A DNA stretch of 64,000 nucleotides from Gammaproteobacteria bacterium (lineage in GTDB: Bacteria > Pseudomonadota > Gammaproteobacteria > SZUA-152): contig JAKIUN010000006.1 of the NCBI GenBank assembly GCA_021647505.1, forward strand, positions 36,085-100,084, written 5' to 3'. The notes beneath the pieces were generated by a model. It made no database searches. It had not been told where the DNA came from and saw nothing but the letters and a program-made list of their open reading frames with translations. Of this stretch, positions 1 to 64,000 are shown in pieces (position 1 is the first letter of the stretch; each line of letters opens with the position of its first letter). A program made the position numbers and the translations under genes.

Positions 1-3000
1 CGCTTTTGTACCGCATGATGGAGGGCAATGATATCGCTGACCAACTGGCCCACTGTGCCCGCCACCGTCATCAGTTCGGGCTGCTGAACATCAATGACGT
101 GCTCGAAATCAGACTGGCTACGGACATCATGGCCAGCGGGGAAAAAGCAGCGATCGATGATCAATGCCTGCAGGTCGTCTTTCAGTGTCTCACAGTCATC
201 GATGCCCACGTATTGCAGGCACAGTCTGTCAATACCCGGCAGGTTACGGCGCAGATATTTGCAGGGCTTGGGCAGGGTCAGGATGACCAGTGCGCGCAGA
301 CCCATACGGTGGGCCTCGACGGCACGCGCCTCGGCATCAAAGAGCTCGATGGACAGGCTACCGTCACCCTGTACCGCCAACGCCGGAAAGGCACGGAAGC
401 GGCTGCCGGCACGCTCGATCTCGACAAATGGTGGTAGATTGCCGAAATCCCAGCGGCGGATATCGCTACGCTCCCAGTGGTGTTTGTCCAGTGTCTGCAC
501 AAAATCGTCACTGGCATGTTCGCTAAACTTCGCCTGTAACACTGACAGGTCACGGCCGTGACCGATAACCCTTCCCCCGGCATCGATGACCTCATAACGC
601 ATACGTAGATGGTCGGGCAACGCCACCACAGGCCAGGCATCCGTCGCCACATCGACATCGCAATGCTGCATCAGCAACCGTTCCAGGGCAACCAACAGGC
701 TACCGGCAGGCCGCTCATCAGACAGTCGCCGCACCAGCGAGGCGGCCGTATCCGGCACCGGCACCAATGCCTTGCGGATGGGTTTGGGCAAGCCCTTGAG
801 CAGTGCCGTGACACGCTCCGCCAGCAACCCCGGCACCAGCCATTCGAAAGGCTCGGGGTCGAGCTGATTGAGCGCCCCCAATGGCACCAACGCGCTGACA
901 CCGTCGTCTTCGCCACCCGGATTGAAGCCGTAGCGCAGATGCAGGCGCACGCCATTGACCTCTATCTCACCGGGGTAATCCCTGTCACCGAGGCCGGCAC
1001 GTTCGGGGTGGATGACCAGCTCACGCGGTAATTTGAGTAGATCCGGCTCACCGGTCTCGGCCTGCTTACGCCATTTTTCAAACAACGGGCCACTGTAAAT
1101 ATGCTCAGGCAGGCACTGCTCAAAAAAGGCGAACAGTTGCGCCTCATCGGCCAACACGTCACGCCGGCGGCCACGCGCTTCGATATCCTCCGCCTCGCGG
1201 ATCAAGGCCTGATTATGGCGCATGAATTCAGGCGTATCGCCCTTCTCTCCACGACGGTTGATGGGCCGATAATTGCCGGCAATCAGCGCCTCACGGATGA
1301 AGATTTCACGCGCCACCGGGGTATCTATGGGGCCGAAGTGCACCCGTTTTCCTGACTGAATCAGTAAGCCGTAAAGCGTGACGGTTTCCAGTGCGGTGAC
1401 CTGTGAACGCCGCACATCCCAGCATGGCTCCGTGTAGCTGCGCTTGACCAGGTGCCGTGCCAATGGCTCGATCCACTCTGCTTCGATGCGGGCGATACCG
1501 CGTGCATAGAGCCGACTGGTCTCGACCACCTCCGCCGCCATCATCCACTTGGGGCGTTTCTTCGCCACCGCCGAACCGGGGAAAAGATAGAATACCGAAT
1601 TGCGCGCACCCTGATATTTCTGCGGGCCCTTGCGCGGCCGGGAGGTACGGCCCTTCACCGTGGCAGGCTTGTTATCTTCCTCCTCCAGCCGATGACCGAG
1701 ATTGCCCAACAGCCCGGTGAGCAAAGCCCGATGCAAAACAGCGTAATCGGCAGGTTCACTGTTCATGCTCAAGCCCATATCCCGGGCCTGTGTCTTCAGC
1801 TGCTGCCAGGTCTCGCGCCATTCACGCATGCGCATGAAGGCGAGGAAGGACTTGCGGCAGTATTTGCGCAGTTGGCTGCCCGACAGGTGTTTACGCTGTT
1901 CCTCGAAGTGCCGCCACAGATTCAGCAGACTGACAAAGTCCGAATGCTCATCGGCAAAGCGCCGGTGTTGTTCGTCGGCCTGCTGCTGCTTTTCCTGCGG
2001 ACGCTCGCGCGGATCCTGAATACTCAGGGCGCTGGCGATCACCAGCACTTCACTCAGACAGCCCTGCTTCCCTGCCTCCAGAATCATGCGGCCGATGCGC
2101 GGATCCAATGGCAGGCGAGCCAATTGTCGGCCCAAGGGCGTGAGCTGGTTATGCTCATCCAGCGCACCCAGCTCATGCAAAAGGCGATAGCCATCGTGGA
2201 TGAAGCGCTGATCCGGCGGGTCGATGAAAGGAAATTCCTCCGGATTACCCAACTCCAGTTGATGCATTTGCAGGATCACCGAGGCCAGGTTGGTGCGGCG
2301 TAGTTCCGGCTCAGTGAATTCGCGCCGGGCAAGGAAATCTTCTTCCGAATACAGACGAATACAGACGCCGGCGGCGACGCGCCCGCAGCGCCCGGCACGC
2401 TGGTTGGCCGAAGACTGGGCGATCTTTTCGATCGGCAGGCGCTGTACCTTGCTGCGGGTACTGTAGCGGCTGATACGCGCGGTGCCAGGATCGATGACGT
2501 AGCGGATACCCGGCACCGTGAGCGAGGTCTCGGCGACGTTGGTCGCCAAAATAATGCGTCGCCGCGCACTGGTCTTGAAGACACGGTTCTGCTCTGTCGC
2601 GCTGAGACGCGAATACAGCGGCAGGATCTCCGTGTGCGCGGGATGGTGTTTGCGCAAGGCCTCGGCGGTATCACGGATCTCGCGCTCGCCACTAAGGAAA
2701 ATGAGGATATCACCCCGATGATCGATGGCCGCGACTTCGTCCACCGCATCGAGGATGGCCTGCTGCTGATCGCGATCCCGTTCATCCTCATCGCCCTGTC
2801 GCGGGCGGTAACGGATCTCCACCGGGTAACTGCGCCCGGAGACCTCGATCACCGGCGCATGATTGAAGTGCGCCGCAAATCGCCCGGTGTCGATGGTGGC
2901 CGAGGTGATAATCAGCTTGAAGTCCGGCCGTTTATGCAACAAACGCTTAAAATAGCCGAGCAGGAAATCGATATTGAGGCTGCGTTCGTGGGCCTCGTCG

Positions 3001-3581
3001 ATGATCAATGTGTCGTACTGGCTGAGCACACGATCACCTTGCAACTCAGCCAGCAGAATACCATCGGTCATCAACTTAATGTTAGCCTCTGGCCGGGTAT
3101 GGTCAGAAAAGCGCACCTTATAACCCACCACCTGCCCCAGCTCGGTGTTCAGTTCTTCGGCGATGCGCGTGGCGACACTGCGTGCAGCGATGCGGCGTGG
3201 CTGGGTGTGGCCGATGAGTCCAGCACTACCGCGCCCCAGGGCGAGACAGATCTTGGGCAACTGAGTCGTCTTGCCGGAGCCGGTCTCACCGGCCACGACG
3301 ACAACCTGGTGCTTTTCGATGGCTGCGGCGATATCACGCCAGCGACTGCCGATGGGCAGGTCTTCATTGATAGTGACGGCGGGCAGGCGCTCACGCCGCT
3401 GCACAGCGCGAACCCGCGAGGCATCGATATCCTTTTTCAAGGCACTCAGTTTGTTACCCGGCTCGCAGCCCGTCTGCAGGACGCGACGCAGCCCGTGCAG
3501 ACGCTTGCGCAGCGCCGGACAGTCGGCAGTCATACAGGCATCGAGAGCGTTATAGAGGGTGTTCAGTTCGCTACGAGTCAT
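1..3581 (-). CDS. hrpA: ATP-dependent RNA helicase HrpA (DEAH box), 3' end cut by the window edge
   Basis: Minus-strand reading from ATG at 3581 gives MTRSELNTLYNALDACM..., GETGSGKTTQLPKICL (Walker A), DEAHERSLN (DEAH), SATIDTGRFAAHF, QRAGRCGRV, then a long HrpA-type C-terminal region still open at base 1. Not in the ORF track because it has no stop inside the window. Confidence 0.93.
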   Translation of the reverse strand, partial: MTRSELNTLYNALDACMTADCPALRKRLHGLRRVLQTGCEPGNKLSALKKDIDASRVRAVQRRERLPAVTINEDLPIGSRWRDIAAAIEKHQVVVVAGETGSGKTTQLPKICLALGRGSAGLIGHTQPRRIAARSVATRIAEELNTELGQVVGYKVRFSDHTRPEANIKLMTDGILLAELQGDRVLSQYDTLIIDEAHERSLNIDFLLGYFKRLLHKRPDFKLIITSATIDTGRFAAHFNHAPVIEVSGRSYPVEIRYRPRQGDEDERDRDQQQAILDAVDEVAAIDHRGDILIFLSGEREIRDTAEALRKHHPAHTEILPLYSRLSATEQNRVFKTSARRRIILATNVAETSLTVPGIRYVIDPGTARISRYSTRSKVQRLPIEKIAQSSANQRAGRCGRVAAGVCIRLYSEEDFLARREFTEPELRRTNLASVILQMHQLELGNPEEFPFIDPPDQRFIHDGYRLLHELGALDEHNQLTPLGRQLARLPLDPRIGRMILEAGKQGCLSEVLVIASALSIQDPRERPQEKQQQADEQHRRFADEHSDFVSLLNLWRHFEEQRKHLSGSQLRKYCRKSFLAFMRMREWRETWQQLKTQARDMGLSMNSEPADYAVLHRALLTGLLGNLGHRLEEEDNKPATVKGRTSRPRKGPQKYQGARNSVFYLFPGSAVAKKRPKWMMAAEVVETSRLYARGIARIEAEWIEPLARHLVKRSYTEPCWDVRRSQVTALETVTLYGLLIQSGKRVHFGPIDTPVAREIFIREALIAGNYRPINRRGEKGDTPEFMRHNQALIREAEDIEARGRRRDVLADEAQLFAFFEQCLPEHIYSGPLFEKWRKQAETGEPDLLKLPRELVIHPERAGLGDRDYPGEIEVNGVRLHLRYGFNPGGEDDGVSALVPLGALNQLDPEPFEWLVPGLLAERVTALLKGLPKPIRKALVPVPDTAASLVRRLSDERPAGSLLVALERLLMQHCDVDVATDAWPVVALPDHLRMRYEVIDAGGRVIGHGRDLSVLQAKFSEHASDDFVQTLDKHHWERSDIRRWDFGNLPPFVEIERAGSRFRAFPALAVQGDGSLSIELFDAEARAVEAHRMGLRALVILTLPKPCKYLRRNLPGIDRLCLQYVGIDDCETLKDDLQALIIDRCFFPAGHDVRSQSDFEHVIDVQQPELMTVAGTVGQLVSDIIALHHAVQK

Positions 3582-3615
3582 TCGGACATTCGGATTTAAA
3601 CATCTATTTCTCTGA

Positions 3616-3873
3616 TCAGTTTGAAACCAGCCGTTCTTTATCCGTCTTGTGCAGCTTCTTGATCGCCGCCTCGCGCCGGCAGGCGGCCGAACGGGACTCG
3701 GCGGATTCGCTGTATACCAGGCTCACGGGCCGCCGTGCACGCGTGTAGCGCGCGCCCTGGGCGCCGCCGTCGTTGTGTTCCTGGAGCCGCCGTTGCAGAT
3801 CGGTGGCGACCCCGGTATAGAGGCTGCCGTCGGCACAGCGCAGTATGTAGACGAACCAGTTTGCGAAACTCAT
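3616..3873 (-). CDS. GIY-YIG nuclease domain protein (UPF0213-like)
   Basis: 85 aa; WFVYILRCADGSLYTGVATDLQRRLQEHN...GARYTRARRPVSLVYSE is the GIY-YIG single-domain signature. Confidence 0.93.
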   Translation of the reverse strand: MSFANWFVYILRCADGSLYTGVATDLQRRLQEHNDGGAQGARYTRARRPVSLVYSESAESRSAACRREAAIKKLHKTDKERLVSN

Positions 3874-3968
3874 TGCGCACAGAATAGCACACCAAAAACG
3901 GGCAAAATCGGCGCAAATCCACTACCCTGTCAGCCTCACAATAACGCCCACAGGGCAAAGGCAGTCAT

Positions 3969-6854
3969 GTGCAGGATTTCATCCCCGGTCAACGCTGGAT
4001 CAGTGACACTGAGCTACAAATGGGCCTCGGCACGGTGCTCAGCACGGATCACCGCACCGTTACCATCTGCTTTGTCGCCAGCGGCGAAACGCGCGTCTAT
4101 GCCAAGCAGACCGCGCCGCTGACCCGCGTGCAGTTTTCCCCTGACGACACCGTCGTCAGCCACGCAGGCTGGGGCATGACGGTCGAGCGGGTCAGCAAAA
4201 ACGATGGCATGCTAACCTACCACGGCCACCGCGAGGACGGCAGTGCGGCCAGCCTGCCCGAGGGCGAGCTAAGCCATTTTATCCAGCTCAGCCGACCCAC
4301 GGAGCGCCTGTTCGCCGGACAGGTCGATCACGACAAATGGTTCGAGCTGCGCTACCAGACCCTGCGCCACGCCCAGCGGCTGGCGCAGTCGGCGCTGTTC
4401 GGCCTCACAGGCAGCCGCACCAGCCTGATTCCGCACCAGCTCTATATTGCCCACGAGGTTGCCAACCGTTATGCGCCGCGCGTATTGCTGGCCGACGAGG
4501 TCGGCCTGGGCAAGACCATCGAGGCCGGCCTGATCCTGCATCACCAATTGCTCAGCGAGCGCGCACAGCGGGTATTGATCATCGTACCGGAAACCCTGGT
4601 ACACCAGTGGCTGGTGGAAATGCTGCGCCGCTTCAACCACCCCTTCAGCATCTTCGACGAGGCTCGCTGTGAGGCCATCGACGAACAGGATGCACAGGGC
4701 AATCCCTTTGCCAGCGAACAGTTGGTGCTGTGCAGCCTGGGATTTCTGCGCGCCCATCCACGCCGTGTCGAGCAGGCACTGGATGGGGACTGGGATCTTC
4801 TGGTGGTGGACGAAGCGCATCACCTACAGTGGTCAGCAAACCACGTCAGCGAAGAATACCGCATCATCGAACGCCTCGCCGGCGTCACGCCAGGGGTGCT
4901 GCTGCTCACCGCCACACCAGAGCAGCTGGGCAAGGAAAGCCACTTCGCCCGCCTGCGCCTGCTCGATCCGGATCGCTTCCCCGACTATACGACCTTCGTT
5001 GAAGAAGAAGAACAATACGCACCCATTGCCCATGCCGTCGAGGCCCTGCTGGGCGAGGAGACGCTGGATCCGGCGGCGCTGGAAACCTTGCGCCAGTCCG
5101 ATGCCGAGGCCGATACCCATCACCTCATCGACACCCTGCTGGGCGACGACAGCCCGGCCGAAAAAAGGGCCTCCGCACGCACGGCACTGATCGACAATCT
5201 ACTCGACCGTCACGGCACCGGACGGGTGCTCTTCCGCAACACCCGTGCTGCGATAAAGGGCTTTCCGCAGCGCCGGGTCGAGGGCATCCCCCTGCCTCAA
5301 CCTGAGGCCTACGCACAATCCACTGCCGACAGGCCAGAGACGCTGCTCTGTCCGGAACGCCTCTACACGGCACAGGCCGACGACGACCAGCCGCACTGGA
5401 CACACATCGACCCGCGCGTGAACTGGCTGAATACGCAGCTCAGCAAGCTGAAACCGCACAAAGTGCTGGTGATCGCCGCCAGTGCGCACACCGCGCTGGA
5501 GCTGGCGCAGGCGCTGAAGGCCCGCAGCGGCATCCATGTCGCGGTGTTTCACGAAGGCCTGAGCATCATCGAGCGTGATCGCGCCGCCGCCTGGTTTGCC
5601 GACAGCGAGGCGGGCTGTCAGGTCATGATCTGTTCCGAGATCGGCAGCGAGGGTCGCAATTTCCAGTTTGCCCATCACCTGGTGCTGTTCGACCTGCCTC
5701 TCAATCCGGATCTGCTGGAACAACGCATCGGCCGCCTCGACCGCATCGGCCAGCGCGAGACCATTCATATCCATGTACCGTTCTTGCAGCAAAAGGAGAA
5801 AAACAGCGCACAGGAAATCATCTTCCACTGGTATCAGCACGGCCTCAACGCCTTCGAACACACCTGCCCCGCCGGGCACAGTGTGTTCGTGCAGGTAAAG
5901 GACGATCTGCTACGCTGCCTGCAAGGTGCATCACCGTCAGACGTCGAACATCTCATCGACGGCAGCCGCGAGCTGCACACACGGCTCACGGCCTCATTAC
6001 AAAACGGCCGTGACCAGCTGCTGGAATACAACTCCTGCCGCCCGGAAACCGCCAACCGCCTCAAACAACAGGCACAGGCGGTGGATCAGCATGCCGAGCT
6101 GCCGGACTATCTCGATGCCATCTTCGACTGCTTCGGCGTGGACTCGGAAATACACAGCGCTTCCAGTTATGTGCTGCATCCCGGCGAGCACATGCAGGCG
6201 CCGCTGCCCGGCCTCAGTGACGAAGGCATGACCATCACCTACGACCGCGATACCGCACTGGCCTTCGAGAACATGCAGTATCTCAGCTGGGAACACCCCC
6301 TGACCCGCACCGCCATGGATGGAGTACTGAGCAGAGAACTGGGCAATACCGCACTCACGGCGATCAAATACCACGGCGTCAAAAGCGGCACTCTGCTGAT
6401 GGAATGCTTGTTCATTCTCGAGTCGGCCTCCAGTGAGCGACTCAACAGCGCCCGCTACCTGCCACCCACCTGTATCCGCGTGCTTATCGACCAGGGCGGC
6501 CAACGCCATGACGACAGCCTGCCGCACACGACTATCAATCGCACGCGGCAAAACGTGGACAGGGAAACAGCGGCACAGGTGATCCGTAGTCAGCTCGATG
6601 TATTAAAAGAAATGGCCAAGGCCAGTGAGGCACAGGCTGGCGAGGAGGCGCCGACGATTCTCCGTGAGGCACTGGACAAGACCCGCAGCACCCTGCAAGG
6701 AGAGATCCAGCGTCTCAAGGCCCTGCAGCGGGTCAACCCCAATGTGCGCGATGAAGAGATCCGCTATTTCGAAGAACAGTGGGTGGCGCTCAGTCTGGCG
6801 CTTGAATCCGCTTCGCTAAGACTGGATGCCCTGAGGGTGATTGTTGCGGTATGA
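3969..6854 (+). CDS. rapA: RNA polymerase-associated protein RapA (SWI2/SNF2 ATPase)
   Basis: 961 aa; LLADEVGLGKTIEAGLILHHQL, VVDEAHHL, LLTATPEQLG, SEIGSEGRNFQFAHHLVLFDLPLNPDLLEQRIGRLDRIGQ. Confidence 0.95.
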   Translation: MQDFIPGQRWISDTELQMGLGTVLSTDHRTVTICFVASGETRVYAKQTAPLTRVQFSPDDTVVSHAGWGMTVERVSKNDGMLTYHGHREDGSAASLPEGELSHFIQLSRPTERLFAGQVDHDKWFELRYQTLRHAQRLAQSALFGLTGSRTSLIPHQLYIAHEVANRYAPRVLLADEVGLGKTIEAGLILHHQLLSERAQRVLIIVPETLVHQWLVEMLRRFNHPFSIFDEARCEAIDEQDAQGNPFASEQLVLCSLGFLRAHPRRVEQALDGDWDLLVVDEAHHLQWSANHVSEEYRIIERLAGVTPGVLLLTATPEQLGKESHFARLRLLDPDRFPDYTTFVEEEEQYAPIAHAVEALLGEETLDPAALETLRQSDAEADTHHLIDTLLGDDSPAEKRASARTALIDNLLDRHGTGRVLFRNTRAAIKGFPQRRVEGIPLPQPEAYAQSTADRPETLLCPERLYTAQADDDQPHWTHIDPRVNWLNTQLSKLKPHKVLVIAASAHTALELAQALKARSGIHVAVFHEGLSIIERDRAAAWFADSEAGCQVMICSEIGSEGRNFQFAHHLVLFDLPLNPDLLEQRIGRLDRIGQRETIHIHVPFLQQKEKNSAQEIIFHWYQHGLNAFEHTCPAGHSVFVQVKDDLLRCLQGASPSDVEHLIDGSRELHTRLTASLQNGRDQLLEYNSCRPETANRLKQQAQAVDQHAELPDYLDAIFDCFGVDSEIHSASSYVLHPGEHMQAPLPGLSDEGMTITYDRDTALAFENMQYLSWEHPLTRTAMDGVLSRELGNTALTAIKYHGVKSGTLLMECLFILESASSERLNSARYLPPTCIRVLIDQGGQRHDDSLPHTTINRTRQNVDRETAAQVIRSQLDVLKEMAKASEAQAGEEAPTILREALDKTRSTLQGEIQRLKALQRVNPNVRDEEIRYFEEQWVALSLALESASLRLDALRVIVAV

Positions 6855-6893
6855 CTTGTGGGAGCAGGTCATGCCCGTGAAAAGCAACAAAAA

Positions 6894-6925
6894 GACAAAC
6901 CCCGGCCTTCATGACGGGGTTTGTC
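6894..6925. terminator. Bidirectional terminator-like hairpin between convergent rapA and pstS
   Basis: gacaaaccccg / cggggtttgtc perfect 11-bp inverted repeat with a 10-nt loop between convergent genes. Confidence 0.75.
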
Positions 6926-7058
6926 GTCTATCGCCCCCTAACAGGGCCGGCTTCTGCTTCAGGGCTACTTGAAAAACTTTTGAGGAGCCCCCTTCCGGTA
7001 ATAAAAATCGACTAAAAATGCGCATTAATTTTTCGAGAATCTTTTTGGACTATAAAAA

Positions 7059-8030
7059 TTACTGCAGCTGTTTCAGCACCTTGTCGGCAACCTTGCTGGG
7101 CAGCGGGATATAGCCATCCTTGATCACCACTTTCTGACCTGATTTAGACATCACCATTTTGAGAAATTCTCGTTCCAAAGGGGCTAGTGGTTTGTTCGGA
7201 TGTTTGTTCACGTAGACGTAGAGAAAACGAGATAATGGAAACGTCTTGTTAGTGGCATTTTCAGGTGTCGCTTCGATGTAGGGCTTGCCCAGCTTCTTGG
7301 CCAGGGGCACAGCCTTCACGCCGGAGGTTTTGTAACCGATGCCGGAATAACCGATACCGTTCAGCGAACTGGAAACTGACTGCACGACAGAGGCGGAACC
7401 CGGTTGCTCATTGACCGTGTTTTTGAAGTCACCCTTGCATAAAGCCTTTTTCTTGAAATACCCGTAGGTACCGGATACCGAGTTACGCCCGTAGATCTGG
7501 ATGGTGCGGTTTTTCCAGGAACCTTCCAGGCCCAGGTCTCCCCAGCGGGTGATATCCTTCTTGCCACCGCACTTGCGGGTGCTTGAGAAGATCGCATCGA
7601 TCTCGGCAATTGTCAGACCCTTAATGGGATTGTCCTTGTGCACATACACAGCCAGGGCATCGATGGCAACGGGAATGGCCGTCGGCTTGTAACCATAGCG
7701 GTTTTCAAAGGCCTGGATTTCCCTGCTTTTCATCTTGCGGCTCATGGGGCCGATAGCGGACGTGCCTTCGGTCAGTGCAGGTGGCGCCGTCGAGGAACCG
7801 GCTGCCTGAATCTGGATATTGATGTTAGGATACTGGCGCTTGAATTCCTCGGCCCACAGCGTCATGAGATTGGCGAGGGTGTCTGAGCCCACGCTGGACA
7901 GGTTGCCGGACACACCGCTGACGGGCTGATAATCATGCAGATTCGGGTCGACCTGCTGGGCGGCGATGGCACCACCTGCGAAGGTCAGTCCAGCTAGCAG
8001 AGCCGGCGCCAGTGTCTTGGGATTGAACAT
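7059..8030 (-). CDS. Phosphate ABC transporter substrate-binding protein, PstS family
   Basis: 323 aa with signal peptide; [56 protein letters not shown]. Confidence 0.9.
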
Positions 8031-8099
8031 GACAAATCTCCGTTATTGATCAGGTTTGAATATCGGGTGAATCAGTACGGGAAAGTATGCGCCGTCAAT

Positions 8100-8117
8100 G
8101 TGACAGTAATATGAAAT
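8100..8117 (-). promoter_or_regulatory. Candidate Pho box upstream of the pstS-like gene
   Basis: Minus strand reads ATTTCAT-ATTA-CTGTCAC, matching the PhoB two-half-site pattern (CTGTCAT-AWAW-CTGTCAY), about 70 nt upstream of the pstS ATG. Confidence 0.55.
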
Positions 8118-8264
8118 GCCGATGGTGGTTTTGTGACGATTTGGCAAGCTTTGAGGTGAGAACTCAATACTTATCGTCAGTGCTTACACCCCTCACCCCA
8201 ACCTTCTTCTCTCACTGGGGGAGAGCGCTAAAGAAACCTGTACATTCTTAACTGGTATGCCCAT

Positions 8265-9566
8265 TTACTCCCCGTGATCAATCGCCAGATCGGCCGAAAA
8301 CACACAACGAAACAGGCTCCCCTCCCCCACCTGTGACTCGATTTCCAAGCGACCGGCATGACGCTCAAGACCGTGCTTGACGATGGCCAAGCCCAGCCCG
8401 GTGCCACCGTATTCCCGCGAGCGACCGGGATCAATCCGATAAAAACGCTCGGTCAGACGCGGAATATGCTGTGCACTGATACCCATACCGGAATCCCGTA
8501 CATCCAGATACAGGCTATCCGCCTTTTTATACCAATGAATGTGAATGACACTACCCGGTGGTGTATATTGAACGGCATTGAAGACAAGGTTTGAAAACAC
8601 ACCGTAGAGAACCTTTTCCCCGCCACGCAGCCACAGTGAACGGTCAACATTCAGACTAATTTCATGCCCGGCCTCGCCACTCAGGGCAATGGCTTCCTCG
8701 TGAATTGCCGCCAGAATGGCCGGCACGGCAACGGCATCATGCAACGGCGGAGCATCATCGGCTTCCAGGCGGGACAGTGTCAGCAGGTCTTCAACGATAC
8801 GGATCATACGCCGTGACTGCCCCTGCATCTGGCCGATACTCTTGCCCCAGTGTTGCGAACACGCGTCGCCAGCGTCGGCCATATTTTCCAGGTAACCGGC
8901 GATCACTGTCAATGGTGTGCGCAATTCATGTGACACATTGGCGATAAAGTCCTGCCGTACCCGCTCCAGATGTTTCATGCGCGTGATATCACGCACCACC
9001 AGCAAACGCCGCCGATTACCATAAGGCACGATGCGAATAGATAGCGTATGCCGATTGCCCATGGACGATGGCAGCTCCAGCGTTTTGCTGTAATCTCCCC
9101 GGCTCAGGAAATTACCGAAACGGGGGTGACGGACGAGGTTATCGATGCGCTGGCCGACATCCTGCTTGGAATGCAGACCGAGGTAGCTCTTCGCAGCCTT
9201 ATTAAGCCATTCGATCTGATCATCTTCGCTCAGTACCACGATGGCATCCGGCATTGCCGAGGTAAATTCATTGAAGCGTGTCAGCATGCGTGCCAGCTTG
9301 CGTTTTCGCTTGCGATTGCGTTGCTGTAGCTGATAGATGTTATAAAACACCTCGCCCCAGATGCCGCGGGCCGCAGGGGGATGGAAACGTTTACGCTTGT
9401 GATACCAGCGTTCGAGACGGTAGAGATTGTACAAATGCCAAGCTAGATAAACGCCCATGGCTATCAGCAGCAGGGTCTCCGGTCGGCCGATCAGCCAGCC
9501 GACAAACCAGGCCCCACCGAGCATAAATCCGCCACGCCAAGCCTCGCTGATCCAGGGATTACGCAC
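8265..9566 (-). CDS. phoR: Phosphate regulon sensor histidine kinase PhoR
   Basis: 433 aa; N-terminal TM, PAS, VSHELRTPLTVIAGYLE (HisKA), GGTGLGLAIVKHGLERH (HATPase); adjacent to phoB. Confidence 0.93.
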   Translation of the reverse strand: MRNPWISEAWRGGFMLGGAWFVGWLIGRPETLLLIAMGVYLAWHLYNLYRLERWYHKRKRFHPPAARGIWGEVFYNIYQLQQRNRKRKRKLARMLTRFNEFTSAMPDAIVVLSEDDQIEWLNKAAKSYLGLHSKQDVGQRIDNLVRHPRFGNFLSRGDYSKTLELPSSMGNRHTLSIRIVPYGNRRRLLVVRDITRMKHLERVRQDFIANVSHELRTPLTVIAGYLENMADAGDACSQHWGKSIGQMQGQSRRMIRIVEDLLTLSRLEADDAPPLHDAVAVPAILAAIHEEAIALSGEAGHEISLNVDRSLWLRGGEKVLYGVFSNLVFNAVQYTPPGSVIHIHWYKKADSLYLDVRDSGMGISAQHIPRLTERFYRIDPGRSREYGGTGLGLAIVKHGLERHAGRLEIESQVGEGSLFRCVFSADLAIDHGE

Positions 9567-10294
9567 TATTCCTGTTCCGAGAACCGGTAACCAACGCCGC
9601 GCACTGTCTGTATCAGACGGTCGCAGCCATGGGGTGATAAAGCCTTACGCAGACGCCGCACATGCACATCCACGGTTCGGTCATCGATGTAAACATTGCT
9701 GCCCCATACCCGGTCGAGAAGCTGGTCACGGCTGTAAACCCGATCCGGATGGTGAATAAAAAAGCTTAGCAGCTTGAATTCGGTTGGGCCGAGCGCCACG
9801 TTTTCATCCCTGGCCAGCACGCGATGCGAGACGGAATCCAGTGTCAGGCCGCCAATGCTGATCAGCACCTCATCGTCGGCCTGCCCGGTGCGCCGCAGCA
9901 GGGCCTTGATGCGTGCCAGCAGCTCACGCGGGGAAAACGGCTTGGTGACATAGTCGTCCGCGCCCACATCCAGCCCACGGATCTTGTCGTCTTCGGCATC
10001 GCGCGCGGTGAGGAGAATCACCGGCAGATCGCGGGTCAGCTCCTCGCGGCGCATCTGACGGGCAAAATCCAGCCCGCTATACTGCCCCGGCAGCATCCAA
10101 TCCAGCAGCACCAAATCCGGGCGCGCATCGGCCAAACAGCACCGCGCCTCGGGTACATCGCCCGCCGCAACCCACTCATAACCGGCCCGTTCCAGCGTCA
10201 GGCCAATCATGTCGCGTACCGCCGGTTCATCTTCCACTACCAATATCAGGGGACTCGCCATGTTTGTCACAGCTCCAGAATCGTATCGAACCAT
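9566..10294 (-). CDS. phoB: Phosphate regulon response regulator PhoB (OmpR family)
   Basis: REC domain (LVVEDEPAVRDMI, DLVLLDWMLPG) plus winged helix (TVDVHVRRLRKAL...VRGVGYRF). Confidence 0.92.
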   Translation of the reverse strand: MVRYDSGAVTNMASPLILVVEDEPAVRDMIGLTLERAGYEWVAAGDVPEARCCLADARPDLVLLDWMLPGQYSGLDFARQMRREELTRDLPVILLTARDAEDDKIRGLDVGADDYVTKPFSPRELLARIKALLRRTGQADDEVLISIGGLTLDSVSHRVLARDENVALGPTEFKLLSFFIHHPDRVYSRDQLLDRVWGSNVYIDDRTVDVHVRRLRKALSPHGCDRLIQTVRGVGYRFSEQE

Positions 10295-10358
10295 TTAAAC
10301 GCAGCCATATTACGAGTATATGACAATGCAAACTGGCGCTACGAACCCGTGTCACCCG

Positions 10359-10781
10359 TCAGTCCAGCGCTCCATCCGGTATGCCCGGATACGAAGGAAT
10401 ATCGTCACAAGGCATATGCCACGCTGCCTTTGAATCCACGAATGCGTGCGCGACAGGTTTACCTTCATAAGGCTTTCCATCTTCATCACCATCCACACAC
10501 GACAAGGCGACACTTAAATACAGGCTTTTATCGGGCGCATAATTCATCAGTCTTGAGCCACAAACAGAACAAAAGGCCCGCACGCCACCATGCCCCGGGT
10601 ACTCTTTCAGAAATTCCTCACCCTTTAATAACTTCAGCGTTTTACCGTCTGCGAAGGCTTGAGTTGCAAAGGCCGCGCCATGTGATTTTCGGCACTGCGA
10701 ACAATGGCAGTTAAATATTTTCCCGGCCAACGGCTCCACCTCGTATGCAATAGCGCCACACAGACAACTTCCCCTTATCAT
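10359..10781 (-). CDS. GFA/CENP-V family protein (glutathione-dependent formaldehyde-activating-enzyme-like)
   Basis: GSCLCGAIAYEVE...FNCHCSQCRKSHGAAFAT...FCSVCGSRL; MIRGSC start at 10781 preferred over the ORF-track start at 10841. Confidence 0.88.
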   Translation of the reverse strand: MIRGSCLCGAIAYEVEPLAGKIFNCHCSQCRKSHGAAFATQAFADGKTLKLLKGEEFLKEYPGHGGVRAFCSVCGSRLMNYAPDKSLYLSVALSCVDGDEDGKPYEGKPVAHAFVDSKAAWHMPCDDIPSYPGIPDGALD

Positions 10782-10922
10782 ATCTGTTTCTCCTATGTTT
10801 CCTGTCATTTTTTCCAGCCGTAACAAACTACCCCACAGCAAGCTATTTCACTACGCGAAAGCGGGGTATTACCCTGCCCGTTCAATCGTTTAGGCGTTTG
10901 AACAAAAAAACCTACGCAGTTC

Positions 10923-11000
10923 GTAGGGTGGGCATTGCCCACCATTTGCGCAAATTCCGGCAGTCTGCCCGGGTGGGCGGTACCCAACGGAATTATTCCT
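10923..11000. repeat. REP-like palindromic repeat (GTAGGGTGGGC family)
   Basis: gtagggtgggcattgcccacc...gcccgggtgggcggtacc. Confidence 0.6.
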
Positions 11001-11108
11001 CCAGCAGTGACAACAGCCATCCTGGGGCGACGACATTCGCAGCAAACTGCGAAGAGTTCAACCTGGAGAGAGTCAGCTCCAAGCGATTCAACGAGGTGAG
11101 ACGCATCG

Positions 11109-13094
11109 TCAGATCACCCGATCATTACCACCGTCGATGGATATCTGTTCGCCGGTGGTCTTGGCGAACAGGGGCCCGGCCAGGGCACAAACCATGTCAG
11201 CCACATCGACGGCGCTGATCTCCACTCTCAATAGATTCTTGGTCTTGTATTCCTGCACTGTCAAGCCATAGTGCCTGGCACGGCTGGCAATGACCTCCTC
11301 GGTCCAGATGCCGGTATCGAACACCGCATCCGGGTGCAGCATGTTGACGCGAATGCCCTGTGCTGCCAGCTCCAGCGCCGCTACCCGACCCAACTGAGTG
11401 AGGCCGGCCTTGGCCACAGAATAGGCCGCCGCACCTGGGCCTGGCGCCAACACATTTTTTGATGCCATCAGTACCACCGCCGGCTGCAAACCATGCTGCA
11501 GGTAGGGGATACAATACTGCAACAGGCGCTGATGAGCGGTGAGGTTGAGTTGCAGGCTGCGTTCCCAGACTTCGGGATCCATGTCATCGATACACAGGTT
11601 GGCAGGGAAATTGCCGGCATTGCTGACCACCACGTCCAGCCCACCAAAACGCACTACGGCCTGTGCCACGGCGGCCTGTATGGCAGCGCTGTCGGTGATG
11701 TCGCAGACGATGCCGAAACGGTCAGCGGTGGCGAAGTGTTCTATCACCGCCGGGTCGATATCCAGCGCGAGCACCGCCGCGCCACGGGCATGCAAGGCAT
11801 CGGCACAGGCGCGGCCGATACCGCTGGCGGCACCGGTGACCAGCGCCACCTTGCCGGCAAAGTCGGCCTGTGTACTGCCGGCCTTGCGTAGCTTGGCCTG
11901 CTCCAGATCCCAGTATTCCACCGCAAAAATATCCCGCTCCGGCAAGGCGCGCCAACCACCCAGACACTCGGCACGCTGGATGGCGGCGGCAGTGTGGCGA
12001 CTGATATCGGCAATGATGCCGGCTTCTTTCACGCTGGCGCCGAAGGCCAGGGTGCCGTGGCCGGGCCAGACGGCCCAGCGTGGCGCGGAGTCAAGGCAGG
12101 TCAGATCGGGCATGGCATTGCGCTCGAAGTAGGCACGGTATTCGTTGGCGTAGCGGGTGCTATCTGCCTCGGCGCCCTCGCGCACGATCAGCGGCACACG
12201 CTTGGTACGGATAACATGATCCGGCGTCAGCGGGCCACGAGTGGCAATATCGGCCACATTGTCGCGTGCGCTGAAGCCACGTGCCTCGGCGCTGCGATCC
12301 CAATTCACCACCACTGGCGCACCGCGCGCCTCGGACACGACGCGGCGCAGCTCACTCAAGGTCAGCAGGTCATCCGGCTGTGGCGTGCCTGCCTCGTCAC
12401 CAGCGCGCTCCACCGTCGCCCCCTCCGCCGCCAGGGCCTCTTCGGCCTGGCTGACCAGCATGATCATACGCTCGTAGCTCGCGCGCGCATCGTCGGCGAA
12501 ACTGAACACACCGTGGTTCATCAGCACCATGCCATCAAGCCGCGACCAGTCGATGTCGGTGGTCATCTCCCAGACCTTTTTCGCCAGCACGAAGCCGGGC
12601 ATAACATAAGGCACCACCAGCACGCGTTCGCCATAGAGTGCACGGATACGCGCCTCACCGTCGGGGGTGTTGGTCAGCGTCACCACGGCATCGGCGTGGG
12701 TATGGTCGACAAACCTGAAGGGAATAATCGCGTGCAGGATGGCCTCTACCGAGGGATTGGGGGCATAAGGATCGGTCATCGCCGCGCGCTGGGCACGCAC
12801 CATCTGTGGATCGGACAGAGTCGGCAGCGCGGCCATGCGCCGCAACACATCGAGCCGTACCGGGGCGAATCCCCCGGCCTCGATGGTAGCCAGATCCCAA
12901 CCGCTACCCTTGACGTAGAGCACGGATTCCGCATCGCCAAAGAGGTTCTCAGCCTCGGCTTTCACCGAGGTATTACCGCCACCGTGCAGCACCAACGAGG
13001 GCTCGCGCCCCAACAACCGTGATGTATAAACCCGCAGCTTCAGTGCATCCTCGCCACAGGCCCGGGCCTCGGCGTCATTCCAAAGGCTTTGCAT
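11109..13094 (-). CDS. Bifunctional class II aldolase / short-chain dehydrogenase (RhaD/AdhA-like)
   Basis: 661 aa; aldolase half (LHGGGNTSVK, HTHADAVVTLTNT), then SDR half (ALVTGAASGIGRACADAL, YSVAKAGL). Confidence 0.9.
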   Translation of the reverse strand: MQSLWNDAEARACGEDALKLRVYTSRLLGREPSLVLHGGGNTSVKAEAENLFGDAESVLYVKGSGWDLATIEAGGFAPVRLDVLRRMAALPTLSDPQMVRAQRAAMTDPYAPNPSVEAILHAIIPFRFVDHTHADAVVTLTNTPDGEARIRALYGERVLVVPYVMPGFVLAKKVWEMTTDIDWSRLDGMVLMNHGVFSFADDARASYERMIMLVSQAEEALAAEGATVERAGDEAGTPQPDDLLTLSELRRVVSEARGAPVVVNWDRSAEARGFSARDNVADIATRGPLTPDHVIRTKRVPLIVREGAEADSTRYANEYRAYFERNAMPDLTCLDSAPRWAVWPGHGTLAFGASVKEAGIIADISRHTAAAIQRAECLGGWRALPERDIFAVEYWDLEQAKLRKAGSTQADFAGKVALVTGAASGIGRACADALHARGAAVLALDIDPAVIEHFATADRFGIVCDITDSAAIQAAVAQAVVRFGGLDVVVSNAGNFPANLCIDDMDPEVWERSLQLNLTAHQRLLQYCIPYLQHGLQPAVVLMASKNVLAPGPGAAAYSVAKAGLTQLGRVAALELAAQGIRVNMLHPDAVFDTGIWTEEVIASRARHYGLTVQEYKTKNLLRVEISAVDVADMVCALAGPLFAKTTGEQISIDGGNDRVI

Positions 13095-13385
13095 CTCTTA
13101 TCCTCAATCGGTAGTACTTGAATGGTTGCTTGCTTTGCTGCGTATAATAGCGCCGCAATCCGCTGACCACTATGGTGGCGCACGGAAATCGCCGCGCCTA
13201 TGCAGGTGCGGGCAACGTGACGCACCCGGTGTACCGGGCCTTGCAGCCGGCGATGGCGGCATTTGAACGGCCACAAGTGCAATTTCTGCACATCATTGCA
13301 AGCCACGAGCGGGATCTACGACAAAGGACTTACCTCAGCGGGCGAATAGCAGGGCACCCCTAAAACCAAGGCGGAAAACAACACA

Positions 13386-14123
13386 ATGAAAGACTACCAA
13401 CCCCAGCCTGACTTACTCAAAGACCGCATCATCCTTGTCACCGGTGCTGCAGGCGCCATTGGCAGTGCGGCCGCCAAGGCCTTTGCGGCACACGGCGCCA
13501 CTGTGGCGCTGCTGGACAACCGTCAGGTAAAAACAGAAAAGATCTACGACGCCATTGTCGAGGCCGGGCACCCCCGCCCAGCCATCTGCCCACTGGATCT
13601 GGAAAAGGCTTCACCCAAACACTTCGTCAAGATCGCGGACATGTTGCACGATGAATTCGGACGCCTGGATGGCATCCTGCACGCGGCCGGTATGTTGGGC
13701 ACACTCACGCCCCTCGATCACTATGATCTCGCCCTGTGGTCACGCGTGATGCAGGTTAACCTCAACGCCGCCTACCTGATGACGCGCGCCTGCCTGAATC
13801 TGTTGCGCAAATCTGACGATGCCTCGATCATCTTCAACTCTGCCCGCGAAGGCCGACAGGGCAAGGCCTACTGGGGCGCTTACGGCATCAGCCATGCGGC
13901 CGTCGAAAACATGATGGAAATCTTTGCTGATGAGCTGGAGGAGTGCACCCATATCCGAGCCAACAGCATTGACCCCGGCCCGGTACGCGGCCGTCTGCGC
14001 GCCCTCTCCTTCCCCGGCGAAGACCCCAACAGCGTCCCCGAGGCCGATACGATCATGGCCGACTACCTGTACCTGATGGGGCCGGACAGCAAGGGCGTCA
14101 CCGGGCAACGCTTCAGCATTTGA
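13386..14123 (+). CDS. Short-chain dehydrogenase, YciK-like
   Basis: ILVTGAAGAIGSAAAKAFAAHGATVALLDN, YGISHAAVENMMEIFADEL, RANSIDPGPVRGRLRA. Confidence 0.85.
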   Translation: MKDYQPQPDLLKDRIILVTGAAGAIGSAAAKAFAAHGATVALLDNRQVKTEKIYDAIVEAGHPRPAICPLDLEKASPKHFVKIADMLHDEFGRLDGILHAAGMLGTLTPLDHYDLALWSRVMQVNLNAAYLMTRACLNLLRKSDDASIIFNSAREGRQGKAYWGAYGISHAAVENMMEIFADELEECTHIRANSIDPGPVRGRLRALSFPGEDPNSVPEADTIMADYLYLMGPDSKGVTGQRFSI

Positions 14124-14181
14124 AGAGTTGAGCTCCGAACTGCGGAAACGTACATATCAAGAAGTTATTTCGTGCACGTTC

Positions 14182-14784
14182 CTAATCAACCAACTCAACG
14201 CCTAGACTATCAAGGAGTCTTGTTGCTTCGCAACGTGAGAATTTTGCCCTTGAAATAATATTGAAGTAAACGTCAATATTATAATTAATCGCTTCCGTAA
14301 AATTTGCACCGGTCAGATTTGTGTTATTAAATAATCCATTAGAAAAGTCTGTATAAGAAAAATTAGCTTCACTAAAATTACCTTCTCTAAAATCAACATC
14401 GTGCGCCTTACACTCTTCAATTATAATTTCTTCTAAGCTAAGGCCGAAAAATGAGGAATCATTTATTATACATTTATAAAATTTAATTGGTGAGTTTAAC
14501 TTGAAAGTTGACCAAGAAGCTTTTGTCCAGTCTATCCCTATTGCTTTGCATTCCTCAAACATGACATCTATAAATTTACTCTGCTCAATGCTTATAAGAC
14601 TGAGGTTACATTTTGCGAAATTACAATCGATGAACTTGCTTTTATCTAAAATCGCACCACTAAAGTCACAATCGCTAAATCTGCAATTATCAAATTCTTT
14701 AGAAATTAATTCGTTACCAGATAAATTCAAACCTTTAAAATTCTTAGATAGATACTCACCAGTTTTATCTTCGATTTCACTCAT
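14182..14784 (-). CDS. Pentapeptide-repeat protein
   Basis: 200 aa with A(D/N)FS/L-type repeats (CDFSGAILDKSKFIDCNFAKCNL, GNFSEANFSYTDFSNGLFNNTNLTGANF). Confidence 0.85.
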   Translation of the reverse strand: MSEIEDKTGEYLSKNFKGLNLSGNELISKEFDNCRFSDCDFSGAILDKSKFIDCNFAKCNLSLISIEQSKFIDVMFEECKAIGIDWTKASWSTFKLNSPIKFYKCIINDSSFFGLSLEEIIIEECKAHDVDFREGNFSEANFSYTDFSNGLFNNTNLTGANFTEAINYNIDVYFNIISRAKFSRCEATRLLDSLGVELVD

Positions 14785-15004
14785 CGTAACCTCTTAATAT
14801 ACCCCTATTGATGAAGCCGTCACGGTAGGAATGCCAGTCGCCTGCCCCCGCATAGATCCCCGCATGAGTTTTCCCTCACGGGGCTCCTCGGTTACACTCG
14901 CTTCCGTACTGATTGTTAATACCATCAAATGACTCTTCCCTACGCTGAGTTTTGCTTATATTGCCCCGAATCTTCTCTGTTCGGTATAAGTTACAGTTGG
15001 CGCA

Positions 15005-15058
15005 TATTCCACGTGGGCATGAAAAGCCTGCCCACCCTACCAGGTTTTTTGTGGGGAG
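15005..15058. repeat. REP-like palindromic repeat
   Basis: attccacgtgggcatgaaaagcctgcccaccctaccaggttttttgtggggag. Confidence 0.6.
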
Positions 15059-15119
15059 CCATCAGACCCCGCCCCGATTAATATCTACACTGTAACCTCA
15101 CTCCGAGGGATACTCATCC

Positions 15120-15540
15120 AAAACACGGGGTTACAGGATCATGACACCATCAAACATCCAATATTCAAGCACGATTATCAAACCCATCTGCAACACCTTA
15201 AACTGAAAGGCCTGCAACCCAAGACCATCGAGGCCTATGCACGTGCCATCCGCCGTATCGGTAACTATTTTGGCTATCAGCTCCATGACTTGTCCGAAGC
15301 ACAATTGCTCAATTATTTTTCCCAGCTGCTCGACACCCTCTCATGGAGTGCCGTTAAGCTCGATTTGTATGGCCTGAAGTTCTTTTATCAGCATGTTCTG
15401 AGTAAACCCTGAATGAATATCAACCTGATCAAGCCGCCGCGCCGTACGGCTGCCGGACATCGTGACAATTGAGGAGGCGACAACCCTGTCGATAGGCGTG
15501 CGCCAGTACGTCTCACCGACAGCGGCCTTCCCCTTCTGAC
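15120..15540 (+). pseudogene. Decayed tyrosine recombinase/integrase (N-terminal SAM-like region and start of the catalytic region)
   Basis: Reads ...IKHPIFKHDYQTHLQHLKLKGLQPKTIEAYARAIRRIGNYFGYQLHDLSEAQLLNYFSQLLDTLSWSAVKLDLYGLKFFYQHVLSKP*MNINLIKPPRRT, then after a frameshift RLPDIVTIEEATTL; internal stop plus frameshift, no catalytic C-terminus. Confidence 0.75.
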
Positions 15541-15969
15541 CACAGGGTCGACAACTCCAAAGTGAGTAACGAGGCTACATATAGGTTCACTTGCGTTACG
15601 GTCTGTGGTTTTGCTCATAGGAAACTTACAACCCTTGATTGCTCAAACGCTGCTTCCCGGTGCGATGAAGGTGTATGAACAACTCCTCCCTGGGGATTCT
15701 ACCTCGTTAGATTAATCGCCGGTAACGGCATACGGCCAGACTCGAATTAAAGGAAAAATACGAGCTATATTATTCCTGCCCCTCACGAAAAATACGGCAA
15801 CACCCTGCGTAAAATCTCGCCCAACGGCCATATTGTCGACCACTTTTCGATACAAACGATGCTGATTTGTGGCATTATCCGCGCCTCGTTTTACCTCTCA
15901 CAGCCCGCCACCCGCTGGCGCGGCTCCCCGGGTATTGCCAATCCACACGCTCTAATCGGTATCAATACA

Positions 15970-17553
15970 GTGCTAGCAACCGCAAATATCACCATGCAAT
16001 TCGGCGCCAAGCCGCTCTTTGAAGACGTCTCCATCAAATTCGGTGACGGCAATCGTTATGGCCTGATCGGCGCCAATGGCTGTGGCAAATCCACCTTCAT
16101 GAAAATCCTCGGCGGCAACCTGGAACCCAGCGCCGGTAACGTCTCAAAAGACCCCAACCAACGCATCGGCAAGCTGCGCCAGAATCAGTTCGCCTACGAA
16201 GAATTCAGCGTGGTCGACACGGTCATTATGGGCTACGAGGAGCTGTGGAAGGTCAAGGCCGAACGCGACACTATCTACGCCAACCCGGAAATGACCGAGG
16301 AAGATGGCATTCGCGCCGGCGAGCTGGAGGCCGAGTTTGCCGAGATGAACGGCTACACTGCCGAGACCCGTGCCGGTGAACTACTCGCTGGCGTGGGCAT
16401 TCCCGTCGAGCAGCACTACGGGCTCATGAGCGAAGTGGCGCCCGGCTGGAAACTGCGCGTGCTGCTGGCGCAAGTCCTGTTTTCCGATCCTGATATCATG
16501 CTGTTGGACGAACCGACCAACAACCTGGATATCAATACTATCGGCTGGCTGGAAGGCATGCTCAATGAGCGTAATTGCACCATGATCATCATTTCCCATG
16601 ATCGCCACTTTCTTAACAGCGTCTGCACCCATATGGCGGATCTGGATTATGGAGAAATACGCCTGTACCCCGGCTCCTACGACGAATACATGACAGCGGC
16701 AACCCAGGCCAGCGAACGCCTGCTGTCAGACAATGCGAAGAAAAAGACACAGATTGCCGAACTCAAGGCCTTCGTCAGCCGGTTTTCGGCCAATGCATCG
16801 AAATCAAAACAGGCCACGTCCCGCGCCCGGCAGATCGACAAAATCAAACTGGCAGAAGTGAAGCCCTCCAGCCGCCAAAACCCATTCATCCGCTTTGAGC
16901 AGGACAGGAAACTGCACCGCCTGGCACTTGAGGTCGAGGGTCTGGGCAAGCATTTCGATGAACGACTGTTTGCCGATCTCAAGCTGATGGTGGAAGTTGG
17001 TGAACGTATCGCCATTATCGGCCCCAACGGGGTTGGCAAATCCACCCTGATGAAATGCCTGGTTGGTGATATGCAGCCGGATGCCGGCACCGTGAAATGG
17101 TCCGAGAACGCAACGATTGGCTACTATGCGCAGGATCACGCTGCCGATTTCGAGAAAAAAATGTCCTTGTACGACTGGATGGATCAATGGGGTAAGGAAA
17201 ACGATGATGAACAGGTCATTCGCAGCACCCTGGGCCGTCTGCTATTTTCCCAGGATGACATCAACAAGACCGTAAACGTGATCTCCGGCGGTGAGCAAGG
17301 CCGCATGTTGTTCGGCAAGCTGATGCTGCAGAGGCCTAACATCATGTTGCTGGACGAACCCACCAACCACCTCGACATGGAATCCATCGAGTCCCTGAAT
17401 CTGGCGCTGGAAAACTACCCCGGCACGCTGATTTTCGTTAGTCACGACCGCGAGTTCGTCTCCTCTCTAGCCACCCGCATCATCGAGCTAACACCCACGG
17501 GCATCATCGATATCCACGGTGGCTACGAAGAATATCTGCGCAACCGGGGTTAA
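15970..17553 (+). CDS. ABC-F family ATPase (YbiT-like)
   Basis: Two ABC domains ([56 protein letters not shown]). GTG start at 15970 ([17 protein letters not shown]) preferred over the ORF-track ATG at 15859. Confidence 0.92.
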
Positions 17554-17622
17554 TCAGGGTGGGCACTGCCCACCGAGCAAATTTTTCCGCAACTCTTTGC
17601 TTGGTGGCGCCCGCCCTACTTG
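17554..17622. repeat. REP-like palindromic repeat (GTGGGC...GCCCAC family)
   Basis: cagggtgggcactgcccaccg...ggtggcgcccgccctac downstream of the ABC-F gene. Confidence 0.6.
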
Positions 17623-17639
17623 GCTCTTTAATCTCTTGG

Positions 17640-17940
17640 AGTTCTATTCCCCGCCGCTTGGGGCGGGGATGTTTACTTAGAGAAGAAAAATAGGGGTGAG
17701 CGTTTTTCTGTGAACCCCAACATGAAGATGCTTCCGTAACTCCCCAAGCATCCGCGACTGCCTACGTTGCGGAATAAATACAACGTGATACTTACAGCCC
17801 CATCTCGTATGACTCATAACTCTGGTATTCGTTCATTTGTAAATTTTCTTCTCTTGGTCGAGTTCAGAGATTTACAATGACCGCAGTATTAGGTCAAACC
17901 TTTGCCCCCCCCAGCAGAGCCGGGGGATTACCTTACTAAT
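17640..17940 (-). mobile_element. IS200/IS605-type element remnant with truncated TnpA
   Basis: Minus ORF 17817-17677 = MSHTRWGCKYHVVFIPQRRQSRMLGELRKHLHVGVHRKTLTPIFLL*, matching the N-terminus of IS200-type TnpA; flanked by subterminal hairpins ccccgccgcttggggcgggg and cccccagcagagccggggg. Confidence 0.75.
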
Positions 17941-18233
17941 TGAATAAAATCCTGAATTGACTTGTAAAAAAAATTATTCTAAATTGTTCTGCGCATATTC
18001 ATTTTAATTAGTAATGAATATGTGCTCTGTATTACTGCCGGGTCAGTCTGAAAAGAATATATTGTGCGCGCATTTCTTTACTGACGTTTCACAGTTTTTT
18101 CTGAACTGGAACCCACTAGCTATCGTATGACAAGACGAAGACATGATCTTTATTCGCCAAAATTATACAATTGATAGCAACCCCCACTTAAATTGAAATT
18201 GACTTTTCTCTATACGCAACATTACAGAAAGCC

Positions 18234-19346
18234 ATGAAATTTCAATTTTTAATAAGGAAATTAGAAATGGAAAACAATATGAGTAAATTCGCATTTTTTA
18301 CTGCGGCTTCAGTAGTAGCTGTTCTAATCACATCTGTAGCGCAAGCTGAGCAGAACAGTGGCATTGCGAACAACAAGCTAAACTTTGTAAAAATTGATCA
18401 ACCAGCCTCGTTCATCTATGGTGATAATCTGGTAACAGATGTATTGATGGAAAGCGATCTCGAAGCAGCATCCACTGAGCGCACTCCTGAACAACGTGCT
18501 GCAGGGTTGAGCGCTGTAATGGTTACGTCAGATGGCGAGCAATTTGAATCAAAAATAGATCCAGGAGATGCAGCCATATTCGAAAAAGCCATTAACGCTC
18601 TGGAACAAGCCGGTTACTCTGCTTCAATATTTAGTAATCCGAGTGTCAGCCCACGAAACATAAACAAGATCATGACAGATTCTCATGGGGCCGACAGTGG
18701 TATTGGTTATGGGTCTGACAATGATGTTGGCATAGAGGTGGTTATTGGCTCAGATAACCGTATTCGAATCACGAATACCGTCACTTCACCCAATTGGCAT
18801 ATCGGGCGTATTGATGTGGGCTGTACTGGAACGCTAATCAGTCCACGACATGTGTTAACAGCGGGTCACTGTCTCGCAAATGGCTCGGGCCAGTGGTATA
18901 ACAATCTCAACTTCTCTGTTGCACAAAATGGTTCTCATAAACCCTGGGGAAGTGAAAGATGGACCAGGGCGATTACTACTAACGGATGGTTCAATAATCG
19001 GGACTTCGATTATGATTATGGCATGATCGTTCTGGCTGCGGCTCCGCATGGTGGCAATGCAGGTTGGGGTACTTACAGCGGTGGTACTCATAGAATAACG
19101 GGTTATCCAGGTGATAAGCCTTTTGGTACCATGTGGACTCATTTCGGCACTCCCTGGACAAGTGGATCCATGCGTCTTTGTTACACCATTGACACTGCGG
19201 GCGGGCAAAGTGGTAGCGGAATCGCAGATACATCTGGCCATGTCCGTGGTATTCATACCACAGGATCGCGGACACAAAACTGTGGCACCAGAATGACTGG
19301 CACCGTTTTCAACACTCTAAAAAACTGGATAGCCACCTACCAGTAA
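18234..19346 (+). CDS. Secreted trypsin-like / V8-like serine peptidase
   Basis: Signal peptide (MSKFAFFTAASVVAVLITSVAQA), HVLTAGHC (His), FDYDYGMIVL (Asp), GGQSGSGI (Ser); start may be 18267 or 18279. Confidence 0.87.
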   Translation: MKFQFLIRKLEMENNMSKFAFFTAASVVAVLITSVAQAEQNSGIANNKLNFVKIDQPASFIYGDNLVTDVLMESDLEAASTERTPEQRAAGLSAVMVTSDGEQFESKIDPGDAAIFEKAINALEQAGYSASIFSNPSVSPRNINKIMTDSHGADSGIGYGSDNDVGIEVVIGSDNRIRITNTVTSPNWHIGRIDVGCTGTLISPRHVLTAGHCLANGSGQWYNNLNFSVAQNGSHKPWGSERWTRAITTNGWFNNRDFDYDYGMIVLAAAPHGGNAGWGTYSGGTHRITGYPGDKPFGTMWTHFGTPWTSGSMRLCYTIDTAGGQSGSGIADTSGHVRGIHTTGSRTQNCGTRMTGTVFNTLKNWIATYQ

Positions 19347-19374
19347 GTGACGTTGACATAACTAAAAGCAGGTC

Positions 19375-19427
19375 GGCCTGCCGTATTCTTCCTCTCTATT
19401 TCTCTTTAGAGGGAAGCTCGGCAGGCC
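19375..19427. terminator. Terminator-like hairpin between convergent genes
   Basis: ggcctgccg...cggcaggcc with an inner cttcctct/agagggaag stem. Confidence 0.65.
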
Positions 19428-19450
19428 ATCTTTTCTGGAAACATTCAGAC

Positions 19451-19738
19451 TTAGCGTAAAGTGCCCTTCACACGAGATATACTGTTGAGTTCATCTATAA
19501 TAGATTGAGACGCCTTCAAGTGGATCTGTACTGGAAATGACTCCAAAACGACCACATCTTTCACGACCCCCTCCCTTTCCAGTACCCGCACTCTTTGTAA
19601 GACAGGGTCAGGAGACTCTGCACTGCCGATTATGAGCGCTTCTTTCAACTTGCCGCTATTGCTGCTGTCTACGGGCTGGTTTTTACCACTGCACCCCATT
19701 AGAAAGAAAACCACCGAGAAGATCAATAATGTTTTCAT
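19451..19738 (-). CDS. Small putative lipoprotein, unknown function
   Basis: MKTLLIFSVVFFLMGCSGKN: signal sequence with lipobox-like LMGC. Confidence 0.6.
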   Translation of the reverse strand: MKTLLIFSVVFFLMGCSGKNQPVDSSNSGKLKEALIIGSAESPDPVLQRVRVLEREGVVKDVVVLESFPVQIHLKASQSIIDELNSISRVKGTLR

Positions 19739-20068
19739 GTGTCATACTCCCTTTAGAAAATTTCCTTCGTGGCCCCGGGGGCCAGACCAAGCTGACCTAC
19801 TGACTTCAATAACTATTCCCACGAGAATCTGCCTTTATTCTCACTTAGAGTGGCCATTTTTCCATCAAAATGGTGAAATAGGCTGTTTAAGGCTTCTGAA
19901 TTTAGCTGAATTAATACGTTTTCTCAATGAATTGCTGTGATCCGACCGACCCCTGCTCACTAAGACATGGAGTTCTGGCGTAATAGCAATTATGAAGGAT
20001 CCAAAAAAACAAAAGACCCGCCCCCTGGGGGACAGGCCTTTACCGGCTTATATCGGCAAAAAAACGGC

Positions 20069-20593
20069 TTAACGCGCGTCACGCACCAAACGCACCTTCC
20101 ATTCCTGTTGCGTGTTGCCCATGTAGCTCTTGCCATGTAGGAAGTACACCAGCCAGATACCCTTCTCATAGTCCCGCTCCGGGGTGGCTGACCAGAAACC
20201 AGTCGGCGGCATGGCAGGGAATATTTCAAGATTGACGGCCGGGCTAATACAACGGTGTTCAACGATGCCCTCAAGCTCTTTCAGGGTCGGCAGACGCCAG
20301 TCGCGGTAGCCGGCAAAGCCAGCACCGCCATTCATTCGTTTGATGAGGCGCCCGGCATCCTTCCATTCATACTGGGCCGCCACACCTACGCAACTACCGC
20401 CCTGCCACTGCATGCCCAGGGGGCAGCGCATCCAGGCCAGTTTGCTTTTGGTATCGGTCACGGTGCCATTGGCATGTTCCCGGAATTGCTCGCTGGGGGT
20501 CGACGCATAGGTCTTTAGGTCGCAATCCTGGGCCAATAGCGACCCACTGATCACCATCAGAAGGATCGTTAATATTAGTCGTCGAAAACACAT
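20069..20593 (-). CDS. DUF1566-domain protein, secreted
   Basis: YASTPSEQFREHANGTVTDTKSKLAWMRCPLGMQWQGGSC...GYRDWRLPTLKELEGIVE...FWSATPERD...RLVRD is the DUF1566 pattern. Confidence 0.82.
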   Translation of the reverse strand: MCFRRLILTILLMVISGSLLAQDCDLKTYASTPSEQFREHANGTVTDTKSKLAWMRCPLGMQWQGGSCVGVAAQYEWKDAGRLIKRMNGGAGFAGYRDWRLPTLKELEGIVEHRCISPAVNLEIFPAMPPTGFWSATPERDYEKGIWLVYFLHGKSYMGNTQQEWKVRLVRDAR

Positions 20594-20774
20594 TTTGGTG
20601 GGCATTTTGCAGTGTAACTCATGGTTTGGGGTCTGTTGCCGGTCTGGTATGACAACGGCTCGTCAATATGTTTCAACTAGATCGGACACAGCTCGCCAGT
20701 CTAAAGCCTGAAACTGAACAGTAGCTGACTGAAATGGGAATTCTTTCCTTGATTTCCCGCAGCCTTCCCCAACA

Positions 20775-22199
20775 CTATCCCCCGCCTGCATACGGATTTC
20801 CAGCGGCAGGCACAGGGGCACTTTGGACAACTTCGGGCTCCGGCTCCGGCGGACACAATCCCTGTAGCGCCGAGATGCTTTCCACCAGTGACACGGGCTC
20901 GTTCATGCCCTGTTGTAGAAACCGGGTAAGCTGCGGATAGAGGGCGATGGATTCGTCCACCTGCGGATCACTGCCGGCCTGATAGGCACCGACGCTGATG
21001 AGGTCGCGGTGCTGGCGATAGATAGTGTATATCCGCTTAAAACGATGCGCCGCCTTGAGGTGTTCGTCGCAGGTGATCTCGGTCATCGCACGGCTGATAG
21101 AGGCCTCGACGTCGATGGCCGGGTAATGCCCAGCCTCCGCCAGCTCCCGCGACAAGACCACGTGGCCATCGAGGATGGCGCGTGCCGCGTCGGCAATGGG
21201 ATCTTGCTGGTCATCGCCCTCGGTAAGCACGGTATAGAAGGCAGTAATGGAGCCGCCGCCGCTGTCGCCGTTGCCGGCGCGCTCCACCAGCTGTGGAATT
21301 TTGGCGAACACCGAGGGCGGATAGCCCTTGGTGGCCGGCGGCTCGCCGATGGCCAGGGCCACCTCACGCTGCGCCTGGGCATAACGGGTCAGGGAGTCCA
21401 TCAGCAGCAGTACGTTCTGGCCTTGATCGCGGAAATACTCCGCCACGCTGGTGGCCAACGCCGCGCCGTGCAGACGCATCACCGGCGAGTCGTCGGCCGG
21501 CGAGGCGATCACCACGGCGCGCGCCATACCCTCCTCGCCCAAGATATTCTCGATGAATTCCTTCACCTCACGGCCACGTTCGCCGATCAGGCCCACCACG
21601 ATTACATCCGCCGTGGTATAGCGGGTCATCATTCCCAGCAGCACGCTCTTGCCCACGCCGGAACCGGCGAACAGGCCCATGCGCTGGCCGCGGCCGACGC
21701 TCATCAGGGCATTGATGCTGCGGATGCCCACATCCAGCGGCTCACGGATGGGCTGCCGCGCCATGGGATTGATACTGCGCCCCGTGAGCGGTGTGCGGTG
21801 GGTGTGGGTAATGGGGCCCTTGCCGTCGAGGGGGTTGCCGCCGCCATCCAATACCCGTCCCAGCAAGGCCGGGCCGACGGGCACGTCATAGGCCTCACCG
21901 GTGGGCGTGACACGGGCATTGGGCACGATGCCCTGAACCCGGCCAATGGGCATCAGAAACAGTTTTTCACCGGAGAAACCGACCACCTCGGCCTCGATGT
22001 CTTTCCCCTCCGGACCCTCCACCAGGCAGCGTGCACCGACCGGGGCATGGCAGCCCACGGCCTCCAGGGTCAGACCCACCATGCGCGTAAGCCGGCCCTC
22101 GACGATAAGGCGAGGTTTTTCGACCCGCTCACGGGCAGCGCTGAGGTGACGGATCCAGCGCGGGCTGCGGGGCAACGCGGGCGGCTCGGTGGCGCTCAC
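20775..22199 (-). CDS. fliI: Flagellum-specific ATP synthase FliI
   Basis: 474 aa; [47 protein letters not shown]. Confidence 0.95.
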
Positions 22200-22918
22200 G
22201 GCGAGGCGGCATCCGTGGCCACGGTATCGCCGTTGGCAGATGTATCAACGACAGCGGCATCCTGCTCACGCTCACCACCGCTGAGCTGCGCCACCACTGC
22301 CGCCAGACGTTTTTCCATGGTGGCGTCGATCTGTGAGTTTTCACTCAGAATGCGGCAATCGCCGCGTATCAGGGCGGGGTCTTCTTGCAGCTGCCAGTCA
22401 CGGTGGGTATCGCTGCCGGCATCGCGCGCCACCAAGGCCTCGGTCACCACGGCAACATCATCCGGATGCAGACAGACGCGCACATGGCGCGAGGCCACCG
22501 GCAACGCCGCCAGGGCCTCGCGCACCACCGCCACCACCTGGCCAGGGTCACTACGCAACTCGCGCCGCACCAAGGCCTGGGCGAGAGTCACAGAGAGATC
22601 CACCAAGGCCTGTTCCACAGCCGCATCCATCGCCTCGAAGGGCCGGCCCAGAGCCTGCGCCAGTCCATCCAGCAAGGCGGCACGCCGGACGATCTCCGCC
22701 TGCCCCGCCGCCAGACCTTCTTCCCGACCCTTGATAAAACCGTCGTCCCAGGCCTCTTTGTAGGCCTGGGTCTGTATATTCTCCAGCTGCTCGGCCGTCA
22801 GCAGGCTAGACGGCGATAGCTCTTCGATATCCGCAGCGGGCAGTTCCGCCACCTGTGGCAACTCCCAGCGCTGATAACCCTCGTCCGCCTTCGCCTTGTC
22901 GATCAGTTTGGATCCCAC
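22196..22918 (-). CDS. fliH: Flagellar assembly protein FliH
   Basis: Between fliG and fli[50 protein letters not shown]. Confidence 0.88.
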
Positions 22919-23036
22919 GTCTCACCACCCCTTGATAGTGAAAACAGCCACGGTTTCAAGCACGCTGAATCCTGGCTTTTCACCGCATTCCGCCCGGAAT
23001 GATCGTGTTTCCAACTTAAAGATGCACCATGCAGGG

Positions 23037-24056
23037 CTAAACATATTCTTCGCCACCACCGCCGCCTAACGAAATATCACCGGCTTCGGCCAGGCGTCGG
23101 GCAACGGAAAGGATTTCTTTCTGTGCTCCTTCCACATCAGACAATTTCACCGGCCCCTTGGCCTCGAGATCGTCGCGCAACATTTCCGCAGCGCGCTTGG
23201 ACATGTTTTTGAATATCTTCTCTTGCAACGCATCCTCCGCACCTTTTAGCGCCAGTATCAGCGACTCGGAGGAAATCTCGCGCAGGATGGTTTGAATATC
23301 GCGATCCTCTACTTCCAGCAGGTTGTCAAAAACGAACATCAGATCCTGGATATTCTGCCCCAGATCCGTGTCCACTTCCTTGATGCCGTCCATGATCTCG
23401 CCTTCGATGCTGCTGTCCATGAAATTGAGAATATTGGCTGCGGCCTTGATGCCGCCCACGCTGGAGGACTTGACGTTGGAATTGCCGGAAAACTGCTTTT
23501 CGAGAATATCGTTGAGTTCGTTGAGGGCATTGGGCTGAATGCCATCGAGACTGGCGATGCGCAGGGTCACGTCCACGCGCACCCGATCCGGGAACAATAC
23601 CAACACTTCTGCAGCCTGATCTGGCTCCAGATAGGACAGCACAATCGCCATGATCTGTGGATGTTCCAGGCGGATGATCTCCGCCACCGCGCGCGGATCC
23701 ATCCATTTCAGGGTTTCCAGCCCCTTGGTGTTACCACCCTGGATAATACGATCGATGAGGCCCTCGGCCTTATCCTGCCCGAGGGCATTGATGAGCACCT
23801 TGCGCACGTATTCATCGGAACCCAGGCCGAGACCCGTCTCTTCCTGAACCATGGAACAAAATTTATGCAGCACATCCTCGACCTGCTGGCGAGTGATGTT
23901 GTCGATCTGCGCCATCGCCACACCCAGCTTTTGCACCTCTTTCGGATCCATGTGCTTGAGTACCTCAGAGGCCGCCTTTTCCCCCAGCGTCATCAACAGA
24001 ATGGCGGAACGCTGAACTCCATTGAGTTCTTTTGCCTTTTCTCCTGCTTCAGCCAT
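23037..24056 (-). CDS. fliG: Flagellar motor switch protein FliG
   Basis: 339 aa; RSAILLMTLGEKAASEVLKHMDPKEVQKLG, EHPQIMAIVLSYLEPDQAAEVL, LILALKGAEDALQEKIFKNMSKRAAEML. Confidence 0.95.
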   Translation of the reverse strand: MAEAGEKAKELNGVQRSAILLMTLGEKAASEVLKHMDPKEVQKLGVAMAQIDNITRQQVEDVLHKFCSMVQEETGLGLGSDEYVRKVLINALGQDKAEGLIDRIIQGGNTKGLETLKWMDPRAVAEIIRLEHPQIMAIVLSYLEPDQAAEVLVLFPDRVRVDVTLRIASLDGIQPNALNELNDILEKQFSGNSNVKSSSVGGIKAAANILNFMDSSIEGEIMDGIKEVDTDLGQNIQDLMFVFDNLLEVEDRDIQTILREISSESLILALKGAEDALQEKIFKNMSKRAAEMLRDDLEAKGPVKLSDVEGAQKEILSVARRLAEAGDISLGGGGGEEYV

Positions 24057-25695
24057 CCTGCTTCACCCAGTTTTTTACCACTTGCGCCACCAGTTTCGGA
24101 TCCTGCTCAATGGCCGCATTGGCCGTGGCCAGATTCTGTTCGTAGGAACCAGGCGGTCCACCCAGTGCCGGTTGCACCGCCTCCTGGCTCAGGCTTACGG
24201 TGTCCTCGCTAATCCCCCCGGCATCGCCTTCCTTTTCTCCATTGGCAACCACCAATTCCTGCATCTGTGGCGCGGCCAGTGACTTCATCACGGGCTTCAA
24301 TACGCCGAAGACCAACAGCAGCACCAGCAGACCGCCTATGCCCTTCTTCACCAGATCCTGCGCCCAGGCCTGCTCCCAGATAGGCACCTCTGGCAGAGGA
24401 GCCGGCTCTGCGGGCAAAGTAAAGGCAGAATTGATGACATTCACGCTGTCACCGCGCTCGGTATTGAAACCAACGGCCTTCTTCACCAGTTCGGTCATGC
24501 GCTCCAGTTCTTCTGGGCTGCGCTGCTGGCGGGTCAGCTGACCCGCCTCATCGACACTGACCCGGTCATCCACCACCACCGCCACCGACAGGCGTTGCAG
24601 ACTGCCCATGGCATAGCGCGTGTGGCTGATAGTCTTGTCCAACTCGAAGTTGCGAATCTCACGACGGCGGCTGTGTGTGGGCGAGGCGAGAGCCGTGGCA
24701 CCCGCATCACCTGGCGGCAGGACTTCCGGCGCCTGCGCAAGGCCTGGCGGCTGGTTGGTCAGGGCGCCGGGAATACCACCGTCGGCCGCACCATTGGATG
24801 ATTCCTCTGTGGTCTGATTGCTGCGCAGCGCGGCGCTATCCGGGTTATATATTTCCTGGGTTTGTTCGCTGGCGGTGAAGTCCAGATCTGCCGTCACCTG
24901 GGCACGCAGGGCGTTACTGCCCAACAGCGGGCCGAGAATGCCCTCGATGCGCTCGATGTAACTCTTTTCCAGACGCCGGGTATATTCAAATTGGGAATTG
25001 CTCAGGGCCAGCCGTTTGTCCATATCACCCTGGGTAAGCAGATTGCCCTTCTGATCCACCACCGTCACCTGGGCGGTTTCCAGATTTGGCACACTGGAAG
25101 ACACCATGTGCACAATAGCCGTGACCTGCCCTTTCTCCAGCACCCGGCCCGGGTACAGATTCACCACCACCGAGGCGCGTGCCTTCTGCCGGTTGCGGAC
25201 GAATACCGACTGCCGCGGCACCGCCAAATGCACGCGCGCGGATTGCACGCTACGGAGGCTTTGCACGGTGCGCGCCAGTTCGATTTCCAGCGCTCGCTGA
25301 TAGCGCGCCTTTTCCATGAATTGGCTGATACCAAAAGTATTCTTTTTGTCCAGCGCCTCAAAACCGGCACTGACACCTTTCGGCAACCCCATGGCCGCCA
25401 GTTTGATGCGCGCTGAATGAATATCAGCCGCTGGCACCAACACCGCGCCGGAGGTTTCATCCAGCTTGGCATCGATGCCACTCTGCCGCAACGCGTCCAA
25501 CACCGTACCCACGTCCTGCTCCGCCAACGCACCGTACAACACCCCATAGTTGGGCGTCCACGACCACAACACCACCGTGACACCGATTGCTACGCTCGCC
25601 GCCAGGCCGATCATGAGGCCGATCTGACGCAGTGCATCCAACCCGTTCAGCCCCGAAAAAGAGGCCGACATTTCTTCTGTTTTTACCCGTGCCAT
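24049..25695 (-). CDS. fliF: Flagellar M-ring protein FliF
   Basis: 548 aa; YGVLYGALAEQDVGTVLDALRQSGI, RVHLAVPRQSVFVR, NFELDKTISHT. Confidence 0.95.
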   Translation of the reverse strand: MARVKTEEMSASFSGLNGLDALRQIGLMIGLAASVAIGVTVVLWSWTPNYGVLYGALAEQDVGTVLDALRQSGIDAKLDETSGAVLVPAADIHSARIKLAAMGLPKGVSAGFEALDKKNTFGISQFMEKARYQRALEIELARTVQSLRSVQSARVHLAVPRQSVFVRNRQKARASVVVNLYPGRVLEKGQVTAIVHMVSSSVPNLETAQVTVVDQKGNLLTQGDMDKRLALSNSQFEYTRRLEKSYIERIEGILGPLLGSNALRAQVTADLDFTASEQTQEIYNPDSAALRSNQTTEESSNGAADGGIPGALTNQPPGLAQAPEVLPPGDAGATALASPTHSRRREIRNFELDKTISHTRYAMGSLQRLSVAVVVDDRVSVDEAGQLTRQQRSPEELERMTELVKKAVGFNTERGDSVNVINSAFTLPAEPAPLPEVPIWEQAWAQDLVKKGIGGLLVLLLVFGVLKPVMKSLAAPQMQELVVANGEKEGDAGGISEDTVSLSQEAVQPALGGPPGSYEQNLATANAAIEQDPKLVAQVVKNWVKQDG

Positions 25696-25742
25696 TTCAG
25701 CTCGTTGCCTCTCATCGAATCACTGCGCAAAAACATGTCATG

Positions 25743-26069
25743 TCAGACCTGCATCGACATTATCTGCTTATAGGCCTCCAGCAACTTGTTGCGCACCTGC
25801 ACCGTAGCCTGGAAGGCAATGCCAGATTTCTGTTTGGCAATCATCACCTCGGCCAGGCTCACATTGGGATCACCCATGACGAAGGCGTTACCCAGCTTGC
25901 CCGAGTTTTTTTGCAAGCCATTGACGCCGTCGATGCTCTGTTTCAGCAAGGCGCTGAAGTCCCCGGCGGTGCCATTGGCCTGCTGCGGGGCGGCAGCGGC
26001 TTGCCCCTGCGCGGCGGCGGCCATGGCACGCATTTGCACCAACAACTGGCTGGTATCGATTTCATTCAT
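25743..26069 (-). CDS. fliE: Flagellar hook-basal body protein FliE
   Basis: DFSALLKQSIDGVNGLQKNSGKLGNAFVMGDPNVSLAEVMIAKQKSGIAFQATVQVRNKLLEAYKQIMSMQV; MNEIDT start at 26069 preferred. Confidence 0.93.
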   Translation of the reverse strand: MNEIDTSQLLVQMRAMAAAAQGQAAAAPQQANGTAGDFSALLKQSIDGVNGLQKNSGKLGNAFVMGDPNVSLAEVMIAKQKSGIAFQATVQVRNKLLEAYKQIMSMQV

Positions 26070-26117
26070 GATGGAACTCTCCTGTAAAACCTGGTAACAA
26101 CCGTAACCATTCATTGC

Positions 26118-26191
26118 GCCACAGAGACGCGGAGTACACAGAGGCTGGTAAATTTATAGGCAATTCTCTGTGCACTCCGTGCCTCTGTGGC
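26118..26191. repeat. Long palindromic repeat (CACAGAG family) between fleR-like and fliE
   Basis: gccacagagacgcggagtacacagag and ctctgtgcactccgtgcctctgtggc form 26-bp near-perfect arms. Confidence 0.75.
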
Positions 26192-26219
26192 AAATCGTTA
26201 CCCATCAAAAAACAACGGC

Positions 26220-27650
26220 TCATGACATCTCCGCACCGTAACGGCCCGGTACCGACAAGCCCATTTCACGCATCCGCGCCAATTTGTAACGCAGAGTACG
26301 CTGGCTGATGCCCAGCTTCTCGGCAGCAGTCTTGCGATTGCCGTGATCGGCCTTGAGTACCGACAGGATGCGACTGTATTCGTGACCCTTCATTTCATCA
26401 CACAGCGACTTGCGGCCTTCGTCGTCGCCATCCGGCAACGCTGACAACTCATCGACCAGCTCGCACTGAATGTCCTCGGCGGCAATACAGTTACCGTTGT
26501 ACAGAATCAGCGCACGTTGGATGACGTTGTCCAGTTCACGCACATTGCCGGGCCAGTGGTGGTTCTGCAGTTGTGTCTTCGCCGCCTCACTCAGCAGCGG
26601 TGCCTTCGCCGGACTGTTTGCCGGGCTGTTCAGTAAAAGAGAAGCAGAAAGTGTGCCGCTGACAATGCGGAAATGCTTTCGCAGTAGGCGCTCGGCTAGC
26701 GGCACAATGTCGTCAGCACGCTCACGCAGTGCAGGAATGCGAATCGGAAAAACGTTGAGGCGGTAGAATAGGTCTTCACGAAAATGACCGGCCTTGACCT
26801 CTTTGCGCATGTCGCGGTTGGAGGTGGCGAGCACACGCACATCCAGTTCGATAAGCTTGTTGCCGCCCAAACGCTCCACTTGCCGCTCCTGCAACACACG
26901 CAGCAACTTGGCCTGCAGGGCGGCATCCATCTCGGAGATTTCATCCAGCAGCAGGGTGCCACCCTGGGCCAGTTCAAACTTGCCGGGGCAGGCCTTATAG
27001 GCGCCAGTGAAAGCGCCCTTCTCGTAACCAAACAGAGTGGCTTCGAGCATATTGTCGGGAATCGCCGCACAGTTGATGGCGATAAAGGGCTGATCGGCAC
27101 GCACCGAATGGCGATGGATGTACTGCGCCAACACCTCTTTACCGACGCCACTCTCACCGGTGAGCATCACCGTGGCGTCACTGGCGGCAACGCGCTTTGA
27201 CAGTTCCATCAGTTGGCGGCTGCGCACATCTACCGCCACCATTTCACCATCGGCGGAGCCGCCAGCGGCAAGCGCCGTGCCGGTAAGCGGGTCGATGTGC
27301 AGCGCCATATTGGCCACCAGCACTTCGGCCTCAAAGGGCTTGGTGAGGTAGTCCACCGCGCCGTCGCGCATGGCCTCGACGGCCATTTCAATGGAGCCGT
27401 AAGCGGTCATCAGCATCACCGGCAATGGCGGCCATTTCCGTTTGATCTGTTTCAACAGGGTATGGCCGTCCATGCGCGGCATCTGGATATCGGTAATCAC
27501 CATCTGCACCGTCTTGCGCTCGAGAATATCCAGCGCCGTATAGCCATTATCGGCGGTTTCCGTGGCATAGCCCGCCAGAGTCAGCGTGTCGCAGAGGGCG
27601 CCACGCAGCTCTGCATCATCTTCCACAACCAGAATAATTGCCTGTTTCAT
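26220..27650 (-). CDS. fleR: Sigma-54-dependent response regulator, FleR/FlrC-like
   Basis: REC (ILVVEDDAELRGALCDTLTLAGY) + AAA+ (GESGVGKEVLAQYIH, GAFTGA) + Fis-type HTH. MKQAIILVVEDD start at 27650; the ORF-track extension to 27854 lies in the MITE-like repeat. Confidence 0.88.
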   Translation of the reverse strand: MKQAIILVVEDDAELRGALCDTLTLAGYATETADNGYTALDILERKTVQMVITDIQMPRMDGHTLLKQIKRKWPPLPVMLMTAYGSIEMAVEAMRDGAVDYLTKPFEAEVLVANMALHIDPLTGTALAAGGSADGEMVAVDVRSRQLMELSKRVAASDATVMLTGESGVGKEVLAQYIHRHSVRADQPFIAINCAAIPDNMLEATLFGYEKGAFTGAYKACPGKFELAQGGTLLLDEISEMDAALQAKLLRVLQERQVERLGGNKLIELDVRVLATSNRDMRKEVKAGHFREDLFYRLNVFPIRIPALRERADDIVPLAERLLRKHFRIVSGTLSASLLLNSPANSPAKAPLLSEAAKTQLQNHHWPGNVRELDNVIQRALILYNGNCIAAEDIQCELVDELSALPDGDDEGRKSLCDEMKGHEYSRILSVLKADHGNRKTAAEKLGISQRTLRYKLARMREMGLSVPGRYGAEMS

Positions 27651-27662
27651 ATAACCTCCTAA

Positions 27663-27927
27663 GGGCCTGTTAACACTTATTGCACCGCCGCGACGGTGGC
27701 CATTTTTTTGTAGGGCAAGGCGCATTGAGCACCGTGTACTGAATGTACATAAGCGAAATGCAACACCGCCCTGCGGAAAAATGGCCCCGTCCCTTCGGGT
27801 TGCGCCCCAAAACGGGCCATGCAGCGTTGCTCGTCGTTCATTTGGAACCACCAAACTTCTCTCCTCGCGCCTTGCATGGCCCGTTTTGGGGCGGCAACGC
27901 GGTGGTGCAATAAGTGTTAACAGGCCC
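27663..27927. mobile_element. MITE-like non-autonomous element, 265 bp, with terminal inverted repeats and candidate 3-bp TSD (TAA)
   Basis: Left end GGGCCTGTTAACACTTATTGCACCGCCGCG; right end reverse complement GGGCCTGTTAACACTTATTGCACCACCGCG; both flanked by taa; internal hairpin ccccaaaacgggccatgca...tgcatggcccgttttgggg. Confidence 0.85.
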
Positions 27928-27953
27928 TAACAAAATCTGTTGCCACGGACGCA

Positions 27954-29069
27954 TCATTGGCCACCATCCAGACGTGGTAATTGCACTATGAATTCACTGC
28001 CTTCACCCGGCCGGCTGTTGACCCGCACGCCCCCGCCGTTGGCCTGGGCCACGGCCTGCACCACGGACAGGCCCAGGCCGGTACCGTTGGCGCGGGTGGT
28101 AAAAAAAGGTTTGAAGAGATGCTCCCGCACCTCGGTGGGAATACCGGGGCCGGTATCGATAATGGTGATTTCCAGCATGTCGCAGGCGCCCTGGCGCAGT
28201 CCCAGTTGCAGAACACCACCTTGTCCCATGGCCTGCATGGCATTGTTGGTAATATTCAACAGAGCGCTGAGCAGGGTACGTGGATTCCCCTGCACACGGG
28301 CACCTTCACAGGTATTGCTAATCCGCAATTCAGTACCCCGCTCCTCGCAGTGTGGCGCCACCGCACTAGCCAGGCTGGCGAGCAGAGAATCCAATTCAAT
28401 GACGTCTTCCCCACCATAGCCACTGCGTGAAAATAGCAGCATGTCATTAGTCAGTGCATCCAATTGCCGTAGTTGGGTGACGACTTTGTCGGCCAGTTCG
28501 GCACGGGATGCCACATCAAGATGGGGTCGCTTGAGCTGGGAGGCGTACAACAGGCCCGTGGCCAGCGGCGTGCGCACTTGATGGGCGAGGCCGGCGGCCA
28601 TCTCACCCAGCGCCGAAAGCCGTTGGTGCTGGCTCAAGCGCTGCTGTAATTCACGGGTTCCGGTGACATCGTTGAGTAGCAGCAGCTGGCCCGGCTCATC
28701 CCCCAGGGGACAGGTGGAGATGCTGACACGACGGCCATCGGCCAAAGAGATTTCATGACCATCGTCGCTGCGGGGAGAAAAGGCACGACCGATGATGTCG
28801 GTCCATCGCTCACCTGTCAGCGGTTCACCAAGCAATTCGATCGCTGCAGGATTGCATTCCTGCACACACCCCGAAGCATCCAACACCACGATACCGGAGG
28901 GCAGGGCATTAAAGATGGCTTGCAGGTGCCGCGTCTTATCCGGTACGGGTGGTGACACTTGACTGACGGAATGCAGCGGGTAAGAGGATTCCCGCCGCGG
29001 AGAAGTCAGGTCGAAGACCTGAAAAGAGTGCTCCAGGGCTTGGATCTGTGGGGTCTGCTGTACGGCCAT
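27954..29069 (-). CDS. fleS: Flagellar sensor histidine kinase, FleS/FlrB-like
   Basis: PAS region + LGEMAAGLAHQVRTPLATGLLYASQL (HisKA) + GTGLGLSVVQAVAQANGG (HATPase); upstream of fleR-like gene. MAVQQTPQ start at 29069 preferred. Confidence 0.85.
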   Translation of the reverse strand: MAVQQTPQIQALEHSFQVFDLTSPRRESSYPLHSVSQVSPPVPDKTRHLQAIFNALPSGIVVLDASGCVQECNPAAIELLGEPLTGERWTDIIGRAFSPRSDDGHEISLADGRRVSISTCPLGDEPGQLLLLNDVTGTRELQQRLSQHQRLSALGEMAAGLAHQVRTPLATGLLYASQLKRPHLDVASRAELADKVVTQLRQLDALTNDMLLFSRSGYGGEDVIELDSLLASLASAVAPHCEERGTELRISNTCEGARVQGNPRTLLSALLNITNNAMQAMGQGGVLQLGLRQGACDMLEITIIDTGPGIPTEVREHLFKPFFTTRANGTGLGLSVVQAVAQANGGGVRVNSRPGEGSEFIVQLPRLDGGQ

Positions 29070-29213
29070 AGTCACGCCTCGTTCTGACTGTTGCTGTCCG
29101 CCGCAGGTTTTCCTGCAGGCGGTACCTTGACAGCCATGAGTGAGCAAAATGCGTGCCTAAATAATATTTTCCTTTTTATTCAGTTGGTTAGGATATCCAA
29201 GAAAAAGCAGGAG

Positions 29214-30638
29214 TCAAATTCCCGTCACAGACTCACTGCGCTGCAAACCATACTTACGCAGTTTTTCGACCAGGGTGGTGCGACGCATCTTCAGCCGCTT
29301 GGCGGCATGGGCCACCACGCCGCCCGCCTCGTCCAGTGCCTGCTTGATCAGCGAGCACTCGACGGTGGAAATATGCTCCTTGAGATCCAGCCCCTCACGC
29401 GGCAGCCGGGAGGGTTGCAGGGGCATCATGGATGTCAACTGCGGATCCAGTGTGACCTGTGGCAGATTTTCACCACTGCCGGCGGGACGGAACTTGGCCG
29501 GTAAATCACCCATATCGACAATCCCATACGGGTGCATAATGACCAGCCGTTCGAGCAGGTTGGACAGCTCACGCACATTACCCGGCCAGCGGTACTGACA
29601 CAGGGCAATCAGGGCGGCCGGCGTAAAGCGCACCGAACCACGTTTTTCATTTTCCATGCGTGCGATCAACTCATTCACCAGCAAAGGCACATCGTCAATG
29701 CGCTCACGCAGGGGAGGCATGTCGATGGGAAAGACATTCAGACGGTAATACAGGTCTTCACGGAATTTACCCGCGCTGATCAGCTCATCGAGATTGCGAT
29801 GCGTTGCGGCGACAATACGCACATCGGCGATCAGCACTTTGTTGCCACCGATGCGCTCGAAGGTGCGTTCCTGCAGTACCCGCAATAGCTTGACCTGCAT
29901 GGTCATAGGCATATCGCCGATTTCATCGAGGAACAGGGTACCGCCTTCGGCCATTTCAAAGCGGCCGCGGCGGACACTAATAGCGCCGGTGAAGGCACCT
30001 TTCTCGTGACCGAAGAGTTCGCTTTCCAACAACTCGCCGGGAATGGCGCCACAGTTAATGGGGACGAACGGCTTGTCGCGGCGGGAGGAATGATAATGCA
30101 GGTTGCGTGCCACCACTTCCTTGCCGGTACCGGACTCACCCAGAATCAGCACTGTGGCATCCGTATTCGCCACCTGTTCAATGAGCTTGTGCACCTCAAG
30201 AATACCGCGGCTATTACCCACCAAGCTGCGGAAAAGCTCCAGGTTCATGCCACCACCACGCTTCTGACTCAATCGATAGACCTGGGCGCGATGCAAGGCA
30301 TCAGAGACCTCGGCATAACGCATGGGGAGATTGATCAGACTGAAGGCGTTTTTGACCATATCTTTATCAAGATCACACTCACTATTTTCCGCCACCAGCA
30401 CCAAAATAGGTATATTTTTAGACGTCTCGTGCAACGCATCAAAGGTTGTCTTACGCGCCTCCGCAGAGCTGCAGCCCCCAAGGATAATGGCCTCAACCCC
30501 GTCGTCCAGCTTATTGCTGGCCGCTTGGTAGTCGATGATGGTAATCGGTTCCTGGGCAACGAATTCGAGTATTGCGGCAAGCTTGTCCCGCTGCAGCTTA
30601 TCGTCTTCCACCAGCAAGATAGTCATGGAATCAGGCAT
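29214..30638 (-). CDS. fleQ: Sigma-54 flagellar master regulator, FleQ/FlrA-like
   Basis: N-terminal receiver-like domain, GESGTGKEVVARNLHYHS, GAFTGAIS, C-terminal Fis HTH (AAKRLKMRRTTLVEKLRKYGL). MPDSMTILLVEDD start at 30638 preferred. Confidence 0.87.
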   Translation of the reverse strand: MPDSMTILLVEDDKLQRDKLAAILEFVAQEPITIIDYQAASNKLDDGVEAIILGGCSSAEARKTTFDALHETSKNIPILVLVAENSECDLDKDMVKNAFSLINLPMRYAEVSDALHRAQVYRLSQKRGGGMNLELFRSLVGNSRGILEVHKLIEQVANTDATVLILGESGTGKEVVARNLHYHSSRRDKPFVPINCGAIPGELLESELFGHEKGAFTGAISVRRGRFEMAEGGTLFLDEIGDMPMTMQVKLLRVLQERTFERIGGNKVLIADVRIVAATHRNLDELISAGKFREDLYYRLNVFPIDMPPLRERIDDVPLLVNELIARMENEKRGSVRFTPAALIALCQYRWPGNVRELSNLLERLVIMHPYGIVDMGDLPAKFRPAGSGENLPQVTLDPQLTSMMPLQPSRLPREGLDLKEHISTVECSLIKQALDEAGGVVAHAAKRLKMRRTTLVEKLRKYGLQRSESVTGI

Positions 30639-30865
30639 TTTTTTCTCCGTGCACCAATCGAGCACTCTATCCATATGTACCTTGACGGAGTGCTTAGGCT
30701 CCGTCAATTTTCCCAGCCCGCTAAGTAAAACACCTGATTTCCGATATGTCAAAATATTGTCACGAGTAGTGCAGGAAAAATACCTTTAAAAACGAAGAGC
30801 TATCAGCTTTCCCTGAATACGGGCACAAAGAAACCGGTTCAACTTGCTATTCATTCACAGCTGCC

Positions 30866-30920
30866 CCACATTCCGCGTGGACATGAACAGCCTGCCCACC
30901 CTTCTAGTGGGCTTTTTGAT
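30866..30920. repeat. REP-like palindromic repeat
   Basis: ccacattccgcgtggacatgaacagcctgcccacccttctagtgggc, same family as 15005 and 31811. Confidence 0.6.
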
Positions 30921-31072
30921 GGTCTTTACCAGCACAAAAACAAGCCAATCAGTTGTTTCCCCACTGAATATTAACCTGGTAACAATATAGATCATGTTCA
31001 GAACGCCTGGCGTCCCAGCCGATTGTTTTCAAAAAGAAAAGCCCATAACTACCCAGCAACCGAAATTGCCAG

Positions 31073-31804
31073 ATGGATGATATCGGCTCAGCTACCGTGG
31101 ATATAGATGGGAATATGTATTTCACGGGCAGCAGTCTCGGAAACACATATTTAACCGTAAAATACGATAACCTGGGCAATATTATCTGGAGCCGGTTTTG
31201 GCATGCGGAAGGAGATGGGACTCAAGGGAAAACCGTCCATGGTTTGCAGCTGGATGCCAATAATAATGTTTACCTCCTTGTGCAATCCATAAATTATGAA
31301 AACTCTTGCCTATACTGCATAACATCATTCGTCGTACACTTTAGTTCAGACGGCAATACGACAAATAGCACTATCTTAAATGGAACAAACGGCTATGCGG
31401 CAGGGGCTATTAAAGTAGCCGATGACAAAATCTACGCTACTATACTTAGCCGAAACACTCACATGCTGACTGTGCAAAAACTAAATACAGACTTGTCGCT
31501 GGACTGGAGCACAGAGTATTCGAATTCCAATGGCAATTTAGCACTTGTCAGCCCGGATGTTGATGGACTTGGCAATGTCCTTGTCGGTTTTCGTGGGCGA
31601 TACAACGATGTTATGGTCAAATTCGACGTTTATGGCAATGAACTTTGGACACAGAACTTCGATGGAAGACGTTTAGTGTTCCTGAAATTTGGAACAACCG
31701 GTGAAATTTATGCTGCGGGTTCCCGCAGCACGGGTTTTGGCGCGAATCATAATGCCGATGTAGTAATGTATCGTTATGGCGTGACTCAGTTGATCTGTCA
31801 GTAA
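31073..31804 (+). CDS. Beta-propeller/SBBP-like repeat protein, probably an N-truncated fragment
   Basis: 243 aa with repeats such as DIDGNMYFTGSSLGNTYLTVKYDNLGNIIWSRFW and DVYGNELWTQNFDG...GEIYAAGSRS; no signal peptide. Confidence 0.5.
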   Translation: MDDIGSATVDIDGNMYFTGSSLGNTYLTVKYDNLGNIIWSRFWHAEGDGTQGKTVHGLQLDANNNVYLLVQSINYENSCLYCITSFVVHFSSDGNTTNSTILNGTNGYAAGAIKVADDKIYATILSRNTHMLTVQKLNTDLSLDWSTEYSNSNGNLALVSPDVDGLGNVLVGFRGRYNDVMVKFDVYGNELWTQNFDGRRLVFLKFGTTGEIYAAGSRSTGFGANHNADVVMYRYGVTQLICQ

Positions 31805-31810
31805 ATCAGT

Positions 31811-31860
31811 CAGCCGCGTGGGCACAAAAAACGTGCCCACCCTACCAGGTTTCTGTGGGG
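31811..31860. repeat. REP-like palindromic repeat adjacent to the RAYT remnant
   Basis: cagccgcgtgggcacaaaaaacgtgcccaccctaccaggtttctgtgggg. Confidence 0.65.
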
Positions 31861-31915
31861 AGTCCTCAGCGATTAAAGTTGGCTACTTACACCATGAAGA
31901 ACATGAAGAACGTGA

Positions 31916-32230
31916 TTATCCAATCACTGCGCCATAGCTACTCCACGGCCACTTGCGCAAGTCTTTCACCATACCCACCCGAATGGGATTCAGGACTACA
32001 TAACGAGACAGCTCCAGTAAGTATCTATCTTTCTGGAAAAGAATCGCCTTGTAACGTCCCTGAAATACATGACCCACCCGGCTGTATCTTCGGTTACTTC
32101 TTTGCGTATAAACACCGCTGAGCTGATGCATTCCCTGGGAGAAATTGCCCTCGGCAGTTTCTATCAGGATATGATAGTGATTGTCCATTAGGCACCAAGC
32201 ATGGCAGCGCCAATTAAACCGGGCGCTCAC
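31916..32230 (-). pseudogene. REP-associated tyrosine transposase (RAYT / Y1_Tnp) fragment, N-terminus missing
   Basis: CHAWCLMDNHYHILIETAEGNFSQGMHQLSGVYTQRSNRRYSRVGHVFQGRYKAILFQKDRYLLELSRYVVLNPIRVGMV is the RAYT core; N-terminal ~40 aa absent. Confidence 0.8.
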
Positions 32231-32275
32231 CTCACGAGGTCACATGATAAAGAGCACCAGCGTATTCTATCCTTA

Positions 32276-32528
32276 ATGGTCTTGCCAATGGAATATATTG
32301 CTAAAGATAGCCCCCAGGCCGCCCGGCTTCTGGTGCAACGCATCCACCACACTATTTCCTTGCTGAGCAATAACCCCTCTCTTGGCCATCCCGGGCGGTT
32401 GCCGGGCAGCCACGAACTCGTCATCCCAAAAACACGCTAATATCGTGCCTTAATCGTGTTCGTCCCCGCTTGCAACAAATTGAGATCCTGCACATATTCC
32501 ATGCATCACGCAAACTGCTAGAATGCTA
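32276..32528 (+). pseudogene. Frameshifted ParE/RelE-type toxin remnant
   Basis: MEYIAKDSPQAARLLVQRIHHTISLLSNNPSLGHPGRLPGSHELVIPKTR*; shifted frame continues QQIEILHIFHASRKLLEC*, the usual ParE C-terminus. Confidence 0.7.
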
Positions 32529-32765
32529 GTAGATGCCTAAGCCAGGGGAAGAAGAAGGTACTGTCACTTTTGCTTGACTGCAAGACCTGACCTGGATTTC
32601 TCCTGGATAATTCGAGTCTGACCTCAATTTGTCAGGAACGGGAATCTCACCCGCTGGAATAATCGACCTGGCTCGGCCGCACTCCCCTATTTCTCTTGAC
32701 CCATGACCCCATTGATCACACCGCTCCCTCGGCAAAGCTACCACTGATGCTGGTTTACCTGGCAA

Positions 32766-33044
32766 TCAATCCGGCCATTTTCTCGATGTGTGCATGACGC
32801 GGATTATGGTGGCGGCATTCCCTTCGACGCAGTAGGGAAGAATATACGGAAGCCCAGGAATAACCAGCTCCCGCGTATTCTCAACACGCCCGGGCCGACC
32901 TATGCCGGGGTGGTCGGCAAGTTTCAGCGTCGCTTGCTTGATCGCCTCCAGAACCTTGGCCGCAGTAGCCGGATTCTCCTGGAGGATGTAATCGAAGATA
33001 TCATGCAAGTCGATCCTGGCCTTCGAAGACCATTCGATATTCAT
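32766..33044 (-). CDS. ParE/RelE-family toxin
   Basis: WSSKARIDLHDIFDYILQENPATAAKVLEAIKQATLKLADHPGIGRPGRVENTRELVIPGLPYILPYCVEGNAATIIRVMHTSRKWPD. Confidence 0.9.
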   Translation of the reverse strand: MNIEWSSKARIDLHDIFDYILQENPATAAKVLEAIKQATLKLADHPGIGRPGRVENTRELVIPGLPYILPYCVEGNAATIIRVMHTSRKWPD

Positions 33045-33049
33045 GCGGG

Positions 33050-33292
33050 CTACGCTTTTTCGATTTTCTGGCGGATCTCGGCAAGCACCTGCTCATTTGA
33101 AACCGTATTACCGCGTTTGATCTCCTCAATCCCCTCTTCGACCTGCTGAACAAACCATTCCTCGTATTCAAGATAACGCTGGGTCGCTTGGTTGAGCACC
33201 CAAGCCCTGGATCGTCCCATCGCGCTGGCCAAGCGATCTACCCGGTCAATATTTTCTTCATCCATGCGGAGAGAGATATTTCTGGCAGCCAT
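33050..33292 (-). CDS. Ribbon-helix-helix antitoxin (CopG/ParD type)
   Basis: MAARNISLRMDEENIDRVDRLASAMGRSRAWVLNQATQRYLEYEEWFVQQVEEGIEEIKRG immediately 5' of the toxin; start at 33292 preferred over 33412. Confidence 0.87.
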   Translation of the reverse strand: MAARNISLRMDEENIDRVDRLASAMGRSRAWVLNQATQRYLEYEEWFVQQVEEGIEEIKRGNTVSNEQVLAEIRQKIEKA

Positions 33293-33636
33293 GTCATCAC
33301 CTGCATTCATGTAGATTACACAGTAATCATAGCATGTTTCCCACCTAATCGAACATAAATTGTGGTAGCGGTATTGGAGTCTGACCCTGACGACTCGCGG
33401 CCGCACTACCACGCCAGTTGAGTTTTAAGCACGCCTTACAACTCTGGCGGGTTTGGCGACAACAATCAAATTGATGAATAAAGATGAAAGTCTCAGGGTT
33501 TTGTGTTTGCTTATTGCCGAAAACAGAGTGGGAAACCGGCTCGGACGAATTAAATCCGTAACGCCATGATTTTATCGATATCTAATATGACAAAGTAGAA
33601 CTACTAAGCCCGCAGAAAAAACCGGAGGCACAGATA

Positions 33637-35925
33637 TCAATACCGAAAAACATATTGAATCTTGACCGGCACTTCGTAGGAAACCAGTTTCCAGGAATCG
33701 TCGCTCGTGCGTACCAGATTATGGTTATAGACGACGAAGATATCGCCATGGGCATCGAAGCTCCAGCGAAGTTTATTGTTAGAGATGAGTTCACGTCCCG
33801 GTTTTTCATACTGGGTAAAACTGCTGAATTGCAAATTGGGTGAAATATCCAACTGAAAGCGCACGCCGTATAACTCTTCGGTGAATGACGTTTTTGCCAA
33901 TTCGTCGGAAGTGCCCTTACTCACCAGTGCCCTGACCTCGCCATCGCTGCGTTCCGCGGTCAATTCCAGCGTAAAAAAGGCCGACGGCTTGAACGTCAGC
34001 TTGGCCTCGATAGTATTCAGGTCACCGTTATAGTAACTACCGGTTTCCAACTTTATTTCCCCCATTACCCGGCGTTTCTTGGCAGTGCTCATACTCAATA
34101 CATAGCGTATCCATTCATAGCTGCCGGCGGGAATATCCGCATCATCGGACACATCGAAAATTTCGGGCGGCCTGTCACCTTGTGGCTCAATACTGAATTC
34201 AAGTTGATCACCACTCTCGAATAACCAGTCGATGGGTTTGATCGCCAATTCATAACTTTCCCAGCGATTGCTGTCCCGATCATTGAACAGTTTCAGCTCC
34301 ACTTCGTAAAACGTCTGGCGTATCCATGGCCAGTCGGGACGTGGATTGTACTCAATATCCAACTCCCATAAGTGTGTATCATTGCGGGGTACAAAACTCA
34401 GCGAGGGATCGAAACCATCACCGATGCGTATGGAGGTTAAACTGATCTCAAGCAAATCGTTGGGGTAATCGACGCGAAAACCAACAGAAGACTTGTCACC
34501 ATTCAAGTCCTCCCGGTCATTGAGCAGCCCCCACACACCGATGAGCAGATTTTTATCCTGCAGAAAACGGGATGTTTTGTAAGTAAAGTCCACGCCAGCC
34601 AACCAACTGTTGGAACGTTTCAGTTGATCACCGAAGGTGGCCAGTAAACCGACCGACGACTCTCTCAGAACATTCTGACTGATCCGCACGGCGCCCATGG
34701 TCGTTTCCGGCACATCGACTGTGGCATCATCACCCACATCAAATCCATCCTCCTGGCGGGTATTGACCACCAAGGCACCCATGTTGGTATTGCCCACCCG
34801 GCCGTTGACTTTGCCACCGATGTTGACGGGAATTTCCGACCGGCTGAGCAAACCGATACGACGGCTGTAAAACGGTATCAGCATGTCTTCATCCAAACCC
34901 AAGCCGAACTCGAAGATATCCGCACCTTGTAGAAAAAAACTGCGTTTTTCCGGAAAAAAAAGCGGGAAACGCGTCAGGTTTATTTGCCGTACATCCACTT
35001 CAGTTTCCGCAAAGTCGGTATTGATGGTCAATGCGGATAATAGATTCGGCCCCAGGCGCTGGGTAATATCCAGGCTGATATCTTCGTCGTAATCGAGCTT
35101 ATTTGCAGAACCGGGCCTGGCCGCAGTGACGACAAATGACGGCCTGATGCTCAAGCCTATGCCTAAATCAAATTGAGGCAGATCCGTTAATAATCCCGCC
35201 CGCCCGGTTTGGTAAATTTTATGGTCACGTCTGACACCGGACCAACGACTGGTTTCCTGTAAACGCTGGACGCGCCGTTGAACGTTGAATCCCCAGTTAG
35301 TCAGATTTTTTTTGAAACCAAGACTCTTGATAGGAATGCGAATTTCAGCATACCAACCGGTATCATCCTGCGAGGTTTTGGCTTCCCAGACCGTGTCCCA
35401 ATCGCTATTCACATCTTCGCCCTGCTCCACCACCAAACCATCGAAACGGGCACCGGTAGGATTAACAGCAAAGACATAACCAGATCGTCCATCCAAGAAG
35501 GTATCCAGCACCAGTAACACATGATCCTCATCTTCCAATTTGGCATCTCGCGCCTTGGAGAAAGAGACGATGTCTTGCGGATCGTTGTCATCGCAGCGCA
35601 TTACCACGACGATGTAGTCCTGATCAGCCAACACCTTAATCATAGTGCGCCCGGCGGGTACACCGCCTTCCTTGGGCTCGATAGTAACCAGATTTTCGAT
35701 GACAGCGCCTGTTGCCCACCAGGCGGCCTCCTCTCTCTTTCCGTCGAATTTAAAATCGCTGGTCAGTGGATTTACCGCCAGTGCGGGCCTGATGCTTGAA
35801 TGTTCCGGGAATGTAGAACCGTCTGCGGCAACGAAATCCACAGGTAAAAGAAAAGCGCCTGCCAGTATCATGCCGCAGAGAATGCCTCTTTCATGTAGCA
35901 TGCTTACCTCCGCTTTGTTGATCAA
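33637..35925 (-). CDS. DUF5916/CBM9-like outer-membrane protein
   Basis: 762 aa; DFKFDGKREEAAWW, YIVVVMRCDDNDP, VFAVNPTGARFDGLV, GWYAEIRIPIKSLGFKK, FPEKRSFFLQGADIFEFG, IGLLSRSEIPVNIGGKVNGRVG, aromatic C-terminus VQYVFRY. Confidence 0.78.
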   Translation of the reverse strand: MINKAEVSMLHERGILCGMILAGAFLLPVDFVAADGSTFPEHSSIRPALAVNPLTSDFKFDGKREEAAWWATGAVIENLVTIEPKEGGVPAGRTMIKVLADQDYIVVVMRCDDNDPQDIVSFSKARDAKLEDEDHVLLVLDTFLDGRSGYVFAVNPTGARFDGLVVEQGEDVNSDWDTVWEAKTSQDDTGWYAEIRIPIKSLGFKKNLTNWGFNVQRRVQRLQETSRWSGVRRDHKIYQTGRAGLLTDLPQFDLGIGLSIRPSFVVTAARPGSANKLDYDEDISLDITQRLGPNLLSALTINTDFAETEVDVRQINLTRFPLFFPEKRSFFLQGADIFEFGLGLDEDMLIPFYSRRIGLLSRSEIPVNIGGKVNGRVGNTNMGALVVNTRQEDGFDVGDDATVDVPETTMGAVRISQNVLRESSVGLLATFGDQLKRSNSWLAGVDFTYKTSRFLQDKNLLIGVWGLLNDREDLNGDKSSVGFRVDYPNDLLEISLTSIRIGDGFDPSLSFVPRNDTHLWELDIEYNPRPDWPWIRQTFYEVELKLFNDRDSNRWESYELAIKPIDWLFESGDQLEFSIEPQGDRPPEIFDVSDDADIPAGSYEWIRYVLSMSTAKKRRVMGEIKLETGSYYNGDLNTIEAKLTFKPSAFFTLELTAERSDGEVRALVSKGTSDELAKTSFTEELYGVRFQLDISPNLQFSSFTQYEKPGRELISNNKLRWSFDAHGDIFVVYNHNLVRTSDDSWKLVSYEVPVKIQYVFRY

Positions 35926-35940
35926 TCATCATCGAAAGCT

Positions 35941-36015
35941 AGGTAGGGTGGGCAGGTTTTTCATGTCCAAGCAGAATATGCACCCATCGCGTGGGCACAT
36001 AAAACGTGCTCACCA
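35941..36015. repeat. REP-like palindromic repeat
   Basis: aggtagggtgggcaggtttttcatgtcc...catcgcgtgggcacataaaacgtgctcacc. Confidence 0.6.
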
Positions 36016-36022
36016 TACACAT

Positions 36023-37333
36023 CTATTTATGGTTATCTCTGCTCACCTGACGCTCCTTCCGGGCGTGAACCTCTCTCTGCGGCTCGGCATCTGCGGCGTA
36101 GGACTTTGTCACCACAATGGCATAGATCTCACTCACCACGGCCAACACAATTCGCGCGGCAAGCATCGCAATCACACCCCAGGTATTCCACACTAAGCTG
36201 GCGAAAAGCGGCCCCATGACCGCACCTGCCTCTTCTCCCAGGCTGAGCTTTGCCATGATGTATGCTCGGTTGCGCCGGTCGAGGTCGGAGTTTTCCGCCA
36301 TCAGGGCGCCCCAGGCCGGCCTGAAGGCAGCCTTGCCCGTCTCATCGATCAGATAGCCACCAATCATTCCCGCCAGATTCGGCGCCACCATGAAGACAAC
36401 GGACGAGGTCACATTGGCAATACTGCGAATCAACAATACCAGCCGTCGGCTCACTCGATCCGAAAGCAGGCCGAATCCGGGGCCCGCAATGAGTATCACC
36501 ACGGCCCCCAGGAGATAAATCGAACCGGTCTGTGCCACGGTCAGGCCGCCGTACTCGACCGCCAGCAGAGGAAACAACCCACCGATCATTTTGGCACTGC
36601 CACTCATGAGAAAGCCCAGCATCATGATCGACCATATCCGGGGTTTGGCTAAGGGTGGTTGATCCTCTGCTTTATGCTCTTTCAAGGTATTATCCGGCGA
36701 CCCTTCTTCCGCCTGATCCGCATCCTCGATTGCCAGCGGAGATGATGCCGCCAGGTTTTCTTTACTCGCTGGCACGAAACGCCAGACCACGAAAATCGCG
36801 ATAAGAGACAGGACGGCGGAGACGGTAAATACCAGCGCAAAGTCCTGCGTTGTCGCTGCCAGCAGTATTCCCGCCAGACCGTAACCGAGTTTGCCTGCGA
36901 TACTTTTGACGGTGCCATACCAGGCAAAGGAGGTTGCCAGGGCATCTTTGGCGCTACGCTCGGCGATAATGGCATGTATCGCCGGATCACGCAGTGACCG
37001 CGAAGCCCCCTGGCCGATTCGAATTGCATAGAGCTGCCAGGGTAGCCAGGCCAGCGCAAAGAGTAACGACACCAGTGAACGCGCAGCCAGGGCGAAAACC
37101 AGACAACGCTTGAATCCACGCCGGTCAGCCAGCCGCCCCATCATCGGCTTCAACAGCATGGCAACGGCAAAATTCACCGATATAAGGAAACCGATCTCGG
37201 CCACGGAAAGACCAAGCTGGTGGGCGTAGAGCGGCAACGCAAAACCGATAATCCCAAAACTGAACCGGGAAGCCAAACCCTCGGCCATAATCGCCAACAG
37301 TGTCGCGTTAATCCCCAGTCGCGTTTTTGTCAT
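36023..37333 (-). CDS. MFS transporter
   Basis: 436 aa hydrophobic protein; GRLADRRGFKRCLVFALAAR, LSDRVSRRLVLLIRSIANV. Confidence 0.88.
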   Translation of the reverse strand: MTKTRLGINATLLAIMAEGLASRFSFGIIGFALPLYAHQLGLSVAEIGFLISVNFAVAMLLKPMMGRLADRRGFKRCLVFALAARSLVSLLFALAWLPWQLYAIRIGQGASRSLRDPAIHAIIAERSAKDALATSFAWYGTVKSIAGKLGYGLAGILLAATTQDFALVFTVSAVLSLIAIFVVWRFVPASKENLAASSPLAIEDADQAEEGSPDNTLKEHKAEDQPPLAKPRIWSIMMLGFLMSGSAKMIGGLFPLLAVEYGGLTVAQTGSIYLLGAVVILIAGPGFGLLSDRVSRRLVLLIRSIANVTSSVVFMVAPNLAGMIGGYLIDETGKAAFRPAWGALMAENSDLDRRNRAYIMAKLSLGEEAGAVMGPLFASLVWNTWGVIAMLAARIVLAVVSEIYAIVVTKSYAADAEPQREVHARKERQVSRDNHK

Positions 37334-37354
37334 CGTCAGCTTGTCCGGGCAGGA

Positions 37355-38173
37355 CTACAGACGCGGCGGCGTCAACGTCACCAGACCTTGGACATAAGCA
37401 TCGATGTAATCGGCAATCATGCCGGCCGCGTCGGGAACCCCTTTGTATCCTGGAAAATAGTTGACATCCACCACGAAGGGGCCCTGCTCGCTCTCGATGA
37501 TGTCAAGCCCATAGAGACCGAGACCACAGACCTTGCCAACCTTCACGGCGATCTCCCGCACCTTCGCATCGATGGGCCCGCTCATACCCGGCACCGAAAA
37601 GCTGGCCGTTGAGAAAGGTTTACGAACGCCGTGTACTTCGTCGCCGGCGACATAGACCTTCAGGTCGATACCGGGACCTTCGATCCATTCCTGGATGATC
37701 ATGGGCGTATCGGTCACGGGAACCTGTGCCAGATCTGCTGCGGTCTCGCAGTAATGGATACCGGCCCCCCGATGACCCGTGTGTGGCTTGACGATGACCG
37801 GGTGTTCGTTGAGCAAGTCCGCCGCCAACCTCAGATTACCCGTCACCCACGATTTCGGTATCGGGATGTTGGCGTGACGCAGCAGACGTGCGGTGATGAT
37901 CTTGCTTTGAACGGCAGAACAAGAGAGGTAGGGGTTCAGTATCCGGGCACCTTGGAGGTGCAGTATTCCTGCCATGGCGCGAGCGAGTTCAGTATGCGAC
38001 TTGAGTAGATAAAAGTCGGCGCTGGGGATCAGTTCGTCCGGGCGCTGCAGGCGTTCTTCGACGATATCCTCGGTGACAGTGTAATCGCGCCGACGGAGGA
38101 TTTCATAAACCTCGATGAGTACCGGCGAAGGCACCGGCGGCACCCGGCGAACCCCCATGAAATGAAGCTTCAT
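37355..38173 (-). CDS. ATP-grasp protein (RimK/ITPK-like) 1
   Basis: 272 aa; [91 protein letters not shown]. Confidence 0.85.
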
Positions 38174-39030
38174 GCCGCGCCCTCCGTGGTGTTAGGTCTG
38201 TCGCTATGTGCCACTGGCGATTCCTGCCGGCCCGCTGCGGAAGCGAGAATTCGAATCCCGGTCAGCGTCACGATAGGCGGCCCCAGCCGGTCATCGCCGT
38301 AGCCGAGATCCCGCATTAGCCGTTGTGCTGCATCGTACTTGCCATAGGTACGGATCAGGCGGGCCTGTTCAGCATCCTGGACATGGCGCCAACGACCGGA
38401 TGATTGCCGGTGCACCTGGCCTGATTCATGGGTCTTGGGGTCTTCCCCCCGGACTTCACGGCGGGCGAAGCGGGTATCGGTCGAGTAACTGGTCGTGAAT
38501 TCACCCGATTCGATCCCCAGCCAGGAACAAAAATCCGTCTTGATCCCGACCGGGTCGGCAACCAAGTCTTCGTAGCGCATGAGGGCGAAACGGTGCCCAC
38601 TCTCCGCCTGGGCCGCCGCGTGATCGAACATCCGCTGATAGCGACTGCGCCAATAATCCCAGTATGCCTCGGAACGGGAAATGCGCTGCTGGCGATCATA
38701 ATCCAGCAGTGAAACAAGTGCATCGCGGGGATCACGGACAAGAAACAGGTAGCGACAACTGGAACCATACAGTCTGTCTATCGCCTCGATGTCATCAAGA
38801 TAGCGGCTGCGCTTGGCGACCAGGATACGTCCCTGTGCGGCAACGGCCAGCCTGCCGAGATCCCGGTAGTCCGTGCCATGTTCGGCCATAAGCAACGCGG
38901 GATGCTCGGCCAGGTAGCGTTTGGCCAGTGTCGTTCCACTGCGTCCGGTACCGATCATGAGCAGCAGGTTTGGGCCGTTAGCACGGGTTTGTTGATACCG
39001 CATTCTCCGCTTCATTCTCTCTTCTCGCAT
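38170..39030 (-). CDS. Sulfotransferase-family protein
   Basis: [23 protein letters not shown] (PAPS loop), [29 protein letters not shown]. Confidence 0.85.
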
Positions 39031-39109
39031 TGTACGGAACGCCGAAACTCACCTCATCGTGTGTGTCTGCGCCACGCTCGTTAACCGGTCTCATCATATA
39101 TCCAGCATG

Positions 39110-40321
39110 TCAGCCAGCAATGGCTGCAGCAGGCATGGGCCGTGACGCCCAAAGTGCCGGCTTGATAGTGATCAGATGACTGCTGCGCGACCAGGTACTA
39201 AGCTGTTTGACGTGTCTGATGGTGCGGCTGACAAAGTCCTGATCGAGATCAACAGCAGAAATAGTTTGCAGCACATACTGCGCGCCGCGATTCTCAATCA
39301 GCGCATGCAACTGGCGGGATGAGGCATCCTCGGGATCGAAATAACACAGAGCGGCTGCGGTCACCCATGACAACGCCTTGGCTTTGGAATTGGCGAGCAG
39401 GGCAAGACTGGCGGCGCCGATGAGGCGTTCCTGCCCACCGAGCTTTCGCAGGGGTTCTCGTCCCACACGTGCAATCGTGTCTCTTAAGGCGCCATTTGAA
39501 AGCCGTTTGCAAATCCGCTGGCGTTCGGCCTTGCCCCCGGAGAAACCGGCACCGTAGCAGAAGTCCAGTCCCCGCTGACCTTCTTTGAGAACCTTTTTCA
39601 CAATACCGCGAATTTCAAGATCCTGTAATGCCGCATGGATAGAATAATAACCCTTGAGATGCCCCAGATAGGCTACGGCAGCATGGGCGGCGCTATAGGT
39701 AAAAAATTTACGGCGGGCGGCGGCGGTGTGATCCTGCACCAACGTCATGCCAGCAATAGTCGGCATGGGCACCCGCAACCCGGCGGCCTCGATCTCACAT
39801 TTCGATTCAGGGTCTGCGGTATAGCGGATCGGGGTATCCGAATCCTGATACCAGCGTCGCCGGCAAATCACACGATGAATTAGCCCGCTGGCAAAACCAT
39901 GTGAGTCCACCGGACCATCCGCAGCCGCCACGGCACGACGGAGAATCGAGCCGGCACCCTCGCAATTTTCAAATGCAATCAGATTCACCGGAGCCCGGCG
40001 ATGTGTCAGCCCGGACGCAATGACGATGCCGAGGCTCTTGAGGTTCGATGGGCCGACACAACTTGCAATGAGATCGGCGGAAACAATCTCGCGAGATAAT
40101 GCGGCCTGGTCTGTCATCTCGATAGCGCGCACACCCTTGACGATGACCTGCTCACGCGTCGGCCCATCGACGAGCTGTATCTCGATGCGTCCGGTTCGGT
40201 TCAGGTGGTCGCGAAGCCGCAGCCCACGAGCCACAAAGACGATCTCATAGCCTGCGGCGTGAAGCATCGGCGCCACGAAGCCTCCCGCCGCACGCCCTGT
40301 TCCAAAAATAACTGCTTTCAT
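39110..40321 (-). CDS. Divergent mannitol-1-phosphate 5-dehydrogenase-like protein
   Basis: MKAVIFGTGRAAGGFVAPMLHAAG Rossmann start; ASCVGPSNL, NLIAFENCEGAG, RKFFTYSAAHAAVAYLGHLKGYYSIHAALQDLEIR, VGREPLRKLGGQERLI align with the MtlD pattern. Confidence 0.78.
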   Translation of the reverse strand: MKAVIFGTGRAAGGFVAPMLHAAGYEIVFVARGLRLRDHLNRTGRIEIQLVDGPTREQVIVKGVRAIEMTDQAALSREIVSADLIASCVGPSNLKSLGIVIASGLTHRRAPVNLIAFENCEGAGSILRRAVAAADGPVDSHGFASGLIHRVICRRRWYQDSDTPIRYTADPESKCEIEAAGLRVPMPTIAGMTLVQDHTAAARRKFFTYSAAHAAVAYLGHLKGYYSIHAALQDLEIRGIVKKVLKEGQRGLDFCYGAGFSGGKAERQRICKRLSNGALRDTIARVGREPLRKLGGQERLIGAASLALLANSKAKALSWVTAAALCYFDPEDASSRQLHALIENRGAQYVLQTISAVDLDQDFVSRTIRHVKQLSTWSRSSHLITIKPALWASRPMPAAAIAG

Positions 40322-41151
40322 AATCTCGTACCCGTTTGAGTAGTGCCCGCAGGCGGCCGTTTTAGCGTCAGATGGCTCGACAGATAATCGGCAATTCGTG
40401 TAGCCGCGTTGGGAACCCCTTTAAAACCGGGAAAGGCCGACATATCGACCACATAAGGCTTGCCATCGCTGATGATGATATCCACGCCAAAGGTATCGAT
40501 GCCAAAAACATCGCCGCAACGTTTAGTCAGGCCGAGCAACTCTGGCCCTACCGTGAAGGGAGTTCCCTTTTTTTCCTCGTATGTTTTGGCGGGAAACTTG
40601 CGCAGAACACCGTAAATATGCCCACCGATTGAATAGATTTTACGATCCAGGCCATCGGCATCGGGTGGGTGGTAATGCTGAGCGAGATGTACCCCCCCCA
40701 GCGGCCGAATATCATCCGGCGAGCGAATCAGTCGAACCCCTTGCCCTAGATGGCCCCGATAAGGCTTGACTATGAGCGGCCCGGTATCCAGCAGTTCATG
40801 CACATGCTTCGCCGTCAAGACGGCCACGGTATAGGGCACAGGGATGCCCGCCCTCTGTATTTTTTGCGTGGTGAGTACCTTGTCCCGCAATGTAGCGGTG
40901 ACGGGATACGAATTAAGTATCCGGGCACCCAGCCCATGCAGAAGACCCGCGTAGCTAAGGCTCAGATCGGAGCCGGAGGGCTTGAGCACGTACAAATCGT
41001 GTTCGATGCAAACCTTCGAAAGATCAATCATGTCCCTGCCGGGATAAATCTCATCCACCGTGCCCCCCCAGGAGCGCAGTAAACCGATAACCTGACGCAG
41101 CCACGATCTGGAGCTTGGCCGTTTATGTCCGAGAATAAATCCGATCTTCAT
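40318..41151 (-). CDS. ATP-grasp protein (RimK/ITPK-like) 2
   Basis: 277 aa; YVLKPSGSDLSLSYAGLLHGLGARILNSYPVTATLRDKVLTTQKIQRAGIPVPYT, GPLIVKPYRGHLGQGVRLI, PYVVDMSAFPGFKGVPNAATRIADYL. Confidence 0.85.
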   Translation of the reverse strand: MKIGFILGHKRPSSRSWLRQVIGLLRSWGGTVDEIYPGRDMIDLSKVCIEHDLYVLKPSGSDLSLSYAGLLHGLGARILNSYPVTATLRDKVLTTQKIQRAGIPVPYTVAVLTAKHVHELLDTGPLIVKPYRGHLGQGVRLIRSPDDIRPLGGVHLAQHYHPPDADGLDRKIYSIGGHIYGVLRKFPAKTYEEKKGTPFTVGPELLGLTKRCGDVFGIDTFGVDIIISDGKPYVVDMSAFPGFKGVPNAATRIADYLSSHLTLKRPPAGTTQTGTRL

Positions 41152-41978
41152 GAGCGTGCACTCTTCGCGGTATTTAAGACGAACTCGGCGATCCGATCCC
41201 CGGCATTCTCGACGCGTGTGTAATTTGGGAAATCATTGATCTCGATGACCTGCGGACCCTGCGCAGAAAGTACGCAGTCAACGCCGTACAGGGCGAGATC
41301 GAATATTGCCGCGCAGCGCCGAGCCAGGCGGTAGAGGCTAGAGGATGTCGACAGTTCTTCGGCGGACTCATCTGATGTCATGCCAGCGCAGTCAACCAGT
41401 GGACTGGGTTTGCGCACCGCCCACACGGAACCGCTGATGCCATAGAGTTTCAGATCCAAGGGGTCGCCTGCGACAAACGCCTGAACGAGTGCAAAGGACT
41501 CTCGCCATTCAAGCCGTTCGAGCTGTTCCCGGTCACGCAGCAAAATAACATCACGACCGTTATCGCCGAAAACAGGCTTGATAACCACGGGAAACTCCCG
41601 GATGTACTCACGGAGCTTCGCCACCGGGCTGAGCCAGGTTCGTGGAGTGGGAATTCCCTGGATCCGAAATGCTTGAGCCATGCGCCACTTATCGACAACG
41701 GCCGCAATTGCATGAGAAGCATTGATCGTCAGAATGCCTCTTGTTTCAAATTGCGCCAGCGCCTTAAGCAAAGCAGGGCTCCGGCCACGAGCAACCACTA
41801 AATCCACATTCAGCACGGGTGTTTCGAAAAGTTCTTCTATGGTAACCAGGGAAACCGGCACATTACGCCGGAGAAGCGCACGAACAAAGTCAACGGGCTG
41901 GCTCTGAGCAAGGTAGCGCTGTTCACATAGCACAACGATGGACTCCATTTTAGCTAACCCTCTAGCCTGTCTCACCAT
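41148..41978 (-). CDS. ATP-grasp protein (RimK/ITPK-like) 3
   Basis: 276 aa; FPVVIKPVFGDNGRDVILL, LALYGVDCVLSAQGPQVIEINDFPNYTRVENAGDRIAEFVL; possible start MESIVVL at 41948. Confidence 0.83.
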   Translation of the reverse strand: MVRQARGLAKMESIVVLCEQRYLAQSQPVDFVRALLRRNVPVSLVTIEELFETPVLNVDLVVARGRSPALLKALAQFETRGILTINASHAIAAVVDKWRMAQAFRIQGIPTPRTWLSPVAKLREYIREFPVVIKPVFGDNGRDVILLRDREQLERLEWRESFALVQAFVAGDPLDLKLYGISGSVWAVRKPSPLVDCAGMTSDESAEELSTSSSLYRLARRCAAIFDLALYGVDCVLSAQGPQVIEINDFPNYTRVENAGDRIAEFVLNTAKSARS

Positions 41979-42098
41979 GAATCCTTTCCCTCAAAAATGG
42001 CTGCTCTGATTTCTTTAACAATTAAAATTTGAGACAGAGATTTATTTTTACAGCTTTACTCGAGTTTATCCTCGGCTAAAGTTGTGGCACGAAAAACA

Positions 42099-42315
42099 GA
42101 TTAGAGTTCAGTGGAAATTTAATAAAAACTTACAATCCGATTAGAGCTGGGAAATCATGAATCAAGCATACGATTGCTGCATGATAAATATACTAAGGCC
42201 TAGTGAAAATTCGATAATAATTTACAACAAATAGACTGGCCTTACGCAAGACGTATTAAACGTATCACTGCCACATTAATAATAGATTAAGATTTAGTGA
42301 AAATTCAATTAAGGG
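42099..42315. repeat. Degenerate ~93-bp direct repeats (about 2.3 copies), AT-rich
   Basis: Anchors: gattagagttcagtggaaatttaataaaaacttacaa; ctaaggcctagtgaaaattcgataataatttacaa; gattaagatttagtgaaaattcaattaa, with agtg at 42110, 42202 and 42296. Confidence 0.6.
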
Positions 42316-42502
42316 GCGTGCTCAGTGATTTCACCGAAAGTTTTGCAGGAAAACCACCAGGAAGCTGCCGGACTTAGATGACCATAACGAGGAGGCAAGA
42401 CAGCAGAGAACCACCAAAGTCAGGTACTCTGAAGCAATCGCAGGCGCTTTTTTTGAAGGACCTATTTTAGGTTGGCGACGTAAGAACAGCTGCCGAGTAG
42501 AT

Positions 42503-43072
42503 TTATCCCGAATCCGACAGACTCCTGGCCTGCGCAATGGCGCGCCGATGCTGACGAAAGACAAAGCGTTCAAGCAAATCCCGCGTAGTTTCCGGCAGGC
42601 CCGTCAGGCGCAATAATAGCCGGTTCGATGCTTCGCTCGGCAACACTTCGGCAGCCACCACCAATGGGCGCGGGATACGCGGTATCAGATACAACTGCAC
42701 CCGCAGCCAATCACCTGCCGCAGGCAAAGACTGGTCGCTGATTCCGTCGATACACAACACGTCTCCGCCGAGGCGTACCGGATGGAGCGCCGGCAGGCCC
42801 CCTTGCCCAGCCAGCATCTCGCCGAGCAGACCCAGCACCAGATCGAGCTTGGCCTCCACCCGCCGCCAGTGTTCCTGCTGCGCGTCTTCCTCCGGCTCGG
42901 TGACAGAGTCATCAAGGATCAGCAGGCTGTCCAGCAATTCCTCATTGGCCAGCTGGCCACTCACCTGCCCAGGCGCATTAGCATTAGGCGGCAGCGGCTC
43001 CCAGGCAATAGGCAACTCGGCCTGAAAATGAACCCCGGTGGGGACGTCGGTATCACACGATGACTGAGACAT
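42503..43072 (-). CDS. PilZ-domain-like protein
   Basis: 189 aa; LGLLGEMLAGQGGLPALHPVRLGGDVLCIDGISDQSLPAAGDWLRVQLYLIPRIPRPLVVAAEVLP...LERFVFRQHRRAIAQAR resembles flagellar-associated PilZ proteins. Confidence 0.6.
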   Translation of the reverse strand: MSQSSCDTDVPTGVHFQAELPIAWEPLPPNANAPGQVSGQLANEELLDSLLILDDSVTEPEEDAQQEHWRRVEAKLDLVLGLLGEMLAGQGGLPALHPVRLGGDVLCIDGISDQSLPAAGDWLRVQLYLIPRIPRPLVVAAEVLPSEASNRLLLRLTGLPETTRDLLERFVFRQHRRAIAQARSLSDSG

Positions 43073-43521
43073 GAGGGGCAGATTAATTCAAGCAAGGCCG
43101 TACCGGCAAGTGGACACATTCTGACGGCCAACAAAAAAACTGGCATGTAATCTGCTTGCCTCATCCGAAACCCTTAAATAGGCCTACCAAGCGTCATGAA
43201 ATCGTCAACTCTCATCTGGCTTGAAAAACACACCCCGCCCACGGTGTCGGGCACGGATCATTTTTCCATCGATGATCACGAATTGCCCCCCCCCCAACAC
43301 GTCGTATAGTAGTGACGACAGGGTGCCACTGATGATTGGCAAAAGGCCCGCAACACCCACCCCTGTATGTGGAGTTTTCCTCTGTTGACGCCCGGAATTA
43401 CCGCTACAGACCACAGTGTTGGAACCGATACCCGACAGTTTCCAACACCAGGCCGATAACCAGCAGTGGCTACCATGTCATCACCAACCTAGCTACCTTT
43501 CATCTCCCGCGAGATTAGCCA

Positions 43522-45462
43522 ATGCAAAATACCCTGACTGAGTACGCTGGAAAAAACAAAGATACCTTGCACAACAATCTTGTTGCTCTGGAAAAACACC
43601 ATCCGCATATTTACCGCATGGTGGAACCGTTGCTAGACACGGTCAGTATACGCCTTGACCCCCAGGAAACCCTGTATATCACAAGAAATGGGCAACAAAT
43701 CATTATATCTAAGCAGCGCAGAGACGCCGTACTCGCCACAGTGGTAATACCAGAAATCCGAGAGCCGGTTCACCTGCTCGTGGGACTGGGTGTTGCTGAT
43801 GAACTGTTGGCAACATACCGAAACACAGAGGCCCCAAGACCGGAGCTACCAAGCTATAAATTACCCATCTATATCCTGGAGCCCGAACCCCTGATGCTCA
43901 TCGCTGCAATGTGGTTACATAATTTGATGCCACAGCTAAACTCTGGGCGAGTGCAGTTATTCCTGGGCGTAAATGCTTCCGATGAACTGCTGGAATACCT
44001 GGAATCAAACCATCAATCCCAGTATCCAACACATTCACTATCGATGTGGTACCCAAATGATCATCCTGTGGTGCACAACACCTTTGATGGCATCAAGCAA
44101 TTGATCGACCGAACCAACGCTGCCGTATACAAGTTGGAAACAGACATCAATGACTATTACAAAAAATTTACTAATAATGATTGGCATGAGGTCTTCACGT
44201 CGAGAACCCGCCCCCTGCGGGTGATGGGCTGTACATCGCGGTTTACAAGCTTCCTGCAATATTGCGTCAGGGATTTGATATCAGGGTTTGAAAGGCTCGG
44301 CCATCAAGCACTAATACATATCGAAGAATCGGACATCAGCCGAGCCACAAAATATGACATCCTATCCACCATCCTATATTTCAAGCCGGATCTCATAATT
44401 CATCTCGATCATTTCAGGGATGAGTGGCCATATTTGCCTGCAAATGTTCCATTCGTGAACTGGATACAGGACATGCTACCAAACATTACGAAACCTGATG
44501 CTCGCATCCTACACCCGCTGGACTTTACTTACGTTTTTGCCCCTGGATGGCTAAACAAACTGAAAAGCATGCCCATGTATGCAAAACATCCGATCAATGT
44601 TTTGACCCTCGGCATCAACCCGGATATCTATCATCCCATCAGCAATACCACGAAGGACATAGATCTTCTGTATGTTTCACACCTGGTGAGCGTTGCTAAC
44701 ACCTTGCGGCCGCTGGTCGACACATTGAAAAATTTTGACATCGATGACAAAGAAATAGAATTATTGGACACTGGCGCCATCAGCTATGAACAGCTACTAG
44801 TTGTCTACATGTTGATGACAAAAACTTTCGACAACCTGCTGATAGATGACCTCTGGAAATACGTCGGCAACAACCAAGTTCGTCGATCACTTGTTACACG
44901 AACTCTCGCCACCGCCGGTATCGAGGAAAATGACATCGTTGTTGAGCATTTCTTTAACTCGCGGCGCATCCACAACGACATCTACTACGCAATAAAAACG
45001 AGGCCTCTTAAAACCCTGGCAAAACAAGGCGTGAACCTCCAAATCTATGGTAAACACTGGGATCAGGACAGGGAGCTTTCCAGATTTTCACACGGCCCTA
45101 TCGACAACGGTGAACCACTCAACATGTTGATGAATCAGTCGCGCATCTGCCTGAACAACAGCCCGGGTACCTCTTTGCATATGCGATCAGTTGAAATTAT
45201 GGCCTCGGGATGTTTCATGCTGAGCCGGGAAATTGAACCCGACACCTCCAGTATCCGGGAATATTTTGACGACCAGGACGGCCTCGGATTTTTCAAGAAT
45301 GAAATTGACATAGGCCCGATAACAAAGTATTGGCTGGCGCAGGATAATCTGGATAAGATAAGTGCGCCTGCCCACAAAAAGGCGCTGGCGCTATTCGATT
45401 ACAAAGTAATCACTCAAACAATTATTGATAATGTATCTGCCAGGTGCAAAAATACGCAATGA
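43522..45462 (+). CDS. Large CgeB-like glycosyltransferase-family protein
   Basis: 646 aa; C-terminal LNMLMNQSRICLNNSPGTSLHMRSVEIMASGCFMLSREIEPDTSSI matches the CgeB/glycosyltransferase tail. Confidence 0.7.
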   Translation: MQNTLTEYAGKNKDTLHNNLVALEKHHPHIYRMVEPLLDTVSIRLDPQETLYITRNGQQIIISKQRRDAVLATVVIPEIREPVHLLVGLGVADELLATYRNTEAPRPELPSYKLPIYILEPEPLMLIAAMWLHNLMPQLNSGRVQLFLGVNASDELLEYLESNHQSQYPTHSLSMWYPNDHPVVHNTFDGIKQLIDRTNAAVYKLETDINDYYKKFTNNDWHEVFTSRTRPLRVMGCTSRFTSFLQYCVRDLISGFERLGHQALIHIEESDISRATKYDILSTILYFKPDLIIHLDHFRDEWPYLPANVPFVNWIQDMLPNITKPDARILHPLDFTYVFAPGWLNKLKSMPMYAKHPINVLTLGINPDIYHPISNTTKDIDLLYVSHLVSVANTLRPLVDTLKNFDIDDKEIELLDTGAISYEQLLVVYMLMTKTFDNLLIDDLWKYVGNNQVRRSLVTRTLATAGIEENDIVVEHFFNSRRIHNDIYYAIKTRPLKTLAKQGVNLQIYGKHWDQDRELSRFSHGPIDNGEPLNMLMNQSRICLNNSPGTSLHMRSVEIMASGCFMLSREIEPDTSSIREYFDDQDGLGFFKNEIDIGPITKYWLAQDNLDKISAPAHKKALALFDYKVITQTIIDNVSARCKNTQ

Positions 45463-46277
45463 AAAATGACAGCCCGGAAAGCCATGTATTCTATGTGACA
45501 TCCCGAGGATATGCTGCCGACCATTGGTATGCTTGGTTCGTAAAGGCGCTCAACGCACACCCTGAATTACTGGCATACCTGGCCAACGAGGGATCCCGAC
45601 CGAAATATTTCACCGAAAAAACCCGGGCAGAACGACCAGACATCGTGCAATACACCCGGTTCATGGCTGACGTCGGCATGACATACACTGGCATAGGCGA
45701 TTGCTACTCATATCGCGCCAACAAGCTTGATCAACTATTCCGCGAGTTTGGTGATACAGTCCGCGTCGTCAACCTCGTCCGCCACCCCTATGCATGGCTT
45801 CGATTCTATGTGCGCTGGCGTATGCACAACATGAGAATGTCCAATGGACAGGGCGCCCCCATTGAACATGAATGGCGTATATCCAACCACGAGCTATTTA
45901 AGAAGCTAGGCCTGCGCGATTACACCAAGAGCGACATTGAAATATGGGCGACATACCAGGGTATGCATCATCTCAACAACATCCTCGACGACTACTCTGC
46001 CAACATTAAACACATACCACTTGAACAACTCGTTAAAAGTCGGGAAACATTTCTTGAGGTGGTCAACTATCTCACTCACAGAAGAATTACGTACAGCAAT
46101 AACTTGCTTGATACCATTTACAGCTGGGTTTGGACGCCCTTTCGTGGTGAGGGAAGACTAGCCGTAAATCCTGACAGCGAAGCCCTGGATTGGCCCAACT
46201 GGAAAATAGAAGCCTTTGAATTATTGCATAGCGAAAAAGCGAGAAAATGTTATGAGCAATTCGGTTACCGCTATTGA
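45459..46277 (+). CDS. Sulfotransferase-like protein
   Basis: FYVTSRGYAADHWYAWFVKALNAHPEL, VRVVNLVRHPYAWLRFYVRWRMHN; ATGA overlap with the upstream gene. Confidence 0.65.
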   Translation: MKNDSPESHVFYVTSRGYAADHWYAWFVKALNAHPELLAYLANEGSRPKYFTEKTRAERPDIVQYTRFMADVGMTYTGIGDCYSYRANKLDQLFREFGDTVRVVNLVRHPYAWLRFYVRWRMHNMRMSNGQGAPIEHEWRISNHELFKKLGLRDYTKSDIEIWATYQGMHHLNNILDDYSANIKHIPLEQLVKSRETFLEVVNYLTHRRITYSNNLLDTIYSWVWTPFRGEGRLAVNPDSEALDWPNWKIEAFELLHSEKARKCYEQFGYRY

Positions 46278-47091
46278 GTCTGTCTCACAAAGTGAAACAG
46301 GCCCCATTATCATGTCCTCGGTGTTTAAGTCCGGCACTTGGCTGCTACGATTCATTGTCGAAAGACTCACTGGCCTTAGCTGCTATGAGCCCCCCATTAA
46401 GGCCGGAGCAATGGATCCTACCGATCCGGATCTGATAAGCATCAAGGCGGGCCACTTTTATTCATGGCACTTTATCCCATCGTCTCCAGTTCAGGAGAAG
46501 CTGATACGAATCAACGCAAGGCCGATATTTCTGATGCGTAACATCTACGATCTGGTGGTTTCCATGTACTACCATTTTGCAAATAATATTGATCATGAAA
46601 TCGGTAGAGGAGCTAACAAACACGGCTATTTTTCCCTCCTTGGAAAAGATGCCGGAATTCAGAAAATCATAACTGGCTGCGACGATACAGAATTTAAATG
46701 GAGAGGTATCGGCCATCATCTTCACCAGATGGAGTGCATGTTTCAATTTGCCAGTGTATTTCCCTGTCACCTTGCCGGCTATGAGGACATTGTCAGCAAC
46801 AAGGAAAAAAGCATCCGGGCACTCGCCGAATTTCTGGATATCTCCCTACCTCTGAACGATCTCGATGAACTGGTGCGCAGCTCTGGCTTTGACGCCATGA
46901 AATCTTCTGCACTAAAACAAAACAAGGCTTCCCACTTCCGGCAAGGAAAAATACAATCACACACCCATGAACTTAGCCTAAAACATATCCAGGAAGTACA
47001 GGAATGTCTCGAAAAATATGCACCAAAATTGGCCCCACTGGCCACTCGGGCAGGTTTCAACAGCCTGTTGAACGAGTCCATGGCCCAGTAG
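46252..47091 (+). CDS. Sulfotransferase-domain protein
   Basis: IIMSSVFKSGTWLLRFIVERLTGL, PIFLMRNIYDLVVSMYYHFANN, HLAGYEDIVSNKEKSIRALAEFLDISL. Confidence 0.8.
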   Translation: MSNSVTAIESVSQSETGPIIMSSVFKSGTWLLRFIVERLTGLSCYEPPIKAGAMDPTDPDLISIKAGHFYSWHFIPSSPVQEKLIRINARPIFLMRNIYDLVVSMYYHFANNIDHEIGRGANKHGYFSLLGKDAGIQKIITGCDDTEFKWRGIGHHLHQMECMFQFASVFPCHLAGYEDIVSNKEKSIRALAEFLDISLPLNDLDELVRSSGFDAMKSSALKQNKASHFRQGKIQSHTHELSLKHIQEVQECLEKYAPKLAPLATRAGFNSLLNESMAQ

Positions 47092-47098
47092 ATCACAG

Positions 47099-48238
47099 AT
47101 GAAAATTGGCGTATTTCTTCCCCAAAAGAATCACTTTTACCAACATATCGCAGCGGCACTGAAGACGGCCTTCGAAGCCCACGGGCTAGAGACCTACTGT
47201 GACCTCGCCTTATATAAGCCAAAGGCCCTGTCTCGATTTTGCCGGGAATTCAAACCGGATTGTATTTTCGAGATGAACAGGTCTCGAAGCGAACTGCCGG
47301 AATTACCCGGGAGCATCATTCATATTTCGTGGATCGTCGATCTGCTGGGCCGCGATATCGATGATATCCAGGAAAGTGAAATAATCTACTTCTTTGGAAC
47401 CGGCTGGAAGGACATCCACACCAACAAACATGCATCCCTGGTTGACTGGTTGCCAGCGGGATTTTGCCCCCAGACTTACAAACTATGCCATAGTCGGAAA
47501 ACTGTGGATTTCTCCTTCATCGGGCATATACCTCGGCCATGGTCTAGTGCAGAGCTGGAGCGTATTGTCGGTACCGGTGACGCTGACCCATACACCTTCG
47601 AACAACTATTTGAACAGTGCAGATTGACGTGGGCCAAACATGGTGGGTTGCATCAACTACGACCCGAGCAGTACCTGCATCTGGTGGCGGAGGTACTGGC
47701 CAATGGTACAAGAGCTGATTTTCGTATTTCAGATCGCACCATGAAGTACGATATTGAAACGCGCAGCACACGAATGATAAACCGACAGCACGCGATCGAT
47801 TCAGCCCTTTCGGTATCCACCGCTATTTCCATTCATGGCTCCACAAACTGGCTTGAGTGGGATCGTTATCGGCCCCATTACCGCGGTTACCTCAACAGTC
47901 ACCAGGACATTCGTGAAGTATACCAGAGGTCAAAGCTCAACCTGCATGAGGGAATCGGGTTACATTTTCGCACCTTGGATTGCATGGGGGCTGGCGGTTT
48001 ACTCGCGTTCAAGCCTACCAGCCGGGACGGTGATCCTGACGGCATCAACAGTCATTTCGAGCCCTTCCGACACTACATACCGCTGGATATAGGTGGTGAC
48101 CGCAAACACCTGAAGTATTATTTGCAAAACGAAAAGGAAATATCGAGAATTGCAGAGGAAGCCTCGAAGCTGGCTCACCAACAACATACATGGCAGGTTC
48201 GATGTAAAAAAATAGTGGCTGACATCGCCTCGTTATAG
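47099..48238 (+). CDS. CgeB-like glycosyltransferase
   Basis: VYQRSKLNLHEGIGLHFRTLDCMGAGGLLAFKPTSRDGDPDGINSHFEPFRHYI. Confidence 0.75.
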   Translation: MKIGVFLPQKNHFYQHIAAALKTAFEAHGLETYCDLALYKPKALSRFCREFKPDCIFEMNRSRSELPELPGSIIHISWIVDLLGRDIDDIQESEIIYFFGTGWKDIHTNKHASLVDWLPAGFCPQTYKLCHSRKTVDFSFIGHIPRPWSSAELERIVGTGDADPYTFEQLFEQCRLTWAKHGGLHQLRPEQYLHLVAEVLANGTRADFRISDRTMKYDIETRSTRMINRQHAIDSALSVSTAISIHGSTNWLEWDRYRPHYRGYLNSHQDIREVYQRSKLNLHEGIGLHFRTLDCMGAGGLLAFKPTSRDGDPDGINSHFEPFRHYIPLDIGGDRKHLKYYLQNEKEISRIAEEASKLAHQQHTWQVRCKKIVADIASL

Positions 48239-48244
48239 AGTGCG

Positions 48245-49513
48245 TCAGGAAGTGCTTGATCGATTCAACCATGCCGTAAATCTATCGACAAAACGCTCTA
48301 TGGCATACTTTTTCTGAGCGACCTCAATATTGTCACTGAACTGGCTGAGGTCAATATCTTCCAGCATCTTGACGAGATTCGATCTGTCGTCCTTTCCCAC
48401 CACGATACCGATCCCGTTTTCAAGCACAAACTCCGCCATATGGTTGAGTTCCTCACTGACAATTACCGGTAGCCCAGCAGACAAATAGGTGAAAAGCTTG
48501 CTGGCCATGGTCTCCCGCAGGTGAGATTTTCCAACCGCGAGACCCCGGTCGAAGTCGAACAACACCAAACCGTAGTCATACTTTCCGTGCAAGGCGCGTA
48601 TGATATCCGGCATATCAATTCCCTCGCGGAACACAAAGCGTGGATTGTTCCGCATCTCCCGGTGATAATCACTAAACAGATCCTGGCAAAGCTCCCGGGT
48701 TGAGAATACGGAATTAAACACCGTCAACTCCGCTCCTTGTTGCGTCAGCTCGCGAATCAAACTCAAATAATCAAGATCCCCGAACACCGCAACCGGCGCC
48801 TGATTGTTCATGACTTGCCCGGCATACACCAAGCGGATTCCGCCGGCCCAACCATGCCGCTTGGGCGCTTCCATCCACTGCGACGGGGGACAGGGATACA
48901 ACTGCATGGATGAAGTTTTCGCCTCCATCAATTTCCCCTCAATCCAACTTCCATTATCCTTATGGATCAGTAAATCACTATGTTGCCGCGTATAGGCCTC
49001 GTCTTCGATGATCGTCTCAATTTGCAATTTATCGAACATCCCGGAATCGATAAACTGGCGAGAATCACCGATAAATGACTCCATCCAATCGTAGACCTCA
49101 TGTGCAATTTTCAACCCGGAATTCAACTCGCGAATCCTTCTGAACAGGAAAATCCAGCGCCCATGCGCCTGCAAATAAAAATGCACCGGAGGAAGCTGAC
49201 TGACGATTGCGTCAAGGTCTACCAGACTCTTGTCACAATGAAACAGGGCATGATATACATTTTTTGGTGGCCGCGACTTGAGATAAATCCCATAGGTGCG
49301 ATACTGGCCCTTATCACTGATGGTCGACGCGATGTATTCAATGCTGGGAAAATTCCCACGATTTACTGCAACGAACACCAATACAGGAACCCCATCGCAG
49401 ATCGACATCCTGATATCCGATACCAGTTCTTCAGGAGTCGAAAACAAAACCTCGTTATTTTGTTGGTTGCGGGATGATGAAGGCCTGACTACTGTATTCA
49501 CTATCATATCCAT
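48245..49513 (-). CDS. Glycosyltransferase (group 1-like)
   Basis: RETMASKLFTYLSAGLPVIVSEELNHMAEFVLENGIGIVVGKDDRSNLVKML is the GT C-terminal donor-site pattern. Confidence 0.75.
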   Translation of the reverse strand: MDMIVNTVVRPSSSRNQQNNEVLFSTPEELVSDIRMSICDGVPVLVFVAVNRGNFPSIEYIASTISDKGQYRTYGIYLKSRPPKNVYHALFHCDKSLVDLDAIVSQLPPVHFYLQAHGRWIFLFRRIRELNSGLKIAHEVYDWMESFIGDSRQFIDSGMFDKLQIETIIEDEAYTRQHSDLLIHKDNGSWIEGKLMEAKTSSMQLYPCPPSQWMEAPKRHGWAGGIRLVYAGQVMNNQAPVAVFGDLDYLSLIRELTQQGAELTVFNSVFSTRELCQDLFSDYHREMRNNPRFVFREGIDMPDIIRALHGKYDYGLVLFDFDRGLAVGKSHLRETMASKLFTYLSAGLPVIVSEELNHMAEFVLENGIGIVVGKDDRSNLVKMLEDIDLSQFSDNIEVAQKKYAIERFVDRFTAWLNRSSTS

Positions 49514-49587
49514 TAGAAATGCCGAAATTCTATTAGTCAGGTAACGCCATTGAAGCGCAACCTATTATGTTACATCAAAAGCGAAGT

Positions 49588-51573
49588 TCACTCGGCCACT
49601 GTCATCGCATCAAGCTGCGGTTGACACATGTTCCCCGCATCAGTTTCGTTGGGTTCGGTGAGTGTGAACGATTGATTCCAGGAAAGTATCCTGTCGCTGC
49701 TGACACCAGCCTTCAACAGAAGATCCATGGCAGCCCGGTACTCAACCCAGGGCAGGATCAGAAAAGCGGCATGAATATTATCTTGTACACTGCCGGGGTC
49801 GAGCATCTTCGTGACCTGCCCCAGAAACATCTCCCCGATACGGCCTTCCCTGCTGTCCAACACTGCGGTCACATTTAGGCCGCGCAGTGAAATATCGTCA
49901 CTAAATACCGAAAAATAGCGATCCATCGCCGGCAATACCACTACCTCTGTGCCGGTAAGTACCAGCCGATCAACATGCTGCTGAAAATTCGCGAAAATAT
50001 CACTGATATGGGGAATTTGAATGGCGGCCAAATGCATCTTTCGACAGCAGGAGGGGCATAAAATATTGACTCCTAGCATCCCGATGGGCGCGTCCCGATT
50101 TACATAACCATCATCACGGGAATCCAAGGGATACCGGAAATCGGTGTGTATATTATGCGTGCACGAAGGACACTCAATGACCAGTTTTGACAACCAGCTG
50201 CCCGCATACTTCGATGCCTTTACCCTGGCCAGCCGCTTGCGGTGGTTCAGATCATTAACCTCGCGTAGCTTGATGTACCAGTCCGCATATTGTTCATCAG
50301 TCATTCGGGTCATGTTGATCTGGTGCTTGTAGAGATAATCAGAGATATTGCACTGACTGCGAATGAATGCCTCCTTATCCTCGATCAGCCCCTTATTGAA
50401 GGCACCATCGAATATCTGCGTTCCGGCATAAGGGATGACTGCCGACCAGTCGGTGAAATAAAGCTCGTTTTCCTGCTGAAAGCGCAGGCTCTCCTCGATT
50501 GTTTCCATGGATTCAGCGGGGTCGCCGAAGAGAAAATTTGCCTGAAATCCGACATTGGCCTTTCGAGATATCTTTACTGCATTAGCAATATCTGAGGCCT
50601 TTATCTTTTTCCTCATGCTGCTCAGCACTGTATCTGAGCCACTTTCAAAACCAAAGGAAATATAGTTGCATCCCGAATTTTTCATTAAATTCAACAACCC
50701 CTGATCCAGTTGATCCACACGCAACTGGCAAAACCACTTGATATTCAGCTGCCTTTCCAGAAGCAGCTCGCAAAATTCTTTTATACGCTTGCGGTTCGCT
50801 GAAAAAAGCTCGTCATAGATGGAAATACATGAAACCTTATATTTCTTAATGTATTCCTCAATCTGATCCACCACCCGAGAAATATCATGACGTTTGTATT
50901 TCCCCATGCCAGCATGGTGACAGAATGTACACTTGAATGGACATGAACGGCTGGCCAGGATCGGTATGGACTGTCCCATGTCGTATCGAACCAGGTGATA
51001 GCTGACTTGTGCACTCCTCTGAATGGCGATATGCCGCTCAATGCCCATCAAATCCAGGTCTGGCTCCTCCAGCGTATTCAGGTCCTCAACCTCTGGACCC
51101 TTTCCGGTATAAAACGGTGTATCTCCCATCCAACACCAGATCCCAGCCACTGAGGAAGGAGGATACTCACCAGCAATGGCCTTGAGAAGGTTGACAAAAA
51201 TCACCTCCCCCTCATTGACAACCATGTAATCAGGTTTCAGGGTTCGCATCACAAGCTCCCCCTCACAGGAGGTAATTCCTCCCCCCAATACAATGGGGGT
51301 TTTGAGACTGACACTCCTGATCGTCTTAATCAATTTCTCAATTTCGTTGAAACAGACGGTGAGCCCGGTGATACCAATCACGTCGTATTGCCCATCTTCA
51401 ACGCGACTCATCAATAATGCGTACCGATCCGGGGCAGGATAGTGATTCAGGTTGAATCCATCGACGTCATGCCCTCGCGCTTTGGTATAGGAAGCCACAT
51501 AAGCCAGTCCCAAGGGGAAGTACGCTGCATTGACCTGCGGATGATAGGACGGTGCCAGCAGAAGTATTTTCAT
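49588..51573 (-). CDS. B12-binding-domain radical SAM protein with extra C-terminal domain
   Basis: Cobalamin-type N-term (YHPQVNAAYFPLGLAYVASYTKARGHDVDGFNLN), SRSCPFKCTFCHHAG (CxxxCxxC), GFESGSDTVLSSMRKKI; C-terminal CPSCTHN...CPSCCRKM and a Rossmann-like tail. Confidence 0.87.
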   Translation of the reverse strand: MKILLLAPSYHPQVNAAYFPLGLAYVASYTKARGHDVDGFNLNHYPAPDRYALLMSRVEDGQYDVIGITGLTVCFNEIEKLIKTIRSVSLKTPIVLGGGITSCEGELVMRTLKPDYMVVNEGEVIFVNLLKAIAGEYPPSSVAGIWCWMGDTPFYTGKGPEVEDLNTLEEPDLDLMGIERHIAIQRSAQVSYHLVRYDMGQSIPILASRSCPFKCTFCHHAGMGKYKRHDISRVVDQIEEYIKKYKVSCISIYDELFSANRKRIKEFCELLLERQLNIKWFCQLRVDQLDQGLLNLMKNSGCNYISFGFESGSDTVLSSMRKKIKASDIANAVKISRKANVGFQANFLFGDPAESMETIEESLRFQQENELYFTDWSAVIPYAGTQIFDGAFNKGLIEDKEAFIRSQCNISDYLYKHQINMTRMTDEQYADWYIKLREVNDLNHRKRLARVKASKYAGSWLSKLVIECPSCTHNIHTDFRYPLDSRDDGYVNRDAPIGMLGVNILCPSCCRKMHLAAIQIPHISDIFANFQQHVDRLVLTGTEVVVLPAMDRYFSVFSDDISLRGLNVTAVLDSREGRIGEMFLGQVTKMLDPGSVQDNIHAAFLILPWVEYRAAMDLLLKAGVSSDRILSWNQSFTLTEPNETDAGNMCQPQLDAMTVAE

Positions 51574-52241
51574 GTTGTTATCTGTAACTCCCCATTGTTG
51601 TAGTCATCAATAGTTTTCGTGCTCTATGTGCCCAGACCAGTGCACCAGACACCGTGTCAAACGTTGCCCGCGAATATTCATCAACCCCTTTGGACAGCAT
51701 GATCCAACTCATCCTGATTCTGGAAGTCGCCATCACTCAGGCATGTCTTTTCCACGATCGGGTGTGGCACATCATTGCCAAAACCCAATACTCTCGCTAG
51801 ATTTCCCAACGTATTATCATCCACTCAGTTCAAGCCCATGGGCACATTCCGTACATGTGGAACCCTATCGACAAGGCAAAACTTGTGCCAACAAAGCATA
51901 CCGCCTAACCTCGAGAAGCTGTCACCTATTTTCATTTCCGGCCAACGTGTTTAATATCGAAAAATTTTACCCGCAGCCGGTTCGCCGATTTCGAACAAAA
52001 TACCTGTTTTATTCAGGGCATATACCTGCCAGAACCTGGGAAGGATTGCCACTTGCCAGTCAATACCCGGCCATCCAGTGATAAAATGTCTGAACCATGA
52101 ACGAACCAATTCACACACCTAGACAGCACAGGCAAGGCTCCAATAGAGAAGTAATGTCCCGCGAGCAATATTTTCCGTGTATTGGCACAAAATATGCTCT
52201 GTGCACCCAAGACAGCAATAAGCAGACTTTAGAAGGATGCC

Positions 52242-53405
52242 ATGAAACCATCACCCCTCGTCTCTATCGACGCCCCCATACAGCCGGCCACGCCCACAGC
52301 GACACTCGATCGCTTCGCCATCGACAGCCACAAGCTGATCTACCACCCCCATCGTGTGGCCCAGTGGCTGGATGCGCGGGACGACTGGGACGCGGCACGT
52401 AGTGTGTACCCCATCTATGTAGAGATGTCCCCGGTGGGGGCCTGCAATCATCGCTGCCGCTTCTGCGCGGTGGACTACATCGGCTACCAAGCCAAGCGCC
52501 TGGATCTGGAACAGATCACCCCCAGACTGCAGGAAATGGGAAATTTGGGGGTGAAAAGCATCATGTTCGCCGGCGAAGGCGAGCCTCTGTTGCACAAGCA
52601 GCTGCCAGAGATGATTGAGGTCTGTGCCGACAGCGGTATCGACACCGCCATCACCAGCAACGCCACGGTGGTGTCCGACAAGTTCCTCGACCGCGCCCTG
52701 CCCCACGTGTCCTGGTTCAAGGCCTCGGTGAACGCCGGCAGCGCCGAAACCTACGCCGATATCCACCAAACCCGTGCCGATGATTTCCACAAGACCCTGG
52801 ACAATCTGCAGCGCCTGGTGGCGCACCGCGACCGGCACGGCCATCGCTGCACCCTGGGCGCACAGTCCCTGCTACTGCCGGAAAACCGACACGAAATGGT
52901 CAAACTGGCAAGATTGTGCCGCGACCATATCGGCCTCGACTACTTGGTGGTCAAACCCTACTCCCAACACCTGTTCAGCAATACCCACACCTACGAAGGC
53001 ATTATCTACGAGGACATGAACCAACTGGCCAGCGAACTGGCGGCGGAGAACCGTGACGGTTTCAGCGTGGTATTCCGCAGCAATACCATGCGCAAGCTCG
53101 GAGAACAGCAGGAACAGCGCTATCCCCGCTGCGGCGCCACGCCCTTCTTCTGGGCCTACGTGATGGCGGATGGCTCCGTGTACGGTTGCAGCGCCTACCT
53201 CACCGACCGACGTTTCAATTACGGCAATCTCAACCAGCGAAGCTTCGAGGACATCTGGCAGGGCGAAGAAAGGAAAGCTAATTTCAGTTATGTGCAAAAA
53301 CAACTGAACATCCGCGACTGCCGCACCAATTGCCGCATGGATGATATCAACCGCTACCTGCACGCCCTGGCGACGGACAGCGTGGCGCATGTGAACTTTA
53401 TTTAA
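52242..53405 (+). CDS. Radical SAM/SPASM-type protein 1
   Basis: GACNHRCRFCAVDYIG (CxxxCxxC), FAGEGEPLLHKQ, C-terminal YGCSAYLTDRRFNYGNLNQRSFEDIWQ...IRDCRTNCRMDDIN. Confidence 0.88.
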   Translation: MKPSPLVSIDAPIQPATPTATLDRFAIDSHKLIYHPHRVAQWLDARDDWDAARSVYPIYVEMSPVGACNHRCRFCAVDYIGYQAKRLDLEQITPRLQEMGNLGVKSIMFAGEGEPLLHKQLPEMIEVCADSGIDTAITSNATVVSDKFLDRALPHVSWFKASVNAGSAETYADIHQTRADDFHKTLDNLQRLVAHRDRHGHRCTLGAQSLLLPENRHEMVKLARLCRDHIGLDYLVVKPYSQHLFSNTHTYEGIIYEDMNQLASELAAENRDGFSVVFRSNTMRKLGEQQEQRYPRCGATPFFWAYVMADGSVYGCSAYLTDRRFNYGNLNQRSFEDIWQGEERKANFSYVQKQLNIRDCRTNCRMDDINRYLHALATDSVAHVNFI

Positions 53406-53469
53406 CGATGGCCATTGAGCAGACAACACAACGGCAAGGCTTGTGCAAAAACCACTGCAGGAGCGACTG

Positions 53470-53537
53470 TAGGATCGGACCCTTGGGCCGCAATGCCAAG
53501 AGTGGGAAAATCATTGCGGCCCAAGGATCCACTCCTA
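53470..53537. repeat. REP-like/terminator-like palindrome
   Basis: taggatcggacccttgggccgcaatg...cattgcggcccaaggatccactccta. Confidence 0.65.
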
Positions 53538-53658
53538 TACATTGTTCAGGGCAATAAAATTATTTCGCTGCACCAAAAGTAGGCGCTTGAGGCGAGCAGC
53601 GGGGAATCCAACCCGAAGAGATTAAAACTGTTTGTTTTTGCATTGAGGAGAACAACCC

Positions 53659-54648
53659 ATGAAGGCACTGGTCACTGGCGGCGCGGGATTCATCGGCAGC
53701 CACCTGGTCGAACGACTGATCCGCGACGGCCATCAGGTCATCGCCCTGGACGACCTTTCCAGCGGTCGCTGGGAAAACCTGGCGCCGGTAAAGGATGTCC
53801 CGGGCCTGCAACGGATCGAGGCCGACATCACCAACAAGGCAACCATCCGCCCTCACTTCGACGCTGTGGACTGGGTGTTCCATCTGGCAGGCAAAGCCGA
53901 CATCGTGCCTTCCATCGAACATCCCGATATTTATTACGCGGCCAATGTGCAGGGAACTTTCAACGTGCTGGAATGTAGCAGGACGGCAAACATCAAGCGG
54001 CTGATTTATGCCGCCTCCTCTTCCTGCTACGGCATCCCCGACATTTTTCCGACACCGGAGAGCGCCGAGATCCGCCCTCAGTATCCCTACGCCTTGACCA
54101 AATATTTAGGCGAGGAAATGGTGTTGCACTGGGCGCAGGTCTACGGCCTGCCCGCCCTCTCCCTGCGCCTGTTCAACGTCTACGGCCCGCGTTCACGCAC
54201 CACCGGTGCCTACGGCGCGGTGTTCGGCGTATTTCTTGCCCAAAAACTGGCGGACAAGCCCTACACGGTGGTTGGCGATGGCAACCAGAGCCGCGACTTC
54301 ACCTACGTCAGCGACGTCGCCGATGCCTTTGCCTGCGCTGCTGCGGCCAATATCAGTGGCAAAATTTTCAATGTTGGCAGCGGCCACCACTACAGTATCA
54401 ACGAACTAGTCGGCCACCTCGGCGGTACAGTGGAATACATCCCCAAACGCCCCGGCGAACCCGACTGCACCTTCGCCGATATTCAGCGTATTCGCACACA
54501 ACTGGGCTGGGAGGCCAAGGTGGATTTCGCTACCGGTGTCACCCGCATGCTCGAATCCATCGAACTTTGGCACGAGGCGCCGTTGTGGGACGCTGACTCC
54601 ATCCACAACGCCACCCGCAACTGGTTCAAATATCTCGGAGATCACTGA
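53659..54648 (+). CDS. NAD-dependent epimerase/dehydratase
   Basis: ALVTGGAGFIGSHLVERLIRDGHQV, YAASSSCYG, YPYALTKYLGE, RLFNVYGPRSRTTG. Confidence 0.92.
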   Translation: MKALVTGGAGFIGSHLVERLIRDGHQVIALDDLSSGRWENLAPVKDVPGLQRIEADITNKATIRPHFDAVDWVFHLAGKADIVPSIEHPDIYYAANVQGTFNVLECSRTANIKRLIYAASSSCYGIPDIFPTPESAEIRPQYPYALTKYLGEEMVLHWAQVYGLPALSLRLFNVYGPRSRTTGAYGAVFGVFLAQKLADKPYTVVGDGNQSRDFTYVSDVADAFACAAAANISGKIFNVGSGHHYSINELVGHLGGTVEYIPKRPGEPDCTFADIQRIRTQLGWEAKVDFATGVTRMLESIELWHEAPLWDADSIHNATRNWFKYLGDH

Positions 54649-54649
54649 C

Positions 54650-55246
54650 ATGCTGACACGCACCGCTTTCATCACCCATGCCCGGGAATTTTCCAACATC
54701 GTCAGCGCGGGCATCTTCAGCGAAAAATCCACGCAAGAGTTTTCCCACGACCAAGGTATCGAACAACTGATCCACCTGCTGACTGACATCCGTACCCGGG
54801 GCGGTGACCTGTACATTATCGGCAATGGCGGTAGCGCCGCCGTCGCCAGCCATGCCGTCACCGACTTTTTCAACGTCGGCGGCCTGCGCGCCATGACCCT
54901 GCACGATTCATCCACTCTCACTTGCTTCAGCAACGACTACGGCTACGAAAACGCCTTCTCGCGCCGTGTCGAACGCCTACTCACGGCAAACGACGCACTC
55001 ATCGCCATCAGCAGCTCGGGACAGTCAAAAAACATCATCAACGCCTGCCGATGCGCAACCGCCTGTTCCGCAAAGGTGATCACTCTCTCCGGCTTCCGCA
55101 CCGACAACCCGTTGCGCCGCCTTGGAGATATCAATTACTGGTTAAACTCAGACGACTACGGCATGGTGGAAATCGGCCACCTGTTCCTGCTGCATTACAT
55201 TGCCGATCTGCTGGGTCTGGACTGGAGTAATGAAGACGATGGCTAA
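54650..55246 (+). CDS. SIS-domain sugar-phosphate isomerase (GmhA-like)
   Basis: DLYIIGNGGSAAVASHAVTDFF, TCFSNDYGYENAFSRRVE, ALIAISSSGQSKNIINA; ATG at 54650 preferred over 54536. Confidence 0.88.
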   Translation: MLTRTAFITHAREFSNIVSAGIFSEKSTQEFSHDQGIEQLIHLLTDIRTRGGDLYIIGNGGSAAVASHAVTDFFNVGGLRAMTLHDSSTLTCFSNDYGYENAFSRRVERLLTANDALIAISSSGQSKNIINACRCATACSAKVITLSGFRTDNPLRRLGDINYWLNSDDYGMVEIGHLFLLHYIADLLGLDWSNEDDG

Positions 55247-56810
55247 GGGAAGCGTGGTCAAACTCAAACCGCAGGAAGCAGCAGAAAGCCCGCCCGGAAA
55301 GCTCATGAGCCTGCCGGCGCTGGCGGCCTTTGCCGCCGACTGCCGCCACTGCGGTGAACGCATTGTGCTCTGCCACGGCACTTACGACCTCATGCACATC
55401 GGTCACATCAAGCACCTGCAGGCGGCACGTAAACTTGGTGATCGGCTGCTAGTGACACTGACCGCCGACACCTTCGTCAACAAGGGCCCGGATCGACCCG
55501 TATTTACCGAAACCCTGCGCGGCGAAAGCATTGCTGCACTGGACTGCGTGGACGGCGTAGCCATCAATGCCGCCGAGACCGCCATCCCCGTCATCGAGGC
55601 CCTGCGCCCACACATCTACGTCAAGGGCAGCGACTACATCCGTGCGCAGGACGACGTAACGGGAAATATCCACCGCGAGCAGGTGGCTGTGGAAGGTGTG
55701 GGTGGCCGCATCCACTTCACCCAGGAGGCCACCTTCAGCTCCAGCAACCTACTCAACGAACACTTCAGCGCCCTCGACGACGAGGTGCGCAACTTCCTGC
55801 GCGGCTTTCGCCAGCGTCACGACGCTGAAAGCCTGAAACTGTGCCTCAACCGCCTGGCCGGCCTCGAGGTGCTGGTGCTCGGCGACATCATCATCGACGA
55901 ATATCACTACACTCGACCGCTGGGGCAAACCGGCAAGGGCAACGTGCTGGCGGTGCAATACGAAAGCCAAGAGCGCTTTGCCGGTGGCGCCATCGCCGTG
56001 GCCAATCACGTTGCTGGCTTTACCCGCAAGGTCACCCTGCTGGGTGGCCTCGGCGGCCAGGCATCGCACGAAGATTTCATCCGCAAACACCTGCGCGATA
56101 ATATCCAGCCACGTTTCTTCACCAATGACACCGCCCATACCCTGGTCAAACGCCGCTATATCGGCGACGACGCCAGCAAGCTGTTCGAGGTCTATTTCGG
56201 TGGCGAGGCCCTGACTTCAGCGGAAATAGAGAGTGATATATGCCGCTGGCTGGACGGCCACCTCGAACGCTTCGACGCCGTCATCGTTCCCGATTTTGGC
56301 AATGGCTTTATTACCTCCGGTATGATCGACAGCCTTGCCGGCGGCGCACGCTTTCTCGCCGTCAACACCCAGGTCAACAGCGGCAACCGCGGCTATCACG
56401 TCATTACTCGCTACCCACGCGCTGACTTCGTCTCCCTCAACGAACCGGAGCTGCGCATGGCTGCGGGCAACCGCCAGGGCGACATCGAGCACATCGCCCG
56501 CGACATCGCCGTGCGACTGGGCGCAGCACATCTCGCCGTCACCCGCGGCACCCGTGGCGTGCTGATGCAGGAGTGCGCCATCGACGCCAGTCATGCCATC
56601 CCGGCGCTATCAGGACGAGTGGTCGATCGCATCGGCGCCGGCGACGCCTTTCTCTCTCTGGCCGGGTTGTGCCTATGTGCTGACATCCCGGCGGACATCG
56701 CCGCCTTCTTTGGCAGCATCGCCGGGGCCATGAACGTGCAGACCGTGTGCAACCGCGAGCCGGTGGATCCGGTGCAGTTCCAGAAATACCTCACCACCCT
56801 GCTGAAATGA
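55230..56810 (+). CDS. Bifunctional nucleotidyltransferase (N-term) - PfkB kinase (C-term), HldE-like with reversed domain order
   Basis: N-term VLCHGTYDLMHIGHIKHLQAARKLGDRLLVTLTAD; C-term VLVLGDIIIDEYHYTRPLGQTGKGNVLAVQ...FAGGAIAVANHVAGF...DRIGAGDAFLSLAGLCL. Confidence 0.88.
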   Translation: MKTMAKGSVVKLKPQEAAESPPGKLMSLPALAAFAADCRHCGERIVLCHGTYDLMHIGHIKHLQAARKLGDRLLVTLTADTFVNKGPDRPVFTETLRGESIAALDCVDGVAINAAETAIPVIEALRPHIYVKGSDYIRAQDDVTGNIHREQVAVEGVGGRIHFTQEATFSSSNLLNEHFSALDDEVRNFLRGFRQRHDAESLKLCLNRLAGLEVLVLGDIIIDEYHYTRPLGQTGKGNVLAVQYESQERFAGGAIAVANHVAGFTRKVTLLGGLGGQASHEDFIRKHLRDNIQPRFFTNDTAHTLVKRRYIGDDASKLFEVYFGGEALTSAEIESDICRWLDGHLERFDAVIVPDFGNGFITSGMIDSLAGGARFLAVNTQVNSGNRGYHVITRYPRADFVSLNEPELRMAAGNRQGDIEHIARDIAVRLGAAHLAVTRGTRGVLMQECAIDASHAIPALSGRVVDRIGAGDAFLSLAGLCLCADIPADIAAFFGSIAGAMNVQTVCNREPVDPVQFQKYLTTLLK

Positions 56811-56830
56811 GCGCCGCCATGGACGAACCG

Positions 56831-57095
56831 GTGTACTGCGTCGCTCTTGGAGGTGCATTCAGTGAGCCACAGCGCGGCCAGATGCAAGGCGCGGCTGCGC
56901 CGGAAGGGCTGTTCCCTTTCAAGCAGCCGCAACGCCGCAGGTGGTCGCGCTGTGGCTCACCCGGAGGGAGCCCCCCAAAAACACCAGGATCGCGTTGCGG
57001 CACTTGTAAAGGGCTGGGCCATTCACTGCGTGCCGCGCCTTGTCCTGGCACTTTTGGGGGGCTCTGAATGTACCGCCAAGAGCAACGCAGTACAC
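56831..57095. repeat. 265-bp palindromic element with ~38-bp terminal inverted repeats and two nested hairpins; right arm overlaps the E1-alpha start
   Basis: Left GTGTACTGCGTCGCTCTTGGAGGTGCATTCAGTGAGCC; right reverse complement GTGTACTGCGTTGCTCTTGGCGGTACATTCAGAGCC; internal gtgagccacagcgc/gcgctgtggctcac and gagccccccaaaa.../...ttttggggggctc. Confidence 0.8.
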
Positions 57096-58042
57096 TAGAT
57101 CTGTTCCGACAAATGCTACGCATCCGCCGCGTCGAAGAGGCGCTGGCCGAGCGCTACACCGAACAGAAAATGCGCTGCCCGATGCACCTGTGCATCGGCC
57201 AGGAAGCCACCGCAGTAGGCGTCATCTCCGCCCTGGCGGAAGAAGACCGCGTATTCAGCGGCCACCGCGCCCACGGCCACTATCTGGCCAAAGGCGGCGA
57301 TCTCACCGCCATGATTGCCGAACTCTATGGCCGCGCCAGTGGTTGCAGCCAGGGGCGCGGCGGCTCCATGCACCTAATCGACACAGATGCCGGTTTCATG
57401 GGCTCCACGGCCATCGTCGGCGGCACCGTGCCAATGGCGGTGGGTGCCGCCTGGGCCAGCCAGCTACGTGGCGAGGGCCGTGTGGTCTGCCTGTTCTTCG
57501 GTGACGGCTGTTTCGAGCAGGGCGTGATGCACGAGTCGATGAACTTCGCCGCTCTGCACCGGCTGCCGATCCTGTTCGTGTGCGAGAACAATCACTATGC
57601 CGTCTATACCCCGTTAGAAAAAAGACAGCCCGGGCGGCCGATCCACGCCATCGCCGACGCCCATGGCCTGCACGCGCAAGAACTGGACGGCAACCGTCTA
57701 CCTGCCGTGCGCACCGCAGCCGATAAGGCCGTGCACCGCACCCGCGCCGGCGACGGCCCACAGTTTCTGGAACTGCACACCTGGCGCTGGCGTGAACACT
57801 GCGGCCCGGATGTCGACGACCACCTGGGTTATCGCACCCCCGAGGCGCAGGCCGACTGGCTGGCCCGCTGCCCCATCGAACACGAGGCTGTGCGTCTGCG
57901 TGCGCTCGGACTGCTCGACGACAACGACAGGCAATACCTCGAAAACGCTATCCAACATGAAATAGACCTCGCCTTCGACAGCGCCCTGCGCGCCCCACTG
58001 CCCCGCGTGGAAGATATGTATGGACACCTCTATGGTCAGTAA
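57068..58042 (+). CDS. TPP-dependent dehydrogenase E1 component, alpha subunit
   Basis: RQMLRIRRVEEALAERYTEQKMRCPMHLCIGQEATAVGV, GHRAHGHYLAKGG, FFGDGCFEQGVMHESMNFAALHRLPILFVCENNHYAVYTP. Confidence 0.9.
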   Translation: MYRQEQRSTLDLFRQMLRIRRVEEALAERYTEQKMRCPMHLCIGQEATAVGVISALAEEDRVFSGHRAHGHYLAKGGDLTAMIAELYGRASGCSQGRGGSMHLIDTDAGFMGSTAIVGGTVPMAVGAAWASQLRGEGRVVCLFFGDGCFEQGVMHESMNFAALHRLPILFVCENNHYAVYTPLEKRQPGRPIHAIADAHGLHAQELDGNRLPAVRTAADKAVHRTRAGDGPQFLELHTWRWREHCGPDVDDHLGYRTPEAQADWLARCPIEHEAVRLRALGLLDDNDRQYLENAIQHEIDLAFDSALRAPLPRVEDMYGHLYGQ

Positions 58043-59141
58043 GCCATTGGCCGATATTTCCCCGTCACTCGCCGTACGCGAGCAAACCGGCATTGAGGCC
58101 CTCAACGATGCGCTGAGCCTGTGCCTGCAACGCGACCCGACGACCCTGCTGATCGGCGAGGGCGTGCCCGACCCCAAGGGCATCTTCGGCACCACCAGCG
58201 GCCTACGCCAGCGCTTTGGCCCACAACGCGTGCTGGACATGCCGCTGGCCGAGAACGCCCTCACTGGCATCTGCATCGGCGCCGCCATCAGCGGCCTGCG
58301 GCCGATCATGGTGCATCAGCGCATCGACTTCGCCCTGCTGGCCATGGATCAGCTCATCAATAACGCCGCCAAATGGCGCTACATGTTCGGCGGTCAGGCC
58401 CAGGTACCGCTAGTGGTGCGCTGTATCGTCGGCCGCGGCTGGGGTCAGGGGCCACAGCATGCGCAAAGCCTGCAAAGTCTGTTCGCCCATATCCCGGGGT
58501 TGAAGGTAGTGATGCCGGTATTCCCCGACGACGCCAAGGGCATGCTGTGCGCCGCCGTCGCCGACAATGACCCGGTGATCTTCATTGAGCACCGCTGGAT
58601 ACATCCGCTGCGCGGCAAAGTCCCTACCGGCTATTTTGAAACACCACTGGGCAAGGCGCGGCGACGCCGCAAAGGCAGTGACATCACCATCGCCACCTTT
58701 TCCTATATGACCATCGAAGCTCTGAGCGCCGCGCACAGTCTCGCCCGCCTGGGTATCGAAGCCGAAATTATCGACATGCGCAGTGTCAGTCCGCTGGATG
58801 TGCCCGCGGTGCTGCGTTCGGTGGCCAAGACAGGCCACCTGTTGGTGGCGGACACGGGGCACCAGAGCTTTGGCGTCACCGCCGAGCTCATCGCCCGCGT
58901 CAGCCGCCAGGGCTTCGACCACCTGCGCGCCGCGCCCGCCAGCGTCGCCCTGCCCGACCTGCCCTGCCCCACCTCGCACGCCTGGGCCGGACACTATTAT
59001 CCGACCGCCGCCAGCATCGCCGAGCAGGCGCTGCGGGTGTGTGGCGTTCGTATCGGCGAAGCCCAGCGGCATGAACTGAGCACACTGCAACCGGATACGC
59101 CAGCCGATATTCCCAACCCCGATTATCGCGGCCCTTTCTAG
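58032..59141 (+). CDS. TPP-dependent dehydrogenase E1 component, beta subunit (transketolase-like)
   Basis: LLIGEGVPDPKGIFGTTSGLRQRFGPQRVLDMPLAENALTGICIGAAISGLRPIMVHQRIDF, EAEIIDMRSVSPLDVPAVLRSVAKTGHLLVADTGHQSFGVTAEL; start 58020 or 58032. Confidence 0.9.
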   Translation: MVSKPLADISPSLAVREQTGIEALNDALSLCLQRDPTTLLIGEGVPDPKGIFGTTSGLRQRFGPQRVLDMPLAENALTGICIGAAISGLRPIMVHQRIDFALLAMDQLINNAAKWRYMFGGQAQVPLVVRCIVGRGWGQGPQHAQSLQSLFAHIPGLKVVMPVFPDDAKGMLCAAVADNDPVIFIEHRWIHPLRGKVPTGYFETPLGKARRRRKGSDITIATFSYMTIEALSAAHSLARLGIEAEIIDMRSVSPLDVPAVLRSVAKTGHLLVADTGHQSFGVTAELIARVSRQGFDHLRAAPASVALPDLPCPTSHAWAGHYYPTAASIAEQALRVCGVRIGEAQRHELSTLQPDTPADIPNPDYRGPF

Positions 59142-59179
59142 TACTTCATCAAGGTAATAACGAACCGCAAGGAAACACC

Positions 59180-60559
59180 ATGTCTAACAACCAGCCACAG
59201 AAAAACCGCTTCGGTAACACCGTGCAGACCGACCTGCCCGACGATGCACCGCGCGCCCGGCAGCCCGGCCACAAGCTACGCACCTCCAACGACATCGTCG
59301 ACCGCAGCGAATTGGAATCCGGCAATACGCAGAGCGCCTCGGTGCACACCCTGCAGGGTCAGCAGATCCAGTTGGTGCACATCGAAGAGCAGGTCGGCCT
59401 GGTGCGCCTGGAAACGGCACAACCGGCCAGCGTACCGAATCAATTCACCGGCCCCAGCTACCGCAATCACAGCGAGCGCTTCCGCTTCGATGGCCACAAG
59501 ATGCTGCACCACCTCGACCGAGTGATGGCCTGGCAGAACGGCGAACGTTTTTCCCCCGTGCACATCGACATGGGGCTGACAAAATTCTGCAACACAGCCT
59601 GTATTTACTGTTATGCCGTAGTGCAGAACATGACCAAGGGCACGATGATCGAACGTGACGCCCTGTTGCGTTACATCGAGGACTGCGGGCGTCTCGGCGT
59701 GCGCTCGCTGGGCTTCATCGGTGACGGCGAACCGACACTGAACCCGGCGCTCTACGACGCCACCGTACTGGCCGGACAACAAGGCATTGACACATCCATG
59801 GCCACCAACGGCCTGCTGCTGGACATGGATCGCGTCCATGAGCTGCTAGCCAATATGTCGTGGATTCGCTTCAACCTCTCCGCCGGCACGCCCGAAGGCT
59901 TTCAGCGGGTGCACCAGTCCAAGGCCAGGAACTTCGATCTTCTGGTGGAAAAGATTCGCAGTCTGGTAGCCATCAAAAAAGAACACAACTACAACTGCAC
60001 CATCGGCCTGCAAATGGTGCTGATCCCCGAATGCTATGACCAAGTGCTGGCCGAGGCGGAACTGGGTGCGGAGCTGGGCGTGGACTATTTCGTCATCAAG
60101 CATTGCTCCGATTCCGAGTACAAGGAAATCGGCATCGACTACAAGGACTATGCCAGCATCGAAGACGTGCTGAAACAGGCAGAAAGCCTGTCAACCGAGG
60201 ATTATGTGGTGCAGGCCAAGTGGAACAAGATTCGTGCCAGTGAAGAAACGGAGCTCTATCGCAATGGCTACCGCAAGTACGACGTCTGTATGGGCACGCC
60301 CTTTCTGCTGCAAATCTCCGGCAACGGCAAGATCTACCCCTGCGGCCCCTTCTTCAACAAGGAACGATTTTATATGGGCGACCTGCACGACGGTTCATTT
60401 TTCGATCTGGTCAACAGCGACCATTACTGGAATGTGCACAAGGACATCGCCGAGTCAGTGGACGTGCACAAGGACTGCGCCATCGGCTGCCGGCAGGATT
60501 ACGTCAACAAATTCCTGTGGGATATTCATAATCCGCCGGAGCATATTAATTTTATTTGA
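59180..60559 (+). CDS. Radical SAM/SPASM-type protein 2, with N-terminal extension
   Basis: KFCNTACIYCYAVVQN (CxxxCxxC), IGDGEPTLNPALYDATV, KIYPCGPFFNKERFYMGDLHDGSFFDLV, KDCAIGCRQDYVN. Confidence 0.88.
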   Translation: MSNNQPQKNRFGNTVQTDLPDDAPRARQPGHKLRTSNDIVDRSELESGNTQSASVHTLQGQQIQLVHIEEQVGLVRLETAQPASVPNQFTGPSYRNHSERFRFDGHKMLHHLDRVMAWQNGERFSPVHIDMGLTKFCNTACIYCYAVVQNMTKGTMIERDALLRYIEDCGRLGVRSLGFIGDGEPTLNPALYDATVLAGQQGIDTSMATNGLLLDMDRVHELLANMSWIRFNLSAGTPEGFQRVHQSKARNFDLLVEKIRSLVAIKKEHNYNCTIGLQMVLIPECYDQVLAEAELGAELGVDYFVIKHCSDSEYKEIGIDYKDYASIEDVLKQAESLSTEDYVVQAKWNKIRASEETELYRNGYRKYDVCMGTPFLLQISGNGKIYPCGPFFNKERFYMGDLHDGSFFDLVNSDHYWNVHKDIAESVDVHKDCAIGCRQDYVNKFLWDIHNPPEHINFI

Positions 60560-60674
60560 GGGAAAATGGCTAGAGACTACATTCAAAACCCCCATATACT
60601 CTCTATGCATGTGATATCAACGATGGCTCTGTTTCATTCGAAACGTCAAATCAATTTAGTCCAGTGGCTTCTTG

Positions 60675-62924
60675 CTAGCCCGGCGCGTCACAGGCCACTC
60701 CTCTTGAATTATTAAACAATGTCACAAGTTTACGAGCATCTGCAACATTTACCTTTCCATCCACATTGAAATCAAAAGCGACATTGTACTCACCGGATGA
60801 GCTTCGGATCTCGGCAAAGATAACGTTTAAATCTGTTCGATCCACACACTCGTCATTATTTAAATCACCTACCAGTACCGGTTTTGGTATGGAAGAAAAA
60901 ATTAAGGCTCGGGGCGAACTGACAAATGCAAACGTACCTTTAGAAGTTCCGGTCTGACCATCATAACGCATAATACCACCTTTATGAGAACCACCAACAA
61001 TATTAGCACTTACATAAAGATCTCCTTGTGGACCAAAAGCCATCCCCTGCGGAGAACCCAAACCACCATTGCGTGAAGAAGAAATAAATTCGTCGATAAA
61101 AAGCCCCGGATTGGATCCAAAAGGTCCTTGATAGCGCAAAATATTATCCGTTTCACTTGCAATATAAAGGTTATTATCTGACCCGAAGGCCAAGTCCCTA
61201 GGCCTAATCAAACCACCACTGCCTGATTGAACGAATTCACCTATAAAGGCTCCCGCGTCAACGGCAAGTGGCCCATGAAAGCTCAACACGTTGCTGCCTC
61301 CACTTACAACGTAAAGATTACCATTCGGTCCAAATGTTAGTTTTGTCGGAAAATTTAACCCACCACTACCCGAAGCAACAAACCTATCAATGAAAGCGCC
61401 CGGGGTATTCTCAAACGGCCCCTGATAACGGTTGATAGTGTTGTTGAGGGGGTCGCTAACATAGATATTGCCATCAGAACCAAAAACTAATCCTCCAATA
61501 CCAGCGAGACCTCCACTGTCGTAACGAATGTACGCAGCATCTTCATCATCGAATTTCCCAAACTCTCCTGTCACACCATCGTAGCGTTTAACAGCGATAC
61601 CGCTTAAATCAGGCCCATAAATACCTATCATAGCGTCAGCGACATAAAGCCTGCCATCCGGACCAAAAGTGAGATCAACCGGATGTTCCGCTCGCCCGCC
61701 ACCCTCACACGTATCACTCCACGGGTTGATCAAAATACAATGAGGAACAAACTCACTGGCATAAACCCCCGTCTCGCCATCGTGACGCAAAATTCTTCCT
61801 GCAGACTTAATGCCTGAAGGTACATTGTCACTAATGATTAACAGCGAATTAAATGGCTGATTAATGATAAACTGCGTAGTTTCTGTGGTGTTAGCTAGAA
61901 TTTCATTGGAAATCGTGTTGACAAGGTTTAAATTAACCGTTGCCGTATGACGCCCACTTTCCAGTGTAACTGGAATATCAGCATTCAATGGACTGTAGCT
62001 TCCTTCTTGTGAAAAAATTTTCAGTGAATCTAAGAAAAGTTGCAGCGTGAATTTTTCGTCGGCTTTCACTCCGCCAAATTTAGATACACCTTGCGTACTT
62101 AACATCACACGGCTTTCATCAATATTCGTTCCGTCAATGGGTGAAAGACGGGTTATCTCTGTTTCCGGTACACGTAAATTTATTATTTTCTCTGCCTTGT
62201 CCAGTGTTTTCCCGGATTTAATTAGTTTTGCGATGAATGTTACTCTATGATCTCCACCAGCGAGCTGAACCGGCACCTTTAAGCTCAAAGGTGTACTAGT
62301 TGATTCTTTCAATCCAACACTTGTTGAGTTTAAAAGAAGTTCTAACTGAAGTATTTCACCCACTGGCAATCCACCAAACATTGATGCAGCTGAAGCACTC
62401 AGCACAACTGAGCCTGCTTTGACAGTGACCCCATTCATGGGCGAAAAGTTTGTTATATCTACATCTGGAACCCGTATTGTTGAAAATCCTATTGTGTTTG
62501 AATATTGTCGGCTTATTTGACCTGTCCCACATTTTACATCGCTAATACGAATACGGGCTTTAGCGGTATGTGAACCCAAGACAATTGAGTGACTCTTTGT
62601 TACCTTTTTAGTACCACTTCCTATATATCCTTCATTGTACTCGTTACCATTAATAGTCAGGAATAATTGAACACTACGACAGCCAGATAACCCGGTAATT
62701 GATTTTATTTTAAAGTCGATAGACGTTTTATTTTGAAAAGTCTGTCTATTTTCAGGCTCCAGAATCATAACGCTGGCATGTGCAATACCTACATATGTGA
62801 GAATTAAACTAAAAACAAGCATCGCAATCCATCGCCCCACCCTTCGCGGATAAATCACAAACAAAGCGTGAACTATATTTCTTACATAACCAATGACTGA
62901 AAAATTTCTGATGTTCATAGCCAT
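60675..62924 (-). CDS. Secreted NHL/propeller-repeat protein with Ig-like repeats and a C-terminal dockerin-like domain
   Basis: 749 aa; repeated LTFGPNGNLYVVS / LAFGSDNNLYIAS; repeated VPDVDITNFSPMNG.../VPETEITRLSPIDG...; C-term VGDLNNDECVDRTDLNVIFAEIR...DFNVDGKVNVADARKLVTLF. Confidence 0.82.
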   Translation of the reverse strand: MAMNIRNFSVIGYVRNIVHALFVIYPRRVGRWIAMLVFSLILTYVGIAHASVMILEPENRQTFQNKTSIDFKIKSITGLSGCRSVQLFLTINGNEYNEGYIGSGTKKVTKSHSIVLGSHTAKARIRISDVKCGTGQISRQYSNTIGFSTIRVPDVDITNFSPMNGVTVKAGSVVLSASAASMFGGLPVGEILQLELLLNSTSVGLKESTSTPLSLKVPVQLAGGDHRVTFIAKLIKSGKTLDKAEKIINLRVPETEITRLSPIDGTNIDESRVMLSTQGVSKFGGVKADEKFTLQLFLDSLKIFSQEGSYSPLNADIPVTLESGRHTATVNLNLVNTISNEILANTTETTQFIINQPFNSLLIISDNVPSGIKSAGRILRHDGETGVYASEFVPHCILINPWSDTCEGGGRAEHPVDLTFGPDGRLYVADAMIGIYGPDLSGIAVKRYDGVTGEFGKFDDEDAAYIRYDSGGLAGIGGLVFGSDGNIYVSDPLNNTINRYQGPFENTPGAFIDRFVASGSGGLNFPTKLTFGPNGNLYVVSGGSNVLSFHGPLAVDAGAFIGEFVQSGSGGLIRPRDLAFGSDNNLYIASETDNILRYQGPFGSNPGLFIDEFISSSRNGGLGSPQGMAFGPQGDLYVSANIVGGSHKGGIMRYDGQTGTSKGTFAFVSSPRALIFSSIPKPVLVGDLNNDECVDRTDLNVIFAEIRSSSGEYNVAFDFNVDGKVNVADARKLVTLFNNSRGVACDAPG

Positions 62925-63140
62925 CTCTCTATTAGGTTAGTCCGTATTTTTTACAAATTTAACGGTACTGAGGGACAATAGGGGACAGACCATTATAATT
63001 CCGAATCGTCTCCAAATTCTCCCCCAGCTGAAACCGTGATCTGACTCCCATTTATGCATTCCTTAATCGTTAATCTTATAGCACCCCTCGTGGATTTCTG
63101 AAAGTTAAAAGTGGCAGCCCCTTGCACCGCTAGAACTATC

Positions 63141-63920
63141 TTAGTTACAAGATAATCCTCTTGGATTAGTAAAGCGGGTAACAAGAAATCTCGCATCAGC
63201 AATATTTACGCTTCTGTCACCGTTGAGGTCGTACAATGTGTTGTTGGTGGCTGGATCACGAATGTCTGAAATTATAATATTTAAGTCGCCCCGATCAACA
63301 CAGCCATCATTATTTATGTCATAGAAACTTGGCTCATGTGGTGCCAAATCGGTACCTATGACAAGGTCGATGGCAGCGTGGAAAATACGGCCACGATCAT
63401 CAAATTCACGCACCAAATTCAGCATAGTAGCTAGATCAGACTCCACTAAGTCGTTGAATATAATCTCGCCATTAACCTTTACTATGACAGGTATATCGAA
63501 GTCCACCATAGCAGGATGTAAGTACAAAATAGCTTCCCGAACATTTTCTGAGGTGATTTCAAAGAGGTTATTACCTTTATTGACTGCCCAAGCTCTTTGT
63601 ACGATGTTTGCATTGTTAGCAGGGCGCAGTCTCAACCAGTGGAACGTCGATGCGGGAATCGGGCGCTGGGCAACCCAAGTGACACCTAAACATGCGTTCT
63701 GATCAGCTGTATCAAACTGTAGATTCGGAATATCCAAACCGCCCGGTGCTCCCCAAGGGCCGGCACCTGCAAAGACCGATTGTCGATACAGATTACGTGA
63801 GTTCGCAAGAAACAGGTTTCCTACGTCATCGACATATTCTTGGAAGATTGCATGTCCACCACCCGGTTTTTCCGGGTCTTCTGAAGAATCTGTGGGTAAA
63901 CTATTGATCAATTTAGGCAA
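63141..63920 (-). CDS. Dockerin-like-domain protein
   Basis: C-term YDINNDGCVDRGDLNIIISDIRDPATNNTLYDLNGDRSVNIADARFLVTRFTNPRGLSCN. Confidence 0.75.
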   Translation of the reverse strand: MPKLINSLPTDSSEDPEKPGGGHAIFQEYVDDVGNLFLANSRNLYRQSVFAGAGPWGAPGGLDIPNLQFDTADQNACLGVTWVAQRPIPASTFHWLRLRPANNANIVQRAWAVNKGNNLFEITSENVREAILYLHPAMVDFDIPVIVKVNGEIIFNDLVESDLATMLNLVREFDDRGRIFHAAIDLVIGTDLAPHEPSFYDINNDGCVDRGDLNIIISDIRDPATNNTLYDLNGDRSVNIADARFLVTRFTNPRGLSCN

Positions 63921-64000
63921 ATTTGCATCACATTGAGTCTCTGTTCATGATGGTAGTTACAACACCAGCATCAATGAACAGGAAACCCAATGCGAATAAG

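Follow-up and report, generated by a model that had tools for sequence, protein, structure and literature searches.

A 64,000-nucleotide stretch of the draft genome of an uncultured gammaproteobacterium (here called the window) contains a six-gene operon that we read, with a probability of roughly 0.55, as dedicated to making and exporting a small, secreted metabolite that is sulfated and has a phosphorylated sugar or polyol as its scaffold. The operon encodes three ATP-grasp enzymes (AG1, AG2 and AG3), a relative of mannitol-1-phosphate dehydrogenase (the MtlD-like protein), a sulfotransferase and an MFS transporter. By sequence, the three ATP-grasp enzymes appear to constitute a distinct, undescribed subfamily outside RimK, LysX and MptN. 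Among the open-access papers searched for ATP-grasp enzymes together with a sulfotransferase and MtlD or MFS proteins, none describing such a gene set was found; an earlier, sequence-only reading of this DNA had not recognized the combination either.

Layout and conservation of the operon

The sequence-only reading had placed a six-gene operon at positions 36023-41978, and six long open reading frames (ORFs) are present there (Table 1), with their families borne out by Pfam (ATP-grasp three times, the N- and C-terminal Mannitol_dh domains, Sulfotransfer_3/_1 and MFS_1). Transcription runs from AG1 through AG2, the MtlD-like gene, the sulfotransferase gene and AG3 to the MFS gene. There are 4-nt overlaps at three junctions (AG1/AG2, AG2/MtlD-like and sulfotransferase/AG3) and gaps of 79 nt and 21 nt at the remaining ones, matching the pattern of 4-nt overlaps, gaps of about 20 nt and one 79-nt gap reported before. 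The same reading had five of the six genes running in one direction, but the ORF coordinates put all six on the minus strand. None of the six proteins matched PADLOC models of anti-phage defence, and we therefore dropped the reading of the operon as a defence system.

Table 1. Positions in the window of the operon genes, the candidate seventh gene and the leader.
Feature	Position	Strand	Remarks
AG1, ATP-grasp, 276 aa	41148..41978	(-)	subclade A; metal motif EIN-DFPNY
AG2, ATP-grasp, 277 aa	40318..41151	(-)	subclade B; metal motif DMS-AFPGF
MtlD-like predicted reductase, 403 aa	39110..40321	(-)	Pfam, residue alignment
PAPS-type sulfotransferase (predicted), 286 aa	38170..39030	(-)	Sulfotransfer_3/_1; motif GTGRSGTT and second co-substrate motif
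AG3, ATP-grasp, 272 aa	37355..38173	(-)	subclade B; ITPK-like metal motif
MFS transporter, 436 aa	36023..37333	(-)	MFS_1
Candidate seventh gene, CBM9-like/DUF5916, 762 aa	33637..35925	(-)	
Operon leader, 524 nt	41979..42502	(-)	three 33-nt direct repeats

All six genes are carried in the same order by a second species of the host's genus, a Chromatiales bacterium MAG (G001). Its operon is split over three contigs, with AG1, AG2 and the MtlD-like gene on C822, the sulfotransferase gene, AG3 and the start of the MFS gene on C913, and the end of the MFS gene and the DUF5916 gene on C361; because the contig ends fall within or between operon genes, the order agrees wherever it can be followed. Between the host and G001, protein identity across the six genes is 81-93%, highest for AG3 (93%), and dN/dS is 0.12-0.26 (AG1, 0.18; AG2, 0.25; MtlD-like, 0.14; sulfotransferase, 0.26; AG3, 0.12; MFS, 0.19-0.26), so the six genes are selectively maintained. 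Since the gene order recurs in G001 under purifying selection, we conclude that the operon is not a chance arrangement. The CBM9-like/DUF5916 gene follows the MFS gene after 97 nt, a position that it also occupies in G001. With a dN/dS of 0.10 over its N-terminal 167 codons, it is a possible seventh gene of the operon.

The sequence-only reading had turned on the genes being conserved together, and this holds narrowly: only one other species, of the same genus, was found to carry the full set. At the thresholds used, the remaining five genomes sampled from the genus lacked the ATP-grasp clade, as did the rest of the sampled order, a number of these assemblies being incomplete drafts. A scan of genome contigs for the MtlD-like protein, using exact-peptide patterns that reach close relatives, matched only the genus relative. 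With the full set known from two species of a single genus, the shared order could in part be an accident of a single ancestral arrangement.

The leader repeats (GAATTTTCACTAAATCTTAATCTATTATTAATG type) lie at 42274-42306, 42180-42212 and 42088-42120, spaced by 94 and 92 nt. Two are clearly kept in G001 and the third weakly, and no further copies were found elsewhere in the window. Their fit to a PhoB box was weak by eye, and that assignment was rejected. Past the leader come a tPilZ gene and, on the opposite strand, genes for glycosyltransferases and for a heptose-like sugar; flagellar genes lie on the far side of the operon. The GC-poor (0.46-0.49) segment at 43400-51700 contains sulfotransferase-like genes as well as genes for two CgeB-type glycosyltransferases and for a B12-binding radical SAM protein. 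This block is missing in G001, where the SPASM radical SAM gene directly adjoins tPilZ, and we regard it as an accessory glycan island. Positions 52242-60559 hold two SPASM radical SAM genes together with GmhA-like, HldE-like, epimerase and pyruvate-dehydrogenase-E1-like alpha and beta genes, none of which reaches its curated cut-off; this cluster probably encodes an unusual heptose-like sugar pathway. By eye, a putative ParE/RelE-type toxin/antitoxin pair was seen at 32766-33412 and a transposase-like fragment at 31916-32230.

Sequence features of the operon proteins

In a tree of 40 proteins, AG1, AG2 and AG3 of both species form one clade (support 100/99) with single proteins from G059, a genome of a distant order, from G307, of the same family as G059, and from a Nocardia plasmid. 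This clade of nine is separate from RimK, LysX, MptN and GAK proteins. The G307 and Nocardia proteins fall with AG1 (subclade A) and the G059 protein with AG2 and AG3 (subclade B), with finer placement unsure because several branches are long. The C-terminal block previously described as common to the three operon proteins (272-277 aa) was seen in our sequence comparison.

The profile and structure searches proposed earlier place these proteins nearest to RimK, LysX and ArgX (TIGR00768, TIGR02144; PDB 3vpb, 3vpd, 5zct), with which they share the fold, profile similarity, the ATP-binding Lys and the first metal Asp, and yet they form their own clade and score below the RimK cut-off (TIGR00768: AG3, 79; AG2, 58; AG1, 82 bits; cut-off 143.4). 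The metal motif also differs, with DxN or ExN followed by FP in the clade (DxN-FP in AG3 and in the G059, G307 and Nocardia proteins) rather than the ExN-SPG of RimK proteins. In our alignment, LysX, a phage RimK and almost every RimK row contain the substrate loop FRSNxHRGG, which all nine proteins of the clade lack. Residues R211, H215 and R216 of this loop line the glutamate site of RimK, while contacts to the substrate come from Arg189 and Asn262 (PMC10092738). The position of Arg189 is Lys in the clade and Gln in G307. The third metal ligand of AG2 is Ser instead of Asn, likewise in G001, and this enzyme could, judging from its residues, be weak or inactive.

At the place of the metal motif, human ITPK1 reads DIN-AFPGYEGV, and AG3 and the G059 protein share with the ITPK/PPIP5K family (PF05770; PDB 2q7d, 8oxe, 3t9b) the C-terminal motif DxN-x-FPG(Y/F)-x-GV; a Lys in the DLK strand is a further likeness. 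Against the Pfam ITPK gathering threshold of 23 bits, which the relatives from G059 and Nocardia exceed, AG3 scores 56.7, AG2 22.5 and AG1 22.1. Unlike ITPK/PPIP5K enzymes, which have about 320 residues or more, the operon proteins have 272-277, and AG1 carries ExN. When an AlphaFold model of AG3 (pLDDT 86) was searched with Foldseek, the top matches were ArgX, LysX and RimK, at TM values of about 0.8, followed by PsnB, PPIP5K2 and ITPK. Taken together, the fold ranking, the DxN-FP motif and the absent loop indicate a RimK/LysX fold with an ITPK-like metal motif from which the RimK substrate site is gone.

The MtlD-like protein is about 30% identical to MtlD proteins over its whole length. Aligned with eight MtlD sequences, it keeps Lys205, Asn119, Glu118, His213, Arg288, Arg292 and Arg299. 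In S. aureus M1PDH the catalytic residues are Lys200, Asn119 and His208 and the phosphate pocket consists of Arg283, Arg287 and Arg294 (PMC6623548), corresponding to Lys205, Asn119 and His213 and to an intact three-Arg pocket (R288, R292, R299) here. Relative to all eight MtlD proteins, the oxyanion Asn205 is replaced by Ser210, Asp31 by Ala31 with Arg32 next to it, and GAGNIGR by GTGRAAG; thus the Asn-Lys-Asn triad and the NAD-binding Asp31, invariant in the eight, are incomplete. Replacement of Asp31 by Ala-Arg and of GxGxxG by GxGxxA are usual signs of NADP preference in dehydrogenases. Given the likely NADP(H) preference, a phosphorylated substrate and the changed carbonyl site, the protein is predicted to be a biosynthetic, NADPH-linked reductase of a sugar phosphate other than that of MtlD. 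The sequence-only reading had called it mannitol-1-phosphate-dehydrogenase-like, and homology to MtlD (NF002652 and others; PDB 3h2z) stands, including the catalytic Lys and His, one oxyanion Asn and the phosphate pocket. By curated score (at best 209 bits on the NCBIfam MtlD equivalogs, cut-off 356), cofactor or catalytic residues, however, it is not an M1PDH, and the DSAVDR motif is changed as well. The annotated MtlD genes that we compared adjoin mannitol PTS, PRD-regulator or mtlR genes, whereas the operon gene has no such neighbour.

The sulfotransferase scores 59.4 and 45.2 bits on Sulfotransfer_3 and Sulfotransfer_1, above the cut-offs, and carries both PAPS co-substrate motifs, so that it is predicted to be of the PAPS-dependent type.

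ATP-grasp/MFS linkage outside the order

In G059, the subclade-B ATP-grasp gene (36% identity to AG3) is divergent from and adjacent to an MFS gene whose product is 38% identical to the window's MFS protein. Among 339 genomes of the class, this MFS subfamily occurs only in the host and in G059, both of which carry the ATP-grasp clade, and for this reason the ATP-grasp and MFS genes are likely a core module. A search for the MtlD-like protein that included G059 gave matches in three genomes, of which G059 is not one, so the reductase lies outside the core pair; the ATP-grasp and MFS genes would then be a minimal module, with the reductase and sulfotransferase as elaborations. Counting against our reading of the operon, G307 has a clade member (AG1-type) and no detected MFS-subfamily gene, in a draft about 85% complete whose contig stops just past the ATP-grasp gene.

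No more members of either clade appeared in 399 genomes of the phylum samples under strict thresholds with few candidates scored per genome, nor did viral contigs yield a relative. Overall, the genomes sampled represent part of those known. On plasmids, the matches were ordinary MtlD and RimK proteins, the one Nocardia clade member and one Rhizobium MFS remnant lacking related neighbours. The Nocardia gene (L042:7785-8651) is a lone member of the ATP-grasp clade and lies near the DISARM gene drmD and genes for a PP2C and a Ser/Thr kinase. The remnant, on a Rhizobium leguminosarum plasmid (L061:15121-15366; 47% identity over 103 aa), suggests that intact relatives of this MFS subfamily exist in alphaproteobacteria.

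Proposed pathway and alternative readings

From the observed anatomy, conservation and residues we infer the activities, the order of steps and the product as follows. The MtlD-like enzyme would use NADPH to reduce a sugar (ketose) phosphate. In consecutive steps driven by ATP, the three ATP-grasp enzymes would attach acyl/amino or phosphate groups; the sulfotransferase would transfer sulfate from PAPS, and the MFS protein, judging from its context, would export the product. No gene names the scaffold, a point against this reading. The sequence-only reading had likewise proposed a small-molecule pathway with sulfation and export, and the genes present, their conserved order and the linkage of ATP-grasp and MFS genes elsewhere are consistent with a pathway of such predicted activities. 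Between the two products it had offered, the peptide-like conjugate is weakened, because the operon ATP-grasps lack FRSNxHRGG and ExN-SPG, and the modified polyol phosphate is strengthened by the intact three-Arg pocket.

Some alternative readings concern what the ATP-grasp enzymes attach. Small peptides are known to be made by ATP-grasp ligases encoded next to efflux genes, as in bacilysin BacD/BacE. The operon shares with that system an ATP-grasp gene adjoining a dedicated MFS gene, but differs in ATP-grasp subfamily and size and in its added sulfotransferase and reductase. That RimK-type ligases here add amino acids to form a short peptide conjugate, as this pattern, the RimK/LysX fold and the best profile matches would allow, strikes us as highly improbable: all three proteins fall far below the family cut-off (58-82 against 143 bits), the RimK loop is missing throughout the clade, and the operon has no amino-acid-making genes. 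Alternatively, the enzymes may be ITPK-like phosphotransferases acting on a polyol or cyclitol phosphate, giving a multiply phosphorylated, sulfated polyol. The AG3 metal motif matches that of ITPK1 rather than the ExN-SPG of gammaproteobacterial RimK loci, and the Pfam ITPK scores of AG3 and of the G059 and Nocardia relatives, the loss of the RimK loop with Lys in place of Arg189, and the kept phosphate pocket of the MtlD-like protein all favour this idea; even so, we consider it rather unlikely, as ArgX, LysX and RimK outrank PPIP5K2 and ITPK in fold, AG1 reads EIN, AG1 and AG2 score slightly below the ITPK cut-off, the glycine-rich loop (GHRGAG) is ligase-like, and ITPK is known from eukaryotes and Lokiarchaeota (PMC8024741). 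The fuller version, in which the whole clade comprises bacterial ITPK-like phosphotransferases on a RimK fold and the operon makes and exports a multiply phosphorylated, sulfated sugar alcohol, is in our judgement distinctly unlikely; if true, the product would be of a kind previously undescribed in bacteria.

The surroundings raise another alternative, that the operon serves to modify a glycan of the surface or the flagellum instead of producing a free metabolite, since it sits between a flagellar block and a heptose-like sugar cluster (GmhA-, HldE- and epimerase-like) with glycosyltransferases and further sulfotransferases. We find this quite improbable: the operon has its own leader and lies on the strand opposite to the glycan cluster, in the 20 kb of G059 that were read, no glycan cluster accompanies the ATP-grasp/MFS pair, and lipid-linked glycans are not usually moved by MFS proteins.

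The operon points to a distinct ATP-grasp subfamily without recognized function, whose motifs lie between those of peptide ligases and inositol phosphate kinases. This subfamily is linked to a dedicated MFS gene and is here joined with a sulfotransferase and what looks like a re-tooled MtlD. Whether AG3 is by nature a ligase or a kinase bears on the origin of ATP-grasp kinases.
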